Source of the DNA: Curtobacterium salicis
GTDB taxonomy: Bacteria > Actinomycetota > Actinomycetes > Actinomycetales > Microbacteriaceae
Length of the DNA: 64,000 nt
Assembly (NCBI RefSeq): GCF_011759505.1
Contig: NZ_JAAOYO010000001.1
Coordinates: forward strand, 186,001 to 250,000
Direction of reading: 5' to 3'
In this document: positions 1-64,000 of the stretch, in pieces
Position numbering within the stretch: the first letter of the stretch is position 1
Layout: the number at the start of each line of letters is the position of its first letter
Notes under the pieces: generated by a model
Told to the model about the DNA's origin: nothing
Database searches by the model: none
The model's input: only the letters and a program-made list of their open reading frames with translations
Program-made: the position numbers and the translations under genes

Positions 1-547
1 GCAGCAGCGCCGCGAGCCCCACACGAGCCGCCTGACCACCGGACAGCGACGTCATGAGTGAGTCCGCGGTGACCGAGCCGTCGGGTGCGTCGAGGGTCAA
101 CCCGAGGTCGGCGAGCACCACCGGCATCCGCTCGTCGAGGTCCGCCGCGCCCGAGGCCAGCCACCGCTCGAGTGCGATCGAGTACCGGTCCGCCGCGGCG
201 TCACCGGCATCGGGCTCGCCGAGGGCCAGGGCCGTCGCGTCCATCTCCGCCGCCGCCTCCGCGCACCCGGTCCGTCGTGCGACGTACCCGGCGACCGTCT
301 CACCGGGCACCCGCTCGTGCTCCTGCGGCAGCCAGCCGACGAGCGCGTCCGTCGGCGAGAGCGACACCGTCCCGGCGAGTGGCTCGTCCACCCCGGCGAG
401 CAGGCGGAGCAGTGTCGACTTGCCGGCACCGTTCACCCCGACGACGCCGATCACGTCACCCGGTGCGACCGTGAGGTCGAGGGAGTCGAACAGCGTGCGG
501 GCGGCGTAGCCGCCGGCGAGCCCCTTGGCGACGAGCGTGGCGGTCAT
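1..547 (-). CDS. ABC-F family ATP-binding protein, N-terminal part (cut by window start)
   Basis: The minus strand is open from an ATG at 547 to the window edge, giving the first 182 residues of an ATPase. It starts MTATLVAKGLAGGYAARTLF and has a Walker A motif GVNGAGKST near residue 40 and an ABC signature SLSGGQAARVGLAALL at the cut end. The compact domain, with no transmembrane segment and a signature far from Walker A, fits the first nucleotide-binding domain of an ABC-F (Uup/EttA/resistance type) protein. ABC-F proteins act on ribosomes rather than as transporters. The second domain lies outside the window, so the subfamily, and whether it gives antibiotic resistance, cannot be judged. 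Confidence 0.85.
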   Translation of the reverse strand, partial: MTATLVAKGLAGGYAARTLFDSLDLTVAPGDVIGVVGVNGAGKSTLLRLLAGVDEPLAGTVSLSPTDALVGWLPQEHERVPGETVAGYVARRTGCAEAAAEMDATALALGEPDAGDAAADRYSIALERWLASGAADLDERMPVVLADLGLTLDAPDGSVTADSLMTSLSGGQAARVGLAALL

Positions 548-649
548 CCCCACATCGTCCCACCTCACCAGGCCGGGCACGCACCGGACGGGAGGCGCGG
601 CGCGGCCCGGTCCAGTGCCTCCCGTCCGGCGCGCTGCCACACTGACGGC

Positions 650-1618
650 ATGCGACGCGTGCTGGTGCTGGGTGGGACCGGGTGGTTGGGGCGGACGATC
701 GCCGAGGCAGCGATGCGGGACGGCGCCGAGGTGACCTGCCTGGCCCGGGGTGCGTCGGGGGAGCCGCCGGCCGGCGCACGGTTCGTCCGTGCCGACCGCT
801 CGGCAGTCGACGCGTACTCCGCCGTCGGCGACGCCTGGGACGACGTCGTCGAGTTGGCGACCGATCCCGCGCACGTGGCGGCTGCGCTCGAAGCCCTCTC
901 GGCTCGTGCCGCGCACTGGACGACGGTCTCGACGATCTCCGTGTACGCGCGGACCGACCGGGCCGGCGACGACGAGGACGCCCCCGTCGTCGAGCCCGTC
1001 GACCCGACGCAGTACGCCGACGCGAAGGTCGCCGGCGAGCGAGCGACCCGGCGGGCACGGGGGACGGACGCGCTCGTGGTCCGCCCGGGGCTCATCGTCG
1101 GGCCCGGCGACCCGAGCGACCGCTTCGGCTACTGGGCAGCCCGGCTCGATCGCGGCGGCGACGTGGTGACACCCGTCCTGGAGGACCGCGCCGTGCAGGT
1201 CGTCGACGTCACGGACCTGGCGGAGTGGATCGTCCGCGCCGGGCGAGCGGGCACGGTCGGGACCGTCGACGCCGTCGGTCCGAGCACGTCGATGCGGGCG
1301 TTCCTCGACGAGGTGCAGGCCGCGACCGGGTTCGACGGGAGGCTCGTGGCCGTCGACGACGACAGCCTCCTCGCGCAGGGGGTCGCCTACTGGGCCGGCC
1401 CGGCATCGCTGCCGCTGTGGATCCCGGTCAGCGAGGTCGGGTTCGCCCGGCGGGCCGGTCGGGCGTTCCTGGCCGCGGGCGGGACGGCTCGGCCGCTCGC
1501 CGAGACGGTCCGTCGTGTCGTCGAGGACGAGCGGGCCCGCGGGGTCGGGCGGGTGCGGCGGTCGGGGCTGACCGATGCGGAGGAGCGGCGGGTCCTCGAC
1601 GTGGTCCGTCCGGGCTAG
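650..1618 (+). CDS. NAD(P)-dependent epimerase/dehydratase (extended SDR family)
   Basis: A 322-aa protein with an N-terminal Rossmann motif GGTGWLG (residues 8-14). A Ser/Thr segment (TVSTISVY) is followed by YADAK, which fits the SDR catalytic Y-x-x-x-K. Length is normal for an atypical extended SDR acting on a nucleotide sugar or a similar carbonyl substrate; the substrate cannot be told. The ATG at 650 is the first in-frame start that keeps the Rossmann fold at the N-terminus. A -10-like CACACT (638-643) ends 6 nt before it, so the message may be leaderless. The gene diverges from the ABC-F gene and its stop overlaps that of the convergent gene at 1615. Confidence 0.88.
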   Translation: MRRVLVLGGTGWLGRTIAEAAMRDGAEVTCLARGASGEPPAGARFVRADRSAVDAYSAVGDAWDDVVELATDPAHVAAALEALSARAAHWTTVSTISVYARTDRAGDDEDAPVVEPVDPTQYADAKVAGERATRRARGTDALVVRPGLIVGPGDPSDRFGYWAARLDRGGDVVTPVLEDRAVQVVDVTDLAEWIVRAGRAGTVGTVDAVGPSTSMRAFLDEVQAATGFDGRLVAVDDDSLLAQGVAYWAGPASLPLWIPVSEVGFARRAGRAFLAAGGTARPLAETVRRVVEDERARGVGRVRRSGLTDAEERRVLDVVRPG

Positions 1619-2472
1619 CGCGCCTCGGGGGTGGGTCCGGTGGCCGGGACCGGGGCCGGGGTCTGGGTCGGCGCCGGCGCCGGTCCTGGCGCCGGTCCTG
1701 GCGCCGGTCCTGCTCCCGGTTCGAGGGGTGGTGCCGAGTCGAACGCGACGGTGAGCAGGGGCAGCTCGTCGCGGGGGAGCACCGCCGTCAGGACCCGTCC
1801 GTCGTCGAGTACGGTCGCCAGGCCGAGCACGAAGGGGTCCGTGTCGAGGAGCAGGCCCGGGCGCTCGAGGCCGTCGACCAGGACCGGGTGTCCGGACTGG
1901 ACACTGCGCTCGTCGACCAGGGCCGGCCACGGGTCCTCGGTCGGGTCCGGGAGGCCGTGTTCGTCGCGGTACTGGTTCATCAGGACGGACTGCACGTGGT
2001 CGACGAGCGCCTCGGCCGGTGCCGGGAGGTCCCCGCCCGGGGCCGTCCAATGTGTCTGCACCGCTTCCCACAGCATCGGGTACCGCATCCGCTCGACCCG
2101 GGCGACGAGCCAGGCCGGACGGGGCCAGGGCGGGACTTCCTCGAGCGCCCGCCGCTGCTCGTCCTCCATCGCCGCCAGGTTCACCGGGTCGTCGTGGTCG
2201 TCCGGGTTCCGCCAGAGCGTGGAGTGGCGCGACGCGGTCGCACGCTCGACCCGGCCGCCGGACTCGCTGGTCATCAGGCCGCCGGCGCCGAGGTCCTCGA
2301 GGTGCGGCTGCGCGACGAGTCCGGCGACGCCGAACCCCAGTGCCCGTATCGTCGCCCGCACCTCGAGCACCGGGTCGGGCGCGTCCGCGCTGAGCACTCC
2401 ACCGTGGTCCATGCGCCGAGCCTGGTCGGGTCCGGGCAGCCGGTCAACCAGGAACTTCGTCAGGGTCGCCAC
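1615..2472 (-). CDS. Hypothetical protein with Pro/Ala-rich C-terminal tail
   Basis: A 285-aa protein from a GTG at 2472 (MATLTKFLVDRLPGPDQ); an ATG at 2412 (MDHGGVLSADAP) is the alternative and would give 265 aa. No family is recognised. The body is soluble and mixed alpha/beta in character with several Trp residues, and has no signal peptide. The last ~35 residues are a P-A-P-G-P repeat encoded by a 12-bp tandem DNA repeat (about 1679-1712), which looks like a disordered tail. The gene is transcribed away from the DUF2975/regulator pair and shares its short upstream region (2473-2501), so the operator there could affect both directions. Confidence 0.7.
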   Translation of the reverse strand: MATLTKFLVDRLPGPDQARRMDHGGVLSADAPDPVLEVRATIRALGFGVAGLVAQPHLEDLGAGGLMTSESGGRVERATASRHSTLWRNPDDHDDPVNLAAMEDEQRRALEEVPPWPRPAWLVARVERMRYPMLWEAVQTHWTAPGGDLPAPAEALVDHVQSVLMNQYRDEHGLPDPTEDPWPALVDERSVQSGHPVLVDGLERPGLLLDTDPFVLGLATVLDDGRVLTAVLPRDELPLLTVAFDSAPPLEPGAGPAPGPAPGPAPAPTQTPAPVPATGPTPEAR

Positions 2473-2477
2473 AGCAC

Positions 2478-2490
2478 AACGAAAGTCGTT
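2478..2490. promoter_or_regulatory. Perfect inverted repeat AACGA-AAG-TCGTT, candidate operator
   Basis: A perfect 5-bp inverted repeat with a 3-bp spacer. It sits in the 29-bp gap between the divergent genes starting at 2472 and 2502 and touches the -10-like hexamer TATGCT at 2490-2495. The placement suits a repressor site. The obvious candidate binder is the small Cro/C1-type protein encoded at 3167-3382, which would make it autoregulatory. This is inference; no binding motif is known to me for this family. Confidence 0.45.
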
Positions 2491-2495
2491 ATGCT
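2490..2495 (+). promoter_or_regulatory. -10-like TATGCT for the DUF2975/HTH operon
   Basis: TATGCT lies 6 nt before the ATG at 2502, the spacing expected for a leaderless transcript, which is common in actinobacteria. No convincing -35 hexamer is visible. There is no Shine-Dalgarno sequence before the ATG, which agrees with leaderless initiation. Confidence 0.4.
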
Positions 2496-2501
2496 CGCCG
2501 C

Positions 2502-3167
2502 ATGTCGATCCCCGATGAGCGCGCCGCCGCACTCCGCCAGAAGAGCTCCGTGAGCGTCGTGTTCGTCGTCTCCCTGGGCATGATCGTGGTCGCCGCTGTG
2601 CGCGCCTGGTTCATCGTCGCCGGGATGGTCGAGCAACTGGCGCACCGGACGACCGGCATCGACTGGACCTGGACGCTCGAGACGCCCGTCGACCACGCCT
2701 CGGCAGACGTGTCCGGCGGGGCGAGGATCGTGGCCGGGACGACGCCGGCGGTGACCGAGATGATCGGACGGGTGCAGGACCTCCCGGCCGCGACGATCGT
2801 GCTGCACAGCCTGAGCGACCTCGTGACGGTCCTCACCACGGTCGGCATCGCCGTCTGTCTGCTGCTCGTGACGCGCAGCATCGGCGACGGCCGTCCGTTC
2901 GCCCGGACCTGCTCACGCGCGCTCACCACGCTCGCGGTCATCGTCTTCGTGGGGTTCGAGGCCGCCGCGGTCCTGCAGATCGTGAGCGAGATGACGCAAC
3001 CGGCGATCGCCGGGGCGCTGCCCGAGCCGACCGGTTCCTCCACCGGCCACGCCGACCAGCTGGGCGCGCCGTTCTGGCCGCTCGTCGCCGCCGCCGGACT
3101 GTCCGCCCTCGCGGCAGTCTTCCGGACGGCTGCCGGGTACCGGGACGACTCGTCCGGACTGGTCTGA
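2502..3167 (+). CDS. DUF2975-family membrane protein
   Basis: A 221-aa protein with four hydrophobic segments (about residues 17-42, 100-125, 145-168 and 188-208) and a polar extracytoplasmic loop between the first two. This is the layout of DUF2975 proteins, whose biochemical role is unknown. In many Gram-positive genomes they are encoded with a tiny YozG-type HTH regulator, as here: the stop codon overlaps the regulator's ATG (TGATG at 3165-3169), implying translational coupling. The pair probably forms a small membrane-linked regulatory module. Confidence 0.75.
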   Translation: MSIPDERAAALRQKSSVSVVFVVSLGMIVVAAVRAWFIVAGMVEQLAHRTTGIDWTWTLETPVDHASADVSGGARIVAGTTPAVTEMIGRVQDLPAATIVLHSLSDLVTVLTTVGIAVCLLLVTRSIGDGRPFARTCSRALTTLAVIVFVGFEAAAVLQIVSEMTQPAIAGALPEPTGSSTGHADQLGAPFWPLVAAAGLSALAAVFRTAAGYRDDSSGLV

Positions 3168-3382
3168 TGGCGATCGTCTGCCGTCTCGACGAGCTGCTGC
3201 TGGCGCGCGGCATGACCCTCGTCGACCTCTCCGAACAGGTCGGGGTGAGCACCGTGAACCTCTCGATCCTCAAGAACGGGCACGCCAAGGCGGTCCGGTT
3301 CAGCACCCTCGAAGCGATCTGCGTCGCGCTCGACTGCCAGGTCGGGGACCTGCTCGCACAGGTGCCGGACGCGTCGGCCTAG
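3167..3382 (+). CDS. Small Cro/C1-type HTH regulator (YozG-like)
   Basis: A 71-aa protein made almost entirely of one helix-turn-helix domain: a helix with LDELLLARGMTLVDLSEQVG, a recognition helix around STVNLSILKNG, then FSTLEAICVALDCQVGDLL, the typical end of the XRE fold. It has no sensor domain. It is coupled by a 1-bp overlap to the DUF2975 gene. It may repress its own operon at the AACGA-AAG-TCGTT repeat. Target genes are not known. Confidence 0.85.
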   Translation: MAIVCRLDELLLARGMTLVDLSEQVGVSTVNLSILKNGHAKAVRFSTLEAICVALDCQVGDLLAQVPDASA

Positions 3383-3391
3383 GCTCGATCC

Positions 3392-4831
3392 GTGTTCGAA
3401 CTCCACCACCTGTCGGCGCAGGAACTCTGGGACTGGATCCGCCGCGGTGACGCCACCGCCCGCGAGGTCACCGACCACTACCTCGCCCGCATCGAACGGC
3501 TGGACCCGGAGCTCCGCGCGTTCGTGACGGTCACCGCCGAGGCTGCGCGTGCCCGGGCCGACCACCTCGGCGACCTGGTGCCGACGTCGCGACCGCTGTG
3601 GGGCCTCCCGTCCGCGGACAAGGACCTGACGGACCGACGGGGTGTCCCCACCCGGTCCGGCACGCTCGCCCTGCCGGGTGAGGTGGCGACGGCCGACCAC
3701 CCGCTCGTCACGGCACTCGACGACGCCGGCGCGATCAGCCTCGGCAAGACGGCGACGCCCGAGTTCGGCATGTCGTCGTCCTCCGAGACGGGCTTCGGCA
3801 CCACCCGCAACCCGTACGACACCGCGCGTGCCCCGGGCGGGTCGTCGAGCGGCGCCGCCGTGGCCGTCGCGGCCGGGCTGCTGCCGGCGGCGGTCGGGTC
3901 GGACGGCGGAGGCTCGGTGCGGATCCCGGCGGCGGCCACCGGCCTGGTGGGACTCAAGCCGAGTCGCGGTCGGGTGCCGTCGATGCCCGGACGGACCGGG
4001 TTGGGCGGGCTGGCCGTCGCGGGGCCGCTCACACGGACCGTGGCCGACGCCGGGATGCTGCTCGACGCACTCGTCGCACCGACCGGGGTGCCGGAGCGGC
4101 AGCCGTACGCGCTCGTGACGCCCGACGTCGGCGACGGGCCGTTCACCGCGGCCGCCGTCCGGGGTGAGGGGCGCTTCGTGGTCGGGCTGCTCGAGGGCTC
4201 GCCGTGGGACGACTTCGTGGACGTGGTCGTCGACCCGGCCGCGCGGGAGGCCGTGGAGACCGCCGTCCGCGTCCTCGGCGAGGTCGGGCACGGGGTCGAG
4301 GACGTGGCGATGCCGCGCCTGCCGTACGCCGAGCCGTTCCAGGTGGCGTGGGAGTCCTCGGGGGCCGGCATCGCCCGGATCCCCGGCATCGACCTGCGTG
4401 CCCTGACGCCCCTCGTCGCCTGGCTGGTCGAGCGCGGCCGACCCCTCACGAGCACGCAGGTGCTCGATGCGATGGCCGGCCTCGACGCGTTCTCGGTCGC
4501 GCTGATCCGGGCGTTCGACCGGTTCGACGCCGTCCTCACCCCGACGCTCGCGATGACGCCCCGGCCGCTCGGCTGGTACGGCGACGACCCGGAGGAGGAC
4601 TTCCGCCGCCAGTGCGCCTACTCGCCGTGGACCTCGATGGCGAACGTGTCGGGGCTGCCCGCGATCACGCTGCCTGTCGGGGTCACCGGCGAGGGGCACC
4701 CGGACGGCGCGGGCCTGCCGATGGGCGTGCAGCTCATCGGGCGTCCGGGTGGGGAGCGGGTGCTCCTGGCGATCGGGGCGCAGCTCGAACGCCGGCTGCG
4801 GTGGCAGCGGCGGCACCCGGCCGGCTGGTAG
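3392..4831 (+). CDS. Amidase signature family hydrolase
   Basis: A 479-aa cytoplasmic amidase starting at a GTG. The amidase-signature catalytic triad is visible: Lys77 (in ADKDL), the cis-Ser at Ser152 (GGSSSG) and the nucleophile Ser175 (GSDGGGSVRIPA). Length is normal. It could hydrolyse aryl or aliphatic amides. It is unlikely to be GatA, because no gatB or gatC is nearby and N- and C-terminal details differ, but this cannot be excluded from sequence alone. It starts 9 bp after the HTH gene and may be read from the same promoter, although the functions look unrelated. Confidence 0.88.
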   Translation: MFELHHLSAQELWDWIRRGDATAREVTDHYLARIERLDPELRAFVTVTAEAARARADHLGDLVPTSRPLWGLPSADKDLTDRRGVPTRSGTLALPGEVATADHPLVTALDDAGAISLGKTATPEFGMSSSSETGFGTTRNPYDTARAPGGSSSGAAVAVAAGLLPAAVGSDGGGSVRIPAAATGLVGLKPSRGRVPSMPGRTGLGGLAVAGPLTRTVADAGMLLDALVAPTGVPERQPYALVTPDVGDGPFTAAAVRGEGRFVVGLLEGSPWDDFVDVVVDPAAREAVETAVRVLGEVGHGVEDVAMPRLPYAEPFQVAWESSGAGIARIPGIDLRALTPLVAWLVERGRPLTSTQVLDAMAGLDAFSVALIRAFDRFDAVLTPTLAMTPRPLGWYGDDPEEDFRRQCAYSPWTSMANVSGLPAITLPVGVTGEGHPDGAGLPMGVQLIGRPGGERVLLAIGAQLERRLRWQRRHPAGW

Positions 4832-4904
4832 CGCCGGCCGCTGCTGCCGGCGGCACGCCCGGGTCCTGCCGCCGAGCGGTCACGACTTGCCGCGTGCTCT
4901 CCGC

Positions 4905-4930
4905 CGAGATGCCGCGATTGCGGCATCTCG
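4905..4930. terminator. 11-bp perfect hairpin (CGAGATGCCGC / GCGGCATCTCG)
   Basis: Arms at 4905-4915 and 4920-4930 with loop GATT, in the convergent gap between the amidase (ends 4831) and the peptide-transport operon (ends 5021). There is no T-run on either strand. It may act as a bidirectional terminator or be a copy of a dispersed palindromic repeat. Position favours transcription termination. Confidence 0.45.
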
Positions 4931-4978
4931 CGCGTTCAGATGCCCGCTTTGTGGAACCTCGACGGGACACGTCCGGGC

Positions 4979-5008
4979 GCGCCGCGCCGCGACGGCGCGG
5001 CGCGGCGC
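4979..5008 (-). terminator. 12-bp GC-only hairpin downstream of the peptide ABC operon
   Basis: Arms GCGCCGCGCCGC (4979-4990) and GCGGCGCGGCGC (4997-5008) are perfectly complementary around a 6-nt loop GACGGC. The hairpin begins about 12 nt after the stop codon of the minus-strand ATPase gene at 5021. No U-tract follows, which is common for terminators of high-GC actinobacteria. It is the best candidate terminator for the five-gene transporter operon. Confidence 0.5.
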
Positions 5009-5020
5009 TCGCCGCCGCGC

Positions 5021-5821
5021 CTACGGCAGCGTCGGCGCCGCCGCGACGAGGGCCCGCGTGACCTCGTGCGTCGGAGCGTCGAGCAGGGACACCGGGCCGT
5101 GCTCGACGATCCGCCCCGCCGACATCACCGCGACCGTGTCGCACAGCCGCTGCACCACGCCGATGTCGTGCGACACGAGCACGAGCGTCGCCCCGAGGTC
5201 GTCGACGAACGAGCGGAACAGGTCGATCACGCGCGCACGGACGACCACGTCGAGGGCACTCATCGGCTCGTCCCCGAACAGGATCCGCGGCCGGTGGACC
5301 ACTGCGCGGGCGATCGCGATGCGCTGCCGCTGCCCGCCGGAGAACTCGTGCGGGTACCGGTCGGCGGCGTCGGCGGGCAGGTCCACCCGTTCCAGGACCG
5401 CTGCGACCATCGCCCGGTGGTCGCCCTCGACGCGGAGCGCCCGGAGCGGTTCGGCGACGATCGCCCCGACACGCATCCGCGGGTCGAGCGAGGCGACCGG
5501 GTCCTGGAACACGATGCCGGTCTCGCGCCGGAACCAGCGCGACGACACGGCCGATGCCCGCGCGTCCACGGGGCGGCCCGAGGCGTGCACGGTGCCGGTG
5601 CTGGGTGCCTCCAGTCCGGCGAGGAGGCGGACGAGCGTCGACTTGCCGGAACCGGACTCGCCGACGATCCCGAGGCGTGCGCCGGTGGGGACGACGAGGT
5701 CGACACCGTCGACGGCCGTGCGGATCGCCCCGGGCTCGAACGGACTGCGCCGGGGGAGCCGGTAGGTGCGGCTGAGGTCGGCGCCCAGGAGTGCCGGCCG
5801 GGTGCTGTCGAGATCGGTCAC
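5021..5821 (-). CDS. Peptide ABC transporter ATP-binding protein (DppF/OppF-like)
   Basis: A 266-aa ATPase with Walker A GESGSGKST, the Q-loop stretch FRRETGIVFQDP, signature FSGGQRQRIAIARA, Walker B ILFGDEP and the switch His in LVSHDIG. The N-terminus (LSRTYRLPRR) is typical of the second ATPase of Dpp/Opp importers. The GTG at 5821 overlaps the stop of the upstream ATPase gene by 4 bp (GTGA). It is the last gene of the operon and would energise uptake together with the ATPase encoded at 5818-6618. Confidence 0.92.
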   Translation of the reverse strand: MTDLDSTRPALLGADLSRTYRLPRRSPFEPGAIRTAVDGVDLVVPTGARLGIVGESGSGKSTLVRLLAGLEAPSTGTVHASGRPVDARASAVSSRWFRRETGIVFQDPVASLDPRMRVGAIVAEPLRALRVEGDHRAMVAAVLERVDLPADAADRYPHEFSGGQRQRIAIARAVVHRPRILFGDEPMSALDVVVRARVIDLFRSFVDDLGATLVLVSHDIGVVQRLCDTVAVMSAGRIVEHGPVSLLDAPTHEVTRALVAAAPTLP

Positions 5822-6618
5822 GAGGTCCTCCTGGCGGTGGCCCGTGCGGCGTCGACGAGCGCGACGGTGGACGGGTGCCCGGGCGTGGCGAGCAGGTCGG
5901 CGACGCGGCCCTGCTCGACGACGCGGCCGGACTCGAGGACGACCGCCGTGTCCGCGATGCGCGACAGCACCGCCAGGTCGTGGGTGACGAACAGCATCCC
6001 GGTGCCACGGGAGGCGGTGAGCGACTCGAACAGGTCGAGGATCCGGGCCTGCGTGGTCACGTCGAGCGCCGTGGTCGGTTCGTCCGCGACCAGGAACGCG
6101 GGCTCGCCGGCCATCGCCATCGCGATGCAGATCCGCTGCCGCTGCCCACCGGAGAGCTGGTGCGGGTACTGCCGGAGCAGCAGCTCCGGGTCGGGCAGGC
6201 CGACGTCCCGGGCGAGTCCGACCGCGGCCTCGGCGGCGGCGCGACGGTCGAGCCCCCGGTGCAACCGCAGCGGTTCGACGATCTGCTTGCCGACCCGCCG
6301 GAGCGGGTCGAGCGCGGTGCCCGGCTCCTGGAACACCATCCCGATCGCCGCACCACGGGTCTGGGCGCGCTCGCGGTCGGGCAGGCCGACGAGCTCCCGC
6401 CCGTCCAGGCGGATGCTGCCGGTGACCGTCGCCCCGGCGGGCTCCAGGCCCATCAGGGCGAGCGAGGTCATCGACTTCCCCGACCCGGATGCGCCGATCA
6501 CGCCGACACGACGGCCGGGAGGCACGGTGAACGTCACGTCGTCGAGCACCGTCCGCCCCGCGATCCGGACCGTCAGGCCGCGGACGTCGAGGCCGGGCGT
6601 GGCCGTGGCGTCGCTCAC
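5818..6618 (-). CDS. Peptide ABC transporter ATP-binding protein (DppD/OppD-like)
   Basis: A 266-aa ATPase with Walker A GASGSGKSM, signature LSGGQRQRICIAMA, Walker B FLVADEPTTALD and H-loop FVTHDLA. The GTG at 6618 is chosen because it overlaps the permease stop by 4 bp and gives the family N-terminus (SDATATPGLDVRGLTV). The longer reading frame upstream is Arg/His-rich shadow sequence of the permease gene. Note the Thr/Ser after the P-loop Lys is Ser-Met rather than the usual Ser-Thr. It pairs with the ATPase at 5021-5821. Confidence 0.9.
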   Translation of the reverse strand: MSDATATPGLDVRGLTVRIAGRTVLDDVTFTVPPGRRVGVIGASGSGKSMTSLALMGLEPAGATVTGSIRLDGRELVGLPDRERAQTRGAAIGMVFQEPGTALDPLRRVGKQIVEPLRLHRGLDRRAAAEAAVGLARDVGLPDPELLLRQYPHQLSGGQRQRICIAMAMAGEPAFLVADEPTTALDVTTQARILDLFESLTASRGTGMLFVTHDLAVLSRIADTAVVLESGRVVEQGRVADLLATPGHPSTVALVDAARATARRTS

Positions 6619-7562
6619 GCGATGCCCTCCGTCCCGGTGACCGCGCCGGTCACGCGGGAGGTGCCGGTCGTGCCGGTGTCGCTGCTCGTGCCGGCGCCGC
6701 CGCTGCTTGCGGGGGCTGCGTCCGGCCCCCGCCGGCTCGTCGTCAACCGCGGGTCGGTGGCGTCCCGGACGGCGTCCCCGAGCAGCGACAGCGCCATCAC
6801 GACGACCGCGATCGCAGCCCCCGGCCAGGTCGCGCTCCACGGGTGCACGCCGATGTAGGTCTGCAGGTCGGACAGCAGCCGGCCCCAGGACGCTGTGCCC
6901 GCGTCGGCGCCGTAGCCCAGGTAGGACAGTCCGGCCTCGGCGAGGACCGCGGTCGCCATCGCGAGCGAGAGCTGCACGGTGAACAGCGGCGCCGCGTTCG
7001 GCACGAGGTGGCGGAACAGCACGCCGAGCGGCCCGACACCCGACGCCCGGGCGGCGACGACGTAGTCACTCCGGGCGATGCGGCGGATCTCACCGCGGGC
7101 GACCCGGGCGATCGTGACGCCGAACGCCAGCCCGACGGAGACCACGACGACGCCGAGGGAGCCGCCGTACACCGCGGTGAGGAGCATCGCGGTGAGCAGG
7201 GTGGGGAAGGCGACCAGGACGTCGAGGAGCACCGCGGTGGCCTCGCGGACCCAGCGGGCGGTGAGCGAGCCGATCGCGGTGAGGACGATGCCGACGACGC
7301 TCGCGATGACCCCGGCGCCGACCGCGACGACGACCGTGGTCCGGGTGCCGGCGAGCAGGTAGCTGGCGATGTCGCGACCGACCCCGTCGGTGCCGAACCA
7401 GTGCGCGGCGCTCGGCCGCTCCCACTGGTGGAACGGGTCGGTGCGGAACGGGTTCTCGGGAGTCCAGACGAGCGACACCGCGGCCAGGACGACGAGCAGC
7501 CCGAGGACGACGACGGCGAACAGTCCGGTCGGGGTCCGGAGCAGCCGGCCGAGCGCGCTCAC
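6615..7562 (-). CDS. Peptide ABC transporter permease (DppC/OppC-like)
   Basis: A 315-aa integral membrane protein. It has an N-terminal transmembrane helix (about residues 12-32), a DPFHQWERPSAAHWFGTDGVGRD segment typical of OppC-type permeases, then five further helices. The inner-membrane EAA motif reads VVAARASGVGPLGVLFRHLVPN, which contacts the ATPases. The C-terminal ~45 residues form a Thr/Ser/Gly-rich tail not needed for the fold. Starts GTG and overlaps the preceding permease gene by 4 bp. Confidence 0.92.
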   Translation of the reverse strand: MSALGRLLRTPTGLFAVVVLGLLVVLAAVSLVWTPENPFRTDPFHQWERPSAAHWFGTDGVGRDIASYLLAGTRTTVVVAVGAGVIASVVGIVLTAIGSLTARWVREATAVLLDVLVAFPTLLTAMLLTAVYGGSLGVVVVSVGLAFGVTIARVARGEIRRIARSDYVVAARASGVGPLGVLFRHLVPNAAPLFTVQLSLAMATAVLAEAGLSYLGYGADAGTASWGRLLSDLQTYIGVHPWSATWPGAAIAVVVMALSLLGDAVRDATDPRLTTSRRGPDAAPASSGGAGTSSDTGTTGTSRVTGAVTGTEGIA

Positions 7563-8512
7563 GACGAGGCCTCGCGTTGGCGGGGGTCGAGCACGCGGTG
7601 CAGGACGTCGACGGCGAACCCGACGAGCAGCACGAGACCGGTGAGCACGAGGAGTTCGGACTGCACCTTCGTGATGTCGCGGCGGCCGACGTCGGTGACG
7701 AGCATGCGGCCGACCCCGGGCAGCGAGAACAGCTGCTCGACGACGACGGCGCCGACCAGCAGACCCGCGATCTGCACCCCGAGGACGGCGAGCACGGTCA
7801 GCGCGACGCTCGGCAGCCCGTGACGGAGGAGTGCGCGGTTCTTCGTCAGGCCGATCGCGGCGGCGGTCCGGACGTGGTCGGCGTCGAGGACGGACAGCGT
7901 CGCCGACCGGGTGAAGCGGAGGATCACGGCACCCTCCACCGCACCGATCGTCAGTGCGGGGAGGACGAGTGCGGCGAACGCCCGGTCCGGGGTGTCCCAG
8001 CCGTCGAGCGGGAAGCCCTGCACGGGCAGCCAGTGCAGGGTCACGGCGAACAGGGCGACGAGCAGCATGCCGGCCCAGACGACCGGGATCGCCGCGACGG
8101 CCTGCGCGGCGGCGGAGATCGCGGCACCGCCCGGTCGGCGTCGGAGCACCGCGGCCAGGACGCCGAGCGGGACGCCGATCACCAGCGCTGCGACGAGGGA
8201 CATGCCGGCGAGGGGCAGCGTCACCGCGAGCTTCTGCGCGATCTCCGGGGCGACCGGGCCCCGGGTGACCAGCGAGCTGCCGAGGTCGCCGCGGAACAGG
8301 CCGCCGATCCAGTCGAGGTACTGCAGCACGACGGGCCGGTCGAGCCCGAGCTGCTCGCGGAGCGCGGCGACCTGGGCGGGCGTCGCCTCGGCGCCCGCGA
8401 CGACCTGCGCGACGTCACCGGGGAGCACGCGGAGCGTCGCGAAGACGATCAGGCTCGCCACGAGCAGTCCGACGGCGAGCAGGAGCACCCGCCCGACGAG
8501 GAATCGGGTCAC
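7559..8512 (-). CDS. Peptide ABC transporter permease (DppB/OppB-like)
   Basis: A 317-aa permease starting MTRFLVGRVLLLAVGLLVASLIVF, the N-terminal helix of DppB-type proteins. This is followed by LPGDVAQVVAGAEATPAQVAALREQLGLDRPVVLQYLDWI, the characteristic periplasmic segment, and an EAA-loop variant (DHVRTAAAIGLTKNRALLRHGLPS). It forms the membrane channel with the protein encoded at 6615-7562. It starts at a GTG 10 bp after the substrate-binding protein gene, within a tight operon. Confidence 0.92.
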   Translation of the reverse strand: MTRFLVGRVLLLAVGLLVASLIVFATLRVLPGDVAQVVAGAEATPAQVAALREQLGLDRPVVLQYLDWIGGLFRGDLGSSLVTRGPVAPEIAQKLAVTLPLAGMSLVAALVIGVPLGVLAAVLRRRPGGAAISAAAQAVAAIPVVWAGMLLVALFAVTLHWLPVQGFPLDGWDTPDRAFAALVLPALTIGAVEGAVILRFTRSATLSVLDADHVRTAAAIGLTKNRALLRHGLPSVALTVLAVLGVQIAGLLVGAVVVEQLFSLPGVGRMLVTDVGRRDITKVQSELLVLTGLVLLVGFAVDVLHRVLDPRQREASS

Positions 8513-8522
8513 GAGTCCGATG

Positions 8523-10022
8523 CTACGAGACGGCGAGGCCCGCCAGGTCCAGGCGGGTCGTGGTGCTGTCGAACGGGAACCCGCTGATGCCGTCGCGCAC
8601 GGCGGTCGTGGTGGTCGCCGTGTAGAGCCACTCGGCCGCGGCGTCGTCGCTGACGATCTTCGCCGCCTGCTGCAGGGCCCGTTCCTTCTCGGTCTGGTCG
8701 GTCGTGGCGACCGAGGCGGCGTAGAGCCGCTGGACCTCGGCGTTGTCGTAGCCGAAGTAGTACTTCGGGTTCGCCCAGTTGCCGAAGTCCCGCGCCTCGG
8801 TGTGGTTCACCATGCTGAGGTCGAAGTCCTTCTTCGTGAAGACGGTGTCGAGCCAGGTCGCGAAGTCGACGCGCTGCACCTTGAGCGTGATGCCGACGTC
8901 GGCGAGCTCGGAGGTCAGGACGTCGCCGATCGCCGTCGGGTACACGTTGGCGTAGGTCAGGGTCAGCGTCGGCTTCGTCACGCCGGCCTGCTGCAGGAGC
9001 TTCTTCGCTGCGGCCGGGTCGTACGTGTCGACGTCGGTCAGGTCCTGGTAGCCGGGGTCGAGGGCGGGGATCGGGCCGCCCTGTTCCACCCCGCCGCCGC
9101 CGATCGCCTTGATGACGGCCTTCGGGTCGATGGCCTGCCGGATCGCCCGGCGGACGCGGACGTCGGTGAAGGGCGTCTTCTGGTCGTTGAAGGCGAGGGT
9201 GTACTTGTCGGTCGTCTTGCCCGTGTGCAGCGTGACCCCGGAGGTGTCCTGCAGCTGGCTCTTGAGCGTGCCGTCGACCGCGGTCTCGACGTCGAGGTCC
9301 CCGCCGGCCATCGCGTTGACGGCCGTCGACGGGTCGGTGATGTACCGGAAGACGACCGTCGCCACCTTCGCCTTCGCGCCCCAGTAGTCCGGGTTCCTGC
9401 GGAAGGTGAGCGAGTCACCCTGCTTCCAGCTGGCGACCTCGAAGGGCCCGGTGCCGTTCGCGGTCTTCGTCCGGTCGTTGTCGGCCGCCTGCTCGAGGAC
9501 CAGTCCGGCGCGGCCGGTGAGGTTCCAGAGCAGGTCCGAGTCCGGCTTCGACAGGGTGAGCGTCACGGTGTCGTCAGCGGTCGCGGCAACGGTCTTGACG
9601 GATGCGAGGTCGTCCGCGTCGACGTAGGAGTCGTGTGCCTGGACGTCCTGCAGCGACCAGACGACGTCCTTCGCGGTGACGGGCTCGCCGTCCTCGAACG
9701 TCGCACCGTCGCGGAGCGTGAACGTGTACGTCAGGCCGTCCGCGGACACCTGGTGCGAGGACGCCAGCACGTCGCGGACCGAGCCGTCCGCGGTCCGCCC
9801 GACGAGCCCCTGGTAGACGTTGTCGATGAGCACCTGGTCGAGCGCGTTGCCCGACTGTGTGCGGATGTCGAGGCTCGTCGGCTCGAGCACGAGGCCGACC
9901 CGGACCGTCGCGTCGGCGCCGCCGCGACGGTCGTCGGAGCCGCCGGAGCAGCCGGCCAGGGCGACCGAGGTCGCGACGGCGAGGGCTGCCGCGGCGAGGG
10001 CGGTGCGGTGGAGCGGACGCAT
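8523..10022 (-). CDS. Peptide ABC transporter substrate-binding lipoprotein (SBP family 5)
   Basis: A 499-aa secreted lipoprotein. The signal peptide MRPLHRTALAAAALAVATSVALAGC ends in a lipobox with the modified Cys at residue 25. The remainder matches family 5 extracellular solute-binding proteins (Dpp/Opp type), including a TFTLRDGATFEDGEPVTAKDVVWSL-like stretch near residue 100. The ATG at 10022 is preceded by GGAAGGAA at good spacing. Earlier in-frame starts would bury the signal peptide. It is the first gene of the importer operon and sets substrate choice, probably short peptides, although other organic ligands are possible in this family. Confidence 0.92.
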   Translation of the reverse strand: MRPLHRTALAAAALAVATSVALAGCSGGSDDRRGGADATVRVGLVLEPTSLDIRTQSGNALDQVLIDNVYQGLVGRTADGSVRDVLASSHQVSADGLTYTFTLRDGATFEDGEPVTAKDVVWSLQDVQAHDSYVDADDLASVKTVAATADDTVTLTLSKPDSDLLWNLTGRAGLVLEQAADNDRTKTANGTGPFEVASWKQGDSLTFRRNPDYWGAKAKVATVVFRYITDPSTAVNAMAGGDLDVETAVDGTLKSQLQDTSGVTLHTGKTTDKYTLAFNDQKTPFTDVRVRRAIRQAIDPKAVIKAIGGGGVEQGGPIPALDPGYQDLTDVDTYDPAAAKKLLQQAGVTKPTLTLTYANVYPTAIGDVLTSELADVGITLKVQRVDFATWLDTVFTKKDFDLSMVNHTEARDFGNWANPKYYFGYDNAEVQRLYAASVATTDQTEKERALQQAAKIVSDDAAAEWLYTATTTTAVRDGISGFPFDSTTTRLDLAGLAVS

Positions 10023-10155
10023 GCTGGGTTCCTTCCCGGAGCCGGACCCCGTCGGGGCCGGATCGACCCGCTGTGGGGCCGGATCGGAGGGTGCCGTGAC
10101 GACGGTCGTCAGCGGCGCTCGGACGAGGCTACCGGGCGCTCGGGCGTCGGCGGTG

Positions 10156-11109
10156 TCAGGTCTCGGACGAAGTCGCAGGGGGTTCTTCGACGCCATCCAA
10201 CAAACCGTGTCCACCAGCCCATTCCCGGATCGCCCGGGCGAGCGGCAGCGGCGCCTGCGTCTGCACGGCGTGCCGCGACTCCACCGTCACGATCGAAGCG
10301 TCCGGCAGGCGCTCGGCGAACGCCTGGTGCAGCTTGGGGGAGACGTAGCCCCGGTCGCCGCGGACGAGCAGGAGCGGGACGTCGAGCTGCTCGAGGTCCG
10401 GCCACGCGTCCGCGAACCGCCCGACGGACGACATGCGACCGCCGAGGTGCGGGAAGTGGTGCCGCCGGACGAGTCGGCCGTCCGCGCCGAGCCGGGTGGA
10501 GTGGCGCGCTTCGCGGAGGAGTGTCGCCTCGTCCCCACCCACCCGCGCGGCGATCGCCCGTTCGACGACCTCGTCCAGGTTCGCGAACGGCTCCTCGGAC
10601 TCCAGCGCGCGGGCGATCCGGTCCACGGCCCGCTGCGCGAAGTCCGGCGACATGTCGACGAGGACGAGACCGGTGACCCGCTCGGGGGCGAGGGCCGCGA
10701 GTCGGGCCGACAGGATCGCGCCGAGCGAGTGGCCGACGACGAGTCCGGGTGGCACCGCGAGCGCGTCGAGAGCGGCGAGGACGGTCGGTGCCGTCGCGGT
10801 CGCCGCGTAGTCCGCGTCCTCCCGCCAGGCCGACCGGCCGTGACCGGGCAGGTCCAGTGCGACGGCCGGCTGGTCGACCGCGATCGCGGTCTGGTCGAAG
10901 CTGTGTGCGTCGATGCCGAGCCCGTGCAGGTAGGTGATCCGCGCCTCCCGTCCGCCGGTCGGTGGGTCGGTGCGCGACCAGCGGATCGCGGAGACCGTCC
11001 CGCCGTCGGCCGTCGGGACCTCCTGCCGGGAGGCGCGGAGCGGCTCGGTCACGCCGCTCGCGGCCGCCAGGGCGGGGACGTCGGCGAATTCGTCATCGTG
11101 CTCGGACAC
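10156..11109 (-). CDS. Alpha/beta-fold hydrolase
   Basis: A 317-aa protein with a standard alpha/beta-hydrolase core: oxyanion region LHGLGIDAHSFD, a GHSLGA nucleophile elbow with Ser near residue 126, an acidic residue in VRGDRGYVS and the likely catalytic His in ESRHAVQTQ. There is no signal peptide. Substrate unknown; esterase or C-C hydrolase activity is possible. A GTG at 11109 is used. It diverges from the iron-uptake pair, and its start lies 36 bp from the candidate iron box. Confidence 0.85.
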   Translation of the reverse strand: MSEHDDEFADVPALAAASGVTEPLRASRQEVPTADGGTVSAIRWSRTDPPTGGREARITYLHGLGIDAHSFDQTAIAVDQPAVALDLPGHGRSAWREDADYAATATAPTVLAALDALAVPPGLVVGHSLGAILSARLAALAPERVTGLVLVDMSPDFAQRAVDRIARALESEEPFANLDEVVERAIAARVGGDEATLLREARHSTRLGADGRLVRRHHFPHLGGRMSSVGRFADAWPDLEQLDVPLLLVRGDRGYVSPKLHQAFAERLPDASIVTVESRHAVQTQAPLPLARAIREWAGGHGLLDGVEEPPATSSET

Positions 11110-11145
11110 CGGACCAGTGTCGCAGTGCGACGCACCCTGTTCCCC

Positions 11146-11164
11146 TTAGGTAAGGCATGCCATA
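11146..11164. promoter_or_regulatory. Candidate DtxR/IdeR iron box
   Basis: TTAGGTAAGGCATGCCATA matches the actinobacterial DtxR/IdeR consensus TTAGGTTAGGCTAACCTAA at 13 of 19 positions by my count, including the whole left half except one base. It lies just upstream of a siderophore-interacting protein gene and overlaps a -10-like CATACT (11161-11166). An iron-loaded repressor bound there would block transcription. The match plus context make iron control likely. Confidence 0.6.
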
Positions 11165-11172
11165 CTCGAGGT

Positions 11173-12084
11173 GTGGCAGCCCGGTACCGCGTCTTCTCCG
11201 TCCGTGTGGCAGCCGTCTCCTCGCTCACGCCGCACTTCGTCCGGGTGACGCTGTCGGGCGACGAGCTCGCGGACTTCTCCGCCGTCGGCCTCGACCAGCG
11301 CATCAAGGTCCTCCTGCCGCTCGAGGGGCACGGGTTCTCCGACCTGTCCGAGGGCGAGGACTGGTTCGCGGCGTGGCGGGCACTGCCGGACGCGACCCGC
11401 AACCCGATCCGCACCTACACGGTCCGCTCGTTCCGGCCCGACGCCCACGAGCTCGACATCGACTTCGTCGCCCACGGTGACGCCGGCCCGGCATCGCGCT
11501 GGGTGTCCGCCTGCCGCGTCGGCGACGAACTGCGGATCGTCGGCCCCCGCGTGCCGGAGTCGCCCGCCGACCTGCCCTCCGGTGCCGCCGAGTTCTCGCC
11601 CGGCTCCGCGAACCGCATCCTGCTCGCCGGGGACGAGACCGCCGCGCCGGCGATCTGCGCCATCCTCGAGGCCCTCGACGTCAGCGCCGTCGGACACGTC
11701 TTCATCGAGGTGCCGACCGACGCCGACCGGCTGCCCGTCTCCGCGCCCGCCGGGGTCGAGGTCCGCTGGATCGCCCGGAACGGCGCCTCGCACGGCGTCC
11801 GGATGACGGACCACGTGCACGCCTGGGCCTCGACCGTCGCCCCGGACCCGCTCGTCGTCGCCGCCCGTGCCGCCGCCGGTGCCGAGCTGGTGGACGTCGA
11901 CGTCGACCAGCAGGTGCTCTGGGACGTCCCGCGTGAGGACGACGACCTGCCCGTGTACGCCTGGATCGCGGGGGAGGCCGGCTGCGTCAAGGAGCTGCGC
12001 CGCCACCTCGTCCGGAGCGTCGGGCTCGACCGGAAGCAGGTCGCGTTCATGGGGTACTGGCGGCACGGCAAGGCGGAGTGTTGA
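11173..12084 (+). CDS. Siderophore-interacting protein (ViuB/FAD-binding 9 family)
   Basis: A 303-aa cytoplasmic flavoprotein with the FAD-binding motif RTYTVR (about residues 79-84) after a beta-barrel domain. The C-terminal siderophore-interacting domain carries GDETAAPAI and VYAWIAGEAGCVKELRRHLV. The family releases iron from imported ferric siderophores by reducing Fe(III), using NAD(P)H or ferredoxin. The GTG at 11173 starts 6 nt after a -10-like CATACT, so the message may be leaderless. It sits behind a candidate iron box and overlaps the next gene by 7 bp, so both are probably iron-repressed. Confidence 0.92.
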   Translation: MAARYRVFSVRVAAVSSLTPHFVRVTLSGDELADFSAVGLDQRIKVLLPLEGHGFSDLSEGEDWFAAWRALPDATRNPIRTYTVRSFRPDAHELDIDFVAHGDAGPASRWVSACRVGDELRIVGPRVPESPADLPSGAAEFSPGSANRILLAGDETAAPAICAILEALDVSAVGHVFIEVPTDADRLPVSAPAGVEVRWIARNGASHGVRMTDHVHAWASTVAPDPLVVAARAAAGAELVDVDVDQQVLWDVPREDDDLPVYAWIAGEAGCVKELRRHLVRSVGLDRKQVAFMGYWRHGKAEC

Positions 12085-12896
12085 GCCCTGCCTCGGTCCT
12101 CACCCCGGAGGCACCGGTCACGGCACTCGGCGCGCGCGGACTCCGGCTCGGCTACGACGACCGGGTGGTCGTGCGCGACCTCGACGTGGACGTCCCGGAC
12201 GGTGAACTGACCGTCATCGTCGGGCCGAACGCCTGCGGCAAGTCGACGCTGCTCAAGGCACTGGCCCGGACGCTGAAGCCGTCCGCCGGCACGGTGTACC
12301 TCGACGGACGACCGATCACGTCCTACCGCCCGAAGGCCGTCGCCCGTCGGGTGGCGATGCTGCCGCAGACCCCGATCGCCCCGGACGGCATCACCGTGCG
12401 AGACCTCGTGTCCCGCGGGCGGTTCCCGCACCAGGACCTGCTGCACCCCTCGAGCGGGACCGACCGCCAGGTCGTGCAGGCGGCCCTGGCCCAGACCGAC
12501 ATCGTCGGGCTCGCCGACCGCGGTGTCGACGAACTGTCGGGCGGGCAGCGGCAGCGGGTCTGGATCGCGATGGTGCTCGCACAGGAGACCGACATCGTGC
12601 TCCTCGACGAGCCGACGACGTTCCTCGACATCGCGCACCAGTACGACGTGCTCGAGCTCGCGTCCGCGCTGCACGCCGCCGGGCGGACGGTCGTCGCGGT
12701 GTTGCACGACCTCAACCAGGCGGCCCGGTACGCGACCCACATGATCGCGATGCGGGACGGCGAGATCGTGGCGCAGGGGACGCCCGAGTCCGTCGTCACC
12801 GAGGAACTCGTCGCCGACGTGTTCGGGTTGCCGTGCGTGGTCGTCCCCGACCCGGAGACCGGCACCCCGCTCGTCGTCCCGCGCCGCGCGCGCTGA
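12078..12896 (+). CDS. Ferric-siderophore ABC transporter ATP-binding protein (FecE/FhuC-like)
   Basis: A 272-aa ATPase with Walker A GPNACGKST (residues 49-57), the Q-loop region around MLPQTP, signature LSGGQRQRVWIAM, Walker B IVLLDEPTTFLD and H-loop VLHDLNQAARY. The TTFLDIAHQ and LHDLNQA segments are typical of the FecE/FhuC siderophore group. It starts at a GTG overlapping the siderophore-interacting gene. No permease or binding protein is next to it, so it must energise a transporter encoded elsewhere. Confidence 0.92.
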   Translation: MLSPASVLTPEAPVTALGARGLRLGYDDRVVVRDLDVDVPDGELTVIVGPNACGKSTLLKALARTLKPSAGTVYLDGRPITSYRPKAVARRVAMLPQTPIAPDGITVRDLVSRGRFPHQDLLHPSSGTDRQVVQAALAQTDIVGLADRGVDELSGGQRQRVWIAMVLAQETDIVLLDEPTTFLDIAHQYDVLELASALHAAGRTVVAVLHDLNQAARYATHMIAMRDGEIVAQGTPESVVTEELVADVFGLPCVVVPDPETGTPLVVPRRAR

Positions 12897-12977
12897 GCCT
12901 GACTGCCGTTGTGCGTGGCAAGGTGACGCGGCTCGGCGCCTGGCTGGGCCTGGGCCTGGGCGGGCGTGGGCCGAGCG

Positions 12978-13334
12978 TCAGCGGTACCCGCCGTCCTCCA
13001 GCCCAGCCTCGACCTCGAAGCGGTTGCGCAGGGGGTCCCGCCCGGCGACACCGTAGAGCAAGGGCATGAGCATGCCGTACCGACGCCACTGGTCGACGTG
13101 CACGCGCTCGTGCCGCAGGACCCGGTCGCCGTCGTTGTCCCGCGTCAGGTAGACCGAGCCGACGCAGGTCCCGCCGCGCCGGAACACCCAGCGCGGCAGG
13201 CCCCGGCAGACGATCAACCCGTCGACGACCCGGACGGGGCCCGTCGACAGCGGCAGCCCGATCGCCAGGCCCACCGCGGTCGCGAACAGCCACCCGGCGC
13301 GGGACACCGGGGAGTCGAGGAGCGGGTTCCGCAC
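12978..13334 (-). CDS. Small protein with HERVHVDQW metal-site-like motif
   Basis: A 118-aa protein starting at a GTG. It has a hydrophobic N-terminal segment (residues 14-30) and then a core with VLRHERVHVDQWRRYG. The H-E-x-x-H spacing (HERVH) followed by a conserved-looking D-Q-W resembles a zinc site of small gluzincin-like domains. I do not recognise a named family; similar short actinobacterial proteins have been labelled Fe-S oxidoreductase, but I see no Cys cluster to support that. It starts 3 bp after the stop of the flavin oxidoreductase gene, so they form an operon. Confidence 0.7.
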   Translation of the reverse strand: MRNPLLDSPVSRAGWLFATAVGLAIGLPLSTGPVRVVDGLIVCRGLPRWVFRRGGTCVGSVYLTRDNDGDRVLRHERVHVDQWRRYGMLMPLLYGVAGRDPLRNRFEVEAGLEDGGYR

Positions 13335-13337
13335 CGG

Positions 13338-14738
13338 TTACTCGGGACGGCCGTAGGTCTCGAGCAGGCGGAGCCAGATCTCGTTCATCGTCGGGTAGGC
13401 CGGGACCGCGTGCCAGAGTCGTTCGACCGGCACCTCGCCCACGACGGCGACGGTCGCCGCGTGCAGCATCTCGGCGACGTCCTGCCCGACGAAGGTGACC
13501 CCGACGACGACCCCGCGGGACTCGTCGACGACCATCTTGGCGCGGCCGGTGTAGCCGTCCGCCTGCAGTGCCGAGCCGGCGACGCTGCCCAGGTCGTACT
13601 CGACCGCACGGACGTCGATGCCCTGCTGGCGGGCCTGCTCCTCGGTGAGGCCGACGCTCGCCACCTCCGGGTCGGTGAAGGTGACCTGGGGGACCGCGGC
13701 GTGGTCGGCGGTGGCGACGTGTGCGCCCCACGGTTCGGCGTGCACCGGACGGCCCTGGACGCGTGCCGCGATGACCTCGCCGGCCGCGCGTGCCTGGTAC
13801 TTGCCCTGGTGGGTGAGGAGCGCGCGGTGGTTGACGTCGCCGACGGCGTACAGCCAGTCGGTGCCGGTGACGAGCATGGTGTCGTCGACGTCCAGCCACT
13901 CGCCGTCGGTCAGCCCGACCGAGGACAGCCCGAGGTGCTCGGTGCCGGGGGCGCGGCCGGTGGCGGCGAGGACCTCGCTGGTGACCAGCGTCGTGCCGTC
14001 GTCGAAGGTCGTGGTGACCAGGCCGTGCTCGTCGCGGTCGACGCGGGTCGGGTTCACACCGGTGCGGACGTCGATGCCGAGCGCACGCATGCCGTCGGCG
14101 ACGAGTTCGCCCGCGAAGGGTTCCATCCCGCCGAGCAGACCGTGGCGGGCGACCAGGGTCACCGTCGCGCCGAGCGCGGCCCAGGCGGTGGCGAGTTCGG
14201 AGCCGGCGACACCGCCGCCGATGACGAGCAGGCTCTCCGGGACCTCCTGCGCGCTGGTGCCTTCTCGGGTGCCCCACGGCTTCGCTTCGGCGAGACCGGG
14301 GACCGGGGGCAGGGTGTGCACCGAACCGGTGACCAGGGCGATGGCGTGCCCCGAGTAGGACGTGCCGTCGACCTCGATGGTCTTCTCGCCGGTGATCACG
14401 GCGCGTCCGCGGATCAGGGTGATGTCGGCGGACTCGAGCCACTGCACCTGCGAGGCGTCGTCCCAGTTGCTGGTGAACGAGTTGCGGCGGGCGAGGACGG
14501 CGGCTGCATCGACGTCACCGGTCACGGCTTCCGCAGCGCCACCGAGGCGCTTGGCGGCGGCGACCGCGTGGCTGCTGCGGAGCAGTGCCTTCGACGGCAT
14601 GCAGGCCCAGTAGGAGCACTCACCGCCCACGAGTTCGGCTTCCACCACGGCGACCGTGAGGCCGCGCTTGTGGGCGTAGTCCGCCACGTTCTCGCCGACA
14701 GCGCCGGCTCCGATCACGATGAGGTCGTAGTCCGTCAT
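13338..14738 (-). CDS. FAD-dependent pyridine nucleotide-disulfide oxidoreductase (dihydrolipoyl dehydrogenase-like)
   Basis: A 466-aa flavoprotein: an FAD Rossmann motif GAGAVGENVA at the N-terminus, redox disulfide CSYWAC (GGECSYWACMPSKALL), a second GGGVAGSELA NAD(P) motif, GDVNHRALLTHQGKYQA for FAD, and a C-terminal dimer domain. In classical members the C-terminus carries H-x-H-P-T with the second His as acid/base. Here the stretch is AVPAYPTMNEIW, so that His is replaced by Tyr, while the downstream Glu stays. Hence the substrate may not be dihydrolipoamide; mycothione- or mercuric-reductase-like roles are possible. No 2-oxoacid dehydrogenase genes are nearby. Confidence 0.85.
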   Translation of the reverse strand: MTDYDLIVIGAGAVGENVADYAHKRGLTVAVVEAELVGGECSYWACMPSKALLRSSHAVAAAKRLGGAAEAVTGDVDAAAVLARRNSFTSNWDDASQVQWLESADITLIRGRAVITGEKTIEVDGTSYSGHAIALVTGSVHTLPPVPGLAEAKPWGTREGTSAQEVPESLLVIGGGVAGSELATAWAALGATVTLVARHGLLGGMEPFAGELVADGMRALGIDVRTGVNPTRVDRDEHGLVTTTFDDGTTLVTSEVLAATGRAPGTEHLGLSSVGLTDGEWLDVDDTMLVTGTDWLYAVGDVNHRALLTHQGKYQARAAGEVIAARVQGRPVHAEPWGAHVATADHAAVPQVTFTDPEVASVGLTEEQARQQGIDVRAVEYDLGSVAGSALQADGYTGRAKMVVDESRGVVVGVTFVGQDVAEMLHAATVAVVGEVPVERLWHAVPAYPTMNEIWLRLLETYGRPE

Positions 14739-14817
14739 GTGGCCGAGCGTAGCCGCCGACGGGCGGACATCCGCCGGGAGCGGTGCGCTCTGTGGAGGAC
14801 CGGTCGCGACGTCCGGG

Positions 14818-15639
14818 TCAGGCGGTGCGTGCCGCGGTGGACAGGGCCCCGACGACCCGGAGGATGACGCCCAGGTCGTCGACGGCTCGGCTCGGGTCGA
14901 CCGGGGCGAAGCCGGTGAGGGCCGCGCCGACCAGCCGGCGTCCGGCCGTGGCCGCCTGCACGAGCGCGACGAGGGCGGCGCCGTCGATGCCGAAGGGGAC
15001 CGGTTCGAGCAGGCCGTCGACCTCGGACGGGTCCAGGACGTCCAGGTCGACGTGGACGAACACCTGGCTGGCGCCGGTGCGGTCGACCGCGGCACGCAGT
15101 GCGTCCGGGGTCGCGGCGTCCACGTCGAGGTGGGTGATCCCGGCACGGTCGAGCGCGGCGGCCTCGGCGGACTCGGTCCCACGGGTGCCGGCGACGACCA
15201 CCGACGTGGCCGGGACGACGGGCAGGTCCGGGAACAGGTCGGTGGGGCGGTCGACCAGGAGGCGCAGCGCCGCCGTCTCCGCCGCGACCGGCTGGGCACG
15301 GTTGAGCGCACGGAAGCCGCTCGACCCGGACAGGCGGACGACGGCGGTGTCCGCGCCGACCAGGACGGAGGCGCCGAGCACACTCGACCCGTCGCCGCCG
15401 ATCACCAGGACGGGCTCCGTGGCCACGGCGGCTTCCTCGGCGACGGACCCGGCGACCGTGAGCACCGACGTGTAGCGGGCGACGGCGGTGTCGAGGCGGT
15501 CGCCGGCACCGGTCGGGACGTCCACCGTCGTGGTCGCCGCGCGGGGGAGGTCCGCCGCGACCGCGGCGGCTCCGTCCGCGAGTCGCATGGCGCGAGACGA
15601 CGCCGAACCCTGCCACTGACCGACCACGATGAAGCGCAT
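14818..15639 (-). CDS. Arginase/ureohydrolase-fold protein, metal site largely missing
   Basis: A 273-aa protein with the order of arginase-family landmarks: GGDG near residue 100 (normally GGDH), a strand VVRLSGS where DAHxD is expected, and HVDLDVLDP near residue 200 (normally SxDxDxxDP). Only the last pair of Asp ligands is clearly kept; the His of GGDH and the DAHxD triplet are replaced. A working binuclear manganese centre is therefore unlikely. It may bind a ligand without hydrolysing it or have a new activity. It lies between pspA and the flavin oxidoreductase on the same strand. Confidence 0.75.
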   Translation of the reverse strand: MRFIVVGQWQGSASSRAMRLADGAAAVAADLPRAATTTVDVPTGAGDRLDTAVARYTSVLTVAGSVAEEAAVATEPVLVIGGDGSSVLGASVLVGADTAVVRLSGSSGFRALNRAQPVAAETAALRLLVDRPTDLFPDLPVVPATSVVVAGTRGTESAEAAALDRAGITHLDVDAATPDALRAAVDRTGASQVFVHVDLDVLDPSEVDGLLEPVPFGIDGAALVALVQAATAGRRLVGAALTGFAPVDPSRAVDDLGVILRVVGALSTAARTA

Positions 15640-15686
15640 CGTGTCAGTCTGTCAGGCGGGTCCGACGTCGTCCGGAGCAGTCGCGA

Positions 15687-16409
15687 TCAGACGGTCGGTC
15701 CGCCCGACTTCAGGGCGGCGAGACGGGCCTCGACCTCGGCGTCGCGGCCGACGTCCTCGAGGCTCTCGAACTGTGCGTCGAGGCTCGATGCCTGCAGCTC
15801 CTGCTGGCCGATCACCTTCGCTTCTTCACGACGGACCTTCTCCTCGAAGCGCGCGAGGTCGCTCGTCGGGTCGGTGATGTCGATGTTGCCGAGGGCGTCG
15901 TTGACCTTGGTCTGGGCCTCGGCGGTCTTGGCGCGGGCGACGAGGGTGTTCCGCTTGGCCCGGAGCTCCTCGAGCTTCTGCTCCATGCCGGCGAGACCCT
16001 GCTTGAGCTTCTCGACCTGCTCGTTCTGCGTGGCGAGCGGCGCGGCGTTGTCCTTGACCTCCTGCTCGGCGGCGATCTGCTTGCCGAGCGCGATCTTGGC
16101 GAGGTTGTCGAACTTGTCGGCGTCCGCCGCCTTGCCCTCGGCGCGGTACCGGTCCGCGGCGGTCGAGGCGTTGGCAGCCTTCTGACCCCACTCCTGGGCG
16201 GCGCGGACGTCCTCGTCGTTGTCCTGTTCGAGCAGGCGGAGGTTGCCGATCGTCTGCGCGATGGCGCTCTTGGCGTCCGCGATGTTGTTCGAGTAGTCGC
16301 GGACGAGCTGGTCGAGCATCAGCTGCGGGTCCTCGGCGTTGTCGATGAGCTGGTTGATGTTCGCTCGGACGAGCGAGGAGATACGACCGAAGATGGACTG
16401 CTTTGCCAT
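15687..16409 (-). CDS. pspA: PspA/IM30 family membrane-stress protein
   Basis: A 240-aa, mostly helical protein starting MAKQSIFGRISSLVRANINQLIDNAEDP, the amphipathic N-terminus and first helix of the PspA/Vipp1 (ESCRT-III-like) family. Long coiled-coil stretches follow (residues 30-215). These proteins form oligomers on the cytoplasmic membrane and protect it under envelope stress. The ATG at 16409 has AAAGGGAA at good spacing. A longer Ala-rich upstream reading frame is shadow sequence. It is the second gene after the TPM-domain gene, an association that fits a shared membrane-stress role. Confidence 0.92.
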   Translation of the reverse strand: MAKQSIFGRISSLVRANINQLIDNAEDPQLMLDQLVRDYSNNIADAKSAIAQTIGNLRLLEQDNDEDVRAAQEWGQKAANASTAADRYRAEGKAADADKFDNLAKIALGKQIAAEQEVKDNAAPLATQNEQVEKLKQGLAGMEQKLEELRAKRNTLVARAKTAEAQTKVNDALGNIDITDPTSDLARFEEKVRREEAKVIGQQELQASSLDAQFESLEDVGRDAEVEARLAALKSGGPTV

Positions 16410-16449
16410 TGCTGGTTCCCTTTCGTGGATGGATCGCTGGTTCGTGCGA

Positions 16450-16494
16450 GCGGCCTGGTCAGGAGCGGCCGAGTCAGAAGCGGCCTGGTCAGAA
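16450..16494. repeat. Three 15-bp tandem repeats spanning a stop codon
   Basis: Units GCGGCCTGGTCAGGA, GCGGCCGAGTCAGAA and GCGGCCTGGTCAGAA follow one another at 16450-16464, 16465-16479 and 16480-16494. On the minus strand each unit carries TGA in the same phase. The last one (16489-16491) is the stop codon of the TPM-domain gene, so the end of the gene (Gly-Arg-Phe-stop) is repeated downstream in degenerate form. Confidence 0.8.
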
Positions 16495-18486
16495 GCGTCC
16501 GCCGCCGGAGAAGCCGCCGCCGCCACCGCCGCCGCCACCGCCGCCGCCACCGCCGCCGCCACCGCCACCGCCGCCGCCGAAGCCGCCCCCGCCGAAGCTC
16601 CCGCCGCCGTAGCTGCCGCCACGCCCGCCGAGCAGGCCGCCGAGGACGATGCCGGTGACGAGGCCGCCGAGCTGCGCACCACCCCGCCCGCCGCCCATGC
16701 CGCCGCCGGCGCCGGGCCAGCCGCCCATGTCGTTGTTCGCTTCGTCGATGGCGGCTGCTGCGTACTGCTCGGCGGCGCGAGCGGCCTGGAGGGCACGCTG
16801 CGGGTCGGTCGTGGCGAGGTCGAGCGCGTCGTCGAGCGCGCGTTCGGCCTCGGAGAGGCGGGTGCGGGCGGTCGAACCCACCCCGCCGCGGTGCACGGTG
16901 ACGTACTGCCGTGCCTGGGTGATCCGGCTCCGGGCGTCCCGCAGCGCGGCGTCGAGCGCCTGGGTCGCCCGACGGTGCTGCTCCTCGGCGGTGCGGGCGC
17001 TGGCGAGGGCGGCGTCGATGTCGGTGTTCGCCTTGGTCAGCGCGTCGACGGCGCCGACGGGGTCGCGCGGGTCGACGTCGGTCCGGAGCACACGCTGCGC
17101 GCGGGCGACGGCGGCGGCGAGGTCCGGGCCGCCCGTCGTGAGCGTGCCGGCGGCGGCGAGGTCGCCCTCGATGTCGGCCCGCATCGCCTCGGCACGGGCG
17201 GCGGCGTCGGCGAAGGTCGTCTCGGCGGCGGTCACGGACCCGGTGAGCTGCTGGACCTGGGCGAGCGCGTGCTGACCGTCGCGGACGGCGACGACGGCTG
17301 CGCCGCGGTCTCCGGCGGCGAGGGCGGTCCGGGCTGCGGTGGCGCGCTCGTCGGCGTACCGCAGGACCTCGGCGGCCTGGTCGACGTTGTCGGCCACGGT
17401 CGCCAGGGTCCGGCCGGTGTAGGCGCTCCGGACGCGTTCGAGGGCCGCACGTGCGGCGTCCACGGCGGCGGGCACCGCGGCGAGCGAGGTGGTGAGCTCG
17501 GCGGAGGCACTGTCGACCGTGTCCTCGAGCGCCCGGAGCTGGTCGAACGCCTCGGTCTGGGCCTCGATCGCCGCGTGGGCCTGTTCGCACGTGGTGATGA
17601 TCTGGTTCGACCAGTCGACGCGCTGCTGCGGGCTGTCGGGGACCTCGTCGTCGAGTTGCTGCTGGAGGGCGAACGCCTTGCGGACCTCGCGCTTCGCGAT
17701 CGCCACGGTGTCGGCGAACGGCTTCGCGGCGTCGTCACCGAACTGCGCGGCGGCGAACCCGACCTCTTGCTCGGCGGTGCGGATCTCGTCGTCGATCGTG
17801 ACGAGAGCGCCGCCGGCTCGGCGTTCGAGTTCGGCGAGGGTCTGTTCCTGCTGCTCGCGTGCCGCGGCGGCGCGGCGCTTGTTCCGGGTGCGGATCACGA
17901 GGACCGCGACGACGGCGGCGAGCACGGCGACACCGAGCAGGATCCACAGCCAGGTCAGGTCCGCGGGCTGCTGGCTCTGCTGCAGTCCGCCGGCGAACGC
18001 GGTCGCGGCGGCGGCCCACTGCCCCTGCTTCAGCCGGGGGAGCAGGTCGGAGTCGACCGCGTTCTCCACGTCGCCCGAGCTGATCGCGGTCTCGTTCGTC
18101 TGCTGGACGTCGTAGTTCCGCTCGTCGACCGCGACGGAGAGCAGGATGCCGTCGGTCTCGATCTGGTTGCGCTGCAGGGTCGCCGCGCCCCAGGCGGTGT
18201 GGTCGCTCGGGTCGGTGAACGCGGGGACGAACACCACGTACAGCTGGGTCTTCGTGTCCTGGTACAGCTGCTGCACGGCCTGTTCGACGTCGGCCTGCTG
18301 GGCACCGGTGAGGGCGCCGGCGTCGTCGACGACGTACGCACTGCCGATGTCGACCGGTGCGGTGGCCTGCGCTCCGGCTGCGGGGAGCACGACGAGCGTC
18401 ACTGCCACCATCGCCGCGACGATCCCCGACAGCAGGCGCGTCACCCGCGTCGATCCGGAGTCCGTCCTGCCTTCGACCGCGCGCAT
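16489..18486 (-). CDS. TPM-domain (YgcG-like) membrane protein with polyglycine tail
   Basis: A 665-aa protein. It has a signal or anchor helix (residues 17-37), a TPM domain (about 45-165, VVDDAGALTGAQQADVEQAVQQLY then TDGILLSVAVDERNYDVQ), a transmembrane helix near 173-195, and a long Ala/Gln/Glu-rich coiled-coil region (200-590). A Gly-rich tail follows, with more than 20 consecutive glycines ending FSGGGRF. TPM proteins are membrane-anchored with a secreted TPM domain, and Gly-rich tails are usual for the family. The ATG at 18486 is chosen to include the signal segment; a GTG at residue 15 (VTRLLSG) is an alternative. It is followed by pspA. Confidence 0.85.
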   Translation of the reverse strand: MRAVEGRTDSGSTRVTRLLSGIVAAMVAVTLVVLPAAGAQATAPVDIGSAYVVDDAGALTGAQQADVEQAVQQLYQDTKTQLYVVFVPAFTDPSDHTAWGAATLQRNQIETDGILLSVAVDERNYDVQQTNETAISSGDVENAVDSDLLPRLKQGQWAAAATAFAGGLQQSQQPADLTWLWILLGVAVLAAVVAVLVIRTRNKRRAAAAREQQEQTLAELERRAGGALVTIDDEIRTAEQEVGFAAAQFGDDAAKPFADTVAIAKREVRKAFALQQQLDDEVPDSPQQRVDWSNQIITTCEQAHAAIEAQTEAFDQLRALEDTVDSASAELTTSLAAVPAAVDAARAALERVRSAYTGRTLATVADNVDQAAEVLRYADERATAARTALAAGDRGAAVVAVRDGQHALAQVQQLTGSVTAAETTFADAAARAEAMRADIEGDLAAAGTLTTGGPDLAAAVARAQRVLRTDVDPRDPVGAVDALTKANTDIDAALASARTAEEQHRRATQALDAALRDARSRITQARQYVTVHRGGVGSTARTRLSEAERALDDALDLATTDPQRALQAARAAEQYAAAAIDEANNDMGGWPGAGGGMGGGRGGAQLGGLVTGIVLGGLLGGRGGSYGGGSFGGGGFGGGGGGGGGGGGGGGGGGGGGGFSGGGRF

Positions 18487-18671
18487 CCGTCCTCTTTCCG
18501 TGGTCCTGTCGACCGGGTCCGTGGCCGTCGCCCGGAGTCTATCCAGGCGTCCGCTGGGCGTGCCGGGGCTGTGGACAACCGGCTCGGGCGACGTCCACCT
18601 GTACCCCGTCCTGGCCCGACGAGGTCGCGCAGGATGCGGACAATCCGGGAGTGGTGTCCCCCGAAGCGGGG

Positions 18672-18677
18672 TATGGT
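18672..18677 (+). promoter_or_regulatory. -10-like TATGGT, partly in a small hairpin
   Basis: TATGGT directly follows a short inverted repeat CCCCG-AAG-CGGGG (18659-18671). It lies 31 nt before the ATG at 18709, leaving room for a short leader with the ribosome-binding site AGGAAGG (18692-18698). No clear -35 is seen. The 222-bp region between the divergent genes at 18486 and 18709 shows nothing else that I can support. Confidence 0.35.
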
Positions 18678-18708
18678 GAGTCCACGTCAACGAGGAAGGG
18701 GTCCAGCA

Positions 18709-18912
18709 ATGGAGCGAGCGACCACTGCAGAAGTCGTCCCACTGGAGGACGGGTACCACCGCGTGTCGACACCGCTGAGCGGTGTGATCGGGTTCGTCCG
18801 TGAGAGCGACGGCCGGTACGAGGTCCTCCGTGGCCGCGTCCGTCAGGCCACCCGGTCCGAGGGCAAGTACGCGACCATGAACGTCGCGCTCATCGCCCTG
18901 ACGCACGCCTGA
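18709..18912 (+). CDS. Small hypothetical protein (67 aa)
   Basis: The ATG at 18709 has AGGAAGG ten bases upstream. The protein, starting MERATTAEVVPLEDGYHRVS, is soluble, mildly basic and rich in beta-type residues, with no Cys and no membrane segment. I do not recognise it. Good ribosome-binding site, high-GC third positions and an 8-bp gap to the phosphopantetheinyl transferase gene support it as a real gene co-transcribed with that enzyme. Confidence 0.72.
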   Translation: MERATTAEVVPLEDGYHRVSTPLSGVIGFVRESDGRYEVLRGRVRQATRSEGKYATMNVALIALTHA

Positions 18913-18920
18913 AGGACTCC

Positions 18921-19544
18921 GTGTCGGACGGTGCCGTCGTCCGCGTCCTGACCGGACGCGGGTCACGCACCGCCGACCGGGAGGCCCTCCTCGCGTTCGT
19001 CGCGGAGGTCACCGACACGGACACCGCGTTGGTGACCGTCGTCCGGCGCTGCCCGCAGTGCGGAGCGGCCGACCACGGTCGACCGGCAGCCGTCGTGGAC
19101 GGCCGGCACCTCGGCGTGAGCCTGTCCCGCACGCCCGGCGCCCTGGCCCTCGCGGTCGCCCCGGGCACGATCGGCGTCGACGTCGAACGGCCGTCCCGGG
19201 TGACCGCCGCCGGGCTCGACGTCTTCACGTCGGGGGAACGCGGCCGGGCCTCCTCGTCCGCGTCCGTGCCCGTCCACCTGACCGCGTGCTGGGCCGTGAA
19301 GGAGGCCGTCCTCAAGCGTGACGGCCGAGGGCTCCGTGTCGATCCGTCGGCGGTCGACTCGGTGCTCGGTCCTGTGGCGTCCGGTGCGGATGTGCACATG
19401 GCGGCGTTCGACGGCCTCGTCCAGCCGGTCACGGTCCTCCGGCTCGAAGACGACCTCGTGCTCGCTGTTGCTGCCGGTGGCGCGCCCGTCGACGTGCAGG
19501 ACCGACGCGACCGGTCGGACGCCGGTCCGTGGAGCGTCGTCTAG
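18921..19544 (+). CDS. 4'-phosphopantetheinyl transferase superfamily protein
   Basis: A 207-aa Sfp-type enzyme with the Mg-binding motif GVDVE (about residues 82-86) and WAVKEAVLK (about 122-130), the two signatures of the family, plus an N-terminal RCPQCGAADHGRP segment typical of actinobacterial members. It transfers phosphopantetheine from CoA to a carrier-domain serine. The carrier domain of the synthetase at 20866-24858 (Ser537) is the obvious local substrate. It starts at a GTG with GAAGGA upstream. Its stop overlaps the convergent M1 peptidase stop. Confidence 0.9.
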   Translation: MSDGAVVRVLTGRGSRTADREALLAFVAEVTDTDTALVTVVRRCPQCGAADHGRPAAVVDGRHLGVSLSRTPGALALAVAPGTIGVDVERPSRVTAAGLDVFTSGERGRASSSASVPVHLTACWAVKEAVLKRDGRGLRVDPSAVDSVLGPVASGADVHMAAFDGLVQPVTVLRLEDDLVLAVAAGGAPVDVQDRRDRSDAGPWSVV

Positions 19545-20857
19545 GGGAGTCCGGGGACGCCGGGCTCGTCGATCCACGGACCGATGGTGAGCAGCACGGC
19601 CGCCGGTGTGCTCCCGGCGGCGGTCGCGAACGCATCGACGACCTCGGTCGTCGTGACGGTGCCGTGCCGGTGCCGCTCGGTGATGGTGCGGAGTCCGACG
19701 GTGAACGCCTGGTCGCCGATCGTGCGGCGGAGGGCGTGCAGGGCGAGTGCCCCGCGCTTGTAGACGCGGTCGTCGAACATGTCCCGGGCGCCGGGGTCCG
19801 CGATGACCAGGTCCGGTGGCTGCTCGAGCAGCCCGGCGCGGTGCTCCGTGGCCAGGTCGTCCGCCGTGGCGCCGCCTCGGTGTTCGGACCAGAGCCACTC
19901 GGCGTAGCAGGCGAAGCCCTCGTGCAGCCAGATGTCCCGCCACTGCCCGAGGGTCACCGAGTTGCCGAACCACTGGTGGGCGAGCTCGTGGGCGATGAGC
20001 CGGTCGGTGCCGTGTGCGCCGTCGACGTGGTTCCGCCCGAACACCGCCAGGCCGTGCGCCTCGAGCGGGATCTCCAGCTCGTCGTCGGTCACCACGACGC
20101 CGTACTCGGCGAACGGGTACGGGCCGAAGCGGTCGGTGAACAGGGCGATCATCTCCGGCACCCGTCCGAAGTCGGTCTTCGCCGCCGTGGTGAGGTCGGC
20201 CGGGTGGTGCAGGGTCACCGGGACGTCACCGCCCCGGATGGTCGTGGTCCGGTAGCGGCCGATCTGCACGGTGGCCAGGTAGGTCGCCATCGGCTCGGTG
20301 ACGGCGAAGGTCCACCGGGTGCCGCGTGCGGTGCGGTCACGGCCGAGGAGCTCCCCGTTCGCGACGACGTCGTAGCCGGCCTCGCAGGTGAGTTCGATCC
20401 GGTAGGTGGCCTTGTCGTCGGGCCGGTCGTTGCACGGGAACCACGACGGCGCACCGATCGGCTGGCTGGCGACGATGACGCCGTCGGTGAGTTCCTCCCA
20501 GCCGAGCGTGCCCCAGGGGCTCCGGAGCGGTCGGGGTGCGCCGCGGTACCGGACGTGCACGGCGAACTCGGCGCCGGCGGCGATGGGGGTGGCGGGCGTC
20601 ACCGTCGTCTTGTGCGTCCCGACGGACACCTTCTTCGCACGGACCCCGTCGACGTCGACCCGGTCGACGGACAGCCCGTGCAGGTCGAGGACGACCTTGT
20701 CGAGCGGCTCGTTCGCCACCGCCGTGACGGTCGCGGTCGCATCGAGGCGGTTCGTGGCGACCCGGTAGTCGAGGTGCAGGTCGTGGTGGCGGCTCGACCA
20801 GCGCCGGTCGCCGCTGTGCGGGGTGTACGGGTCGGCGGCGGGGTCGGTCTGCTTCAC
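19541..20857 (-). CDS. M1 family metallopeptidase (aminopeptidase N-like)
   Basis: A 438-aa protein with the gluzincin zinc site HELAH (His290, Glu291, His294) and the third ligand Glu313 in LHEGFACY. The upstream exopeptidase segment reads LEIPLEAHG in the position of GxMEN. The length covers only the N-terminal beta domain and the catalytic domain; the long C-terminal domain of PepN is absent, as in many actinobacterial short M1 enzymes. There is no signal peptide. It starts at a GTG and lies 8 bp downstream of the synthetase gene, so they are likely co-transcribed, which links it to the unknown product or its processing. Confidence 0.9.
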   Translation of the reverse strand: MKQTDPAADPYTPHSGDRRWSSRHHDLHLDYRVATNRLDATATVTAVANEPLDKVVLDLHGLSVDRVDVDGVRAKKVSVGTHKTTVTPATPIAAGAEFAVHVRYRGAPRPLRSPWGTLGWEELTDGVIVASQPIGAPSWFPCNDRPDDKATYRIELTCEAGYDVVANGELLGRDRTARGTRWTFAVTEPMATYLATVQIGRYRTTTIRGGDVPVTLHHPADLTTAAKTDFGRVPEMIALFTDRFGPYPFAEYGVVVTDDELEIPLEAHGLAVFGRNHVDGAHGTDRLIAHELAHQWFGNSVTLGQWRDIWLHEGFACYAEWLWSEHRGGATADDLATEHRAGLLEQPPDLVIADPGARDMFDDRVYKRGALALHALRRTIGDQAFTVGLRTITERHRHGTVTTTEVVDAFATAAGSTPAAVLLTIGPWIDEPGVPGLP

Positions 20858-20865
20858 GGTGCCGG

Positions 20866-23800
20866 TCAGTCTGTCACGGGCCCGGCGGGCGCCGGGGCGT
20901 CGGCGCGCTTCCCGTCCACGGCTGGCCCGGTGGCGCCACCGGGCCGGGAGGCGCCACCCGGCTCGGACAGGTCACCCGCCTCCGCGTCGACCCCGGCACG
21001 CCAGGGCGGGTGTTCCCACGGCGAGATCGGGTTGCCGGCCCAGAGCGTGCCGGCGGGGACCTGCTCGCCGCGCATCACGAGCGAGGCCGGTCCGACGGTC
21101 GCACCGGGGCCGATCCCGGCTGCGGGCAGGACGACGCCGTGTGGGCCGAGCGTCGCGCCCGCGTCGAGCGTCACGGTGTCGAGCTGCATGACGCGGTCGT
21201 GGAACAGGTGGGTCTGGACGACGGTGCCGCGGGCGATCGTCGCACCGTCACCGATCGTGACGAGGTCCGCCTCGGGCAGCCAGTACGTCTCGCACCAGAC
21301 CCCGCGGCCGATGGTCGCACCGAGGCTCCGCAGCCACGCGGCCAGGGCCGGCGTGCCGATGGCCTGTTCGGCGAACCAGGGGCGTGCGACGGTCTCGACG
21401 AAGGTGTCCTGCACCTCGTTGCGCCACACGAACGAGGACCACAGCGGGTGTTCGGTCGCGGTGATCCGGCCGACGAAGGCCCACTTCGCCAGCGTCGACA
21501 CCGCGGCGGCGACCGCTCCGGCGACGATGAGCACCGGGCCGGCGAGCAGCACCGTCCACCCGATGCCGACCGTGCTCCACAGCGCCAGCAGGCTCAGCGC
21601 GACGCCGAGGCCGATGCCGGCGGAGACCATCGGCGCGACCAGGCGCAGCAGCTCCCACGCGCCGCGGGCGACCTTGAGGCGGGCCGGCGGCCGGAAGGTG
21701 CGTTCCTCGTCGAACTGCGCGGTGGCCCGGCGCAGACGGACCGGCGGGCTGCCGAGCCAGGACGAGCCGCGCTTGGCCTTCTTCGGCACGGCGGACAGGA
21801 CCGCGACGAGCGCTTCTCGGGGGACCGAGCGACCGGCGCCGGTCATGCCGCTGTTGCCGAGGAACGCGCGACGCCCGACCTTCGAGCGCCCGATCTTCAC
21901 CCGGCCACCGCCGAGCTCGTACGTGGCGACCATGGTGTCGTCGGCCAGGAACGCCCCGGAGGCGATCTGCGTCAGCGCCGGGATGAGCAGCACGGTGGAG
22001 ATCTCGGTGTCCCGGCCGACCTTCGCACCGAGCAGCCGGAGCCACAGCGGCGTGACCAGGCTGGCGTACAGCGGGAACAGCAGCGTGCGCGCCGCGTCGA
22101 GGATCCGCTCCGTGCTCCACACCTGCCAGCCGATCCGGGAGCGCACCGGGTGCCGTCCCTCGGTCAGTCCGAGTCCGAGCAGCCGGACCGCGGCGACGAC
22201 GAGTCCCGCGTACACGACCCCGGCGACGACGGTGGCGAGCGGCACGGCGAGCAGGGCCGGTCCCACCGCGGCGCCGAGCGACCCCGGACGCCCGACCACC
22301 GCGGCGACGACGGCGAGCCCGGCCACGACACCGACGACGGGCAGCCCGGCGACGGCGACGGAGCCGACCCCGTAGGCGAGCAGCCAGCGCTTCGGGGCGG
22401 CGGGGCGTGCCTCCCGGCCGTGACGGGCCGAGCCGACGCGTTCGGCGGCCGACCCCGCCCACCGCTCACCGTCCGGGACGCGACCCGCGACGGCGGAGCC
22501 GGCCTCGACCTCCGCGCCGTCACCGACGTACGCGCCGGGCATGAGCGTGGAGCGGCTGTGCACGACCGCGTCCGCTCCGACGTGCACCGTGCCGAGCCGG
22601 AAGACGTCGCCGTCCACCCAGTGCCCGGCGAGGTCGACCTCGGGCTCGATCGAGGCGCGCTTGCCGATGGTCAGCATGCCGGTCACCGGCGGCAGGGTGT
22701 GCAGGTCGACGTCACGGCCGACCGTCGCCCCGAGCGCACGGGCGTAGTAGCTGATCCACGGCGCGCCCGCGGTGGAGGGGCCGTCGACCGCCTCCGCGAT
22801 CCGCTCCGCGAGCCAGACCCGCACGTGCACCGAGCCGCCGCGGGGGTGGTCACCGGGACGGACGCCCGCCAGCAGCAGCCGGGCGGCGACGACCGTGATC
22901 GTCATCTTCCCCGCGGGGGTGACGAACAGCAGCAGCCCGACGACGAGCGCCGGCCAGGGCAGCACGGGCAGGAACGGCATCGTCGTGGCGTGCAGGACCT
23001 GGGCGACCAACGCCGTCCAGCTGAGCAGCCGGAGTCCGCGGAGCACCTGCAGCGGCAACCCGAGGAGCGTCAGCAGCGCCCCGGTCGCCGGCGGGACGGG
23101 AGCGACGTGCCGGGACGCGGCGGCCACCGGACCGGACTCGTCCAGCGCGTCGGCGAGGGCACCGATGCGCGGGTGGTCGTAGACGTCCGCGACCGTCGTC
23201 GTCGGGTAGCGCTCGCGGATCGCGGAGACGAGCTGTGCGGCGGTCAGCGAGCCACCACCGTGGGCGAAGAAGTCGTCGTCGACGTCCGCCACCGGGACAC
23301 CGAGGATCGCGGACCACCGCTCGGCGATCCACGCGACGGTCGGCGGCAGGTCCGTGCCCGTCGCACCCGCGAGCGGCCAGGGGAGTGCCGCACGGTCGAC
23401 CTTGCCGGAGGTGCGGGTCGGCAGGACGTCGACGACGGCGAGGAGCGGCACGAGTGCGGCGGGCAGCTCCTGCCGGAGCCGCTCGTTCGCGGCGGACGTG
23501 TCGATGGTCGCGCCCGCCACGGGGGCGACGTAGCCGACGAGGACCTGGTTGCCGGCCGGGGTGCGCTGCACGACCGCGGCACCACCGGCGACGTCGTCGA
23601 GCGCCTGCAGGGCCGCGTCGATCTCGCCGAGTTCGATGCGGCGGCCACCGAGCTTCACCTGGTCGTCGGCGCGACCCTGGAAGACGAGGCCCTCCGGGTC
23701 GTACCGCACCAGGTCGCCGCTCCGGTACGCCCGCTCCCACCCGAGGGCCGGGAACGGCGCGTACTTCTCGGCGTCCTTCGCCGGGTCCAGGTAGCGGCCG

Positions 23801-24858
23801 AGCCCGACACCACCGATCACCAGCTCACCGACCTGCCCCGGCGCGACCCGCTGCCCCTCGGCGTCGACGACGGCCAGGTCCCACCCGTCGAGCGGCAGCC
23901 CGATCCGGATCGGCGTGCTGCCGTCGAGCAGGGCCCCGCACGCGACGACGGTGGCCTCGGTCGGCCCGTAGGTGTTCCAGACCTCCCGGTCACGGGACGC
24001 GATGCGCGCGGCGAGCTCGGGCGGGCACGCCTCACCACCGAAGATCACCAGGCGCACCGACTCCAGCGCGTCGTCCGGCCACAGCGCCGCGAGGGTCGGC
24101 ACGGTCGAGACGACGGTGATCCCGTGCGCGATGAGCCACGGCCCGAGGTCCACACCGCTCTTCACGAGGGACCGGGGCGCGGGGACCAGGCACGCCCCAT
24201 GACCCCAGGCGAGCCACATCTCCTCACAGGAGGCGTCGAATGCGACACTGAGCCCGGCGAGCACCCGGTCCGCGGGCCCCAGGGGCGCCGACTGCAGGAA
24301 CATCCGCGCTTCGGCGTCGACGAACGCGGCAGCGGAACGGTGCGTGACGGCGACGCCCTTCGGCACCCCCGTCGACCCCGAGGTGAAGATGATCCAGGCG
24401 TCGTCGTCGGTGGTCGGGGGCTCGGCGCTCGCCGTGGGGTCGGTGACGGGCAGGGCGGTGCCGTCACGGCTCCGGAGGACCCCGCCGGCACCGATGACGC
24501 CGACGACGCCCGCTTCGCCGAAGACGAGGGTGGCGCGTTCCTCGGGGTCGTCGGCGTCGACGGGCACGTAGGCGGCTCCGGCGGCGAGGACGGCGAGGAT
24601 GGAGACCGACAGGTCACGGCCGCCGGAGGGGATGCGGATGCCGACCCGGTCACCGCGGCGGACACCGTGCCGTGCGAGGTCGTCGGCGCGGTCGCGGACG
24701 AGGGCGAGGAGGGCCCGGTAGTCGAGCGGCCCCTCGGGGGTCTCGAGGGCCAGGGCGTCGGGGTGCGTCTCGGCGGTGGTGGCGAGGACGTCGAGCAGGG
24801 TCCTGGCGGGTGCCGCGAGGCCACCCCGGTCGAGTTCCCGCTGCGTGGAGTGCGTCAC
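20866..24858 (-). CDS. Pls/PosA-type NRPS: adenylation-carrier unit fused to membrane and beta-helix domains
   Basis: A 1330-aa protein. Residues ~20-500 form an adenylation domain: A3 motif FTSGSTGVPKG (158-168), FDASCEEMW with the amino-acid-binding Asp (207-215), NTYGPTE (295-301), YRSGDLV (378-384) and TSGKVDRAALP with the catalytic Lys486. A carrier domain follows, with Ser537 in FAHGGGSLTAAQL. The rest alternates hydrophobic helices (about 595-665, 828-895, 1075-1125) with left-handed beta-helix, hexapeptide-repeat blocks (about 700-805, 940-1010, 1175-1275). This resembles epsilon-poly-lysine synthetase (Pls) and PosA relatives, which activate an amino acid and polymerise or transfer it at the membrane. 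There is no condensation or thioesterase domain. The product is unknown. The GTG at 24858 gives the family N-terminus. Confidence 0.88.
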   Translation of the reverse strand: MTHSTQRELDRGGLAAPARTLLDVLATTAETHPDALALETPEGPLDYRALLALVRDRADDLARHGVRRGDRVGIRIPSGGRDLSVSILAVLAAGAAYVPVDADDPEERATLVFGEAGVVGVIGAGGVLRSRDGTALPVTDPTASAEPPTTDDDAWIIFTSGSTGVPKGVAVTHRSAAAFVDAEARMFLQSAPLGPADRVLAGLSVAFDASCEEMWLAWGHGACLVPAPRSLVKSGVDLGPWLIAHGITVVSTVPTLAALWPDDALESVRLVIFGGEACPPELAARIASRDREVWNTYGPTEATVVACGALLDGSTPIRIGLPLDGWDLAVVDAEGQRVAPGQVGELVIGGVGLGRYLDPAKDAEKYAPFPALGWERAYRSGDLVRYDPEGLVFQGRADDQVKLGGRRIELGEIDAALQALDDVAGGAAVVQRTPAGNQVLVGYVAPVAGATIDTSAANERLRQELPAALVPLLAVVDVLPTRTSGKVDRAALPWPLAGATGTDLPPTVAWIAERWSAILGVPVADVDDDFFAHGGGSLTAAQLVSAIRERYPTTTVADVYDHPRIGALADALDESGPVAAASRHVAPVPPATGALLTLLGLPLQVLRGLRLLSWTALVAQVLHATTMPFLPVLPWPALVVGLLLFVTPAGKMTITVVAARLLLAGVRPGDHPRGGSVHVRVWLAERIAEAVDGPSTAGAPWISYYARALGATVGRDVDLHTLPPVTGMLTIGKRASIEPEVDLAGHWVDGDVFRLGTVHVGADAVVHSRSTLMPGAYVGDGAEVEAGSAVAGRVPDGERWAGSAAERVGSARHGREARPAAPKRWLLAYGVGSVAVAGLPVVGVVAGLAVVAAVVGRPGSLGAAVGPALLAVPLATVVAGVVYAGLVVAAVRLLGLGLTEGRHPVRSRIGWQVWSTERILDAARTLLFPLYASLVTPLWLRLLGAKVGRDTEISTVLLIPALTQIASGAFLADDTMVATYELGGGRVKIGRSKVGRRAFLGNSGMTGAGRSVPREALVAVLSAVPKKAKRGSSWLGSPPVRLRRATAQFDEERTFRPPARLKVARGAWELLRLVAPMVSAGIGLGVALSLLALWSTVGIGWTVLLAGPVLIVAGAVAAAVSTLAKWAFVGRITATEHPLWSSFVWRNEVQDTFVETVARPWFAEQAIGTPALAAWLRSLGATIGRGVWCETYWLPEADLVTIGDGATIARGTVVQTHLFHDRVMQLDTVTLDAGATLGPHGVVLPAAGIGPGATVGPASLVMRGEQVPAGTLWAGNPISPWEHPPWRAGVDAEAGDLSEPGGASRPGGATGPAVDGKRADAPAPAGPVTD

Positions 24859-24921
24859 GCCGCGTGATCCTAGAGCCCCGAGGTGTCCACCCCGGAAACC
24901 CCGCCCCCTACACGGACGCGC

Positions 24922-25030
24922 CGGAGTCTCACGACGAGCTGCGCCAACCTGTCGGAGTCTCACGACGAGGTGCGGCAACCTGTCGGAGTCTCACGACGAG
25001 GTGCGCGGCCCCCCGGAGTCACCACGGGGG
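24922..25030. repeat. 31-bp tandem repeats, two full copies plus degenerate copies
   Basis: Units begin CGGAGTCTCACGACGAG at 24922, 24953 and 24984, and again as CGGAGTCACCACG at 25014. The first two are 31 bp and differ at only two positions; the third diverges after 22 bases; the fourth keeps only the first bases. They fill most of the 264-bp gap between the synthetase gene (starts 24858) and tRNA-Arg. There is no spacer structure, so this is not a CRISPR array. Downstream, at 25035-25049, is a small hairpin GTCGGC-GAA-GCCGAC. Confidence 0.85.
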
Positions 25031-25091
25031 ATCAGTCGGCGAAGCCGACATCGCGCGCTGCCGACCGAGCGCAGCGAGGACGACAGCTTGC

Positions 25092-25118
25092 GCGGGAATG
25101 TCATCGTGCGGGAATGTC
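25092..25118. repeat. Direct repeat GCGGGAATGTC, 16-bp period, beside tRNA-Arg
   Basis: GCGGGAATGTC occurs at 25092-25102 and again at 25108-25118. The second copy ends 4 bp from the 3' end of the tRNA-Arg gene. The position, immediately 3' of a tRNA, is one where integrases leave duplications, but no integrase or foreign DNA is visible, so the meaning is unclear. Confidence 0.6.
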
Positions 25119-25122
25119 CTTG

Positions 25123-25194
25123 TGCCCCCAGGAGGATTCGAACCTCCGCCCCTGCCTCCGGAGGGCAGTGCTCTATCCCCTGAGCTATGGGGGC
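25123..25194 (-). tRNA. tRNA-Arg (anticodon CCG)
   Basis: The minus strand folds into a standard cloverleaf of 72 nt: acceptor stem GCCCCCA/TGGGGGC, D-arm GCTC-AGGGGATA-GAGC, anticodon stem-loop CTGCC-CTCCGGA-GGCAG with anticodon CCG, T-arm GGAGG-TTCGAAT-CCTCC and discriminator A. CCA is not encoded (CAA follows). It reads CGG codons, a common Arg codon in this GC-rich genome. It lies 739 bp from the start of argS, on the opposite strand. Confidence 0.95.
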
Positions 25195-25277
25195 CCGGGG
25201 TGTCACCAACCGTAGCAGGTCCGGACCCGGCCCCTGTACGCGTGTCGGGCCTCCCGGGCGTGCCGTCGGCCGTGTCG

Positions 25278-25859
25278 TCAGGGTGCCGGCGTACTGCTCG
25301 CGGGTGCACCGGCGTCCGGTGCGACGGCGGCGCGGACCGCGTCGACGACGGGTCCCGCGGCTCCGGGCTCGGTGTAGAGGGACGACGCGGTGTGGATCCA
25401 GTAGGGGCCGGCGAACGCGTCGGCACGGCCGGTCTCCCCGCCGAGGCTGAAGTACCCCTCGACCGTGTAGGTGGGCACGGAGCCGCCCTGTTCGAAGAGG
25501 GCGTCCTCGAGCTGGGTGAGCTGCGCCTCCGGCAGGTGGGCGACGGCGACGGTGACGGTGACGCTGTGGTCGGTGGTGGAGCGCCAGGTGCAGACGCGGC
25601 CGTCCTGGGTGGCGATCTGGGCGACCGGGGAGCCCTTCGTCGGCTTCGGCGAGCGGACCCGTTCGAACCGCTGCCCGTAGACGCTGAAGGTGTCGGCGGG
25701 CACGAGGGTGTCGCAGGTCTGGCTGACGGGTCGTCCGACGACGCCGGCCGACGCAGAGGGTGCCGCGTGGCCGCCGCCTCCGGAACAGCCGGCGAGGACG
25801 AGTGCGGCGGGGACGACGAGGGCGGCGATGCTGATCGCCCGGAGGCTGCGGGAGGTCAT
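25278..25859 (-). CDS. Putative lipoprotein
   Basis: A 193-aa protein with signal peptide [25 protein letters not shown]; lipobox LAGC with Cys25. After a Gly/Ser/Ala linker it has a single compact domain with two Cys (TCDTLVPAD and GRVCTWR) that could form a disulfide outside the cell. It ends in an Ala/Pro/Ser tail. No family recognised. The longer reading frame upstream of the ATG at 25859 is shadow of the argS gene region. It diverges from argS across a 73-bp gap. Confidence 0.78.
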
Positions 25860-25918
25860 GACGGTCCATCCTGCTGCATGGGGCCCGGCGTGGTCCGGGC
25901 GCTGCCTGGGTGTCCCGG

Positions 25919-25924
25919 TAGACT
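25919..25924 (+). promoter_or_regulatory. -10-like TAGACT for argS
   Basis: TAGACT ends 8 nt before the GTG start of argS at 25933, so the transcript probably starts at or next to the start codon (leaderless). No ribosome-binding site is present before the GTG. A -35 element is not evident. Confidence 0.45.
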
Positions 25925-25932
25925 CGTGCGCC

Positions 25933-27603
25933 GTGACTCCTGCCGAACTCTCCGAAGCGTACCTGTCGATCCTCACGGGCATCGTCGAGCGACGCGGTGC
26001 TGCCGACACGGTGACCATCGAGCAGTCGCACGTGGCGTTGGAGCGGCCGAAGAACCGGGCGCACGGTGACTGGGCGTCGAACGCGGCGATGCAGCTCGCG
26101 AAGCGCCTGGGCACGAACCCGCGGGAACTCGCGACGGAGATCGCGGGGGAGCTGACCGAGCTCGACGGTGTCGCGTCGGTGGACGTGGCGGGTCCGGGCT
26201 TCATCAACATCACGCTCGAGGCCGCTGCGGCCGGCGAGGTCGCACGCACGATCGTCGACCAGGGCGAGTCCTTCGGTCACGGCGACCTCTACGACGGCGT
26301 CCGGATCGACCTGGAGTTCGTCTCGGCGAACCCGACCGGGCCGATCCACATGGGCGGCGTCCGCTGGGCAGCGGTCGGCGACAGCCTGGCCCGCGTGTTC
26401 CAGGCGCAGGGCGGTCTGGTGACCCGCGAGTACTACTTCAACGACCACGGCAACCAGATCGACCGGTTCGCCCGGTCCCTGCTGGCGTCCGCGCTCGGTG
26501 AGCCGACGCCGGAGGACGGCTACGGCGGTGCGTACATCGGCGAGATCGCGGCCCGCGTGCTCGCGACGCTGGAGCCGGGTCTCGACGTGACCGACATGCC
26601 GCGGGACGAGGCGCAGGAGCTGTTCCGCCGCGAGGGCGTCGAGTTCATGTTCACGGACATCAAGCGCTCGCTGCACGACTTCGGCGTCGACTTCGACGTC
26701 TTCTTCCACGAGAACTCGCTGCACGAGTCGAAGGCCGTCGACCGCGCCATCGCCCGCCTGCAGGAGCAGGGCCGGATGTACGAGGCGGACGGCGCACTGT
26801 GGCTCCGGACGACGGACTTCGGTGACGACCGCGACCGCGTGGTCATCAAGTCGGACGGCGAGCCCGCGTACATCGCCGGCGACCTGGCCTACTACCTCGA
26901 CAAGCGTGAGCGTGGCTTCGAGCGGAACCTCATCATGCTCGGCGCGGACCACCACGGCTACGTCGGTCGCATGATGGCGATGTGTGCCGCGTTCGGTGAC
27001 GAGCCGGGCAAGAACCTCGAGATCCTCATCGGCCAGCTGGTGAACCTGCTCAAGGACGGCCAGCCGCTCCGGATGTCGAAGCGCAACGGCACGGTCGTGA
27101 CGATGGAGGACCTGGTCGACGCGGTCGGTGTCGACGCCGGTCGGTACGCCCTCGTCCGCTTCGCGAGCGACACCGCGATCGACATCGACCTCGACCTGCT
27201 CACCAAGCGGACGAACGACAACCCCGTCTTCTACGTGCAGTACGCACACGCCCGCACGCAGTCCGTCGCGCGGAACGCCGCCGCCTCGGGCGTCGACCGG
27301 TCGGTGTTCGACGCGTCGCTGCTCACGCACGAGTCGGAGAGCTCGCTCCTCGGTGCTCTCGCCGAGTACCCGCGGGTGCTCCGTCAGGCCGCCGAGCTCC
27401 GCGAGCCGCACCGCATCGCGCGGTTCATCGAGCAGCTCGCCGGCCTGTACCACCGCTGGTACGACTCCTGCCGCGTCACCCCGCTCGGCGACGAGCCGGT
27501 GACCGACCTGCACCGCACCCGCCTGTGGCTGAACGACGCCACCGGGCAGGTCGTCCGCAACGGTCTCGGGCTGCTCGGCGTCAGCGCGCCCGAACGGATG
27601 TAG
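25933..27603 (+). CDS. argS: Arginyl-tRNA synthetase
   Basis: A 556-aa class I aminoacyl-tRNA synthetase that charges tRNA-Arg. Visible are the HIGH-type motif HMGG (about residue 140) after [11 protein letters not shown], the motif [13 protein letters not shown], and a KMSKS-type loop RMSKRNG (about 379-385). The C-terminal ALYxRW-like anticodon-binding end reads [13 protein letters not shown]. The N-terminal Add1 domain is present. Length is normal. The GTG at 25933 is the start because upstream sequence is non-coding and a -10-like hexamer precedes it. A tRNA-Arg gene lies close by. Confidence 0.97.
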
Positions 27604-27605
27604 CG

Positions 27606-28376
27606 GTGTCGTCCGCAGCAGCTCCGGCAGCGGGTCGACGCCGGAAGTGGCGCGGGCGCACGGTCGCGATCGTCCTGGTCGTCGTCCTCGTGGTGCTCGC
27701 CGTGCTCGTCGTCGTGGCGGAGTTCGTGCTCCGCGGTGTCGTCGACCGGACGGTCGCGTCGCAGGTCGAGCAGTCGCTGCCGGACGGCACGACGGGCACG
27801 GTCGACGCGCACGTGCCGGGTGTCGTGATCCCGCAGCTGCTCCGTGGCACGCTCGACGACGTCCGGATCACCTCGGACCGGCTGACGGTGGAGGGCATCC
27901 CGCTCGCCGCCGACGTCACCGCGCACGACCTGCCGGTGGACGGCAAGGGTGCGGTGCACGACGTCGACGGCACGGTCCGGTTGGCGTCCGGCGCGGTGAA
28001 GGACCTGGCGAAGTACTCGCCGCTGTTCGAGCGGGTCCGTCTGATCGACGGCGGGGTGGAGTTGCGGGGGAGCGCGTCGGTGCTCGGCTTCCGGATCGGC
28101 TACGCGGCGGACGGGTCGGTCTCGGTGCAGTCCGACGGCCGCGGGGTCACGATCACGCCGAAGACGGTCCGGATCACGAACTCCTCGCTCGGGCTGAAGG
28201 TCGACGACATCCCCGGCGTCTCGGACGTGCCGGTGCCGGTGTGCACGGCGCAGTTCCTGCCGGAGCAGCTCCGTGTCCGCTCGCTCCGGGTGACCTCGGC
28301 GGCGGCGACGGTCCGGATCACGGCCGACGAACTGCCCCTCAGCGAGGCGGGTCTGCGCACCACCGGCCGCTGCTGA
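27606..28376 (+). CDS. DUF2993 (LmeA-type) phospholipid-binding protein
   Basis: A 256-aa protein. A basic N-terminus is followed by one signal-anchor helix (about residues 20-42, VAIVLVVVLVVLAVLVVVAEFVL) and an extracytoplasmic domain with VDRTVASQVEQSL near its start, typical of DUF2993. Mycobacterial LmeA of this family binds phospholipids and takes part in lipomannan maturation. Here the exact role is unknown, probably in envelope lipid handling. It starts at a GTG 2 bp after the argS stop and is presumably co-transcribed with it. Confidence 0.8.
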   Translation: MSSAAAPAAGRRRKWRGRTVAIVLVVVLVVLAVLVVVAEFVLRGVVDRTVASQVEQSLPDGTTGTVDAHVPGVVIPQLLRGTLDDVRITSDRLTVEGIPLAADVTAHDLPVDGKGAVHDVDGTVRLASGAVKDLAKYSPLFERVRLIDGGVELRGSASVLGFRIGYAADGSVSVQSDGRGVTITPKTVRITNSSLGLKVDDIPGVSDVPVPVCTAQFLPEQLRVRSLRVTSAAATVRITADELPLSEAGLRTTGRC

Positions 28377-28451
28377 GCGGGCAGCGTCGTGCTGCGTCCG
28401 GCGCCCGTCCACAGGCGGCGTCACATGGCCGGGAGGGACTGCACGGCCGGA

Positions 28452-28457
28452 TAGGAT
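28452..28457 (+). promoter_or_regulatory. -10-like TAGGAT for lysA
   Basis: TAGGAT ends 8 nt before the lysA GTG at 28466. This is the same arrangement as at argS and suggests a leaderless or very short-leader transcript for the lysA-hom-thrC-thrB genes. No lysine riboswitch-like structure fits in the 89-bp gap. Confidence 0.45.
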
Positions 28458-28465
28458 CGGGTCCC

Positions 28466-29887
28466 GTGAGCGAGAACCCCCTTGCACCGCCGCGACTGCG
28501 GTTCCCGGCGGACGCCTCCGAGCTGATGGCCCGGATCTGGCCCGCGTCCGCGACGCGCACCGACGAGGGCATGCTCGCGATCGGCGGGGTCGCCGCCGAC
28601 GACCTCGTCGCCCGCTTCGGCTCTCCGCTCTACGTCGTCGACGAGCGTGACGTGCAGTCGCGTGCCGTCCGCGTGCGGGACGCCTTCACCGATGCGTTCG
28701 CCCGGATCGGCACGCGGGCGCACGTCTACTACGCCGCGAAGGCCTTCTGGACGACGCACGTCGCCCGGTGGATGGCCGCCGCAGACCTCCGCCTCGACGT
28801 CTGCACGATGGGCGAACTCGCCGTCGGACTGGCGGCGGGCGTCGACCCGGCACTGATGGGCTTCCACGGCAACGACAAGTCCGACGCCGAGATCGAGCGC
28901 GCCGTCGCGGTCGGCCTCGGCACGATCGTCCTCGACAGCCACGAGGAGATCGGTCGCGTCGCCCGGATCGCCGCCGACGCCGGGGTCACGCAGCGGGTGC
29001 GCATCCGGATCAACAGCGGGGTGCACGCCTCGACGCACGAGTTCCTGGCGACCGCTCGCGAGGACCAGAAGTTCGGCATCCCGCTGTCCGAGGCGGTCCA
29101 GGCCGCGACCGCTGTCCGCGCCGAACCGTCGCTCGCCTTCGTGGGGCTGCACTCGCACATCGGCTCGCAGATCTTCGACGACAGCGGGTTCCGCGAGGCG
29201 GCACGTCGGCTGATGGACGTGCACGCGACGCTCGTCGGATCCGGCCCGGTGCCGGAGCTGAACCTCGGCGGCGGGTGGGGCATCGACTACACGGAGTCCG
29301 ACTCCGCCCTCGCGCCGGAGGACGTCGCCGACGCCCTCGCTGCGATCATCGCCGACGAGTGCTCGTCGCGGGGCATCCCGGTGCCCGAGATCGCGGTCGA
29401 GCCCGGCCGCTACATCGTCGGCCCGCCCGGCATCACGCTGTACCGCGTCGGCACGATCAAGCCCGTCGCGGTGGACGCCGAGGACGGCACCGCGGCGACG
29501 CGGACGTACGTGTCGGTCGACGGCGGGATGAGCGACAACGTCCGGCCGGCGCTCTACGGCGCCGACTACACGGCACGGCTCGCCCGGACCTCGGACGCCG
29601 ACCCGGTGCTCACGCGCGTGGTCGGCAAGCACTGCGAGAGCGGTGACGTCGTCGTCCACGACGAGTACCTGCCCGGTGACGTGCACCGTGACGACCTGCT
29701 CGCCGTGGCCGCGACCGGCGCCTACTGCTGGAGCCTGGCGAGCAACTACAACCACGTCGGCCGCCCGCCGGTCGTCGCGGTCGCCGACGGGGCAGCCCGT
29801 ATCCTCGTGCGGGGCGAGAGCGTCGACGACCTCCTCGCCCGCGACACGGGCGTCGTGCCGGTACCCGACACCGGTACGGACGCCTGA
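28466..29887 (+). CDS. lysA: Diaminopimelate decarboxylase
   Basis: A 473-aa PLP enzyme of fold type III that makes L-lysine from meso-diaminopimelate. The PLP-binding Lys is in YYAAKAFWT (about residue 91). Further landmarks are HSHIGSQI, the phosphate-binding GGGWGIDY, EPGRYIVG, and CESGD near residue 389 with the Cys that acts across the dimer. Followed 28 bp later by hom, as in many actinobacteria where lysA, hom, thrC and thrB share a cluster for the aspartate-derived amino acids. Confidence 0.96.
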   Translation: MSENPLAPPRLRFPADASELMARIWPASATRTDEGMLAIGGVAADDLVARFGSPLYVVDERDVQSRAVRVRDAFTDAFARIGTRAHVYYAAKAFWTTHVARWMAAADLRLDVCTMGELAVGLAAGVDPALMGFHGNDKSDAEIERAVAVGLGTIVLDSHEEIGRVARIAADAGVTQRVRIRINSGVHASTHEFLATAREDQKFGIPLSEAVQAATAVRAEPSLAFVGLHSHIGSQIFDDSGFREAARRLMDVHATLVGSGPVPELNLGGGWGIDYTESDSALAPEDVADALAAIIADECSSRGIPVPEIAVEPGRYIVGPPGITLYRVGTIKPVAVDAEDGTAATRTYVSVDGGMSDNVRPALYGADYTARLARTSDADPVLTRVVGKHCESGDVVVHDEYLPGDVHRDDLLAVAATGAYCWSLASNYNHVGRPPVVAVADGAARILVRGESVDDLLARDTGVVPVPDTGTDA

Positions 29888-29915
29888 GAACCCGACCCGG
29901 AGAGACCCCCACCAG

Positions 29916-31223
29916 ATGATCGAATACCGCAACGTCCGCGTCGCACTGCTCGGAGCCGGCTCGGTCGGCTCCCAGGTCGCACGACTCCTGCTCGAGCACG
30001 GACCGGAGCTCGCCACGCGCGCCGGTGCCGGCCTCGAACTCGTCGGGATCGCCGTGCGCGACGTCGACGCCCAGCGGGACGTCGACCTGCCGCGCGAGCT
30101 GTTCACGACGGACGCCGGTTCGCTCATCCTCGGAGCCGACATCGTCGTCGAGCTCATCGGCGGCATCGAGCCCGCCCGCACCCTCGTGCTCCAGGCGCTG
30201 CAGTCCGGCGCCGACGTCGTCACCGGCAACAAGGCGCTGCTCGCCACGCACGGTCCGGAGCTCTTCGCCGCTGCCGAGCAGGTCGGCGCACAGCTCTACT
30301 ACGAGGCCGCCGTCGCGGGCGCGATCCCGATCATCCGACCGCTGCACGACTCGCTCGCCGGGGACCGCATCGAGCGGATCATGGGCATCGTCAACGGCAC
30401 CACCAACTTCATCCTCGACCTGATGGACCGCGAGGGCGCCACGTTCGCCGACGCGCTGGCCACCGCGACGGAGCTCGGGTACGCCGAGGCCGACCCGACC
30501 GCCGACATCGAGGGCTACGACGCCGCGCAGAAGGCCGCGATCCTGGCCTCGATCGCGTTCCACACCTCGGTCCCGCTCGCCGCCGTGCACCGCGAGGGCA
30601 TCACCTCCGTGACGATCGAGCAGGTCCGCGCCGCCCGCAAGGCCGGCTACGTCGTGAAGATCCTCGCCACCTGCGAGCGGCTCACCGACGCCGACGGCCG
30701 CGAGGGCGTCAGTGCCCGCGTGTACCCGGCCCTTGTGCCGGAGTCGCATCCGCTCGCCAGCGTCCACGGGGCGAAGAACGCGGTGTTCGTCGAGGCCGAG
30801 GCCGCCGGCGACCTGATGTTCTACGGCGCCGGAGCCGGCGGGGTCGAGACGGCGTCCGCGGTCCTCGGCGACCTGGTGTCCGCAGCCCGACGGCACGTGA
30901 TCGGCGGCCCGGGTGTCGCCGAGTCGACGCGGTCGGCGCTGCCGGTGTTCCCGATCGGGACCGTCCGCACCCGATACCAGATCTCCCTGCACGTGTCCGA
31001 CGCACCCGGTGTGCTCTCGACCGTCGCCGGGGTGCTCGCGGCCCACGGCGTCAGCGTCGAGACCGTCGAGCAGACCACCACGGGCGCCACCGAGGGGACC
31101 GCGACGCTCGTCATCGGCACGCACCTGGCGCGCGAAGCCGACCTGGCCGACACCGTCGCCGCACTCCGGGGCGAAGACGTCGTCCTGGACGTGACCAGCG
31201 TCCTGCGGTTCGTCGGCGTCTGA
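29916..31223 (+). CDS. hom: Homoserine dehydrogenase
   Basis: A 435-aa enzyme that reduces aspartate semialdehyde to homoserine with NAD(P)H. An N-terminal Rossmann motif [10 protein letters not shown] (13-22), the GNKALL segment, NGTTNFIL (about 160) and the catalytic region [16 protein letters not shown] are all present. A C-terminal ACT domain (about 355-430, [22 protein letters not shown]) suggests feedback control by threonine, as known for the family. The ATG at 29916 follows a weak AGAGAC. Confidence 0.96.
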
Positions 31224-31320
31224 CGCGACCACGCGCCTCCCGGCACCGAACCGACCACCCGCACCACCCAGACCGACCGACCCGATCCAGACCGCCCCAC
31301 CGGACAGAGAGAGAAGCCTG

Positions 31321-32400
31321 ATGGCCCACCAGTGGCAGGGAGTCCTGCGCGAGTACGCCGACCGACTCGACGTGACCGACGCGACCCCGATCGTGACGCT
31401 CGGTGAGGGCGGGACCCCGCTCATCCCGGCGCGTCGGCTCTCCGAGCGCACCGGCGCGACGGTGTACGTGAAGTACGAGGGCATGAACCCGACCGGTTCC
31501 TTCAAGGACCGCGGCATGACGATGGCGATCTCGAAGGCCGTCGAGCACGGCGCGAAGGCCGTCATCTGCGCCTCGACCGGCAACACCAGCGCCTCGGCCG
31601 CGGCGTACGCGACGCACGCCGGCATCACCGCCGCGGTCCTCGTGCCCGAGGGCAAGATCGCGATGGGCAAGCTCAGCCAGGCCGTCGCCCACGACGCCCA
31701 GCTGCTGCAGGTGCAGGGCAACTTCGACGACTGCCTGGACATCGCGCGCGACCTGTCCGCCAACTACCCGGTGCACCTGGTCAACTCGGTGAACAACGAC
31801 CGCATCGAGGGGCAGAAGACCGCCGCGTTCGAGGTCGTCGACGTCCTCGGAGACGCGCCCGACTTCCACTTCCTGCCGGTCGGCAACGCCGGCAACTACA
31901 CGGCGTACTCCCGCGGCTACCGCGAGGACGTCGCGTCGGGCCGCTCCACCAAGATGCCGCGCATGTTCGGCTTCCAGGCCGCGGGCTCGGCCCCGATCGT
32001 GCACGGCGAGGTCGTCCGGCACCCGGAGACCATCGCGTCCGCCATCCGCATCGGCAACCCGGCGTCGTGGAAGTACGCGCTCGAGGCCCGTGACGAGACC
32101 GACGGCTACTTCGGCGCGATCTCGGACGAGGCGATCCTGGCGGCGCACCACCTGCTGTCCGCCGAGGTCGGCGTCTTCGTCGAGCCTGCCTCGGCCATCG
32201 GGGTCGCCGGGCTCCTCGAGCGCTCCGACGCCGGCGTGATCCCGAAGGGCGCGACCGTCGTCATCACGGTGACCGGTCACGGCCTCAAGGACCCGCAGTG
32301 GGCGCTCCGCACCGAGGACGGTGGCGAGGTCACGCCGACGAGCGTCCCCGTCGACACCGCGGCGATCGCGGACGTGCTCGGACTGGTCAGCGCGCGGTGA
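31321..32400 (+). CDS. thrC: Threonine synthase
   Basis: A 359-aa PLP enzyme converting O-phosphohomoserine to threonine. The Schiff-base Lys is Lys62 in [10 protein letters not shown]; the phosphate-binding loop is [22 protein letters not shown] is also typical. The short form without the large N-terminal domain is usual in actinobacteria. The start has GAGAGAGAAG upstream. The 97-bp gap after hom is C/A-rich with CCGACC repeats and shows no terminator. The stop overlaps the thrB start (GTGA). Confidence 0.97.
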
Positions 32401-33422
32401 ACGCCGACCGCTCGTCCGGACCGGGGGAGGGCATGACCGCCCAGCACGCTGTACCGGCCGGACGGGCGGTGCGTGTGCGCGTCCCGGCCACGTCGGCGAA
32501 CCTGGGGCCGGGGTTCGACTCCCTCGGGCTCGCGCTGTCGCTCTACGACGAGGTCGTCGTCCGCGTCCGGCCGGAGCCGGGCGCGACCGTGACCATCGAC
32601 GGTGTCGGCGCCGGCGAGGTCCCGACGGACGACACGAACCTGGTCGTCCGAGCCGTGCGGCACGGCCTCGCGCACGCCGGCATCGCGCAGCCGGGGCTCG
32701 AGCTGCACGCCACGAACGCCATCCCGCACGGCCGGGGCATGGGCTCCTCGGCAGCGGCGATCGTCGCCGGCCTGATGGCTGCCCGAGGCCTGCTCGAGGG
32801 CGTGGTCGACCTCGACGCCGCCACCCTGCTCACCCTCGCCACCGAGATGGAGGGGCACCCGGACAACGTCGCCCCGGCCCTGTTCGGCGGCCTGACCATC
32901 GCGTGGATGACCCCGGACGGGCCGGCGCACAAGCGGCTGCTCGTGCACCGCGGCGTCTCGCCGGTCGTCTTCGTCCCGACGTCGACGCTCTCGACGAAGC
33001 TCGCCCGGTCCCTGCAGCCGATGACGGTCCCGCACGAGGACGCCGCGTTCAACGTGTCGCGATCAGCGCTGCTCGTCGCGGCGCTCATCCAGAGCCCGGA
33101 GCTGCTGCTCGCGGCGACCGAGGACCGGCTGCACCAGGCGTACCGGGCGAGCGCGATGCCGGAGACGGACGCCCTCATCGGCCTGCTGCGGCAGCACGGT
33201 CTGGCGGCCGTCGTCTCGGGTGCCGGGCCGAGCCTCCTGGTCATGGGCAGCGACCCGGCGCAGCGTCTCGACGCCGCCGAACTGGTCGAGCGACACGCCG
33301 AATCCACCTGGCGTCCGCTCATGCTGGCCGTCGATCTGGGTGGTGCTACAGTGAAAGCGCTCCCGACGCTCGAAGCCGATCTCGCGCAGGCCTCGACCAT
33401 CCACGGTCGACCGCCAGCTTGA
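32397..33422 (+). CDS. thrB: Homoserine kinase
   Basis: A GHMP kinase phosphorylating homoserine for ThrC. The family N-terminus [20 protein letters not shown] and the ATP loop [17 protein letters not shown] are present, with the C-terminal [14 protein letters not shown] use the GTG at 32397 (341 aa), which overlaps the thrC stop by 4 bp. The ATG at 32433, preceded closely by GGGGGAGGG, would give 329 aa and also keeps the full fold. The choice is open. Confidence 0.95.
33324..33352 (+). promoter_or_regulatory. Candidate rho promoter inside thrB (CTGGCC-N17-TACAGT)
   Basis: CTGGCC at 33324-33329 and TACAGT at 33347-33352, 17 bp apart, resemble -35/-10 elements. Transcription from here would give rho a leader of about 225 nt containing the three direct repeats and hairpin described next. 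Prediction by eye only. Confidence 0.35.
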
Positions 33423-33444
33423 TCCGGTGCGTGGGGCACTTTTT

Positions 33445-33499
33445 CCAGATCACCGTTCTCGGGCCAGATCATCGTGCTTGGCCAGATCACCGTTCACGG
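33445..33499. repeat. Three 18-19-bp direct repeats in the rho leader
   Basis: CCAGATCACCGTTCTCGGG (33445-33463), CCAGATCATCGTGCTTGG (33464-33481) and CCAGATCACCGTTCACGG (33482-33499) are adjacent and near-identical. They lie in the 164-bp gap between thrB and rho. They could bind a regulator as DNA or act in the RNA leader, for example as Rho-loading or attenuation sequence, since rho genes are commonly autoregulated through their leaders. Confidence 0.8.
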
Positions 33500-33500
33500 T

Positions 33501-33518
33501 CCGTCGTCTGAACGACGG
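33501..33518 (+). promoter_or_regulatory. Hairpin CCGTCGT-CTGA-ACGACGG in the rho leader
   Basis: A perfect 7-bp stem with a 4-nt loop directly follows the third repeat. No T-run follows, so an intrinsic terminator is not supported. It may be part of a leader RNA structure. Confidence 0.45.
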
Positions 33519-33535
33519 CCGTTGCACGCTGCCAC

Positions 33536-33560
33536 GGGAACGGTGGAAACTCTCCGCGTT
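33536..33560 (+). promoter_or_regulatory. SigE-like promoter motif GGGAAC-N15-CGTT upstream of rho
   Basis: GGGAAC at 33536-33541 and CGTT at 33557-33560 have the spacing known for extracytoplasmic (SigE-type) promoters of actinobacteria. It would start transcription close to the ribosome-binding site GGAAGGA (33569-33575). Both hexamers are GC-rich, so chance is possible. Confidence 0.35.
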
Positions 33561-33586
33561 CTGCGGTCGGAAGGAACAACAGCATC

Positions 33587-35794
33587 GTGACCGACGTCAC
33601 CACCTCCACCTCGGTGGAGATCCCCACTGACCTGCGCGCGCTCCGTCTCCCGGAGCTCCAGCGCATCGCCTCGTCCCTCGGCATCACCGGGCTCTCGAAG
33701 CTCCGCAAGGGCGACCTCATCGCATCGATCGAGGACAAGCGTCCGGCAGAGGCACCCGCCTCCGTCACGCCGACCCTCGACGGCGCCGGCACCGGCACGC
33801 CGGCTCCGGAGGCCGCTCCGGCAGCCGAGGCACCCGTCGCAGAGACTCCCGTCAGCCCGGCCGACGCACCCGCCGAGACCGCGCCGCGCGGTCGTCGCAA
33901 CCGCCGTGTCAGCTCGGGAGGCACGGTCACCGCCGAGCCGACCGCTGCGGTCTCGCACACCAACGCCGGGCACACCGGCACCGAGGACCTCCTCGCCGGC
34001 CTCGACCAGGTCCGCGCCGAGAAGGACGCCCAGGAAGCGGCACAGAGCGGCCAGCGTCGCGGACGCGGTCGTGACCGCCAGGCCCAGCAGTCCGAGGCCC
34101 AGGAGTCCCGCGGTGCCACCGCCGAGACCCAGGTCCCGGCCGCGGACGCCGCGGAGCAGGGCGACCAGGACGTCGTCCCCGACGAGGTCCAGCAGGACGA
34201 CGCCCGTCAGGACGAGGGCCAGCAGAACGACCAGTCCGACCAGGGCGACCAGTCCGAGGGCGGGGCCCGTCGTGGCCGTCGCAGCCGTGGCCGCGGTCGT
34301 GGCCGCGGGCAGAACGGCGACCAGGCCGACCAGGGCGAGCAGAAGCCCGCCCAGCAGCAGGCCGAGGCCGAGCAGAAGCCGGCGCAGCAGCAGAACGGCA
34401 AGCAGCAGAACGGCCAGCAGCAGCAGAAGCAGCAGGACCAGCGCGACGCGCAGCGCGACCAGAAGCAGCAGGACGCCCAGCGCGACCAGAAGCAGCAGGA
34501 CCAGCAGCGCGGCGAGCAGCAGCGCGCCGCCGAGCAGGAGGCCGAGAACGGCCGCACCCGCCGGCAGCGTGACCGCAAGCGCGGTCGCGGCGGCCAGAAC
34601 GACGAGTTCGAGCCCGAGGTCACCGAGGACGACGTCCTCATCCCGATCGCCGGCATCCTCGACGTGCTCGACAACTACGCCTTCGTGCGCACCACGGGGT
34701 ACCTGCCGGGGCCGGAGGACGTCTACGTCTCGCTCGGCCAGGTGAAGAAGTACCACCTGCGCAAGGGCGACGCCGTCGTCGGTGCGATCAAGCAGCCGCG
34801 TGACAACGAGCAGCAGAGCCGGCAGAAGTACAACGCCCTGGTCAAGATCGACACGATCAACGGCCAGACCGCCGACGAGGCCGCCGCCCGCGTCGACTTC
34901 CAGGACCTCACCCCGCTGTACCCGAACGAGCGCCTGCGCCTCGAGACCGAGCCGGCGAAGCTGTCGACGCGGATCATCGACCTCGTGTCGCCGATCGGCA
35001 AGGGCCAGCGCGGCCTCATCGTGTCCCCGCCGAAGGCCGGCAAGACCGTCGTCCTGCAGGCGATCGCGAACGCCGTCTCGAAGAACAACCCGGAGGCGCA
35101 CCTGATGGTCGTCCTGGTGGACGAGCGTCCCGAAGAGGTCACCGACATGCAGCGCACGGTGAAGGGCGAGGTGATCGCCTCGACCTTCGACCGTCCCGCC
35201 GAGGACCACACCACGGTCGCCGAGCTCGCGATCGAGCGTGCCAAGCGCCTGGTCGAGCTCGGCCACGACGTCGTCGTGCTGCTCGACTCGATCACCCGTC
35301 TGGGCCGCGCGTACAACCTGGCCACCCCGCCGTCGGGCCGCGTGCTCTCCGGTGGCGTGGACTCGGCTGCGCTGTACCCGGTCAAGCGCTTCTTCGGCGC
35401 CGCGCGCAACATCGAGAACGGCGGCTCGCTGACCATCCTCGCCACGGCGCTCGTCGAGACCGGGTCGAAGATGGACGAGGTGATCTTCGAGGAGTTCAAG
35501 GGCACCGGCAACATGGAGCTCCGCCTCAACCGTCACCTTGCCGACAAGCGGATCTTCCCCGCCGTCGACATCAACGCCTCCGGGACCCGTCGCGAGGAGC
35601 AGCTGCTCTCCGCCGACGAGGTCGCGATCACGTGGCGTCTGCGTCGTGCCCTCGCCGGGCTCGACCCGCAGCAGGCGCTCGACGTGGTGCTGCGGAACCT
35701 CAAGGAGACGCAGTCGAACGTCGAGTTCCTGGTCCAGATCCAGAAGTCGGTGCCGGCGACCAACGGTCACCACGGCAACGGCCACCAGGAGTAA
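33587..35794 (+). CDS. rho: Transcription termination factor Rho with long Q/R-rich N-terminal insertion
   Basis: A 735-aa hexameric RNA helicase that terminates transcription. The N-terminal Rho-N helical domain (residues 1-50, LRLPELQRIASSLGITGLSKLRKGDLIASI) is followed by about 290 low-complexity residues: acidic/Ala-rich, then an RGRRSRGRGRGRG patch, then a Gln/Lys/Asp-rich stretch (250-322) with internally repeated QRDQKQQDA. The RNA-binding OB domain begins near 344, and the ATPase carries PPKAGKTV (Lys486) and the later DEVIFEEFKGTGNMEL. Actinobacterial Rho often has N-terminal insertions rich in Arg; the Gln content here is unusual. It starts at a GTG with GGAAGGA. Confidence 0.96.
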   Translation: MTDVTTSTSVEIPTDLRALRLPELQRIASSLGITGLSKLRKGDLIASIEDKRPAEAPASVTPTLDGAGTGTPAPEAAPAAEAPVAETPVSPADAPAETAPRGRRNRRVSSGGTVTAEPTAAVSHTNAGHTGTEDLLAGLDQVRAEKDAQEAAQSGQRRGRGRDRQAQQSEAQESRGATAETQVPAADAAEQGDQDVVPDEVQQDDARQDEGQQNDQSDQGDQSEGGARRGRRSRGRGRGRGQNGDQADQGEQKPAQQQAEAEQKPAQQQNGKQQNGQQQQKQQDQRDAQRDQKQQDAQRDQKQQDQQRGEQQRAAEQEAENGRTRRQRDRKRGRGGQNDEFEPEVTEDDVLIPIAGILDVLDNYAFVRTTGYLPGPEDVYVSLGQVKKYHLRKGDAVVGAIKQPRDNEQQSRQKYNALVKIDTINGQTADEAAARVDFQDLTPLYPNERLRLETEPAKLSTRIIDLVSPIGKGQRGLIVSPPKAGKTVVLQAIANAVSKNNPEAHLMVVLVDERPEEVTDMQRTVKGEVIASTFDRPAEDHTTVAELAIERAKRLVELGHDVVVLLDSITRLGRAYNLATPPSGRVLSGGVDSAALYPVKRFFGAARNIENGGSLTILATALVETGSKMDEVIFEEFKGTGNMELRLNRHLADKRIFPAVDINASGTRREEQLLSADEVAITWRLRRALAGLDPQQALDVVLRNLKETQSNVEFLVQIQKSVPATNGHHGNGHQE

Positions 35795-35797
35795 CGC

Positions 35798-36880
35798 GTG
35801 TTCGAGTCGGTAGCGGGGCTGCTGGCGGAACACGAGGAACTGACGCAGCAGCTGTCGGACCCCGCGCTCCACGCCGACGCGGCCCGTGCGAAGAAGGTCA
35901 ACCGGCGGTACGCCGAACTCAGCCAGATCAAGGCCGCGTACGAGGCCTGGCAGGCGGCGGGGGACGACCTCGCCGCCGCCCGGGAACTCGCACGTGAGGA
36001 CGAGGCGTTCGCGGACGAGGTCCCCGGGCTCGAGGAGCAGCGGACGGAGCGCCAGGAGCGCCTCCGCCGGCTCCTCATCCCGCGCGACCCGGACGACGGC
36101 CGTGACGTGATCATGGAGATCAAGGGCGGCGAGGGCGGCGAGGAGTCGGCGTTGTTCGCCGCCGACCTGCTCCGGATGTACTCGCACTACGCCGAGGGCA
36201 AGGGCTGGAAGGTCGAACTCCTCGAGCGCACCGAGTCCGACCTCGGCGGCTACAAGGACGTCCAGGTCGCGATCAAGTCGAACGCGACCGACCCGTCCCA
36301 GGGCGTGTGGGCGCACCTCAAGTACGAGGGCGGTGTGCACCGTGTCCAGCGGGTGCCGCAGACCGAGTCGCAGGGTCGCATCCACACCTCGACCACCGGC
36401 GTGCTCGTCTTCCCCGAGGTCGACGAGCCCGAAGAGGTCGAGATCAACCAGAACGACCTGAAGATCGACGTGTACCGGTCCTCCGGTCCCGGCGGGCAGT
36501 CCGTCAACACGACGGACTCGGCGGTGCGCATCACGCACCTCCCGACGGGCATCACGGTCGCGATGCAGAACGAGAAGTCGCAGCTGCAGAACCGCGAGGC
36601 GGGCATGCGCGTCCTGCGCGCCCGCATCCTCGCGCGCCAGCAGGAGGAGCTCGACGCACTGGCCTCCGACGCCCGGAAGTCGCAGATCCGTGGGATGGAC
36701 CGTTCGGAGCGCATCCGCACGTACAACTTCCCGGAGAACCGGATCGCGGACCACCGCACCGGGTACAAGGCCTACGACCTCGACCGCGTCATGAACGGTG
36801 CGCTCGAGCCGGTCATCCAGTCCGCCATCACGGCGGACGAAGAGGCACGACTGGCCGCCATCGGCGACCAGGACGCCTGA
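35798..36880 (+). CDS. prfA: Peptide chain release factor 1
   Basis: A 360-aa class 1 release factor recognising UAG and UAA. The stop-reading tripeptide of RF1 is PQT (residues 187-189 in [13 protein letters not shown] in E. coli), and the catalytic GGQ is at 232-234 ([14 protein letters not shown]). Length and all domains are normal. It starts at a GTG 3 bp after the rho stop. The adjacent prmC gene makes the enzyme that methylates the GGQ glutamine. Confidence 0.97.
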
Positions 36881-36885
36881 CCGGC

Positions 36886-37758
36886 GTGGACCTGCCGCAG
36901 CCGACGTACGCCGCGGACCGCCTCCTCCGTGAGGCGGCCGCGGCGTTGGCCGCCGCCGGGGTGCCCACACCGCAGGTCGACGCGGAGCTGTTGCTCGCCT
37001 GGGCGACCGACACGTCCCGTGGCGCCGTGCAAGCCCGGGCGATGACGGGAGGCGCGATCGCCGCCGAGCACGTCGAGCGCTTCCGGCACGCGGTGGCCCG
37101 GCGCGTCACCCGCGAGCCGCTGCAGCACGTCACCGGCGAAGCCCACTTCCGCGCGCTGACCCTGGCCGTCGGCCCCGGTGTCTTCGTGCCGCGGCCCGAG
37201 ACCGAGTCGGTCGTGCAGTTCGGCATCGACGCGCTCCGGGCGACTGCGGTCCCCGAGCCGATCGCGGTCGACCTCGGTGCCGGCAGCGGCGCGATCGCCA
37301 TCGCGATGGACACCGAGGTGCCGAACGCCGTCGTGTACGCCGTCGAGCGGTCAGCCGAGGCCCTGCCGTGGACCCGGCGCAACGTGGACGCCCACGGCGG
37401 CACGGTCCGACTCGTCGAGGGCGACCTCGCCGACGCGTTCCCGGAGCTCGACGGCCGGGTGTCGGTCGTCGTCTCGAACCCGCCGTACGTCCCCGACGAC
37501 GCGGTGCCGATCGACCCCGAGGTCCGTGACCACGACCCCGCGCTCGCGCTCTACGGCGGGCCGGACGGCCTCGACGCCGTGCGTGCCCTGACCGAGACCG
37601 CGTGGCGGCTGCTCGTCCCCGGTGGTCTCCTGGTCGTGGAGCACGCCGAGCAGCAGGGGGCCGGTGTGCGGGCGGTGCTGGCGGCACGTGGCTTCCGGTC
37701 GCCGGAGACGCACGTCGACCTCACCGGACGCGACCGCACGACCACCGCGACCCGCTAG
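36886..37758 (+). CDS. prmC: Release factor glutamine methyltransferase
   Basis: A 290-aa SAM-dependent enzyme that N5-methylates the Gln of the GGQ motif of release factors. The SAM site is VDLGAGSGAIAIAM and the substrate-Gln motif is NPPY (198-201). The N-terminal helical domain (YAADRLLREAAAALAAAG) and the FVPRPETE segment are diagnostic. It starts at a GTG 5 bp after prfA, the standard prfA-prmC pair. Confidence 0.96.
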   Translation: MDLPQPTYAADRLLREAAAALAAAGVPTPQVDAELLLAWATDTSRGAVQARAMTGGAIAAEHVERFRHAVARRVTREPLQHVTGEAHFRALTLAVGPGVFVPRPETESVVQFGIDALRATAVPEPIAVDLGAGSGAIAIAMDTEVPNAVVYAVERSAEALPWTRRNVDAHGGTVRLVEGDLADAFPELDGRVSVVVSNPPYVPDDAVPIDPEVRDHDPALALYGGPDGLDAVRALTETAWRLLVPGGLLVVEHAEQQGAGVRAVLAARGFRSPETHVDLTGRDRTTTATR

Positions 37759-37789
37759 GCGGACCCGGGGTGTGCCTCCCGGCCGACGC

Positions 37790-38458
37790 CTACGCGACCG
37801 TCGGGACGGATGCGGTCTCGTGGGCGGCGACGAACGTCCGGACCGCATCGCGCAAGTCCGTGTCGTGCTCGACGAGGACGGCCGTGATGCCGATGCTGCG
37901 TGCTCCGGCGACGTTCTCCGGCATGTCGTCGGCGAAGAACGTGCGTTCCGCGGGGACGCCGTGGTGCTCGAGCACCCGACGGAAGACGTCCTGCTCCGGC
38001 TTGCGGGCGCCGAAGTTGCTCGACGTGTCGAGGTGCTCGCCGAACAACGGGGGCAGCGACGGCACCCACTCGTGCAGCCAGCGGCCGGCCAGGGGTCCGT
38101 TGTTCGTCAGGAGCGCCACGCGACCGTGCTCCTTGGCGATCCGGACCGCTTCGACCCGGTCGGGCAGCTCGGTCATCGCGGCGCCGCGGACGCGCGCCCA
38201 CTCGGCCTCGTCGACCGTGCAGCCCATCGCCTGCTGGAACGCGGCCAGGTACGCGTCGCCGTCGGGGAAGTGTCCCGCTTCGGCGAGCTGCTCGCTGCCC
38301 GTGTCCCACCAGCGGCGACGGAGCTCGACGAAGTCGTGGCCCGTCAGCTCGGACAGCCCGGCCATGCGGGTCTTCCAGTCGTAGCGGACGAGGACGTCGT
38401 CCATGTCGAAGAGGAACAGGAGTGGGGGCGCAGCGGTCTCGTTCACGATGCCCACCAT
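37790..38458 (-). CDS. HAD-family hydrolase (subfamily IA)
   Basis: A 222-aa phosphatase-like protein with HAD motif I FDMDDVL (Asp18, Asp20), motif II LLTNNG, motif III Lys in GARKPEQDVF and motif IV FFADDMPENV. The helical cap between motifs I and II is of the C1 type (tetrahelical). The substrate is unknown; sugar phosphates or dephosphorylation of small metabolites are typical. It is the only minus-strand gene in the 25.9-64-kb block, convergent with prmC and divergent from tsaC. Confidence 0.88.
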   Translation of the reverse strand: MVGIVNETAAPPLLFLFDMDDVLVRYDWKTRMAGLSELTGHDFVELRRRWWDTGSEQLAEAGHFPDGDAYLAAFQQAMGCTVDEAEWARVRGAAMTELPDRVEAVRIAKEHGRVALLTNNGPLAGRWLHEWVPSLPPLFGEHLDTSSNFGARKPEQDVFRRVLEHHGVPAERTFFADDMPENVAGARSIGITAVLVEHDTDLRDAVRTFVAAHETASVPTVA

Positions 38459-38468
38459 CCTCGCGCAC

Positions 38469-38474
38469 TATCAT
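38469..38474 (+). promoter_or_regulatory. -10-like TATCAT for tsaC-wecA-atp region
   Basis: TATCAT lies 10 nt before the ATG at 38485, in the 26-bp gap after the divergent HAD gene. A promoter is required here because the upstream gene is on the other strand. It could feed tsaC, wecA, atpI and the ATP synthase genes. Confidence 0.4.
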
Positions 38475-38484
38475 CGTGCAGGTC

Positions 38485-39159
38485 ATGGCTTCCCGATACG
38501 ACTGCTCCGACCCCGACGGGCTCCTCACCGGGATGCGGCTCGCCCGAGCCGCCCTCGGTCGCGGTGAACTCGTCGTCGTCCCCACCGACACCGTGTACGG
38601 CGTCGCCGCGGACGCGTTCAGCGCGCAGGCCGTGCAGCGCCTCCTCGACGCGAAGGGCCGTACGCGGCAGTCGCCGCCCCCCGTGCTCATCCCGGGCGTG
38701 GCGACGATGGACGCCCTGGCCAGCGAGGTCCCCGAGCAGGTCCGGCGTCTCGTCGACGAGTTCTGGCCCGGCGGACTCACCGTGATCCTCCGCGCCCAGC
38801 CGTCCCTCGACTGGGACCTCGGCGAGACGCGCGGCACCGTGGCGCTCCGGATGCCGGACTCGCGCATCGCCCTCGAACTCCTGCAGGAGGTCGGACCGCT
38901 CGCGGTGTCGTCCGCGAACTCGACCGGCGACCCGGCCGCCATGGACATCGACGACGCCGAACGGATGCTCGGCGACAGCATCGCGGTCTACCTCGACGGG
39001 GGAGCGATCCCCGTGCACGAGGGCACCGCGTCCTCGACCGGCTCCACGATCATCGACGCGACGGGCCTCGCCGCGGGCGAGGGCCTGCGGATCGTGCGGC
39101 ACGGCGTGATCTCCGACGACGAGATCAGGCGGGTCGTCGGGGACGACCTCGTGCAGTGA
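38485..39159 (+). CDS. tsaC: L-threonylcarbamoyladenylate synthase (Sua5/YciO/YrdC family)
   Basis: A 224-aa protein that makes threonylcarbamoyl-AMP from threonine, bicarbonate and ATP, the first step of the tRNA t6A37 modification. The family motif VVPTDTVYGVAADAF, FWPGGLTVIL, and VSSANSTGDPA are present. It is the short form without the C-terminal Sua5 domain. The stop overlaps the wecA start (GTGA). Confidence 0.93.
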   Translation: MASRYDCSDPDGLLTGMRLARAALGRGELVVVPTDTVYGVAADAFSAQAVQRLLDAKGRTRQSPPPVLIPGVATMDALASEVPEQVRRLVDEFWPGGLTVILRAQPSLDWDLGETRGTVALRMPDSRIALELLQEVGPLAVSSANSTGDPAAMDIDDAERMLGDSIAVYLDGGAIPVHEGTASSTGSTIIDATGLAAGEGLRIVRHGVISDDEIRRVVGDDLVQ

Positions 39160-40409
39160 AGTTCTACCTGCTCGCCGGCGTCATCTCGGCGGTCGTGAGC
39201 TTCCTGGTCAGCTGCGTCGTCTGGAAGCTCGGCGTCAAGTACAAGTGGTACCCCAAGGTCCGCGAACGGGACGTGCACCGCACCCCGACCCCGCGCCTCG
39301 GCGGGATCGCGATGTTCCTCGGCGTGATCGTCTCCCTGCTCTGCGCGTGGTTCCTCTTCCCGGCCATCGCGGGGCAGGACTACTTCCGGTTGGTCTTCGC
39401 CGAACCGGGGCGCGTGTTGGCGGTGTTGGCCGGAGCCACGATCATCGTGGTGCTCGGCGTCGCCGACGACATCTGGGACCTCGACTGGATGACGAAGCTC
39501 GCGGGCCAGATCATCGCCGCGGGGATCCTCGCGTGGCAGGGCGTCGCGATCGTGTCGCTGCCGATCGGCAACACGCTCGGGGTGGGCTCGTCCTACATGA
39601 GCCTGATCTTCACCGTGCTCGCCGTCGTCCTGGTGATGAACGCGGTCAACTTCATCGACGGCCTGGACGGTCTGGTCGCCGGCGTCGCGATCATCGCCGG
39701 CGGGGTGTTCTTCCTCTACACGTTCTTCATCAACCGCGTGGTCGTCGAGACGGAGTTCTTCTTCAACCTGCCGTCACTGCTGACCGCGGTGCTCGTCGGG
39801 GCGTGTGCCGGGTTCCTCGTGCTCAACTGGCACCCCGCGAAGCTCTTCATGGGGGACGCGGGAGCGCTGCTCGTCGGGTTCCTCATGGCGACCAGCGCCG
39901 TGTCGATCACCGGCAACATCGACCCGGCGGCGGTCCGCACCCGCACCGACCTGCTGCCCGCGTTCATCCCGATCCTGCTGCCGTTCGCGATCCTGGTCGT
40001 GCCGATCCTGGACTTCGCCCTCGCCGTGGTCCGCCGGGTCAGTGCCGGCAAGTCGCCGTTCTCGGCCGACCGGAAGCACCTGCACCACCGCCTGCTCGAC
40101 ATGGGGCACTCGCACTTCCACGCGGTGCTGATCTTCTACGCGTGGACGGCCACGGTCGCCTTCGGGTGCCTGCTCTTCCTCTTCGTCAACTGGTGGTGGG
40201 TCACCGCCTTCGTCGCGGTCGGCTTCACGGTCTGCGCCATCGCCACCTTCGCGCCGCTCGGCCGCAAGCGCGTCGAGATCGCGGCGCAGACGACCGCCCG
40301 ACGCGGGGGAGCGGTGGACGCCAGCCTCGACCCGCTCGACCGCGCTGCGGCCGTCCGCGACCCGCACGCCCGCCACCCGTCCCGCCCGATCTCTGGAGAC
40401 CCCTCGTGA
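39156..40409 (+). CDS. wecA: Undecaprenyl-phosphate GlcNAc-1-phosphate transferase (MraY/WecA family)
   Basis: A 417-aa polytopic membrane enzyme with about 11 transmembrane helices that transfers an amino-sugar 1-phosphate to polyprenyl phosphate, the first step of a cell-wall polysaccharide or linkage unit. Motifs are DDIWDLDWMTK (about 102), NFIDGLDGLVAG (about 165) and the HHRLLDMGHSH loop near 308. MraY itself is normally in the dcw cluster, so WecA/TagO-type is favoured. The cytoplasmic C-terminal tail is poorly conserved. It overlaps both neighbours by 4 bp. Confidence 0.9.
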   Translation: MKFYLLAGVISAVVSFLVSCVVWKLGVKYKWYPKVRERDVHRTPTPRLGGIAMFLGVIVSLLCAWFLFPAIAGQDYFRLVFAEPGRVLAVLAGATIIVVLGVADDIWDLDWMTKLAGQIIAAGILAWQGVAIVSLPIGNTLGVGSSYMSLIFTVLAVVLVMNAVNFIDGLDGLVAGVAIIAGGVFFLYTFFINRVVVETEFFFNLPSLLTAVLVGACAGFLVLNWHPAKLFMGDAGALLVGFLMATSAVSITGNIDPAAVRTRTDLLPAFIPILLPFAILVVPILDFALAVVRRVSAGKSPFSADRKHLHHRLLDMGHSHFHAVLIFYAWTATVAFGCLLFLFVNWWWVTAFVAVGFTVCAIATFAPLGRKRVEIAAQTTARRGGAVDASLDPLDRAAAVRDPHARHPSRPISGDPS

Positions 40410-40885
40410 GCACCCCGAACGGCCTCGACCACGTCCGGCCGGTGTTCCGCCGCATCCTCCTGCAGGGTGCGGTCCTCGCCGGTGCCCTCGCCGTCATCGG
40501 GGGTGTGGTCGGCTGGTTCGTCGCCGGCGGCCCGGGCCTGACCGGCGGGCTGATCGGCGCGGTGATGAGCGTCGTGTTCTGCGGCCTCACCGCGGTGAGC
40601 GTGCTCCTGGCGATCCGGTTCTCCGGCGGTCAGATGATCTCCGGCGCCTTCTTCGGCACGATCATGGGGACCTTCCTGGTGAAGTTCGTGCTGTTCATCG
40701 TGGTGCTCGTGGCGCTGAAGGACCGTGATTGGGTGAACACGCCCGTCCTGGCGATCGCGATCATCATCGGTGTCATCGGATCGCTCGTGATCGACGTCAC
40801 GGTCATCGCCCGGGCCCGCGTGCCGATCGGCGTCGAACTGCCGGGAGACCGGACGGACGCTGAGGATCGCGACCCCGCAGCCTGA
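40406..40885 (+). CDS. AtpI-like small membrane protein of the ATP synthase operon
   Basis: A 159-aa protein with four transmembrane helices, starting at a GTG that overlaps wecA by 4 bp. Gly-rich helices with a short cytoplasmic end and its position just before atpB suit the actinobacterial counterpart of ATP synthase protein I, which helps assemble the c-ring in other bacteria. Sequence identity to classical AtpI cannot be judged by eye, so the call rests on topology and location. Confidence 0.75.
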   Translation: MSTPNGLDHVRPVFRRILLQGAVLAGALAVIGGVVGWFVAGGPGLTGGLIGAVMSVVFCGLTAVSVLLAIRFSGGQMISGAFFGTIMGTFLVKFVLFIVVLVALKDRDWVNTPVLAIAIIIGVIGSLVIDVTVIARARVPIGVELPGDRTDAEDRDPAA

Positions 40886-40911
40886 GAGCCCGAGAAGCCG
40901 CGCACACCTGA

Positions 40912-40917
40912 TAGGCT
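40912..40917 (+). promoter_or_regulatory. -10-like TAGGCT upstream of atpB
   Basis: TAGGCT lies in the gap after the AtpI-like gene. It would start a transcript near 40924 with a leader of about 95 nt up to the AGGAG (41006-41010) that precedes the proposed atpB start. No -35 consensus is visible. Confidence 0.35.
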
Positions 40918-41016
40918 TCTGGAGCCCGCTGCCGGAGCATGAGCTCGGACGGGCAAGCCTCCACATCAGTCCACCTCCGCGTGCCATGCGTGCGCGCCCC
41001 GACACAGGAGACAGCG

Positions 41017-42148
<1,132 letters not shown>

Positions 42149-42157
42149 GGCTCTTCG

Positions 42158-42721
42158 ATGCAGACTGCACTCATCATCGCGGCGGAGGAGACCCACAATC
42201 CGCTGATCCCACCGGTGTACGACATCGTGTGGTCCGCGGTGGCCTTCGTCATCATCTTCATCGTGATGTGGCGTGTCGTCACGCCGCGGATCACGAAGAT
42301 GCTCGATGAGCGCACCGAGGCCATCGAAGGCGGCATCAAGAAGGCCGAAGCCGCCCAGGAGCAGGCCGCTGCTGCGCTCGACGAGTACAACAAGCAGCTG
42401 GCTGATGCGCGTGCCGAGGCATCGCGCATCCGTGAGCAGGCCCGTGCCGACGCCACCGCGATCGGCAACGAGGTTCGCGAGCAGGCCAGCGCCGACGCCG
42501 CACGCATCACCGCGAACGCCCAGGCGCAGATCGAGGCAGAGCGCCAGAGCGCGCTCCAGTCGCTCCGCTCCGAGGTCGGCACGCTCGCACTCGGCCTCGC
42601 GTCGGGTGTCATCGGCGAGTCCCTCCAGGACGACGCCAAGGCGACCGCCGTCGTCGACCGCTTCCTCGCCGACCTCGAGTCGTCGCAGGGTGCCCAGACG
42701 GCGGCCGGAACGGAGCACTGA
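42158..42721 (+). CDS. atpF: ATP synthase subunit b
   Basis: A 187-aa stator protein: one N-terminal transmembrane helix (about residues 20-42, VYDIVWSAVAFVIIFIVMWRVV) and a long, charged helix rich in Ala, Glu, Arg and Gln that dimerises and reaches the F1 head. Length is normal. It lies between atpE and atpH in standard order. Confidence 0.95.
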   Translation: MQTALIIAAEETHNPLIPPVYDIVWSAVAFVIIFIVMWRVVTPRITKMLDERTEAIEGGIKKAEAAQEQAAAALDEYNKQLADARAEASRIREQARADATAIGNEVREQASADAARITANAQAQIEAERQSALQSLRSEVGTLALGLASGVIGESLQDDAKATAVVDRFLADLESSQGAQTAAGTEH

Positions 42722-42723
42722 GC

Positions 42724-43518
42724 ATGCGCAGCGCCACCCGCGAAGCGATGACGTCCACCAAGGCGGTGCTCGCCGAACTCGGCGGTGCCGTCGACCTGGG
42801 CGTCGGAGCACAGATCTTCGCCTCCGGGCGAGCGATCGCCCGGGCGCCGCAGCTGCTCAACCTGCTCGCCGACCCGACCGCCGACACCGCTGGCAAGAAG
42901 GTCCTCATCGACCGCGTCTTCGCCGGGCAGAGCGACGCCACGCGCGCCGTCCTGGCCGCCGTGGCCGGATCGCGCTGGTCGTCGCAGGGTGACCTGCTCG
43001 CCGGCATCGAGGACGCAGCAGTGCGTGCCGTGGCCGCGACGGCCGACCAGTCGACCTCGATCGAGGCCGAACTGTTCGCCTTCGAGACCGCAGTGCGTTC
43101 GGACGCCGGACTCGAGCTCGCGCTCGGGACCAAGCTCGGCAGCGCCGACCAGAAGGGCTCCCTCGCGGAGCGTCTGCTGGCCGGCAAGGTGTCGCAGCAG
43201 ACGATCACCATCGTGTCGAACCTCGTGCAGCAGCCCCGTGGCCGCCGCATCGGCGAGATCGTGCGTGACGCCTCCCGGATCGTCGCAGACCAGGCGGACA
43301 AGCTCGTCGCCACGGTCATCACGGCGACGCCGCTGTCCGACGACCAGGCGGCGCGTGTCGCCCGGGGGATCGCGCAGCGTTACGGACGGGACATCACCGT
43401 GAACCGCGTCGTCGACCCCTCGGTCATCGGCGGGGTCCGCGTGCAGGTCGGCGGCGACGTCATCGACGGCACCGTCGCGACGCGGCTCGCAGACCTCCGT
43501 CTGCAGCTCGCCGGCTGA
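42724..43518 (+). CDS. atpH: ATP synthase subunit delta
   Basis: A 264-aa subunit that ties the b stalk to the top of F1. The C-terminal part has [36 protein letters not shown], the diagnostic family end. It is longer than the ~180 aa of E. coli, as is usual in actinobacteria. It starts 2 bp after atpF. A 107-bp gap to atpA follows, holding only the atpA ribosome-binding site that I can support. Confidence 0.94.
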
Positions 43519-43625
43519 GCGTACGGTCGGACTCGTCCCTCCAAGTCCACAACGGGAACTGCCCCGCCCGGCAGCATCACCCCTCTCGGAGCCGCAGGGC
43601 CCCGGAAACCTACAAGGAAAATCCC

Positions 43626-45254
43626 ATGGCAGACATCACCATCAGCCCCGATGAGATCCGTGATGCCCTGAAGGACTTCGTCTCGAACTACGAGCCGACG
43701 AAGGCCTCCACGGCCGAGGTCGGGCACGTCACCGACGCCGGTGACGGCATCGCCCACGTCGAAGGCCTCCCCGGCGTCATGGCCAACGAGCTCATCCGCT
43801 TCGCGGACGGCACGCTCGGCCTCGCCCAGAACCTCGACGAGGACTCGATCGGCGCCATCGTGCTCGGCGAGTTCTCCGGCGTCGAAGAGGGCCAGGAAGT
43901 CACCCGCACGGGTGAAGTCCTCTCCGCCCCGGTCGGCGACGCGTTCCTCGGCCGGGTCGTCGACCCGCTCGGCGCTCCGATCGACGGTCTCGGCGAGATC
44001 GCTGCCGAGGGCCGTCGTGCCCTCGAGCTGCAGGCGCCGGGCGTCATGTCCCGCAAGTCGGTCCACGAGCCGATGCAGACCGGCATCAAGGCGATCGACG
44101 CGATGATCCCCGTCGGTCGTGGCCAGCGTCAGCTGATCATCGGTGACCGCCAGACCGGCAAGACGGCCATCGCGATCGACACGATCATCAACCAGAAGGC
44201 CAACTGGGACTCGGGCGACGAGAACAAGCAGGTCCGCTGCATCTACGTCGCCATCGGCCAGAAGGGCTCCACGATCGCCTCCGTCAAGGGTGCGCTCGAG
44301 GACGCCGGCGCGATGGAGTACACGACCATCGTCGCGGCCCCGGCCTCCGACCCGGCCGGCTTCAAGTACCTCGCCCCCTACACCGGTTCGGCCATCGGCC
44401 AGCACTGGATGTACCAGGGCAAGCACGTCCTCATCGTGTTCGACGACCTGTCGAAGCAGGCCGAGGCCTACCGTGCGGTGTCGCTCCTCCTGCGTCGTCC
44501 GCCGGGACGCGAGGCCTACCCGGGCGACGTCTTCTACCTGCACTCCCGTCTGCTGGAGCGTTGCGCGAAGCTGTCCGACGAGCTCGGCGCCGGTTCGATG
44601 ACGGGCCTCCCGATCATCGAGACCAAGGCGAACGACGTCTCGGCGTACATCCCGACCAACGTGATCTCGATCACCGACGGCCAGATCTTCCTGCAGTCGG
44701 ACCTCTTCAACGCGAACCAGCGTCCGGCCGTCGACGTGGGCATCTCGGTGTCCCGCGTCGGTGGTGACGCCCAGGTGAAGTCGATCAAGAAGGTCTCCGG
44801 CACGCTGAAGCTCGAGCTGGCGCAGTACCGCTCGCTCGAGGCCTTCGCGATGTTCGCGTCCGACCTCGACCAGGCATCGCGTCGTCAGCTCGACCGTGGT
44901 GCGCGTCTGACCGAGCTGCTCAAGCAGCCGCAGTACTCGCCGTACCCGGTGGAGGAGCAGGTCGTCTCGATCTGGGCCGGCACCAACGGCAAGCTCGACA
45001 CGGTCCCCGTGCCGGACGTGCTGCGCTTCGAGTCCGAGCTGCTCGACCACCTGCGTCGCAACTCCGACGTGCTCACGACCCTCCGCGAGACGAACCAGCT
45101 CAGCGACGACACCGTCGCGGCGATGTCCAATGAGATCGACGAGTTCACGAAGAGCTTCCAGACGAGCGACGGCAAGACGCTCGGCTCGGAGCAGTTCGAC
45201 GCCGCGGACTCCGAGGACGTTGACCAGGAGCAGATCGTCAAGGGTCGTCGCTAG
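43626..45254 (+). CDS. atpA: ATP synthase subunit alpha (F1)
   Basis: A 542-aa non-catalytic nucleotide-binding subunit of the F1 hexamer with P-loop [13 protein letters not shown] (about 174) and the downstream [12 protein letters not shown] region. The C-terminal ~30 residues form an acidic extension ([17 protein letters not shown]) of the kind seen in actinobacterial alpha subunits. The start has AAGGAAAA upstream. Directly abuts atpG. Confidence 0.97.
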
Positions 45255-47658
<2,404 letters not shown>

Positions 47659-47659
47659 C

Positions 47660-47923
47660 ATGGCGGGTCTCACCGTGAGCGTCGTCTCGGCTGACCGCGA
47701 GGTCTGGTCGGGCGACACCACCATGGTCGTCGCACGGACGACGGAGGGCCAGATCGGCATCCTCGCGGGACACGAGCCGATGCTCGCGATCCTCGCGCAG
47801 GGTCAGGTCCGCATCACGCGGGCCGACGGCTCCACCGTCGCCGTCGACGCCGAGGACGGCTTCCTCTCCGTCGAGCACGACACGGTCACGATCGTGGCGC
47901 GGCAGGCCGCGCTGGCGTCCTGA
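47660..47923 (+). CDS. atpC: ATP synthase subunit epsilon
   Basis: An 87-aa short form consisting only of the N-terminal beta-sandwich (VSVVSADREVWSG, IGILAGHEPMLAIL, FLSVEHDTVTIVA); the C-terminal helical hairpin that brakes the enzyme in E. coli is missing, as in many actinobacteria. It starts 1 bp after the atpD stop codon. The stop (TGA, 47921-47923) overlaps the proposed CTG start of yaaA. Confidence 0.94.
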   Translation: MAGLTVSVVSADREVWSGDTTMVVARTTEGQIGILAGHEPMLAILAQGQVRITRADGSTVAVDAEDGFLSVEHDTVTIVARQAALAS

Positions 47924-48690
47924 CCGGACTGACCGTCCTCCTCCCGCCGTCCGAGACGAAGCGGGAGGGCGGGGACACGGAGCGCACCCTCGACCTGGGT
48001 GGGCTCTCGTTCCCGGAACTGGCCACAGAGCGGGCCGCGGTGATCACCGCGGCCCGCTCCGTCAGTTCCGAGGAGACCTCTGCACGGACGGCGTTGAAGC
48101 TCGGCCCGAAGTCGATCGCGGAGCGACTCCGCAACCTGGTCCTCGAGACCAGCCCGACGATGCCCGCGATCGAGCGCTACACCGGGGTGCTCTACGACCC
48201 GCTGGACGCTCCGGCCGCGGACGCGTCGACGCGTGCCTGGTGGGACCGGCACGTGATCGTGCAGTCCGCGATGTTCGGGCCCATCGGCGCCGGCGACCTG
48301 ATCCCGGCGTACCGCCTGTCGCACGACTCCCGGCTGCCCGGTGTCCGGCTCGCGTCGCACTGGCCCGCTCCGGCCGGAGCCGCGCTGGCGGCCCGTGCGC
48401 CCGGGTTGGTCCTCGACCTCCGCTCCGAGGGCTACCGGTCCCTGGGGCCGGTGCCGGACGCCGTACCGCTGCGCGTGGTCAGCGTCGGCGGGGACGGACG
48501 CCGCAAGGCCCTGAACCACTGGAACAAGACGGCCAAGGGCCGGCTGGTCTCGCTGCTCGCGCGGACCGGGGCGGCGGTGTCCTCGATGGCGGAACTGACC
48601 GCTTGGGCAGCTGCGCACGGGGTCGTCGTCGAACCGGTCGGGGACGGCTGGGACCTCGTCGCCGAGAGCCTCGAGCCCGTGTCGGTCTGA
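47920..48690 (+). CDS. yaaA: Peroxide stress protein YaaA (DUF328)
   Basis: The frame encodes LTGLTVLLPPSETKREGGD at its beginning, which is the family N-terminus (LxPPSETK), and later family features around VLYDPLDAP and ALNHWNKTAKGRL. YaaA lowers free iron and oxidative damage in E. coli. No ATG, GTG or TTG exists upstream of this sequence in frame. The nearest possible starts are CTG 47920 (overlapping the atpC stop as CTGA, 256 aa) and CTG 47929. The first GTG, at 48040, would remove the conserved N-terminus. I therefore propose a CTG start with translational coupling to atpC. A sequencing or assembly error is the alternative. Confidence 0.82.
   Translation: MTGLTVLLPPSETKREGGDTERTLDLGGLSFPELATERAAVITAARSVSSEETSARTALKLGPKSIAERLRNLVLETSPTMPAIERYTGVLYDPLDAPAADASTRAWWDRHVIVQSAMFGPIGAGDLIPAYRLSHDSRLPGVRLASHWPAPAGAALAARAPGLVLDLRSEGYRSLGPVPDAVPLRVVSVGGDGRRKALNHWNKTAKGRLVSLLARTGAAVSSMAELTAWAAAHGVVVEPVGDGWDLVAESLEPVSV
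48028..48059. promoter_or_regulatory. 32-bp perfect palindrome inside yaaA
   Basis: Arms GAGCGGGCCGCGGTGA (48028-48043) and its exact complement (48044-48059) meet without a spacer. In RNA this would fold as a GC-rich hairpin of about 14 bp with a 4-nt loop. It lies 105 bp after the atpC stop and within the yaaA reading frame (encoding ERAAVITAARS). It could attenuate transcription leaving the ATP synthase operon or bind a dimeric protein. No T-run follows. Confidence 0.75.
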
Positions 48691-48841
48691 CCGGCTCACG
48701 GCCGTGCCGCGCACCGGCGGTCGCGGACCGTCCCGGTCCGGCCCCGGACCCGTCCTGCACAGCGGGTTCGGCGCGGCGGTCCCTCCACCGATCACGACGG
48801 GCGCACTCCCGGGAGGCACGTCCCGCGTCAGGCTCATCGGC

Positions 48842-49402
48842 ATGAGAACCAGCGACGCAACCGTCCTCCCGCCGGCCGCTCCGGCCGCCTTCATCCGGTA
48901 CAGCCACGAGATCGCCGCCGCGATCACCCTGCCCGCGGGAGCGCGCGCACTCGTCGCACCCGGCCCACTGACGGTGGCCGGCGGGGTGGCGATCACCACG
49001 GCGTGCGCCGCGCTGTCGACACGGCTCGCCCTGCTCGCGTTCCTGGCCGACCCCGATGCCGACGAGCCGATCGGCATCACCGGACACGATCCGTTCACCG
49101 AGCCGATGCCACCGGCGCTCCTCGGTCGCGGCCCCGCCCCGGACCGTGACCGCGTGCGCCGTGCGGGGGACCGGTGCGTCGAGGCGTGGCGCCGCTGGTC
49201 GCAGACGGATGACTCGGGACAGTCCGTGGTCGGCGTCAGCGGTGCACTCGGACTCGGCGCGTGGTGTGCCTGGGCGCTCGGCTCCGAGCTCCGTGCCGCG
49301 ACCCGTGCGCGGTACGCGCTCGACCTCCGCGACGACGACCCCCTGGCCCGCCTGGTGCTCCGGAGTTGCGGGGTGCACGTCAGACCGGCGTGGCGTGGCT
49401 GA
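48842..49402 (+). CDS. Hypothetical protein, possibly DUF4192-like
   Basis: A 186-aa protein from an ATG at 48842. No signal peptide or clear membrane segment. The C-terminal part (GALGLGAWCAWALGSELRAATRARYALDLRDDDPLARLVLRSCGVHVRPAW) has the spacing of the end of actinobacterial DUF4192 proteins, with alternating Ala/Trp helices and DPLARL, but the match is by eye and weak. It lies 151 bp after yaaA and 53 bp before the FHA gene. Confidence 0.65.
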   Translation: MRTSDATVLPPAAPAAFIRYSHEIAAAITLPAGARALVAPGPLTVAGGVAITTACAALSTRLALLAFLADPDADEPIGITGHDPFTEPMPPALLGRGPAPDRDRVRRAGDRCVEAWRRWSQTDDSGQSVVGVSGALGLGAWCAWALGSELRAATRARYALDLRDDDPLARLVLRSCGVHVRPAWRG

Positions 49403-49423
49403 GATCGGGTGCACCGCATCGTC

Positions 49424-49429
49424 TACGGT
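49424..49429 (+). promoter_or_regulatory. -10-like TACGGT upstream of the FHA gene
   Basis: TACGGT precedes a good ribosome-binding site GGAAGGAGC (49442-49450) and the GTG at 49456. It is a candidate start for transcription of the FHA-phosphatase-kinase island. No -35 element is apparent. Confidence 0.35.
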
Positions 49430-49455
49430 TGTGGTGCCGACGGAAGGAGCCGCAC

Positions 49456-50115
49456 GTGCAGGACGACGAGGACCAGCTCGACGACACCGTGCTGCGTGCG
49501 GCAGGGACACGGGGGCTCGACTCGGGCTCGTCCGGCTCGGGCTCGTTCGGATCTGGGTCGTCCGGCTCGGTTTCGTCCGGCTCCGGGGCGTTCGACCCCG
49601 ATCGTCCGGACGACGGGCTCGACGACACCGTGCTCGGTGCCGGGCGACACCGGGCTCCGGCGGCCGCGGCGGCCCCGGCGTCTCCGGCGTCATCGGCGTC
49701 ATCCACGCCCGACGTCGAGCGGGCCCTCCCGGCACCGGTCCCGTCGATCCGGATCGGCACGCGCACCATCCGGTTGGACCACCCGGTCGTCGTCGGCCGC
49801 CGCCCCGGACTGCCCCGGGTCGTCCAGGGTCCCGTCCCGGAACTCGTGACGGTTCCCTCGCCCACCGGACTGGTCTCGTCGTCGCACGTGCGGTTCCACG
49901 CGTCCGGACCGACCGCCGTCATCGACGACCTGCACGCGACCAACGGCACGGTCGTCCGCGCCCCGGGCGCCCCGCCGCACCGGATGCCCGCGGGCGCCTC
50001 GATGGTCGTGCTGACCGGTACGGTTGTCGACATCGGGGACGGCGCCACCATCGAGGTGCTGTCGCCGTACCTGCGGTCCGTCCCTCCGGGCGGCCGCGAG
50101 TCGTCCGGACCCTGA
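49456..50115 (+). CDS. FHA-domain protein
   Basis: A 219-aa protein. The first ~90 residues are low complexity: acidic LDDTVL (twice), with a Gly/Ser repeat between them. An FHA domain follows (about 97-205) with VGRRPGL, the phosphothreonine-contacting SSSHVRF, and HATNGTVV, so the key Arg, Ser, His and Asn are present. FHA domains bind phosphothreonine. The two DDTVL motifs resemble kinase substrate sites, so the kinase encoded at 51180 may phosphorylate it. Confidence 0.88.
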   Translation: MQDDEDQLDDTVLRAAGTRGLDSGSSGSGSFGSGSSGSVSSGSGAFDPDRPDDGLDDTVLGAGRHRAPAAAAAPASPASSASSTPDVERALPAPVPSIRIGTRTIRLDHPVVVGRRPGLPRVVQGPVPELVTVPSPTGLVSSSHVRFHASGPTAVIDDLHATNGTVVRAPGAPPHRMPAGASMVVLTGTVVDIGDGATIEVLSPYLRSVPPGGRESSGP

Positions 50116-50173
50116 CCGTCTCCACCGTCCACCCCGGTCCGTCCCGAACCCCCCCAGAGAGCGACCCTGAACC

Positions 50174-51001
50174 GTGACCGAACTCGGCCGTGCTGCCTCC
50201 GCCCACGCCATCGACCTGCCCGATGGCAACGGTGCGACGCTCACCCTGTCCTGGGGCGCGGCGACCGACGTCGGACGTCGTCGTGACCACAACGAGGACA
50301 GCTACATCGTCGACGCCCCCTACTTCGTGGTCGCGGACGGCATGGGCGGGCACCTCGCCGGCGACCGCGCGTCGGACGCCGTCGTCCGGCGCCTCGGCGA
50401 CTCCACCGACGAACCCTTCGCCTCGCGCCAGACCATCCAGCGGGCGTTGCTGCTCGCCACGGCCGACATCGAGCGTGCCGCCGGTGGCAACGCGCTCGGG
50501 GCCGGGACGACCGTGACCGGACTGGCACTCGTCGCACTCCAGGGACAGCCCTCGGCGCTCGTGTTCAACGTCGGTGACTCGCGCACCTACCGCAGCGAAG
50601 CGGGCGCACCGCTGAAGCGACTCACCATCGACCACTCCGTCGTGCAGGAGATGGTGGACGCCGGAGTCCTGCGGGCCGAGGACGCGGAGTCCCACCCCGA
50701 CAGCAACGTGATCACGCGCGCCGTCGGCTTCGGCGAGCCGCCGGAGCCGGACTGGTGGACGATCCCGCTGCGCACCGGCGACCGCTACGTGGTGTGCTCG
50801 GACGGTCTGACCAAGGAGATCGGCGACGTCGGGATCTCGCGGATCGCCGCGAAGGTCGACGAACCGCAGGAGCTCGCCGAGCGCCTGGTCGGGGACGCCG
50901 TCATCGCCGGTGGACGTGACAACGTCACGGTCGTGGTGCTGCAGGTCGACGACGCCCCCGCGATCGCCGACGACGTCGACGACACGCTGCCGCGCCACTG
51001 A
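50174..51001 (+). CDS. PP2C-family Ser/Thr protein phosphatase
   Basis: A 275-aa cytoplasmic phosphatase with all PP2C metal-binding motifs: RRDHNEDS (Glu41, Asp42), ADGMGG (Asp55), GDSRTY, CSDGL and GRDNVTVVV. There is no membrane segment, unlike mycobacterial PstP. It probably removes phosphates placed by the kinase encoded next. It starts at a GTG 58 bp after the FHA gene. Confidence 0.93.
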   Translation: MTELGRAASAHAIDLPDGNGATLTLSWGAATDVGRRRDHNEDSYIVDAPYFVVADGMGGHLAGDRASDAVVRRLGDSTDEPFASRQTIQRALLLATADIERAAGGNALGAGTTVTGLALVALQGQPSALVFNVGDSRTYRSEAGAPLKRLTIDHSVVQEMVDAGVLRAEDAESHPDSNVITRAVGFGEPPEPDWWTIPLRTGDRYVVCSDGLTKEIGDVGISRIAAKVDEPQELAERLVGDAVIAGGRDNVTVVVLQVDDAPAIADDVDDTLPRH

Positions 51002-51126
51002 TCCTGCGGCCCGCAGGCCGTCGCGGCGGGCGACCGGCACCGGGCATCCGTCGAGCCGCCGCTCGACACCGCTGTCGGCTGTCCACGGATGACGTCCTGC
51101 GGACCGGTCTGCGCCTCCAGGCCCGG

Positions 51127-51132
51127 TAGATT
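51127..51132 (+). promoter_or_regulatory. -10-like TAGATT upstream of the kinase gene
   Basis: TAGATT lies 48 nt before the ATG at 51180, in the 178-bp gap after the phosphatase gene. GGGAAGGAG (51167-51174) provides a strong ribosome-binding site. It could be the main promoter for the overlapping block of genes 51180-64000. No -35 is evident. Confidence 0.4.
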
Positions 51133-51179
51133 CCCCATCAGGTTCCGTGACCACGCCACTCAGTCGGGAAGGAGCGTCC

Positions 51180-52607
51180 ATGGCCCGCAGACTGCCGTCG
51201 ACCCCTCCTGTGATCCCGGGCTTCAGCCCGGTGCACGTGCTCGGCTCCGGGGGCTTCGCCGACGTCTTCCTCTACGAGCAGGACATGCCCCGTCGACAGG
51301 TCGCGGTGAAGGTGTTGCTCGACGAGATCGTGGACGACCGGGTCCGACAGATGTTCCAGGCCGAGGCGAACCTCATGGCCCGGCTCAGCACGCACCCGTC
51401 GATCCTCACGGTCTTCCAGGCCAGCGTCGCCGCGGACGGTCGTCCCTACCTCGTGATGGAGCTGTGCTCGGCGTCGATCAGTGAGCGGTACCGCCGCGAG
51501 CCGGTCCCCGTGTCCCAGGTGCTCTCGGTCGGGGTCCGGATCGGAGCCGCACTCGAGACGGCGCACCGCGAAGGGGTGCTGCACCGCGACGTGAAGCCCT
51601 CGAACATCCTGCTCACCGCGTACGGCAACCCGGTCCTGTCCGACTTCGGCATCGCCGCCACCCTGGGCGAGGCAGACCCCGACGAGCCCATCGGCATGTC
51701 CATCCCGTGGTCGGCCCCCGAGGTCCTCGCGGACGAGTCCCGCGGCACCATCCAGTCAGAGGTGTACTCGCTCGCGGCGACCGTCTCCTCCCTGCTCGCC
51801 GGTCGCAGCCCGTTCGAGGTGCCGGGCGGGAAGAACGGCGCCGCGGACCTCATGGCGCGCATCGACAAGGGCGGACCACGACCGACCGGACGACCGGACG
51901 TGCCGCCGACGCTGGAGCGTGTGCTCGCCGGAGCGATGGCCCGACGACCGCGGGACCGCCCGTCGACGGTGATGGACCTCGTGCGCGGGTTCCAGCAGGT
52001 CGAGGCCGAGCTCGGGCTGCCCCAGACCCCGGCCGAGGTGGCGGTGGAGGCCTGGGCCGTCACCACGCCGTCGCGCCCCGGCGAGCAGACGGTCGTCGCG
52101 GGGCCCGGCGGGACGTCCGCCGGAGTCGGTTCCCCGACGGGCCGGCGTGCCCGGAACCGGCACGCGCTCCGTGGCGGGACGGTGGCCAGCGCGTCGCAGA
52201 GCGTCGGCACGGTGCACCGGACGGCATCGACCGCGCGCGGGCGACGGCATCCCCGCGCCGCCCTCGTCTGGGCCACGGTCCTCTCCGCCGTCGTGGTCGT
52301 CGCGCTGGCCGTCACCACCGCGGTCGTCCTCACCCGTGGCGGTGGCGACACCGTCCCGGTCGTGTCCGACCTGCGTGCGACCGCAGGCGGCTCCGCCGTG
52401 ACCTTCCGGTGGACCGATCCGGGCCTCCGACCGGGCGACACCTTCGTGGTGACCGCCGACGGGACGACCAGCCAGCAGTCCGGCACGACGTTCGTCGCGA
52501 CCGGGCGGCCCGGCGTGGAGCAGTGCATCCGGGTCGCGGTGAACCGTGACGGCCGGACGGGGACGAACAGCCCCGAACGGTGCGGCACGATCGGTGGCGC
52601 CCGGTGA
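51180..52607 (+). CDS. Membrane-anchored Ser/Thr protein kinase
   Basis: A 475-aa Hanks-type kinase: glycine loop GSGGFADV (22-29), Lys44 in VAVK, Glu62, catalytic HRDVKPSNILL (135-145), DFG (155-157) and APE (179-181). After the catalytic domain (to about 280) comes a basic linker, one transmembrane helix (about 360-383) and a ~90-aa extracellular beta-sandwich (VVSDLRATAGGSAVTFRWTDPG) like a fibronectin III domain, with no PASTA repeats. So the sensor differs from PknB. The ATG at 51180 has the best ribosome-binding site. It overlaps the next gene by 4 bp. Confidence 0.92.
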   Translation: MARRLPSTPPVIPGFSPVHVLGSGGFADVFLYEQDMPRRQVAVKVLLDEIVDDRVRQMFQAEANLMARLSTHPSILTVFQASVAADGRPYLVMELCSASISERYRREPVPVSQVLSVGVRIGAALETAHREGVLHRDVKPSNILLTAYGNPVLSDFGIAATLGEADPDEPIGMSIPWSAPEVLADESRGTIQSEVYSLAATVSSLLAGRSPFEVPGGKNGAADLMARIDKGGPRPTGRPDVPPTLERVLAGAMARRPRDRPSTVMDLVRGFQQVEAELGLPQTPAEVAVEAWAVTTPSRPGEQTVVAGPGGTSAGVGSPTGRRARNRHALRGGTVASASQSVGTVHRTASTARGRRHPRAALVWATVLSAVVVVALAVTTAVVLTRGGGDTVPVVSDLRATAGGSAVTFRWTDPGLRPGDTFVVTADGTTSQQSGTTFVATGRPGVEQCIRVAVNRDGRTGTNSPERCGTIGGAR

Positions 52608-55600
52608 TCCGGCGCCTGCTGGCCGCCCGTCGGTCGGCGACGGTGACGACCGTGGTCGCCGTCGTGGTCGGCGCGGTCGTCGCGGGCACGGCGCTCGTGT
52701 CGAACGGCTACCACGCGCAGCGCGTCGACCTCGGGGACGGCACGGTCTGGGTGCCCTCCGCCCAGTACGGTGCCGTCGGACGGGTCAACCCGCAGGTGCT
52801 CGAGCTCAACACGGCGGTGGAGACCTCCTCGGACACGACCTCCGTCCTGCAGCACGGCTCGGTGGTCTACGCCGTCGACCAGACCAAGGGGACGGTCGCC
52901 CGCGTCGACGTCGCCGACGCCACCCTCGGTGACGCCGTCACCCTCCCCACGGGGACGCCCACCGTCCTGCTCGCCGGGGACACGGCCGTGATCGGCAACG
53001 CGGAGACCGGCGGCCTCTGGACCACTCCCGCTGCCGCGCTCGACGAGTTCGACGCCTCGACGGACCCGCAACTGACCCTCGGCGCGGACGCCGTGTTCGA
53101 CGCCTCGGCGGACCACGTGGCCGTCTACTCGCCGCGCACCGGCACCGCGTCCCTCGTGGCACTCGGGGACACCCCGACCGTCGAACGGCGCTCCACCGTC
53201 CGGATGGACCGGACGCACGACTTCCAGGTGGCCACCGTCGGCGACCACCTCGCCGTGCTCGACCGGACCGACGGCGTGCTCTCTGTCGACGGACGGTCCG
53301 TGGACCTCGGTGCACGCGTCGGTTCCGCTCCGGCGCTGCAGCAGTCCGCGGTCACGGGCGACGACGTCACGGTGGCGGGGAGCGCCGGGATGGTCCGCGT
53401 GTCCGCGTCCGGCGCCCTCGAGCAGTCGGCCCTCGCGGTGTCCGGCCGAGCGGCTCGGCCCTGGACGGACGGCCGCTGCACGTTCGCGGCGTGGAGCGGC
53501 GGCCAGGCGCTCGACACGTGTGACGGTCGCGCGCTGCAGGACCTCGACCGCGTGCCCGGTGGTGCCGCGCTCCAGGTCGTGCACAACGGGGCTGCCGTCG
53601 TCGCCAACGACCCGGCAACGGGTCGGTCCTGGGCGATCGACCGCAGCGGGCAGCTCATCGACAACTGGGGTGACCTGGTCGACCAACAGGACGACCAGCA
53701 GCAGGAGCGTGCCTCCGACGACGACCCGGAGGTCGAGAAGGAGCAGGCCCCGCCCGTCGCGGTCGACGACGCGCTCGGCGCCCGTCCGGGACGCACCACG
53801 ACCCTCCCGGTCCTCCTCAACGACCACGACCCGAACGGTGACCCGCTCGTCGTCAGCGACGTGACGGACGTCGACGAGTCCCTGGCGCGTGTGGCCGTCG
53901 TCACCGACGGCCAGCAGTTGCAGATCACCCTGCCCGCGGCCGCGACCGGGGTCGTCTCCTTCCGGTACACGATCACGGACGGCAACGGCGGATCGGCGAC
54001 GGCGACGGTCCGGGTGTCCGTCCGGCCGCAGTCCGAGAACGAGCCGCCCCGGCAGGTCCGCGACACCCGAGCCGACGTCGTCCGGGGCGGCCACGTCTCG
54101 ACGAACGTCCTCGGCGACTGGGTCGACCCCGACGGCGACCCGGTGTACCTCGAGTCGGCGGAGCCGTCCGACGGCGACCACACCTCGACGACGCCCGACG
54201 GTCTGCTCGACTACCGGAACGACAGCGGCCGGACCGGCGACCGCGTGCAGCAGATCACCGTCAGTGACGGCCGCGACGCCGGACGGGGCTCGGTGACGGT
54301 GGCGGTCGCGGCCCAGGGCGAGGTGCCGCTCCGCGCCGAGGGGTTCCCGGTCAGCGGGTACGCCGACAAGCCGTTCAGCATCGAACCGCTCGACCACGTC
54401 CGCGGCGGCAACGGCGCGGTCACCCTGACGAGCGTGTCGTCGGCACCCGGGCTGACCGTCACACCCGGCTACGACACCGGCACCGTGCGCATCGGAGCGC
54501 GGACGCCGGGGGACTGGCAGCTGGAGTACACCGTCTCCGACGGCACGAAGACCGCCAGCGGCGTCGTCCGGATCACCGTGCTCGCGCCTCCCGACGCGTC
54601 CGCAGCCCCGGTCACCACCCCGAAGACGGTGTTCGTGACCACCCTCTCGTCCAAGGACACCGACGTCACGGCAACGGACTTCGACCCGGCCGGCGGCGTG
54701 CTCCTCGTCACCGGCCTCGACGGTCCTCCCGACGGCTCCGGGGTGACGGCGGACGTCATCGACCAGCACATCGTCCGGGTGAGCCTCACCGCGCCGCTCG
54801 AGGGACCGGTCTCGTTCGGGTACACGGTCTCGAACGGGCTCGCGACGGCCACGGGCACGATCACCGTCGTCGAGATCCCCGAGCCCGACCGGATCCAGCC
54901 CCCGGTCGCCCAGCCCGACACGGCCACCGTCCGCGTCGGAGCCGTCACCGACGTCGACGTGCTCGCCAACGACACCCAGCCCGAGGGCGGCGCGATCTCC
55001 CTCCTGCCCGACCTCGTCCAGGACGTGCCCCGCGGCGGTGGGCTCCTCTTCGTCTCCGGGGACCACCTGCGCTACCTCGCCCCGAACACACCGGGCACGT
55101 ACACGGCTGTGTACCGGGTCGCCGGGCCGGACGGGCAGACCGCTGACGCAACGGTCTCCGTGTCGGTCCGTGACCGCGACCGTGCGACGAACGGTGCCCC
55201 GGTGCCGCAGACCGTGACGGCCCGGGTGGTCGCGGGGCAGTCGGTCCGCGTCACCGTGCCGCTCGTCGGCATCGACCCCGACGGCGACTCGGTCCAGCTC
55301 GTCGGCGTGGCGTCCAACCCGGAGAAGGGCGCGGTCGCGGACGTCACGTCCGATTCGGTGACCTACGAGGCGGGGGACTACTCCGCCGGTACCGACGAGT
55401 TCACGTACACCGTCGTCGACGCGCTGGGCGCACGTGCGAGCGGCACGGTCCGGATCGGCATCGCGCCACGCGCGGACCAGGCGGGGCGCCCGGTCGCCGA
55501 GGCCGACCACGTCACGATCCGTCCCGGCGGTTCCGTGGCGGTCCGGGTGCTGCAGAACGACTCCGACCCGGAGGGTGGTCGGCTCACCGTCACCGCCGTC

Positions 55601-58528
55601 GAGCCCTCGTCCTCGGACGTCCGGGCGCGGATCACAGGAGCCGAGACGGTCCAGGTCACCCCGCCGGCGTCCGCACGACGGGGCGACTTCGCGGTCGCGT
55701 ACACGGTCGCAGACGACCAGGGCGCGACGAGCACGGCGTTCGTCACCGTCACCGTCGACCAGGACGCCCTGCCGCTCCGCCCCGAGGTCGACGACACGGT
55801 CCTCGACCTGCAGGACGTGCTCGGGCGGCAGAGCGTGACCGTCGACGTCCTCCGCAACGTCTTCTTCGCCGAGGGCACCGACGCCGACCTCCGCGTCGGT
55901 CTGGTCGGCGGCTACGGCGACAGCGCGTCCGTGACCCGCGACGACCGGCTGACGATCCGTCTCTCCGACTCCTCGCAGGTGATCCCGTTCTCGGTGGCCC
56001 GCCGCGACCACCCGGACGTCGTCTCCTACGGTTTCGTGCACGTGCCGGGCTTCGACGACGCCCTGCCCCAGCTTGACCGGACCGCTCCGGCCCTCACCGT
56101 CCGGAGCGAGTCGACGATCCGGATCCCGCTCTCGCGCTACGTCGTGACCGCGAACGGCAGGACGGCCGCCGTCACCGACCGCGGAGCCGTCAAGGCGACT
56201 CACGCCGACGGCAACGCACTGGTGGTCGACGACTCCACACTGCAGTTCACGTCCGCGAAGCTGTACTTCGGCAAGGCGTCGATCTCGTTCGAGGTCACCG
56301 ACGGGTCTGCCGCGAACGGCGGCACCGGACGGGTCGCGACCCTCGTGCTGCCGATCACCGTCACGCCGCGATCGAACCAGCCGCCGTCGCTGACGGGCAC
56401 GACGATCGAGATGCAGCCGGGGGACCAGCGTGTGCTCGACCTCGCCAAGCTCACCGACTACCCGTACCCGTCCGACCTGCCGGAACTCCGCTGGTCCGTC
56501 CTCGAGCGGCCCGGCAACGGCACGACGGCGACGGTGTCCGGGCGCCGGCTGACGGTCAGCGTCGCGGACTCGGCCTCTCCCGGTGAGCGCTCGACGATCG
56601 GCGTCGCCGTCGCCGACTCGACGAACCAGGGCCGGTCGGGCCGCATCAGCGTCGAGGTCGTCGCCTCCACCCGCCCGCTGGTGCAGCCGGGGCCGGACCG
56701 CGCGGTGGTGCAACGCGGCACCTCCACGAGCATCGACGTGCTCGCGAACGACCGACAGACGAACCCGTTCCCGGGTCAGCCGTTGCGGGTCGTCGACATC
56801 CGCGGTCTGGACGGTGGCATCCCGGACGGTGTGACCGTCACCCCGAGCGCCGACCGGTCGCGCCTCCGGGTCGCCGTCGCTCCCGGAGCGCGACCGGTGG
56901 ACACCCACCTGCAGTACCGGGTCGCGGACGCGACCGGCGACTCCGAGCGGTCGGTCTGGGGGGACGTCACCGTCTCGGTGCAGGACGTCCCGGACGCGCC
57001 CGGCACCCCGACCCGGACCGGCGTCGAGACCGGCGGCCAGGTCACCCTGACCTGGTCGACCCCGCGTGCGAACAACGCGCCGATCACGGGCTACCGCGTC
57101 GTCGGGACGGACGGCGTCACGACGGACTGCGGGACCGCGACCGTCTGCACCGTCACCGGCCTCGACCCGACGGCGTCGTACCGGTTCACGGTGGTGGCCG
57201 AGAACAGCCTCGGTCGCTCCGACCCGTCACCCCGGTCGGTGGCGATGAGCGCCGACTTCGTGCCGGCGGCCCCCACCGGGCTCACCGTGGTGCCGGACCG
57301 GACGAACCCGGGCCAGCTCGACGTGGCATGGGACGCGGTGCCCCGACCGTCCACGGGCAGCGCGGTCGACGAACACGTCGTGACCATCGCCGGCCCCGGC
57401 CTGACCGAGACCAAGCGCACGGGGACCGCCACGACGACGTCCTTCAGCGGGGCGACGAGCGGCGCCGCCTACGTGGTGACCGTGTCGCCGCGCAACGACG
57501 CTGCCCGTGACGGGACGACCGTGCAGTGGAACAGCGCGACCGCGAGCGGGACCGCGGTGGGGGTGCCGGGCGCGCCGCAGGCTGTCCGGGCCGACACCGG
57601 TTCCGAGCCGGACGGCCAGGGCCGGTCCACGGTGACGATCACGTGGTCACCGGCGGACGCAGCCGGCGGGTCGGGCCCGGCCTACAGCGTGTACCGGGTC
57701 CCGGCCGGCACCAGCCCGAGCTGCGGTGCCCTCGCGGCGCAGGCGTCACTCGGGTCGCAGTCCGGCACGACCGACACGGGTGTCGGCGGCGGCGGCAGCC
57801 GGTACGCGGTCGTGTCCGACAACGGCCTCTTCTGTGCCGTCTCGTACGCCGACGCGGTCACGTACGAGACACCGGGTGACACGGCGGCGCCGACCCTGGC
57901 GGTCGTGGCGGGGAGCACGACGACGCAGGCCGACCTCCGGGTCACAGCGCCGACCGCGGCCGTCGACCACTACCGCCTGCAGACCGGCGCCTCTGCGGTC
58001 ACACTGCAGCCGGGACAGACGTGGACCGGTGTCCCCGGCAACGGGGCGCGCAACACCGCGGTCGCTCTGACGCTCCAGGCGTGCGGAGCGCCGGGCGAGG
58101 CGTTCTGCACGACCGGCACCGCCTCGTGGAGCGGGACCGGCGCGGCGTTCGACACCTCGAGCAAGGTCACCGGCGCGGAAGAGGGGCAGCCGCTCGCCGT
58201 CGACGGGCCGACGGTCGGCACCGGCGTGAGCATCACCACGTACCAGGCACGCTGGTACACCGACGCGGACGGCACCGACCCGATCGACCCGCAGCCGTCC
58301 GACACGTGGCAGCCCGGCGACCCTGCCCCCACCGCTCCCGCCGGAGCGCAGTCGGTCCGGGTCGCGGTCACGGTGCAGACGGACGCCACACCTCGGCTGA
58401 CGGCGACGACGGGCAGGCCCACGCCGACGTCGCCGGTGGCCGCGGCACCGGTGCCACCGGTCATCCCGCCGGTCGACCCCGAGCCCGGGACGGGCACGCC
58501 CGCCGATCCGACCCAGCCGAGCCCGTGA
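52604..58528 (+). CDS. Giant extracellular Ig/cadherin-like and fibronectin III repeat protein
   Basis: A 1974-aa protein. An N-terminal signal-anchor helix (residues 13-32) precedes a beta-propeller-like region (33-370). About ten Ig/cadherin-like repeats of ~85-100 aa follow (about 385-1460), several with Ca-binding-type motifs (NDHDPNGDPLVV, VDPDGDPVYLE, IDPDGDSVQLVG, NDSDPEGGRLTV). Three or more fibronectin III domains (about 1465-1740), further beta domains and a Pro-rich tail complete it. There is no LPxTG sorting signal and no C-terminal helix, so it should stay anchored by its N-terminus. Likely a cell-surface scaffold. It starts at a GTG overlapping the kinase stop, which ties it to kinase control. 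Confidence 0.9.
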   Translation: MIRRLLAARRSATVTTVVAVVVGAVVAGTALVSNGYHAQRVDLGDGTVWVPSAQYGAVGRVNPQVLELNTAVETSSDTTSVLQHGSVVYAVDQTKGTVARVDVADATLGDAVTLPTGTPTVLLAGDTAVIGNAETGGLWTTPAAALDEFDASTDPQLTLGADAVFDASADHVAVYSPRTGTASLVALGDTPTVERRSTVRMDRTHDFQVATVGDHLAVLDRTDGVLSVDGRSVDLGARVGSAPALQQSAVTGDDVTVAGSAGMVRVSASGALEQSALAVSGRAARPWTDGRCTFAAWSGGQALDTCDGRALQDLDRVPGGAALQVVHNGAAVVANDPATGRSWAIDRSGQLIDNWGDLVDQQDDQQQERASDDDPEVEKEQAPPVAVDDALGARPGRTTTLPVLLNDHDPNGDPLVVSDVTDVDESLARVAVVTDGQQLQITLPAAATGVVSFRYTITDGNGGSATATVRVSVRPQSENEPPRQVRDTRADVVRGGHVSTNVLGDWVDPDGDPVYLESAEPSDGDHTSTTPDGLLDYRNDSGRTGDRVQQITVSDGRDAGRGSVTVAVAAQGEVPLRAEGFPVSGYADKPFSIEPLDHVRGGNGAVTLTSVSSAPGLTVTPGYDTGTVRIGARTPGDWQLEYTVSDGTKTASGVVRITVLAPPDASAAPVTTPKTVFVTTLSSKDTDVTATDFDPAGGVLLVTGLDGPPDGSGVTADVIDQHIVRVSLTAPLEGPVSFGYTVSNGLATATGTITVVEIPEPDRIQPPVAQPDTATVRVGAVTDVDVLANDTQPEGGAISLLPDLVQDVPRGGGLLFVSGDHLRYLAPNTPGTYTAVYRVAGPDGQTADATVSVSVRDRDRATNGAPVPQTVTARVVAGQSVRVTVPLVGIDPDGDSVQLVGVASNPEKGAVADVTSDSVTYEAGDYSAGTDEFTYTVVDALGARASGTVRIGIAPRADQAGRPVAEADHVTIRPGGSVAVRVLQNDSDPEGGRLTVTAVEPSSSDVRARITGAETVQVTPPASARRGDFAVAYTVADDQGATSTAFVTVTVDQDALPLRPEVDDTVLDLQDVLGRQSVTVDVLRNVFFAEGTDADLRVGLVGGYGDSASVTRDDRLTIRLSDSSQVIPFSVARRDHPDVVSYGFVHVPGFDDALPQLDRTAPALTVRSESTIRIPLSRYVVTANGRTAAVTDRGAVKATHADGNALVVDDSTLQFTSAKLYFGKASISFEVTDGSAANGGTGRVATLVLPITVTPRSNQPPSLTGTTIEMQPGDQRVLDLAKLTDYPYPSDLPELRWSVLERPGNGTTATVSGRRLTVSVADSASPGERSTIGVAVADSTNQGRSGRISVEVVASTRPLVQPGPDRAVVQRGTSTSIDVLANDRQTNPFPGQPLRVVDIRGLDGGIPDGVTVTPSADRSRLRVAVAPGARPVDTHLQYRVADATGDSERSVWGDVTVSVQDVPDAPGTPTRTGVETGGQVTLTWSTPRANNAPITGYRVVGTDGVTTDCGTATVCTVTGLDPTASYRFTVVAENSLGRSDPSPRSVAMSADFVPAAPTGLTVVPDRTNPGQLDVAWDAVPRPSTGSAVDEHVVTIAGPGLTETKRTGTATTTSFSGATSGAAYVVTVSPRNDAARDGTTVQWNSATASGTAVGVPGAPQAVRADTGSEPDGQGRSTVTITWSPADAAGGSGPAYSVYRVPAGTSPSCGALAAQASLGSQSGTTDTGVGGGGSRYAVVSDNGLFCAVSYADAVTYETPGDTAAPTLAVVAGSTTTQADLRVTAPTAAVDHYRLQTGASAVTLQPGQTWTGVPGNGARNTAVALTLQACGAPGEAFCTTGTASWSGTGAAFDTSSKVTGAEEGQPLAVDGPTVGTGVSITTYQARWYTDADGTDPIDPQPSDTWQPGDPAPTAPAGAQSVRVAVTVQTDATPRLTATTGRPTPTSPVAAAPVPPVIPPVDPEPGTGTPADPTQPSP

Positions 58529-58622
58529 CCGCCCGCCGATCCGACCGGGCCGAGCCCGTGGCCGACCGCCGTGCCACGAGCACCCACCCCGCCGTCCCCA
58601 CCTCCGAAGGAACGACACCCGC

Positions 58623-59594
58623 ATGAGCATGACCCCGGAGCAGGCCACTCGGTTCGCCGACGTCGCCGGCCGCATCGTGACCAACGTCGAGCAGGTGCTC
58701 CTCGGGAAGACGTTCGTGATCCGGCTCGCCGTCACCGCGATGCTCAGCGAGGGCCACCTGCTGCTCGAGGACGTCCCCGGCACCGGGAAGACGAGCCTCG
58801 CGCGTGCCCTGGCCCAGAGCGTGCAGGGGTCGACGAACCGCATCCAGTTCACCCCCGACCTCCTCCCGGGCGACATCAGCGGGATCAGCGTCTACGACCA
58901 GCGCGCGCAGGAGTTCGAGTTCCACCGCGGCCCGGTGTTCGCGAACATCGTCCTGGCCGACGAGATCAACCGCGCGAGCCCCAAGACGCAGTCGGCCCTG
59001 CTCGAGGCGATGGAGGAGTCCGCCGTCACCGTCGACGGGGTGACCCACCGCCTCGCCCAGCCCTTCATGGTCGTGGCGACGCAGAACCCGATCGAGCAGG
59101 CCGGCACCTACCGTCTGCCGGAAGCCCAGCTCGACCGCTTCCTCATGCGGACGTCGATCGGCTACCCCGACCACGCGGCGACGGTGCGCATCCTCGAGAC
59201 CTCCGCGGCACCGTCCGTCGCCGTGCCCGTCGCGAGCGTCGTCCCCGCGGCGACCGTCACCGAGATGGCGGCCCTCGCGCGCACCGTCCACGTCGACCCC
59301 GTGATCGCCGACTACGTCGCCCGGCTCGTGGAGGGCACCCGCACCGCCGGGGAGGTCCGCCTCGGTGTCAGCGTCCGCGGGGCCATGGGCCTCATGCGCG
59401 CGAGCCGGGTGCTGGCCGCCGTGAACGGACGGCACTACGTCACCCCCGACGACGTCAAGGCGCTGGCCGAACCGGTGCTCGCGCACCGCATGGTGCTCGA
59501 CCCGGAGGCCGAGTTCGACGGGGTCAGCCCGTCGAGCGTCGTCTCGCAGCTCCTGGTCGAGACGCCACCACCCGCCGACAGGGTCCCTCGGTGA
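58623..59594 (+). CDS. MoxR-family AAA+ ATPase
   Basis: A 323-aa ATPase with Walker A GTGKTS (53-58, EDVPGTGKTSLARAL), Walker B VLADEINRASP (about 110-120), the MoxR GDISG insert, sensor-1 ATQNPIEQ and arginine region LPEAQLDRF. All catalytic motifs are intact. MoxR proteins act as chaperones that remodel partner proteins, usually encoded beside DUF58/vWA proteins as here. It overlaps the DUF58 gene by 4 bp. The 94-bp gap before it has GGAAGGA near the ATG (58606-58612). Confidence 0.94.
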   Translation: MSMTPEQATRFADVAGRIVTNVEQVLLGKTFVIRLAVTAMLSEGHLLLEDVPGTGKTSLARALAQSVQGSTNRIQFTPDLLPGDISGISVYDQRAQEFEFHRGPVFANIVLADEINRASPKTQSALLEAMEESAVTVDGVTHRLAQPFMVVATQNPIEQAGTYRLPEAQLDRFLMRTSIGYPDHAATVRILETSAAPSVAVPVASVVPAATVTEMAALARTVHVDPVIADYVARLVEGTRTAGEVRLGVSVRGAMGLMRASRVLAAVNGRHYVTPDDVKALAEPVLAHRMVLDPEAEFDGVSPSSVVSQLLVETPPPADRVPR

Positions 59595-61000
59595 CCGACC
59601 ACCGGCCCGTCGACACGCGCTCGCGCCGTCCGCTGGCGACGCGGTCACGTCGAGCCGCTGCGACGGAACGCACCGGCACGGTCGCCGGCCTGACGAACGT
59701 GCGGACCCGCCTGGTCGGCGACCGAGAGGACGTCGCCGCCGACGCCGTCGTCGGTGCGGTGCGTGCCTGGCGGTCGGTCGGGAGGCTCGCCACCCGTGTG
59801 CGGGACGAGGTCGCGGCCGTCATCACCAGCCTGGGCTGGACCGCGGTCGTGCTCACGGTCGTCGCCTTCGTCGTCGGGTACCGCTCCGGGCTGCGGGAGG
59901 TCGTGGTCGTCGGCTGGGCCGGTGCGGTCCTCATCGCGGTGGCTGCGGTCGCGCTCCTCGGTCGGTCCCGACTCGTCATCCGGATGACCCCGCCGCAGCA
60001 CCGGGTCGTGGTCGGGGACGAGGCCGGGGTGACCATCACCGCCGAGAACCCCACGCGCCTCCCGTCAGTGCCGACGACGGTCGAGGTGCCGATCGGGACG
60101 GGCCTGGTGGACGTGACGATCCCGGCGGTGCCCGCACGCGGGACCTCGGAGCAGCACGTCACCGTCCCGACCGTGCGTCGCGGGGTCCTCGACGTCGGTC
60201 CGGTCACGGGCGTCCGCGCGGACCCGGTCGGGCTGGTCCGCCGGGAGATCACCTGGACCACCCGCGAACAGGTCATCGTGCACCCGCGGACGATCGCGAT
60301 CCCGTCCACGAGCACCGGACTGGTGCGGGACCTCGAGGGGCAGGCGACCACCGACCTGTCGCCCGCCGACATCGCCTTCCACGCGATCCGGGAGTACATG
60401 CCGGGCGACGACCCACGGACCATCCACTGGAAGTCCACCGCCAAGACCGGTGCCTTCATGGTCCGGCAGTTCGAGGACACCCGGCGCTCGCACCTGGTGG
60501 TCGCGCTCGGCGTCGCGCGTGCCGAGTTCGCCGACGACGACGAGTTCGAGCTCGCCGTCAGCGTGGCCGCGTCCCTCGGCGCCCGAGCCGTCCGTGACGG
60601 CCGGGACGTGACCGTGGTGGTCTCGGAACGGACACCGGAGTTCGCCAAGCGTGCCGTCCGTGCCGTGCACCCGATGCCGACCGTGACGCCGACGCGGTTG
60701 CTCGACGCGTTCGCCCGGGTCGCCGTGGCGGACGCCTGTCTGCCGGTCGCCGAGGTCGCCCGCATCGTCGGACGGGACACGCCGGGGATCTCCGTGGCGT
60801 TCCTGGTCGTCGGCTCGACCGTCGGCGTCCCCGCCCTGCGTCGCGCGGCCACGCGGTTCCCCGTCGGCGTCGAGGTCGTCGCCGTCGTCTGCGAGCCGGA
60901 GGCCGTGCCGCGTTCGGTGCGCGTCGGTGCGCTGACGGTCATGACGGTGGGGTACCTGGAGGACCTGCGGCACGCGCTGCAGCGGTCGGTGAACGCATGA
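59591..61000 (+). CDS. DUF58 protein with degenerate vWA-like domain
   Basis: A 469-aa membrane protein: a basic N-terminus, two transmembrane helices (about 76-125), a beta-rich extracytoplasmic or peripheral domain, the DUF58 signature REYMPGDDPRTIHWKSTAKTGAFMVRQFE (about 265-295) and a C-terminal vWA-like half. In DUF58 proteins the latter usually starts with a D-x-S-x-S metal motif; here the strand reads HLVVALGVARAEFA, so the metal-binding residues are missing. Acts presumably with the MoxR ATPase. It overlaps both neighbours by 4 bp. Confidence 0.9.
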   Translation: MTDHRPVDTRSRRPLATRSRRAAATERTGTVAGLTNVRTRLVGDREDVAADAVVGAVRAWRSVGRLATRVRDEVAAVITSLGWTAVVLTVVAFVVGYRSGLREVVVVGWAGAVLIAVAAVALLGRSRLVIRMTPPQHRVVVGDEAGVTITAENPTRLPSVPTTVEVPIGTGLVDVTIPAVPARGTSEQHVTVPTVRRGVLDVGPVTGVRADPVGLVRREITWTTREQVIVHPRTIAIPSTSTGLVRDLEGQATTDLSPADIAFHAIREYMPGDDPRTIHWKSTAKTGAFMVRQFEDTRRSHLVVALGVARAEFADDDEFELAVSVAASLGARAVRDGRDVTVVVSERTPEFAKRAVRAVHPMPTVTPTRLLDAFARVAVADACLPVAEVARIVGRDTPGISVAFLVVGSTVGVPALRRAATRFPVGVEVVAVVCEPEAVPRSVRVGALTVMTVGYLEDLRHALQRSVNA

Positions 61001-63462
61001 GCATCGGCGATCACCGACCGCGGACACGACCCGGGCCGGGCGCGGCCCCCGGTGCCCGGTCAGCCGCCCGGGCGGCAAGGCGACGCCGACCTGCGCCGGT
61101 GCGGCTCGTCGCCGGGACGCTGGCCGTCTGGCTGCTCGTGGCGCTGGCGAGCGTCGCGTGGTGGCCGATCCACCGGGACGCCGCGATGGTCTCCGCCGGG
61201 ATCACGGCGGTCGTCGTCGGATCGGTGGTGGCGCTCCTGGGAGCCGGGATGCGCCTCCCGTCCGCCGTGGTCGCGATCGCGACGGTCGTCGGGTTCGCCG
61301 CCACGGGGGTCCCGGCGGCGGTGCCGGGCGCGGCCGACGGCCCCCTGCCGACGGTGCCGGGTCTCGCCGCCCTGTTCAGCGGGGTCGCGCTCGGATGGCG
61401 GCAGCTCCTCACCATCAGCCTGCCGGTCGGGTCGTACGAGGCCCTGCTCGTGCCGTACTTCGTGTCCGTGCTGCTCGTGACCGTCGTCGGTGTCACCGTC
61501 GCGACACGTGCCTCCCGGCCGGAACTGGCGAGCCTGCCTGCGCTCGCCCTGTTCGTGACCGGTGTCGTCTTCGGACCCACCCGGCTCGAGACGTCCGTGT
61601 GGCTGGGCGTGGTCCTGGCCGGGGTCTCGCTCGTGTGGGCGCTGACCGTCCGCCACCTCCGACGGGCGAGCGCGGTCGCAGCGACCACCGGAGCGCGCGT
61701 GCCGGTGATGCGGGCGGTCGTCCGACCGGCGTTGGTCGGCACGGCGACGATCGCGGCGGCGGCGGTCGTCGCGGCCGGACTGGGCGTGGTCGTCCCGCCC
61801 TCCGGCGCCCGCACGGTCGCCCGGAGCGACGTGGTGAAGCCCTTCGACCCGCGCGACCAGGTCAGTCCGCTCAGTGGCTTCCGCGCCTACCGGGAGCCGG
61901 ACCGTGTCGACCGGCCGCAGCTCACCGTCACCGGCCTGCCCACCGGGGGGTTCGTGCGGATCGCGACCCTCGACACCTACGACGGGGTCGTCTACCGCGT
62001 CGGTGGTCCCGACGGGGACTCCGCCTCCGGTTCCTTCGAACGGGTCCCGACGACCGTCGACACGCGTGGCGTGCGGGGGACCACCGTGCGGGTCGGCGTG
62101 ACCGTGGACGGCTACCGGGGGGTCTGGCTCCCCACGGTCGGCGACCTGTCGGCCGTGACGTTCCGCGGACGCGATGCGGACCGGGAACGGACCGCGTTCT
62201 TCTACAACCGCTCCACCGGCACCGCCGCGGTCGTCGACGGGGTGACCGATCGCACCCGGTACACCCTTTCGGCGGTGCTCCCCGAGCAGCCGAGTGCCGA
62301 GGAACTGGCCGTCGCCCGACCGGGCGACGCCGTCGTCCCGACCCCCCGTGCGGTGCCGGCCGCCGTGCGGGACACGGTCCGCGCCGACACCGGGGCGGAC
62401 TCGGGACCGGGTGAGCAGCTGCTCGCCGTGCTCCAGGCACTCGTGCGTGACGGGTACGTCAGCCACGGGGTCGGCGACGACCGTCCCAGCCGGAGTGGGC
62501 ACGGAGCGGACCGGATCACACAGCTCCTCACCGCGGTGCCGATGGTGGGGGACCAGGAGCAGTACGCGGTGGCGGCGGCCCTGATGGCCCAGGAGATCGG
62601 CTTCCCCGCACGGGTCGTGCTGGGCTTCGCTGCTGGCGGCGACTCGGGAGCGGAGCGGTCCGGCCCGGCGTCGTCGGGTTCGTCGTCGTCCGATTCGACG
62701 ACGTTCCGCGGTTCGGACGTGACCGCGCGCATCGAGGTGGACACGGCGCAGTGGGGGTGGGTGATGCTCGACCCCAACCCGGCGGTGCGGACGATCCCGG
62801 ACGAATCCGACCAGACTCCCCAACCCGTGACGCGGCCGGAGACCGTGGTCCCGCCACCGCCTGCGGAACAGCTCGACCAGGACCAGCAGACACCGCCACA
62901 GGCCGACCGCGACACGCCACCGACCCAGCCTGCCTGGTTGCAGGTCCTGCTCGCGGTGCTGCCGTGGGCACTCGGTGTCCTCGGACTCCTCGCACTGGTG
63001 CTGCTGCCCCTCGCCACGATCGTGCTCGTCAAGCGGCTCCGGCGGCGTCGTCGTCGGCGCGCTCCGGTGGCACGGACCCGGGTGGTGGGCGCCTGGGACG
63101 AGTACCGGGACGCCCTGCTCGACGGCGGACACCCCGTCGATGCGACGGCGACGCGACGGGAGGTCGGCGCAGCCGCTCCGGGCGACGCGGGCGTCGTGAT
63201 CGCGGCGGACGCCGACGCCGCCGTCTTCGGTCCGACCGACGTCGACCACGCGACCGCCGACCGGACCTGGGCGGCGGCCGACGGCGCGATCGCCGGTCTC
63301 CGCGTCGGACGTGGGCGACGCGCCCGCCTCCGGGCGGCCACGTCACTGCGATCGCTCCGGCGTCGACGGCCGGCGGAGGCTGCTCTGATCGGCGGTGACT
63401 ACGATGTCCCGAGGCCGGAGGCACCTCGCGGACGGCCGGACGAGGACAGAGGCACCCTGTGA
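60997..63462 (+). CDS. Multi-pass transglutaminase-like protein, catalytic triad apparently lost
   Basis: An 821-aa protein with about seven N-terminal transmembrane helices (28-265), an extracellular region, a transglutaminase-like core near 505-600, a Pro/Gln-rich linker, one transmembrane helix (about 648-675) and a cytoplasmic C-terminus. In active members the core reads G-x-C-x-x-[FY]-A and later H-A-W-V-E-V. Here these are GDQEQYA and TARIEVD, so Cys and His are replaced, while the DPN acidic residue remains. Probably a structural partner rather than an enzyme. The ATG overlaps the DUF58 stop (ATGA). Confidence 0.88.
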   Translation: MSIGDHRPRTRPGPGAAPGARSAARAARRRRPAPVRLVAGTLAVWLLVALASVAWWPIHRDAAMVSAGITAVVVGSVVALLGAGMRLPSAVVAIATVVGFAATGVPAAVPGAADGPLPTVPGLAALFSGVALGWRQLLTISLPVGSYEALLVPYFVSVLLVTVVGVTVATRASRPELASLPALALFVTGVVFGPTRLETSVWLGVVLAGVSLVWALTVRHLRRASAVAATTGARVPVMRAVVRPALVGTATIAAAAVVAAGLGVVVPPSGARTVARSDVVKPFDPRDQVSPLSGFRAYREPDRVDRPQLTVTGLPTGGFVRIATLDTYDGVVYRVGGPDGDSASGSFERVPTTVDTRGVRGTTVRVGVTVDGYRGVWLPTVGDLSAVTFRGRDADRERTAFFYNRSTGTAAVVDGVTDRTRYTLSAVLPEQPSAEELAVARPGDAVVPTPRAVPAAVRDTVRADTGADSGPGEQLLAVLQALVRDGYVSHGVGDDRPSRSGHGADRITQLLTAVPMVGDQEQYAVAAALMAQEIGFPARVVLGFAAGGDSGAERSGPASSGSSSSDSTTFRGSDVTARIEVDTAQWGWVMLDPNPAVRTIPDESDQTPQPVTRPETVVPPPPAEQLDQDQQTPPQADRDTPPTQPAWLQVLLAVLPWALGVLGLLALVLLPLATIVLVKRLRRRRRRRAPVARTRVVGAWDEYRDALLDGGHPVDATATRREVGAAAPGDAGVVIAADADAAVFGPTDVDHATADRTWAAADGAIAGLRVGRGRRARLRAATSLRSLRRRRPAEAALIGGDYDVPRPEAPRGRPDEDRGTL

Positions 63463-64000
63463 TCAGATGCGAACACTGCGGATCGGCGCTCCCGGACGGA
63501 GCGATCTTCTGCGGTGAGTGCGGACGAGCCGTCACGACCTCGGCAGCTCGCCGCACTGCACCCGTCGAACCCGTAGACCGGGCGACCCCGCCGCCGCTGC
63601 AGCAGCCCGACACCCACGGTCGCGCACCGGAGCGCGACAGCGACGCCTGGCTGCCGGAATCGACGCTGGACCCGGCGACCCGCGCCTGGTTGACCGGCAC
63701 CGACGACGAGCGTTCTGCTCCGCGGCCGACCGAACCGCGTCCCGACCTGACGCCGCGGAGCGCCCCCACACACGTGCACGGCTCCGGCACCGGTCTCGGT
63801 GACTGGACCGGACGACCCGCCGACACCGCCACGGACACCCCCGCCGAACCGACGCTCGACCCGGACGCCTTCCCCGCCGAGACCGTCGCGCCGCAGGACG
63901 ACCCCGAGATCCAGCGGACCGCAGCCTGGGCTCCCGCCGACCCGGACCGTGCCGGCGAGGACGTCGCCGCTCCCGGAGCCGCACCGGTCTGGCAGCCCCA
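63459..64000 (+). CDS. Zinc-ribbon protein, N-terminal part (cut by window end)
   Basis: The frame opens at a GTG overlapping the previous stop by 4 bp and runs to the window edge (180 residues). It begins with a zinc ribbon of two CxxC pairs (CEHCGSALPDGAIFCGECG). A long, acidic, Pro/Thr-rich, probably disordered region follows. The C-terminal domain lies outside the window, so the function is unknown. In comparable proteins the tail often carries an FHA or membrane domain, but nothing here shows which. Confidence 0.82.
   Translation, partial: MIRCEHCGSALPDGAIFCGECGRAVTTSAARRTAPVEPVDRATPPPLQQPDTHGRAPERDSDAWLPESTLDPATRAWLTGTDDERSAPRPTEPRPDLTPRSAPTHVHGSGTGLGDWTGRPADTATDTPAEPTLDPDAFPAETVAPQDDPEIQRTAAWAPADPDRAGEDVAAPGAAPVWQP

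Follow-up and report, generated by a model that had tools for sequence, protein, structure and literature searches.

Organisation of the locus and domains of the synthetase

The window, a 64,000-nucleotide stretch of Curtobacterium salicis DNA, holds a three-gene locus composed of pls, an M1 peptidase gene and a phosphopantetheinyl transferase gene. As originally predicted, all three genes were confirmed as present by open reading frame and profile evidence:

18921..19544, + strand: Sfp-type-like phosphopantetheinyl transferase with GVDVE and WAVKEAVLK motifs (ACPS profile, 1.1e-7, 32 bits)
19541..20857, - strand: M1 metallopeptidase, putative PldII counterpart, HELAH motif intact (Peptidase_M1, 6e-28)
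20866..24858, - strand: pls, predicted epsilon-poly-L-lysine synthetase with adenylation, carrier and membrane C domains (TIGR02353, 680 bits)
23359..24801, approximate limits, - strand: adenylation domain, pocket DAESIGTVVK, predicted lysine type (7WEW, E 4e-187)
23143..23331, - strand: carrier (T) domain, phosphopantetheine serine codon at 23248-23250 (PP-binding profile)
21025..23070, - strand: polymerisation (C) domain, three long-helix pairs and three predicted left-handed beta-helices (TIGR02353, model)
24922..25006, + strand: 31-bp repeat, 2.7 copies, just upstream of pls (repeat search)

The M1 gene starts 8 nt past the Pls stop codon on the same strand and is convergent with the transferase gene, with a 4-nt overlap. 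Position 18709, given as the lower limit of the locus in the original prediction, is the start of none of the three genes.

Pls is 1330 aa long when read from the GTG at 24858, or 1370 aa from an upstream TTG at 24978 that is also open, and its carrier serine is accordingly residue 537 or 577. The NCBIfam model TIGR02353 ('Pls/PosA family') scored 680 bits (cut-off 423), in agreement with the predicted enzyme class. Pfam profiles likewise matched the anticipated intact adenylation (AMP-binding, 1.8e-58) and carrier (PP-binding, 4.1e-13) domains, the latter with the serine named as Ser537, counted from the GTG. A Pfam profile search of Pls at E 0.001 returned neither the condensation nor the thioesterase domain that had been noted as missing, and no condensation domain (PF00668) was found anywhere in the genome.

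An AlphaFold2 model of Pls (pLDDT 90.1, pTM 0.90) contains six long helices arranged in three pairs, with one helix broken in two, and three regions of short, regular strands. This predicted arrangement agrees with the three hydrophobic and three beta-helix blocks described from the sequence, and passages of PMC10522769 state that six helices span the membrane in the Pls/PosA family. Compared with folds in the PDB, the best matches of the model were mostly beta-helix acyltransferases, with E-values of 3e-5 or weaker and low TM-scores. The third beta-helix has an invariant His, residue 1257 when counted from the TTG, which is a candidate catalytic base. We considered the predicted beta-helix trio as a novel feature and rejected this, as it has already been modelled for PosA (passages of PMC10522769).

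The 31-bp repeat is not conserved: among the upstream regions of 40 relatives, three copies occur in L062 only, with a degenerate version in L065 and single near-matches of the core in L055 and L067. Within the genome, no site outside the repeat matches its 16-base core when up to one mismatch is allowed.

Adenylation pocket and predicted product

The best solved relative of the adenylation domain is 7WEW, an epsilon-poly-L-lysine (epsilon-PL) synthase (E 4e-187). With pocket positions set by motif anchors under the ten-residue pocket-code scheme, the ten-letter code of the window Pls, DAESIGTVVK, is identical to that of 7WEW. The same code is carried by 35 of 40 relatives, while four have DAESVGTVVK and one, L075 (35% identical), has DFEYNGTVTK. 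PosA of Acinetobacter baumannii belongs to the same family and shares the predicted C-domain plan of three packed beta-helices, but passages of PMC10522769 give it an ornithine pocket, DMEHNGTVSK, and an operon of one gene, unlike the window locus. A PosA-type product was rejected on this difference in code. We read the window pocket as lysine-activating and, since it is identical to that of 7WEW and unlike that of PosA, epsilon-poly-L-lysine can be predicted as the product. The comparison thus returned a lysine pocket where a domain devoid of amino-acid specificity would have spoken against the original prediction, and it overturned two of its points, that the compound could not be predicted from the window and that PosA was an equally suitable model.

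Poly-ornithine, poly-diaminobutyrate or another cationic homopolymer, with the M1 enzyme as its depolymerase, would be an improbable alternative to epsilon-PL. Several diamino acids are used within the Pls/PosA family (passages of PMC10522769) and the pocket of L075, a relative from the same order, differs, but all ten window residues are those of 7WEW, the published PosA code is unlike them, and no aminomutase or diaminobutyrate gene was found among the neighbouring proteins scanned.

The Pls-PldII system of Streptomyces albulus has the same domain order, a lysine pocket and a peptidase gene that directly follows pls within one operon (passages of PMC4361855 and PMC9223678), and PldII is a published epsilon-PL-degrading enzyme encoded in an operon with pls in Streptomyces (PMC4361855, in part). 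The two systems differ in gene spacing, with 8 nt between pls and the M1 gene in the window versus a 4-nt overlap of pls and pldII in S. albulus (passages of PMC4361855), and in the linked transferase gene of the window. As a stand-in for the PldII position of an S. albulus-type locus we used the M1 protein of L080 (Streptomyces sp. MspMP-M5), and the values that follow refer to this protein rather than to the PldII sequence itself. The L080 adenylation domain is 93% identical to that of 7WEW, and its pls and M1 genes overlap by the same 4 nt that passages of PMC4361855 give for S. albulus. Overall identity of the window Pls to this S. albulus-type Pls is moderate (53%), and the M1 proteins are 47% identical over 98% of their length.

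Corynebacterium variabile and other coryneforms are likewise non-filamentous actinobacteria with pls, a peptidase gene and a lysine pocket. According to passages of PMC8117764, C. variabile Pls is 51% identical to Streptomyces Pls, is encoded in an operon with a peptidase, and made and released epsilon-PL when expressed in S. coelicolor. The same passages report no detectable epsilon-PL from C. variabile itself under the conditions tested, nor from C. glutamicum carrying its gene, and for this reason the window locus may be silent in its own genome. The main text of that paper does not contain the word phosphopantetheinyl, so a linked transferase, as found in the window, is not discussed there.

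Conservation of the locus and location of the peptidase

Pls was found in 33 of 35 genus relatives; the two genomes in which it was missed are 73% and 65% complete. The pls and M1 genes are adjacent in all 33 of these loci (one cut by a contig end) and in six of the seven loci that belong to other families within the order. On the same strand as pls and directly downstream of it, the M1 gene is found in 39 of 40 loci of the same order and in 72 of the 84 named loci. As four of the 12 named misses (L082, L126, L128 and L135) have 619 or fewer bases after pls, they were dropped, giving 72 of 80 assessable loci. The other eight (L077, L085, L089, L090, L092, L105, L127 and L141) hold Pls without a following M1 gene, so a peptidase partner is not required in every case; L089 and L105 come from a single genome, and the loci are not all separate species. 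Distances in the Pls and M1 trees are correlated (r = 0.91, 51 shared tips), a value confounded by the species tree and not used as evidence.

The near-universal presence of the locus in the genus would also suit a housekeeping or envelope function better than a sporadic antibiotic, and neighbouring genes for TPM and PspA-family proteins offer a hint of envelope functions. Pls might on this basis couple single lysines or short oligo-lysines to an acceptor in the membrane or wall, with the M1 enzyme trimming them and no free polymer being released. We regard this as quite improbable, as C. variabile Pls releases polymer in S. coelicolor (passages of PMC8117764) and none of the seven other-family loci showed TPM beside pls.

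The linked M1 peptidase had been suggested to act on the product, a reading that we share by analogy with PldII. The HExxH motif and the later Glu are kept in all 110 aligned M1 proteins, which comprise that of the window and those of 109 of 111 same-strand loci (L071 and L097 were removed by a length and stop filter); L075 was left out, its M1-like match lying on the opposite strand. The best solved relatives of the window protein are the compact M1 zinc metalloproteases 6a8z (E 5e-52) and 6iff (E 4e-51), which it matches over nearly its whole length.

Reading the window M1 sequence by eye, we saw no signal-like N-terminus; upstream of its start, 38 codons are open in frame, with a single CTG four codons up. 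Since no export signal was seen, the enzyme most likely works in the cytoplasm rather than outside the cell. S. albulus PldII is reported to lie outside the membrane and the L080-type M1 carries a twin-arginine-like signal, so that the window enzyme is better termed a PldII counterpart than PldII as described. Most of the relatives' M1 proteins examined also lack an export signal: a twin-arginine-like signal was present in nine of 112 read by eye, all from Streptomyces and within one clade of the M1 tree. The Pls-tree clade containing the signal-bearing loci (support 0.951) also contains L082, L089, L090, L092, L105 and L141, in which no M1 gene follows pls or the locus is cut.

Because the signal is confined to this Streptomyces clade and the locus is near-universal in the genus, it is conceivable, though rather unlikely, that in most actinobacteria Pls and M1 form a cell-internal polymer cycle with a cytoplasmic depolymerase, the exported S. 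albulus-type enzyme having arisen later with antibiotic secretion. The lysine polymer would then be a cell-associated material serving storage, charge balance or stress protection.

The linked transferase and the proposed pathway

The phosphopantetheinyl transferase is about 200 aa long and carries the GVDVE and WxxKEAxxK motifs of the Sfp type. Its ACPS profile score is modest (32 bits, 1.1e-7); the motifs agree with the Sfp-type transferase proposed for the locus. The G, D and E of GVDVE and the W, E and last K of WxxKEAxxK are present in all 32 aligned transferases, and 31 of these keep the first K. A linked transferase gene accompanies pls in 31 of 32 assessable genus loci (L071, at a contig end, was left out) and in 34 of 40 same-order loci. 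It is missing beside pls in L036 within the genus and in four of the seven other-family loci (L038, L039, L072 and L075).

The window genome encodes two carriers, Pls and one that reads as a fatty-acid ACP between ketosynthase-like open reading frames, and two transferases, the linked one and one that reads as AcpS. On these counts, the linked transferase looks dedicated to Pls. Outside G007, G019, G020 and G034, at least three transferases occur in 27 of 31 genus relatives and at least three carriers in 29 of 31, and the case for a dedicated role is therefore strongest within the small group to which the window genome belongs. Of 23 genomes belonging to other families in the order, at least two transferases were found in all seven with Pls versus two of the 16 without (Fisher p = 1.5e-4, with the species tree ignored). 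Together, gene counts and co-occurrence suggest that the transferase modifies the Pls carrier. A chance neighbourhood of the three genes, in which the M1 enzyme and transferase would serve other pathways, is highly improbable and was rejected: the transferase gene lies on the opposite strand, at a distance from the M1 gene that ranges in the genus from overlap to about 4 kb, and a few pls-bearing loci lack one or other partner, but pls and M1 are adjacent across many genera, the transferase is linked, and the only other carrier and transferase of the window genome are the ACP and AcpS. Such joint conservation, on which the original prediction had been made to depend, holds within the genus.

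We therefore favour, with considerable confidence, the reading of the locus as a pls-pldII operon whose products would make and hydrolyse epsilon-poly-L-lysine, with the adjoining transferase activating Pls. The transferase would place phosphopantetheine on the carrier serine, and Pls, judging from its pocket, would adenylate L-lysine and hold it as a thioester. By analogy with its relatives, the membrane C domain would link lysines through the epsilon-amine and move the chain through the membrane. The M1 gene is probably cotranscribed with pls, and its peptidase would hydrolyse the polymer as PldII does; being most likely cytoplasmic, in contrast to the S. albulus enzyme outside the cell, the peptidase may clear or recycle polymer that is retained by the cell or enters it again.

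The locus is a well-conserved example of a system already described. With the M1 gene corresponding to pldII, the recognised partner of pls, this pairing of synthetase and peptidase genes has been published before (PMC4361855, PMC8117764 and PMC9223678, each in part); neither a linked transferase nor a probably cytoplasmic depolymerase was met in the passages of the literature cited here. The present findings add an entire genus whose members almost all carry an epsilon-PL locus, and the linked, perhaps dedicated, activating enzyme would be useful for heterologous production. The biological significance of such polymers is described as unclear in passages of PMC9606270, and a depolymerase that is probably cytoplasmic bears on the natural role of epsilon-PL-type polymers.

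Layout of the locus and predicted substrate

The locus is built around one synthetase gene:

24858 to 20866, minus strand: pls, a Pls-type synthetase gene

An M1 metallopeptidase gene starts 8 nt past the pls stop, and a gene for an Sfp-type-like phosphopantetheinyl transferase is convergent with the M1 gene, the two overlapping by 4 nt. The original prediction had placed the protein in the Pls/PosA class with its carrier serine at Ser537; the class assignment holds good, and the residue is correct as counted from the GTG at 24858.

The best solved relative of the adenylation domain is the epsilon-poly-L-lysine synthase PDB 7WEW (E = 4e-187). With pocket positions taken from the alignment via motif anchors, and assigned after the Stachelhaus scheme, the same ten residues, DAESIGTVVK, were found in both proteins. 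This pocket recurs in 35 of 40 relatives, with one Ile-to-Val change in four more and several differing positions in L075. In contrast, the poly-ornithine synthetase PosA of Acinetobacter baumannii has the code DMEHNGTVSK in the relevant passage of PMC10522769. As the pocket is identical to that of 7WEW and unlike the PosA code, lysine is the predicted substrate; the compound, earlier held not to be predictable, can be predicted from this match. L075 itself encodes a divergent Pls-family synthetase (35% identical; pocket DFEYNGTVTK), and its genome gave 22 carrier matches, with one contig bearing most of those listed.

A 31-bp tandem repeat of 2.7 copies lies immediately upstream of pls, at 24922-25006. 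Its 16-base core occurs three times genome-wide at up to one mismatch, each time within this stretch, and a reversed control pattern twice. Among 40 relatives' upstream regions screened, L062 has three copies, L065 a degenerate version and L055 and L067 single near-matches; the repeat was not found in the remaining 36.

The M1 peptidase and its published counterpart

One full-length synthetase is encoded in 33 of 35 genus relatives, the other two genomes being 73% and 65% complete, and a synthetase is present in 7 of 23 genomes from other families of the order. Of 40 same-order loci, 39 have the M1 gene immediately after pls, that of L071 being cut by a contig end; in the one exception, L075, a weak M1-like match was found on the opposite strand. 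The gene is likewise downstream in 72 of 84 named loci, which comprise the best 80 of at least 592 relatives and 4 of 19 plasmid records, and four of the other 12 have at most 619 bases after pls. Loci with pls and no downstream M1 gene are L077, L085, L089, L090, L092, L105, L127 and L141; among them are four from Kitasatospora and one on a plasmid of Rhodococcus opacus.

The zinc motif of the window's M1 enzyme is intact, and HExxH with its later Glu is conserved in all 110 aligned M1 proteins, as is a P-x-E motif that occupies the place where GxMEN is expected. One further M1 relative is encoded elsewhere in the genome (28% identical over residues 139-407). Passages of two papers describe pldII and pls of S. 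albulus as one operon with a 4-bp overlap (PMC4361855), and the epsilon-poly-L-lysine-degrading PldII as translationally coupled and sited outside the membrane (PMC9223678). The S. albulus-type locus of Streptomyces sp. MspMP-M5 (L080), with an adenylation domain 93% identical to 7WEW, also has a 4-nt pls/M1 overlap, whereas the two genes are 8 nt apart in the window. Since L080 combines a 7WEW-like synthetase with this overlap, and its M1 protein is 47% identical to the window's, sequence comparison identifies the latter as the counterpart of PldII. The earlier proposal that the peptidase acts on the product is in line with this role, which had already been published for a relative.

We inspected 112 M1 N-termini by eye (the window's included, L071's cut short), with starts chosen near the pls stop. 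Paired arginines followed by a hydrophobic stretch were seen in nine, all from Streptomyces (L078, L080, L081, L083, L084, L086, L087, L088 and L099); when a hydropathy threshold of 1.9 was applied by itself, L078 and L146 were the only ones flagged, and in L146 the stretch was internal and had no arginine pair. The nine form a single clade (support 1.0) in a midpoint-rooted M1 tree of 110 tips, and their clade in the Pls tree also holds six loci that lack a downstream M1 gene or end before it. The window's M1 has by eye no arginine pair and hydrophobic stretch at its N-terminus; the upstream frame is open for 38 codons only, with one CTG four codons up. The open-licence papers searched yielded no mention of a missing export signal on M1.

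Predicted fold of the C domain

An AlphaFold2 model of the carrier and C domains (790 residues, 61 rows; mean pLDDT 90.1, pTM 0.90) has long helices in three pairs, each followed by short regular strands. Foldseek listed 50 PDB matches, mostly hexapeptide acyltransferases such as CysE (best E = 3e-5); TM-scores were low (0.13 and 0.34 for the first-listed match), probably because matching is confined to one lobe of three in the model. The same plan has already been modelled for PosA, according to section 13 of PMC10522769. In all 61 rows, L075 included, a number of polar positions in lobes two and three do not vary, among them His1257, Asp1261 and Arg1262 (numbered from the TTG at 24978; motif QTHLFHDR). 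Beta-helix acyltransferases offer a model for a catalytic base, and by this analogy we infer His1257 as a candidate base.

Linked transferase, neighbouring genes and relation to known systems

A profile built from 32 sequences of this order found the transferase in 34 of 40 same-order loci (31/33 in the genus, 3/7 in other families), at distances from M1 ranging from overlap to about 4 kb. In the genus this search did not find it in L036, and L071 ends at a contig end; the L045 gene looks shortened. Only eight of the 84 named loci had a match, all from Arthrobacter, Pseudarthrobacter, Humibacillus or Brachybacterium, with the gene upstream of pls in L125; as the profile represents this order only, distant transferases may be missed there. 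Many genus relatives have about 1.1 kb between the M1 and transferase genes. This gap encodes an M24 family peptidase in L052 (9721-10500). The interval in L054 spans about 3.6 kb (9562-13147) and carries genes for a flavoprotein resembling amine oxidases and a glycosyltransferase-like product.

The window's genome has two carriers and two transferases, as do G007, G019, G020 and G034 (76% complete); the other 31 genus relatives have at least three carriers in 29 cases and at least three transferases in 27. Among other-family genomes, at least two transferases occur in 7/7 with Pls versus 2/16 without (p = 1.5e-4, uncorrected for relatedness). G026, without a linked gene, has a second transferase elsewhere, adjoining a multi-carrier gene.

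Adjoining the transferase gene, 15687-18966 encodes PspA/IM30-family and TPM-domain proteins, possibly an envelope-stress system. In the genus, 32/33 loci have a TPM match close to pls, which in two of them covers about a tenth of the TPM length; in the other families 0/7 loci have one. Just past pls, 25690-32400 carries argS, lysA (diaminopimelate decarboxylase, the last step to lysine) and thrC. Within the stretches fetched, 32/33 genus loci have argS beside pls and 19/33 have part of lysA; neither was found in the seven other-family loci.

No mention of a linked transferase was found in the open-licence papers searched; the passage of PMC4361855 naming a phosphopantetheinyl transferase concerns other genes. 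According to PMC8117764, Streptomyces and C. variabile have Pls together with a peptidase gene; homologues of Pls are also reported there for Microbacterium, Arthrobacter and other coryneforms. The locus belongs to an already described kind of system, in which the role of the peptidase is known from a published relative, PldII, and the product is predictable from sequence.
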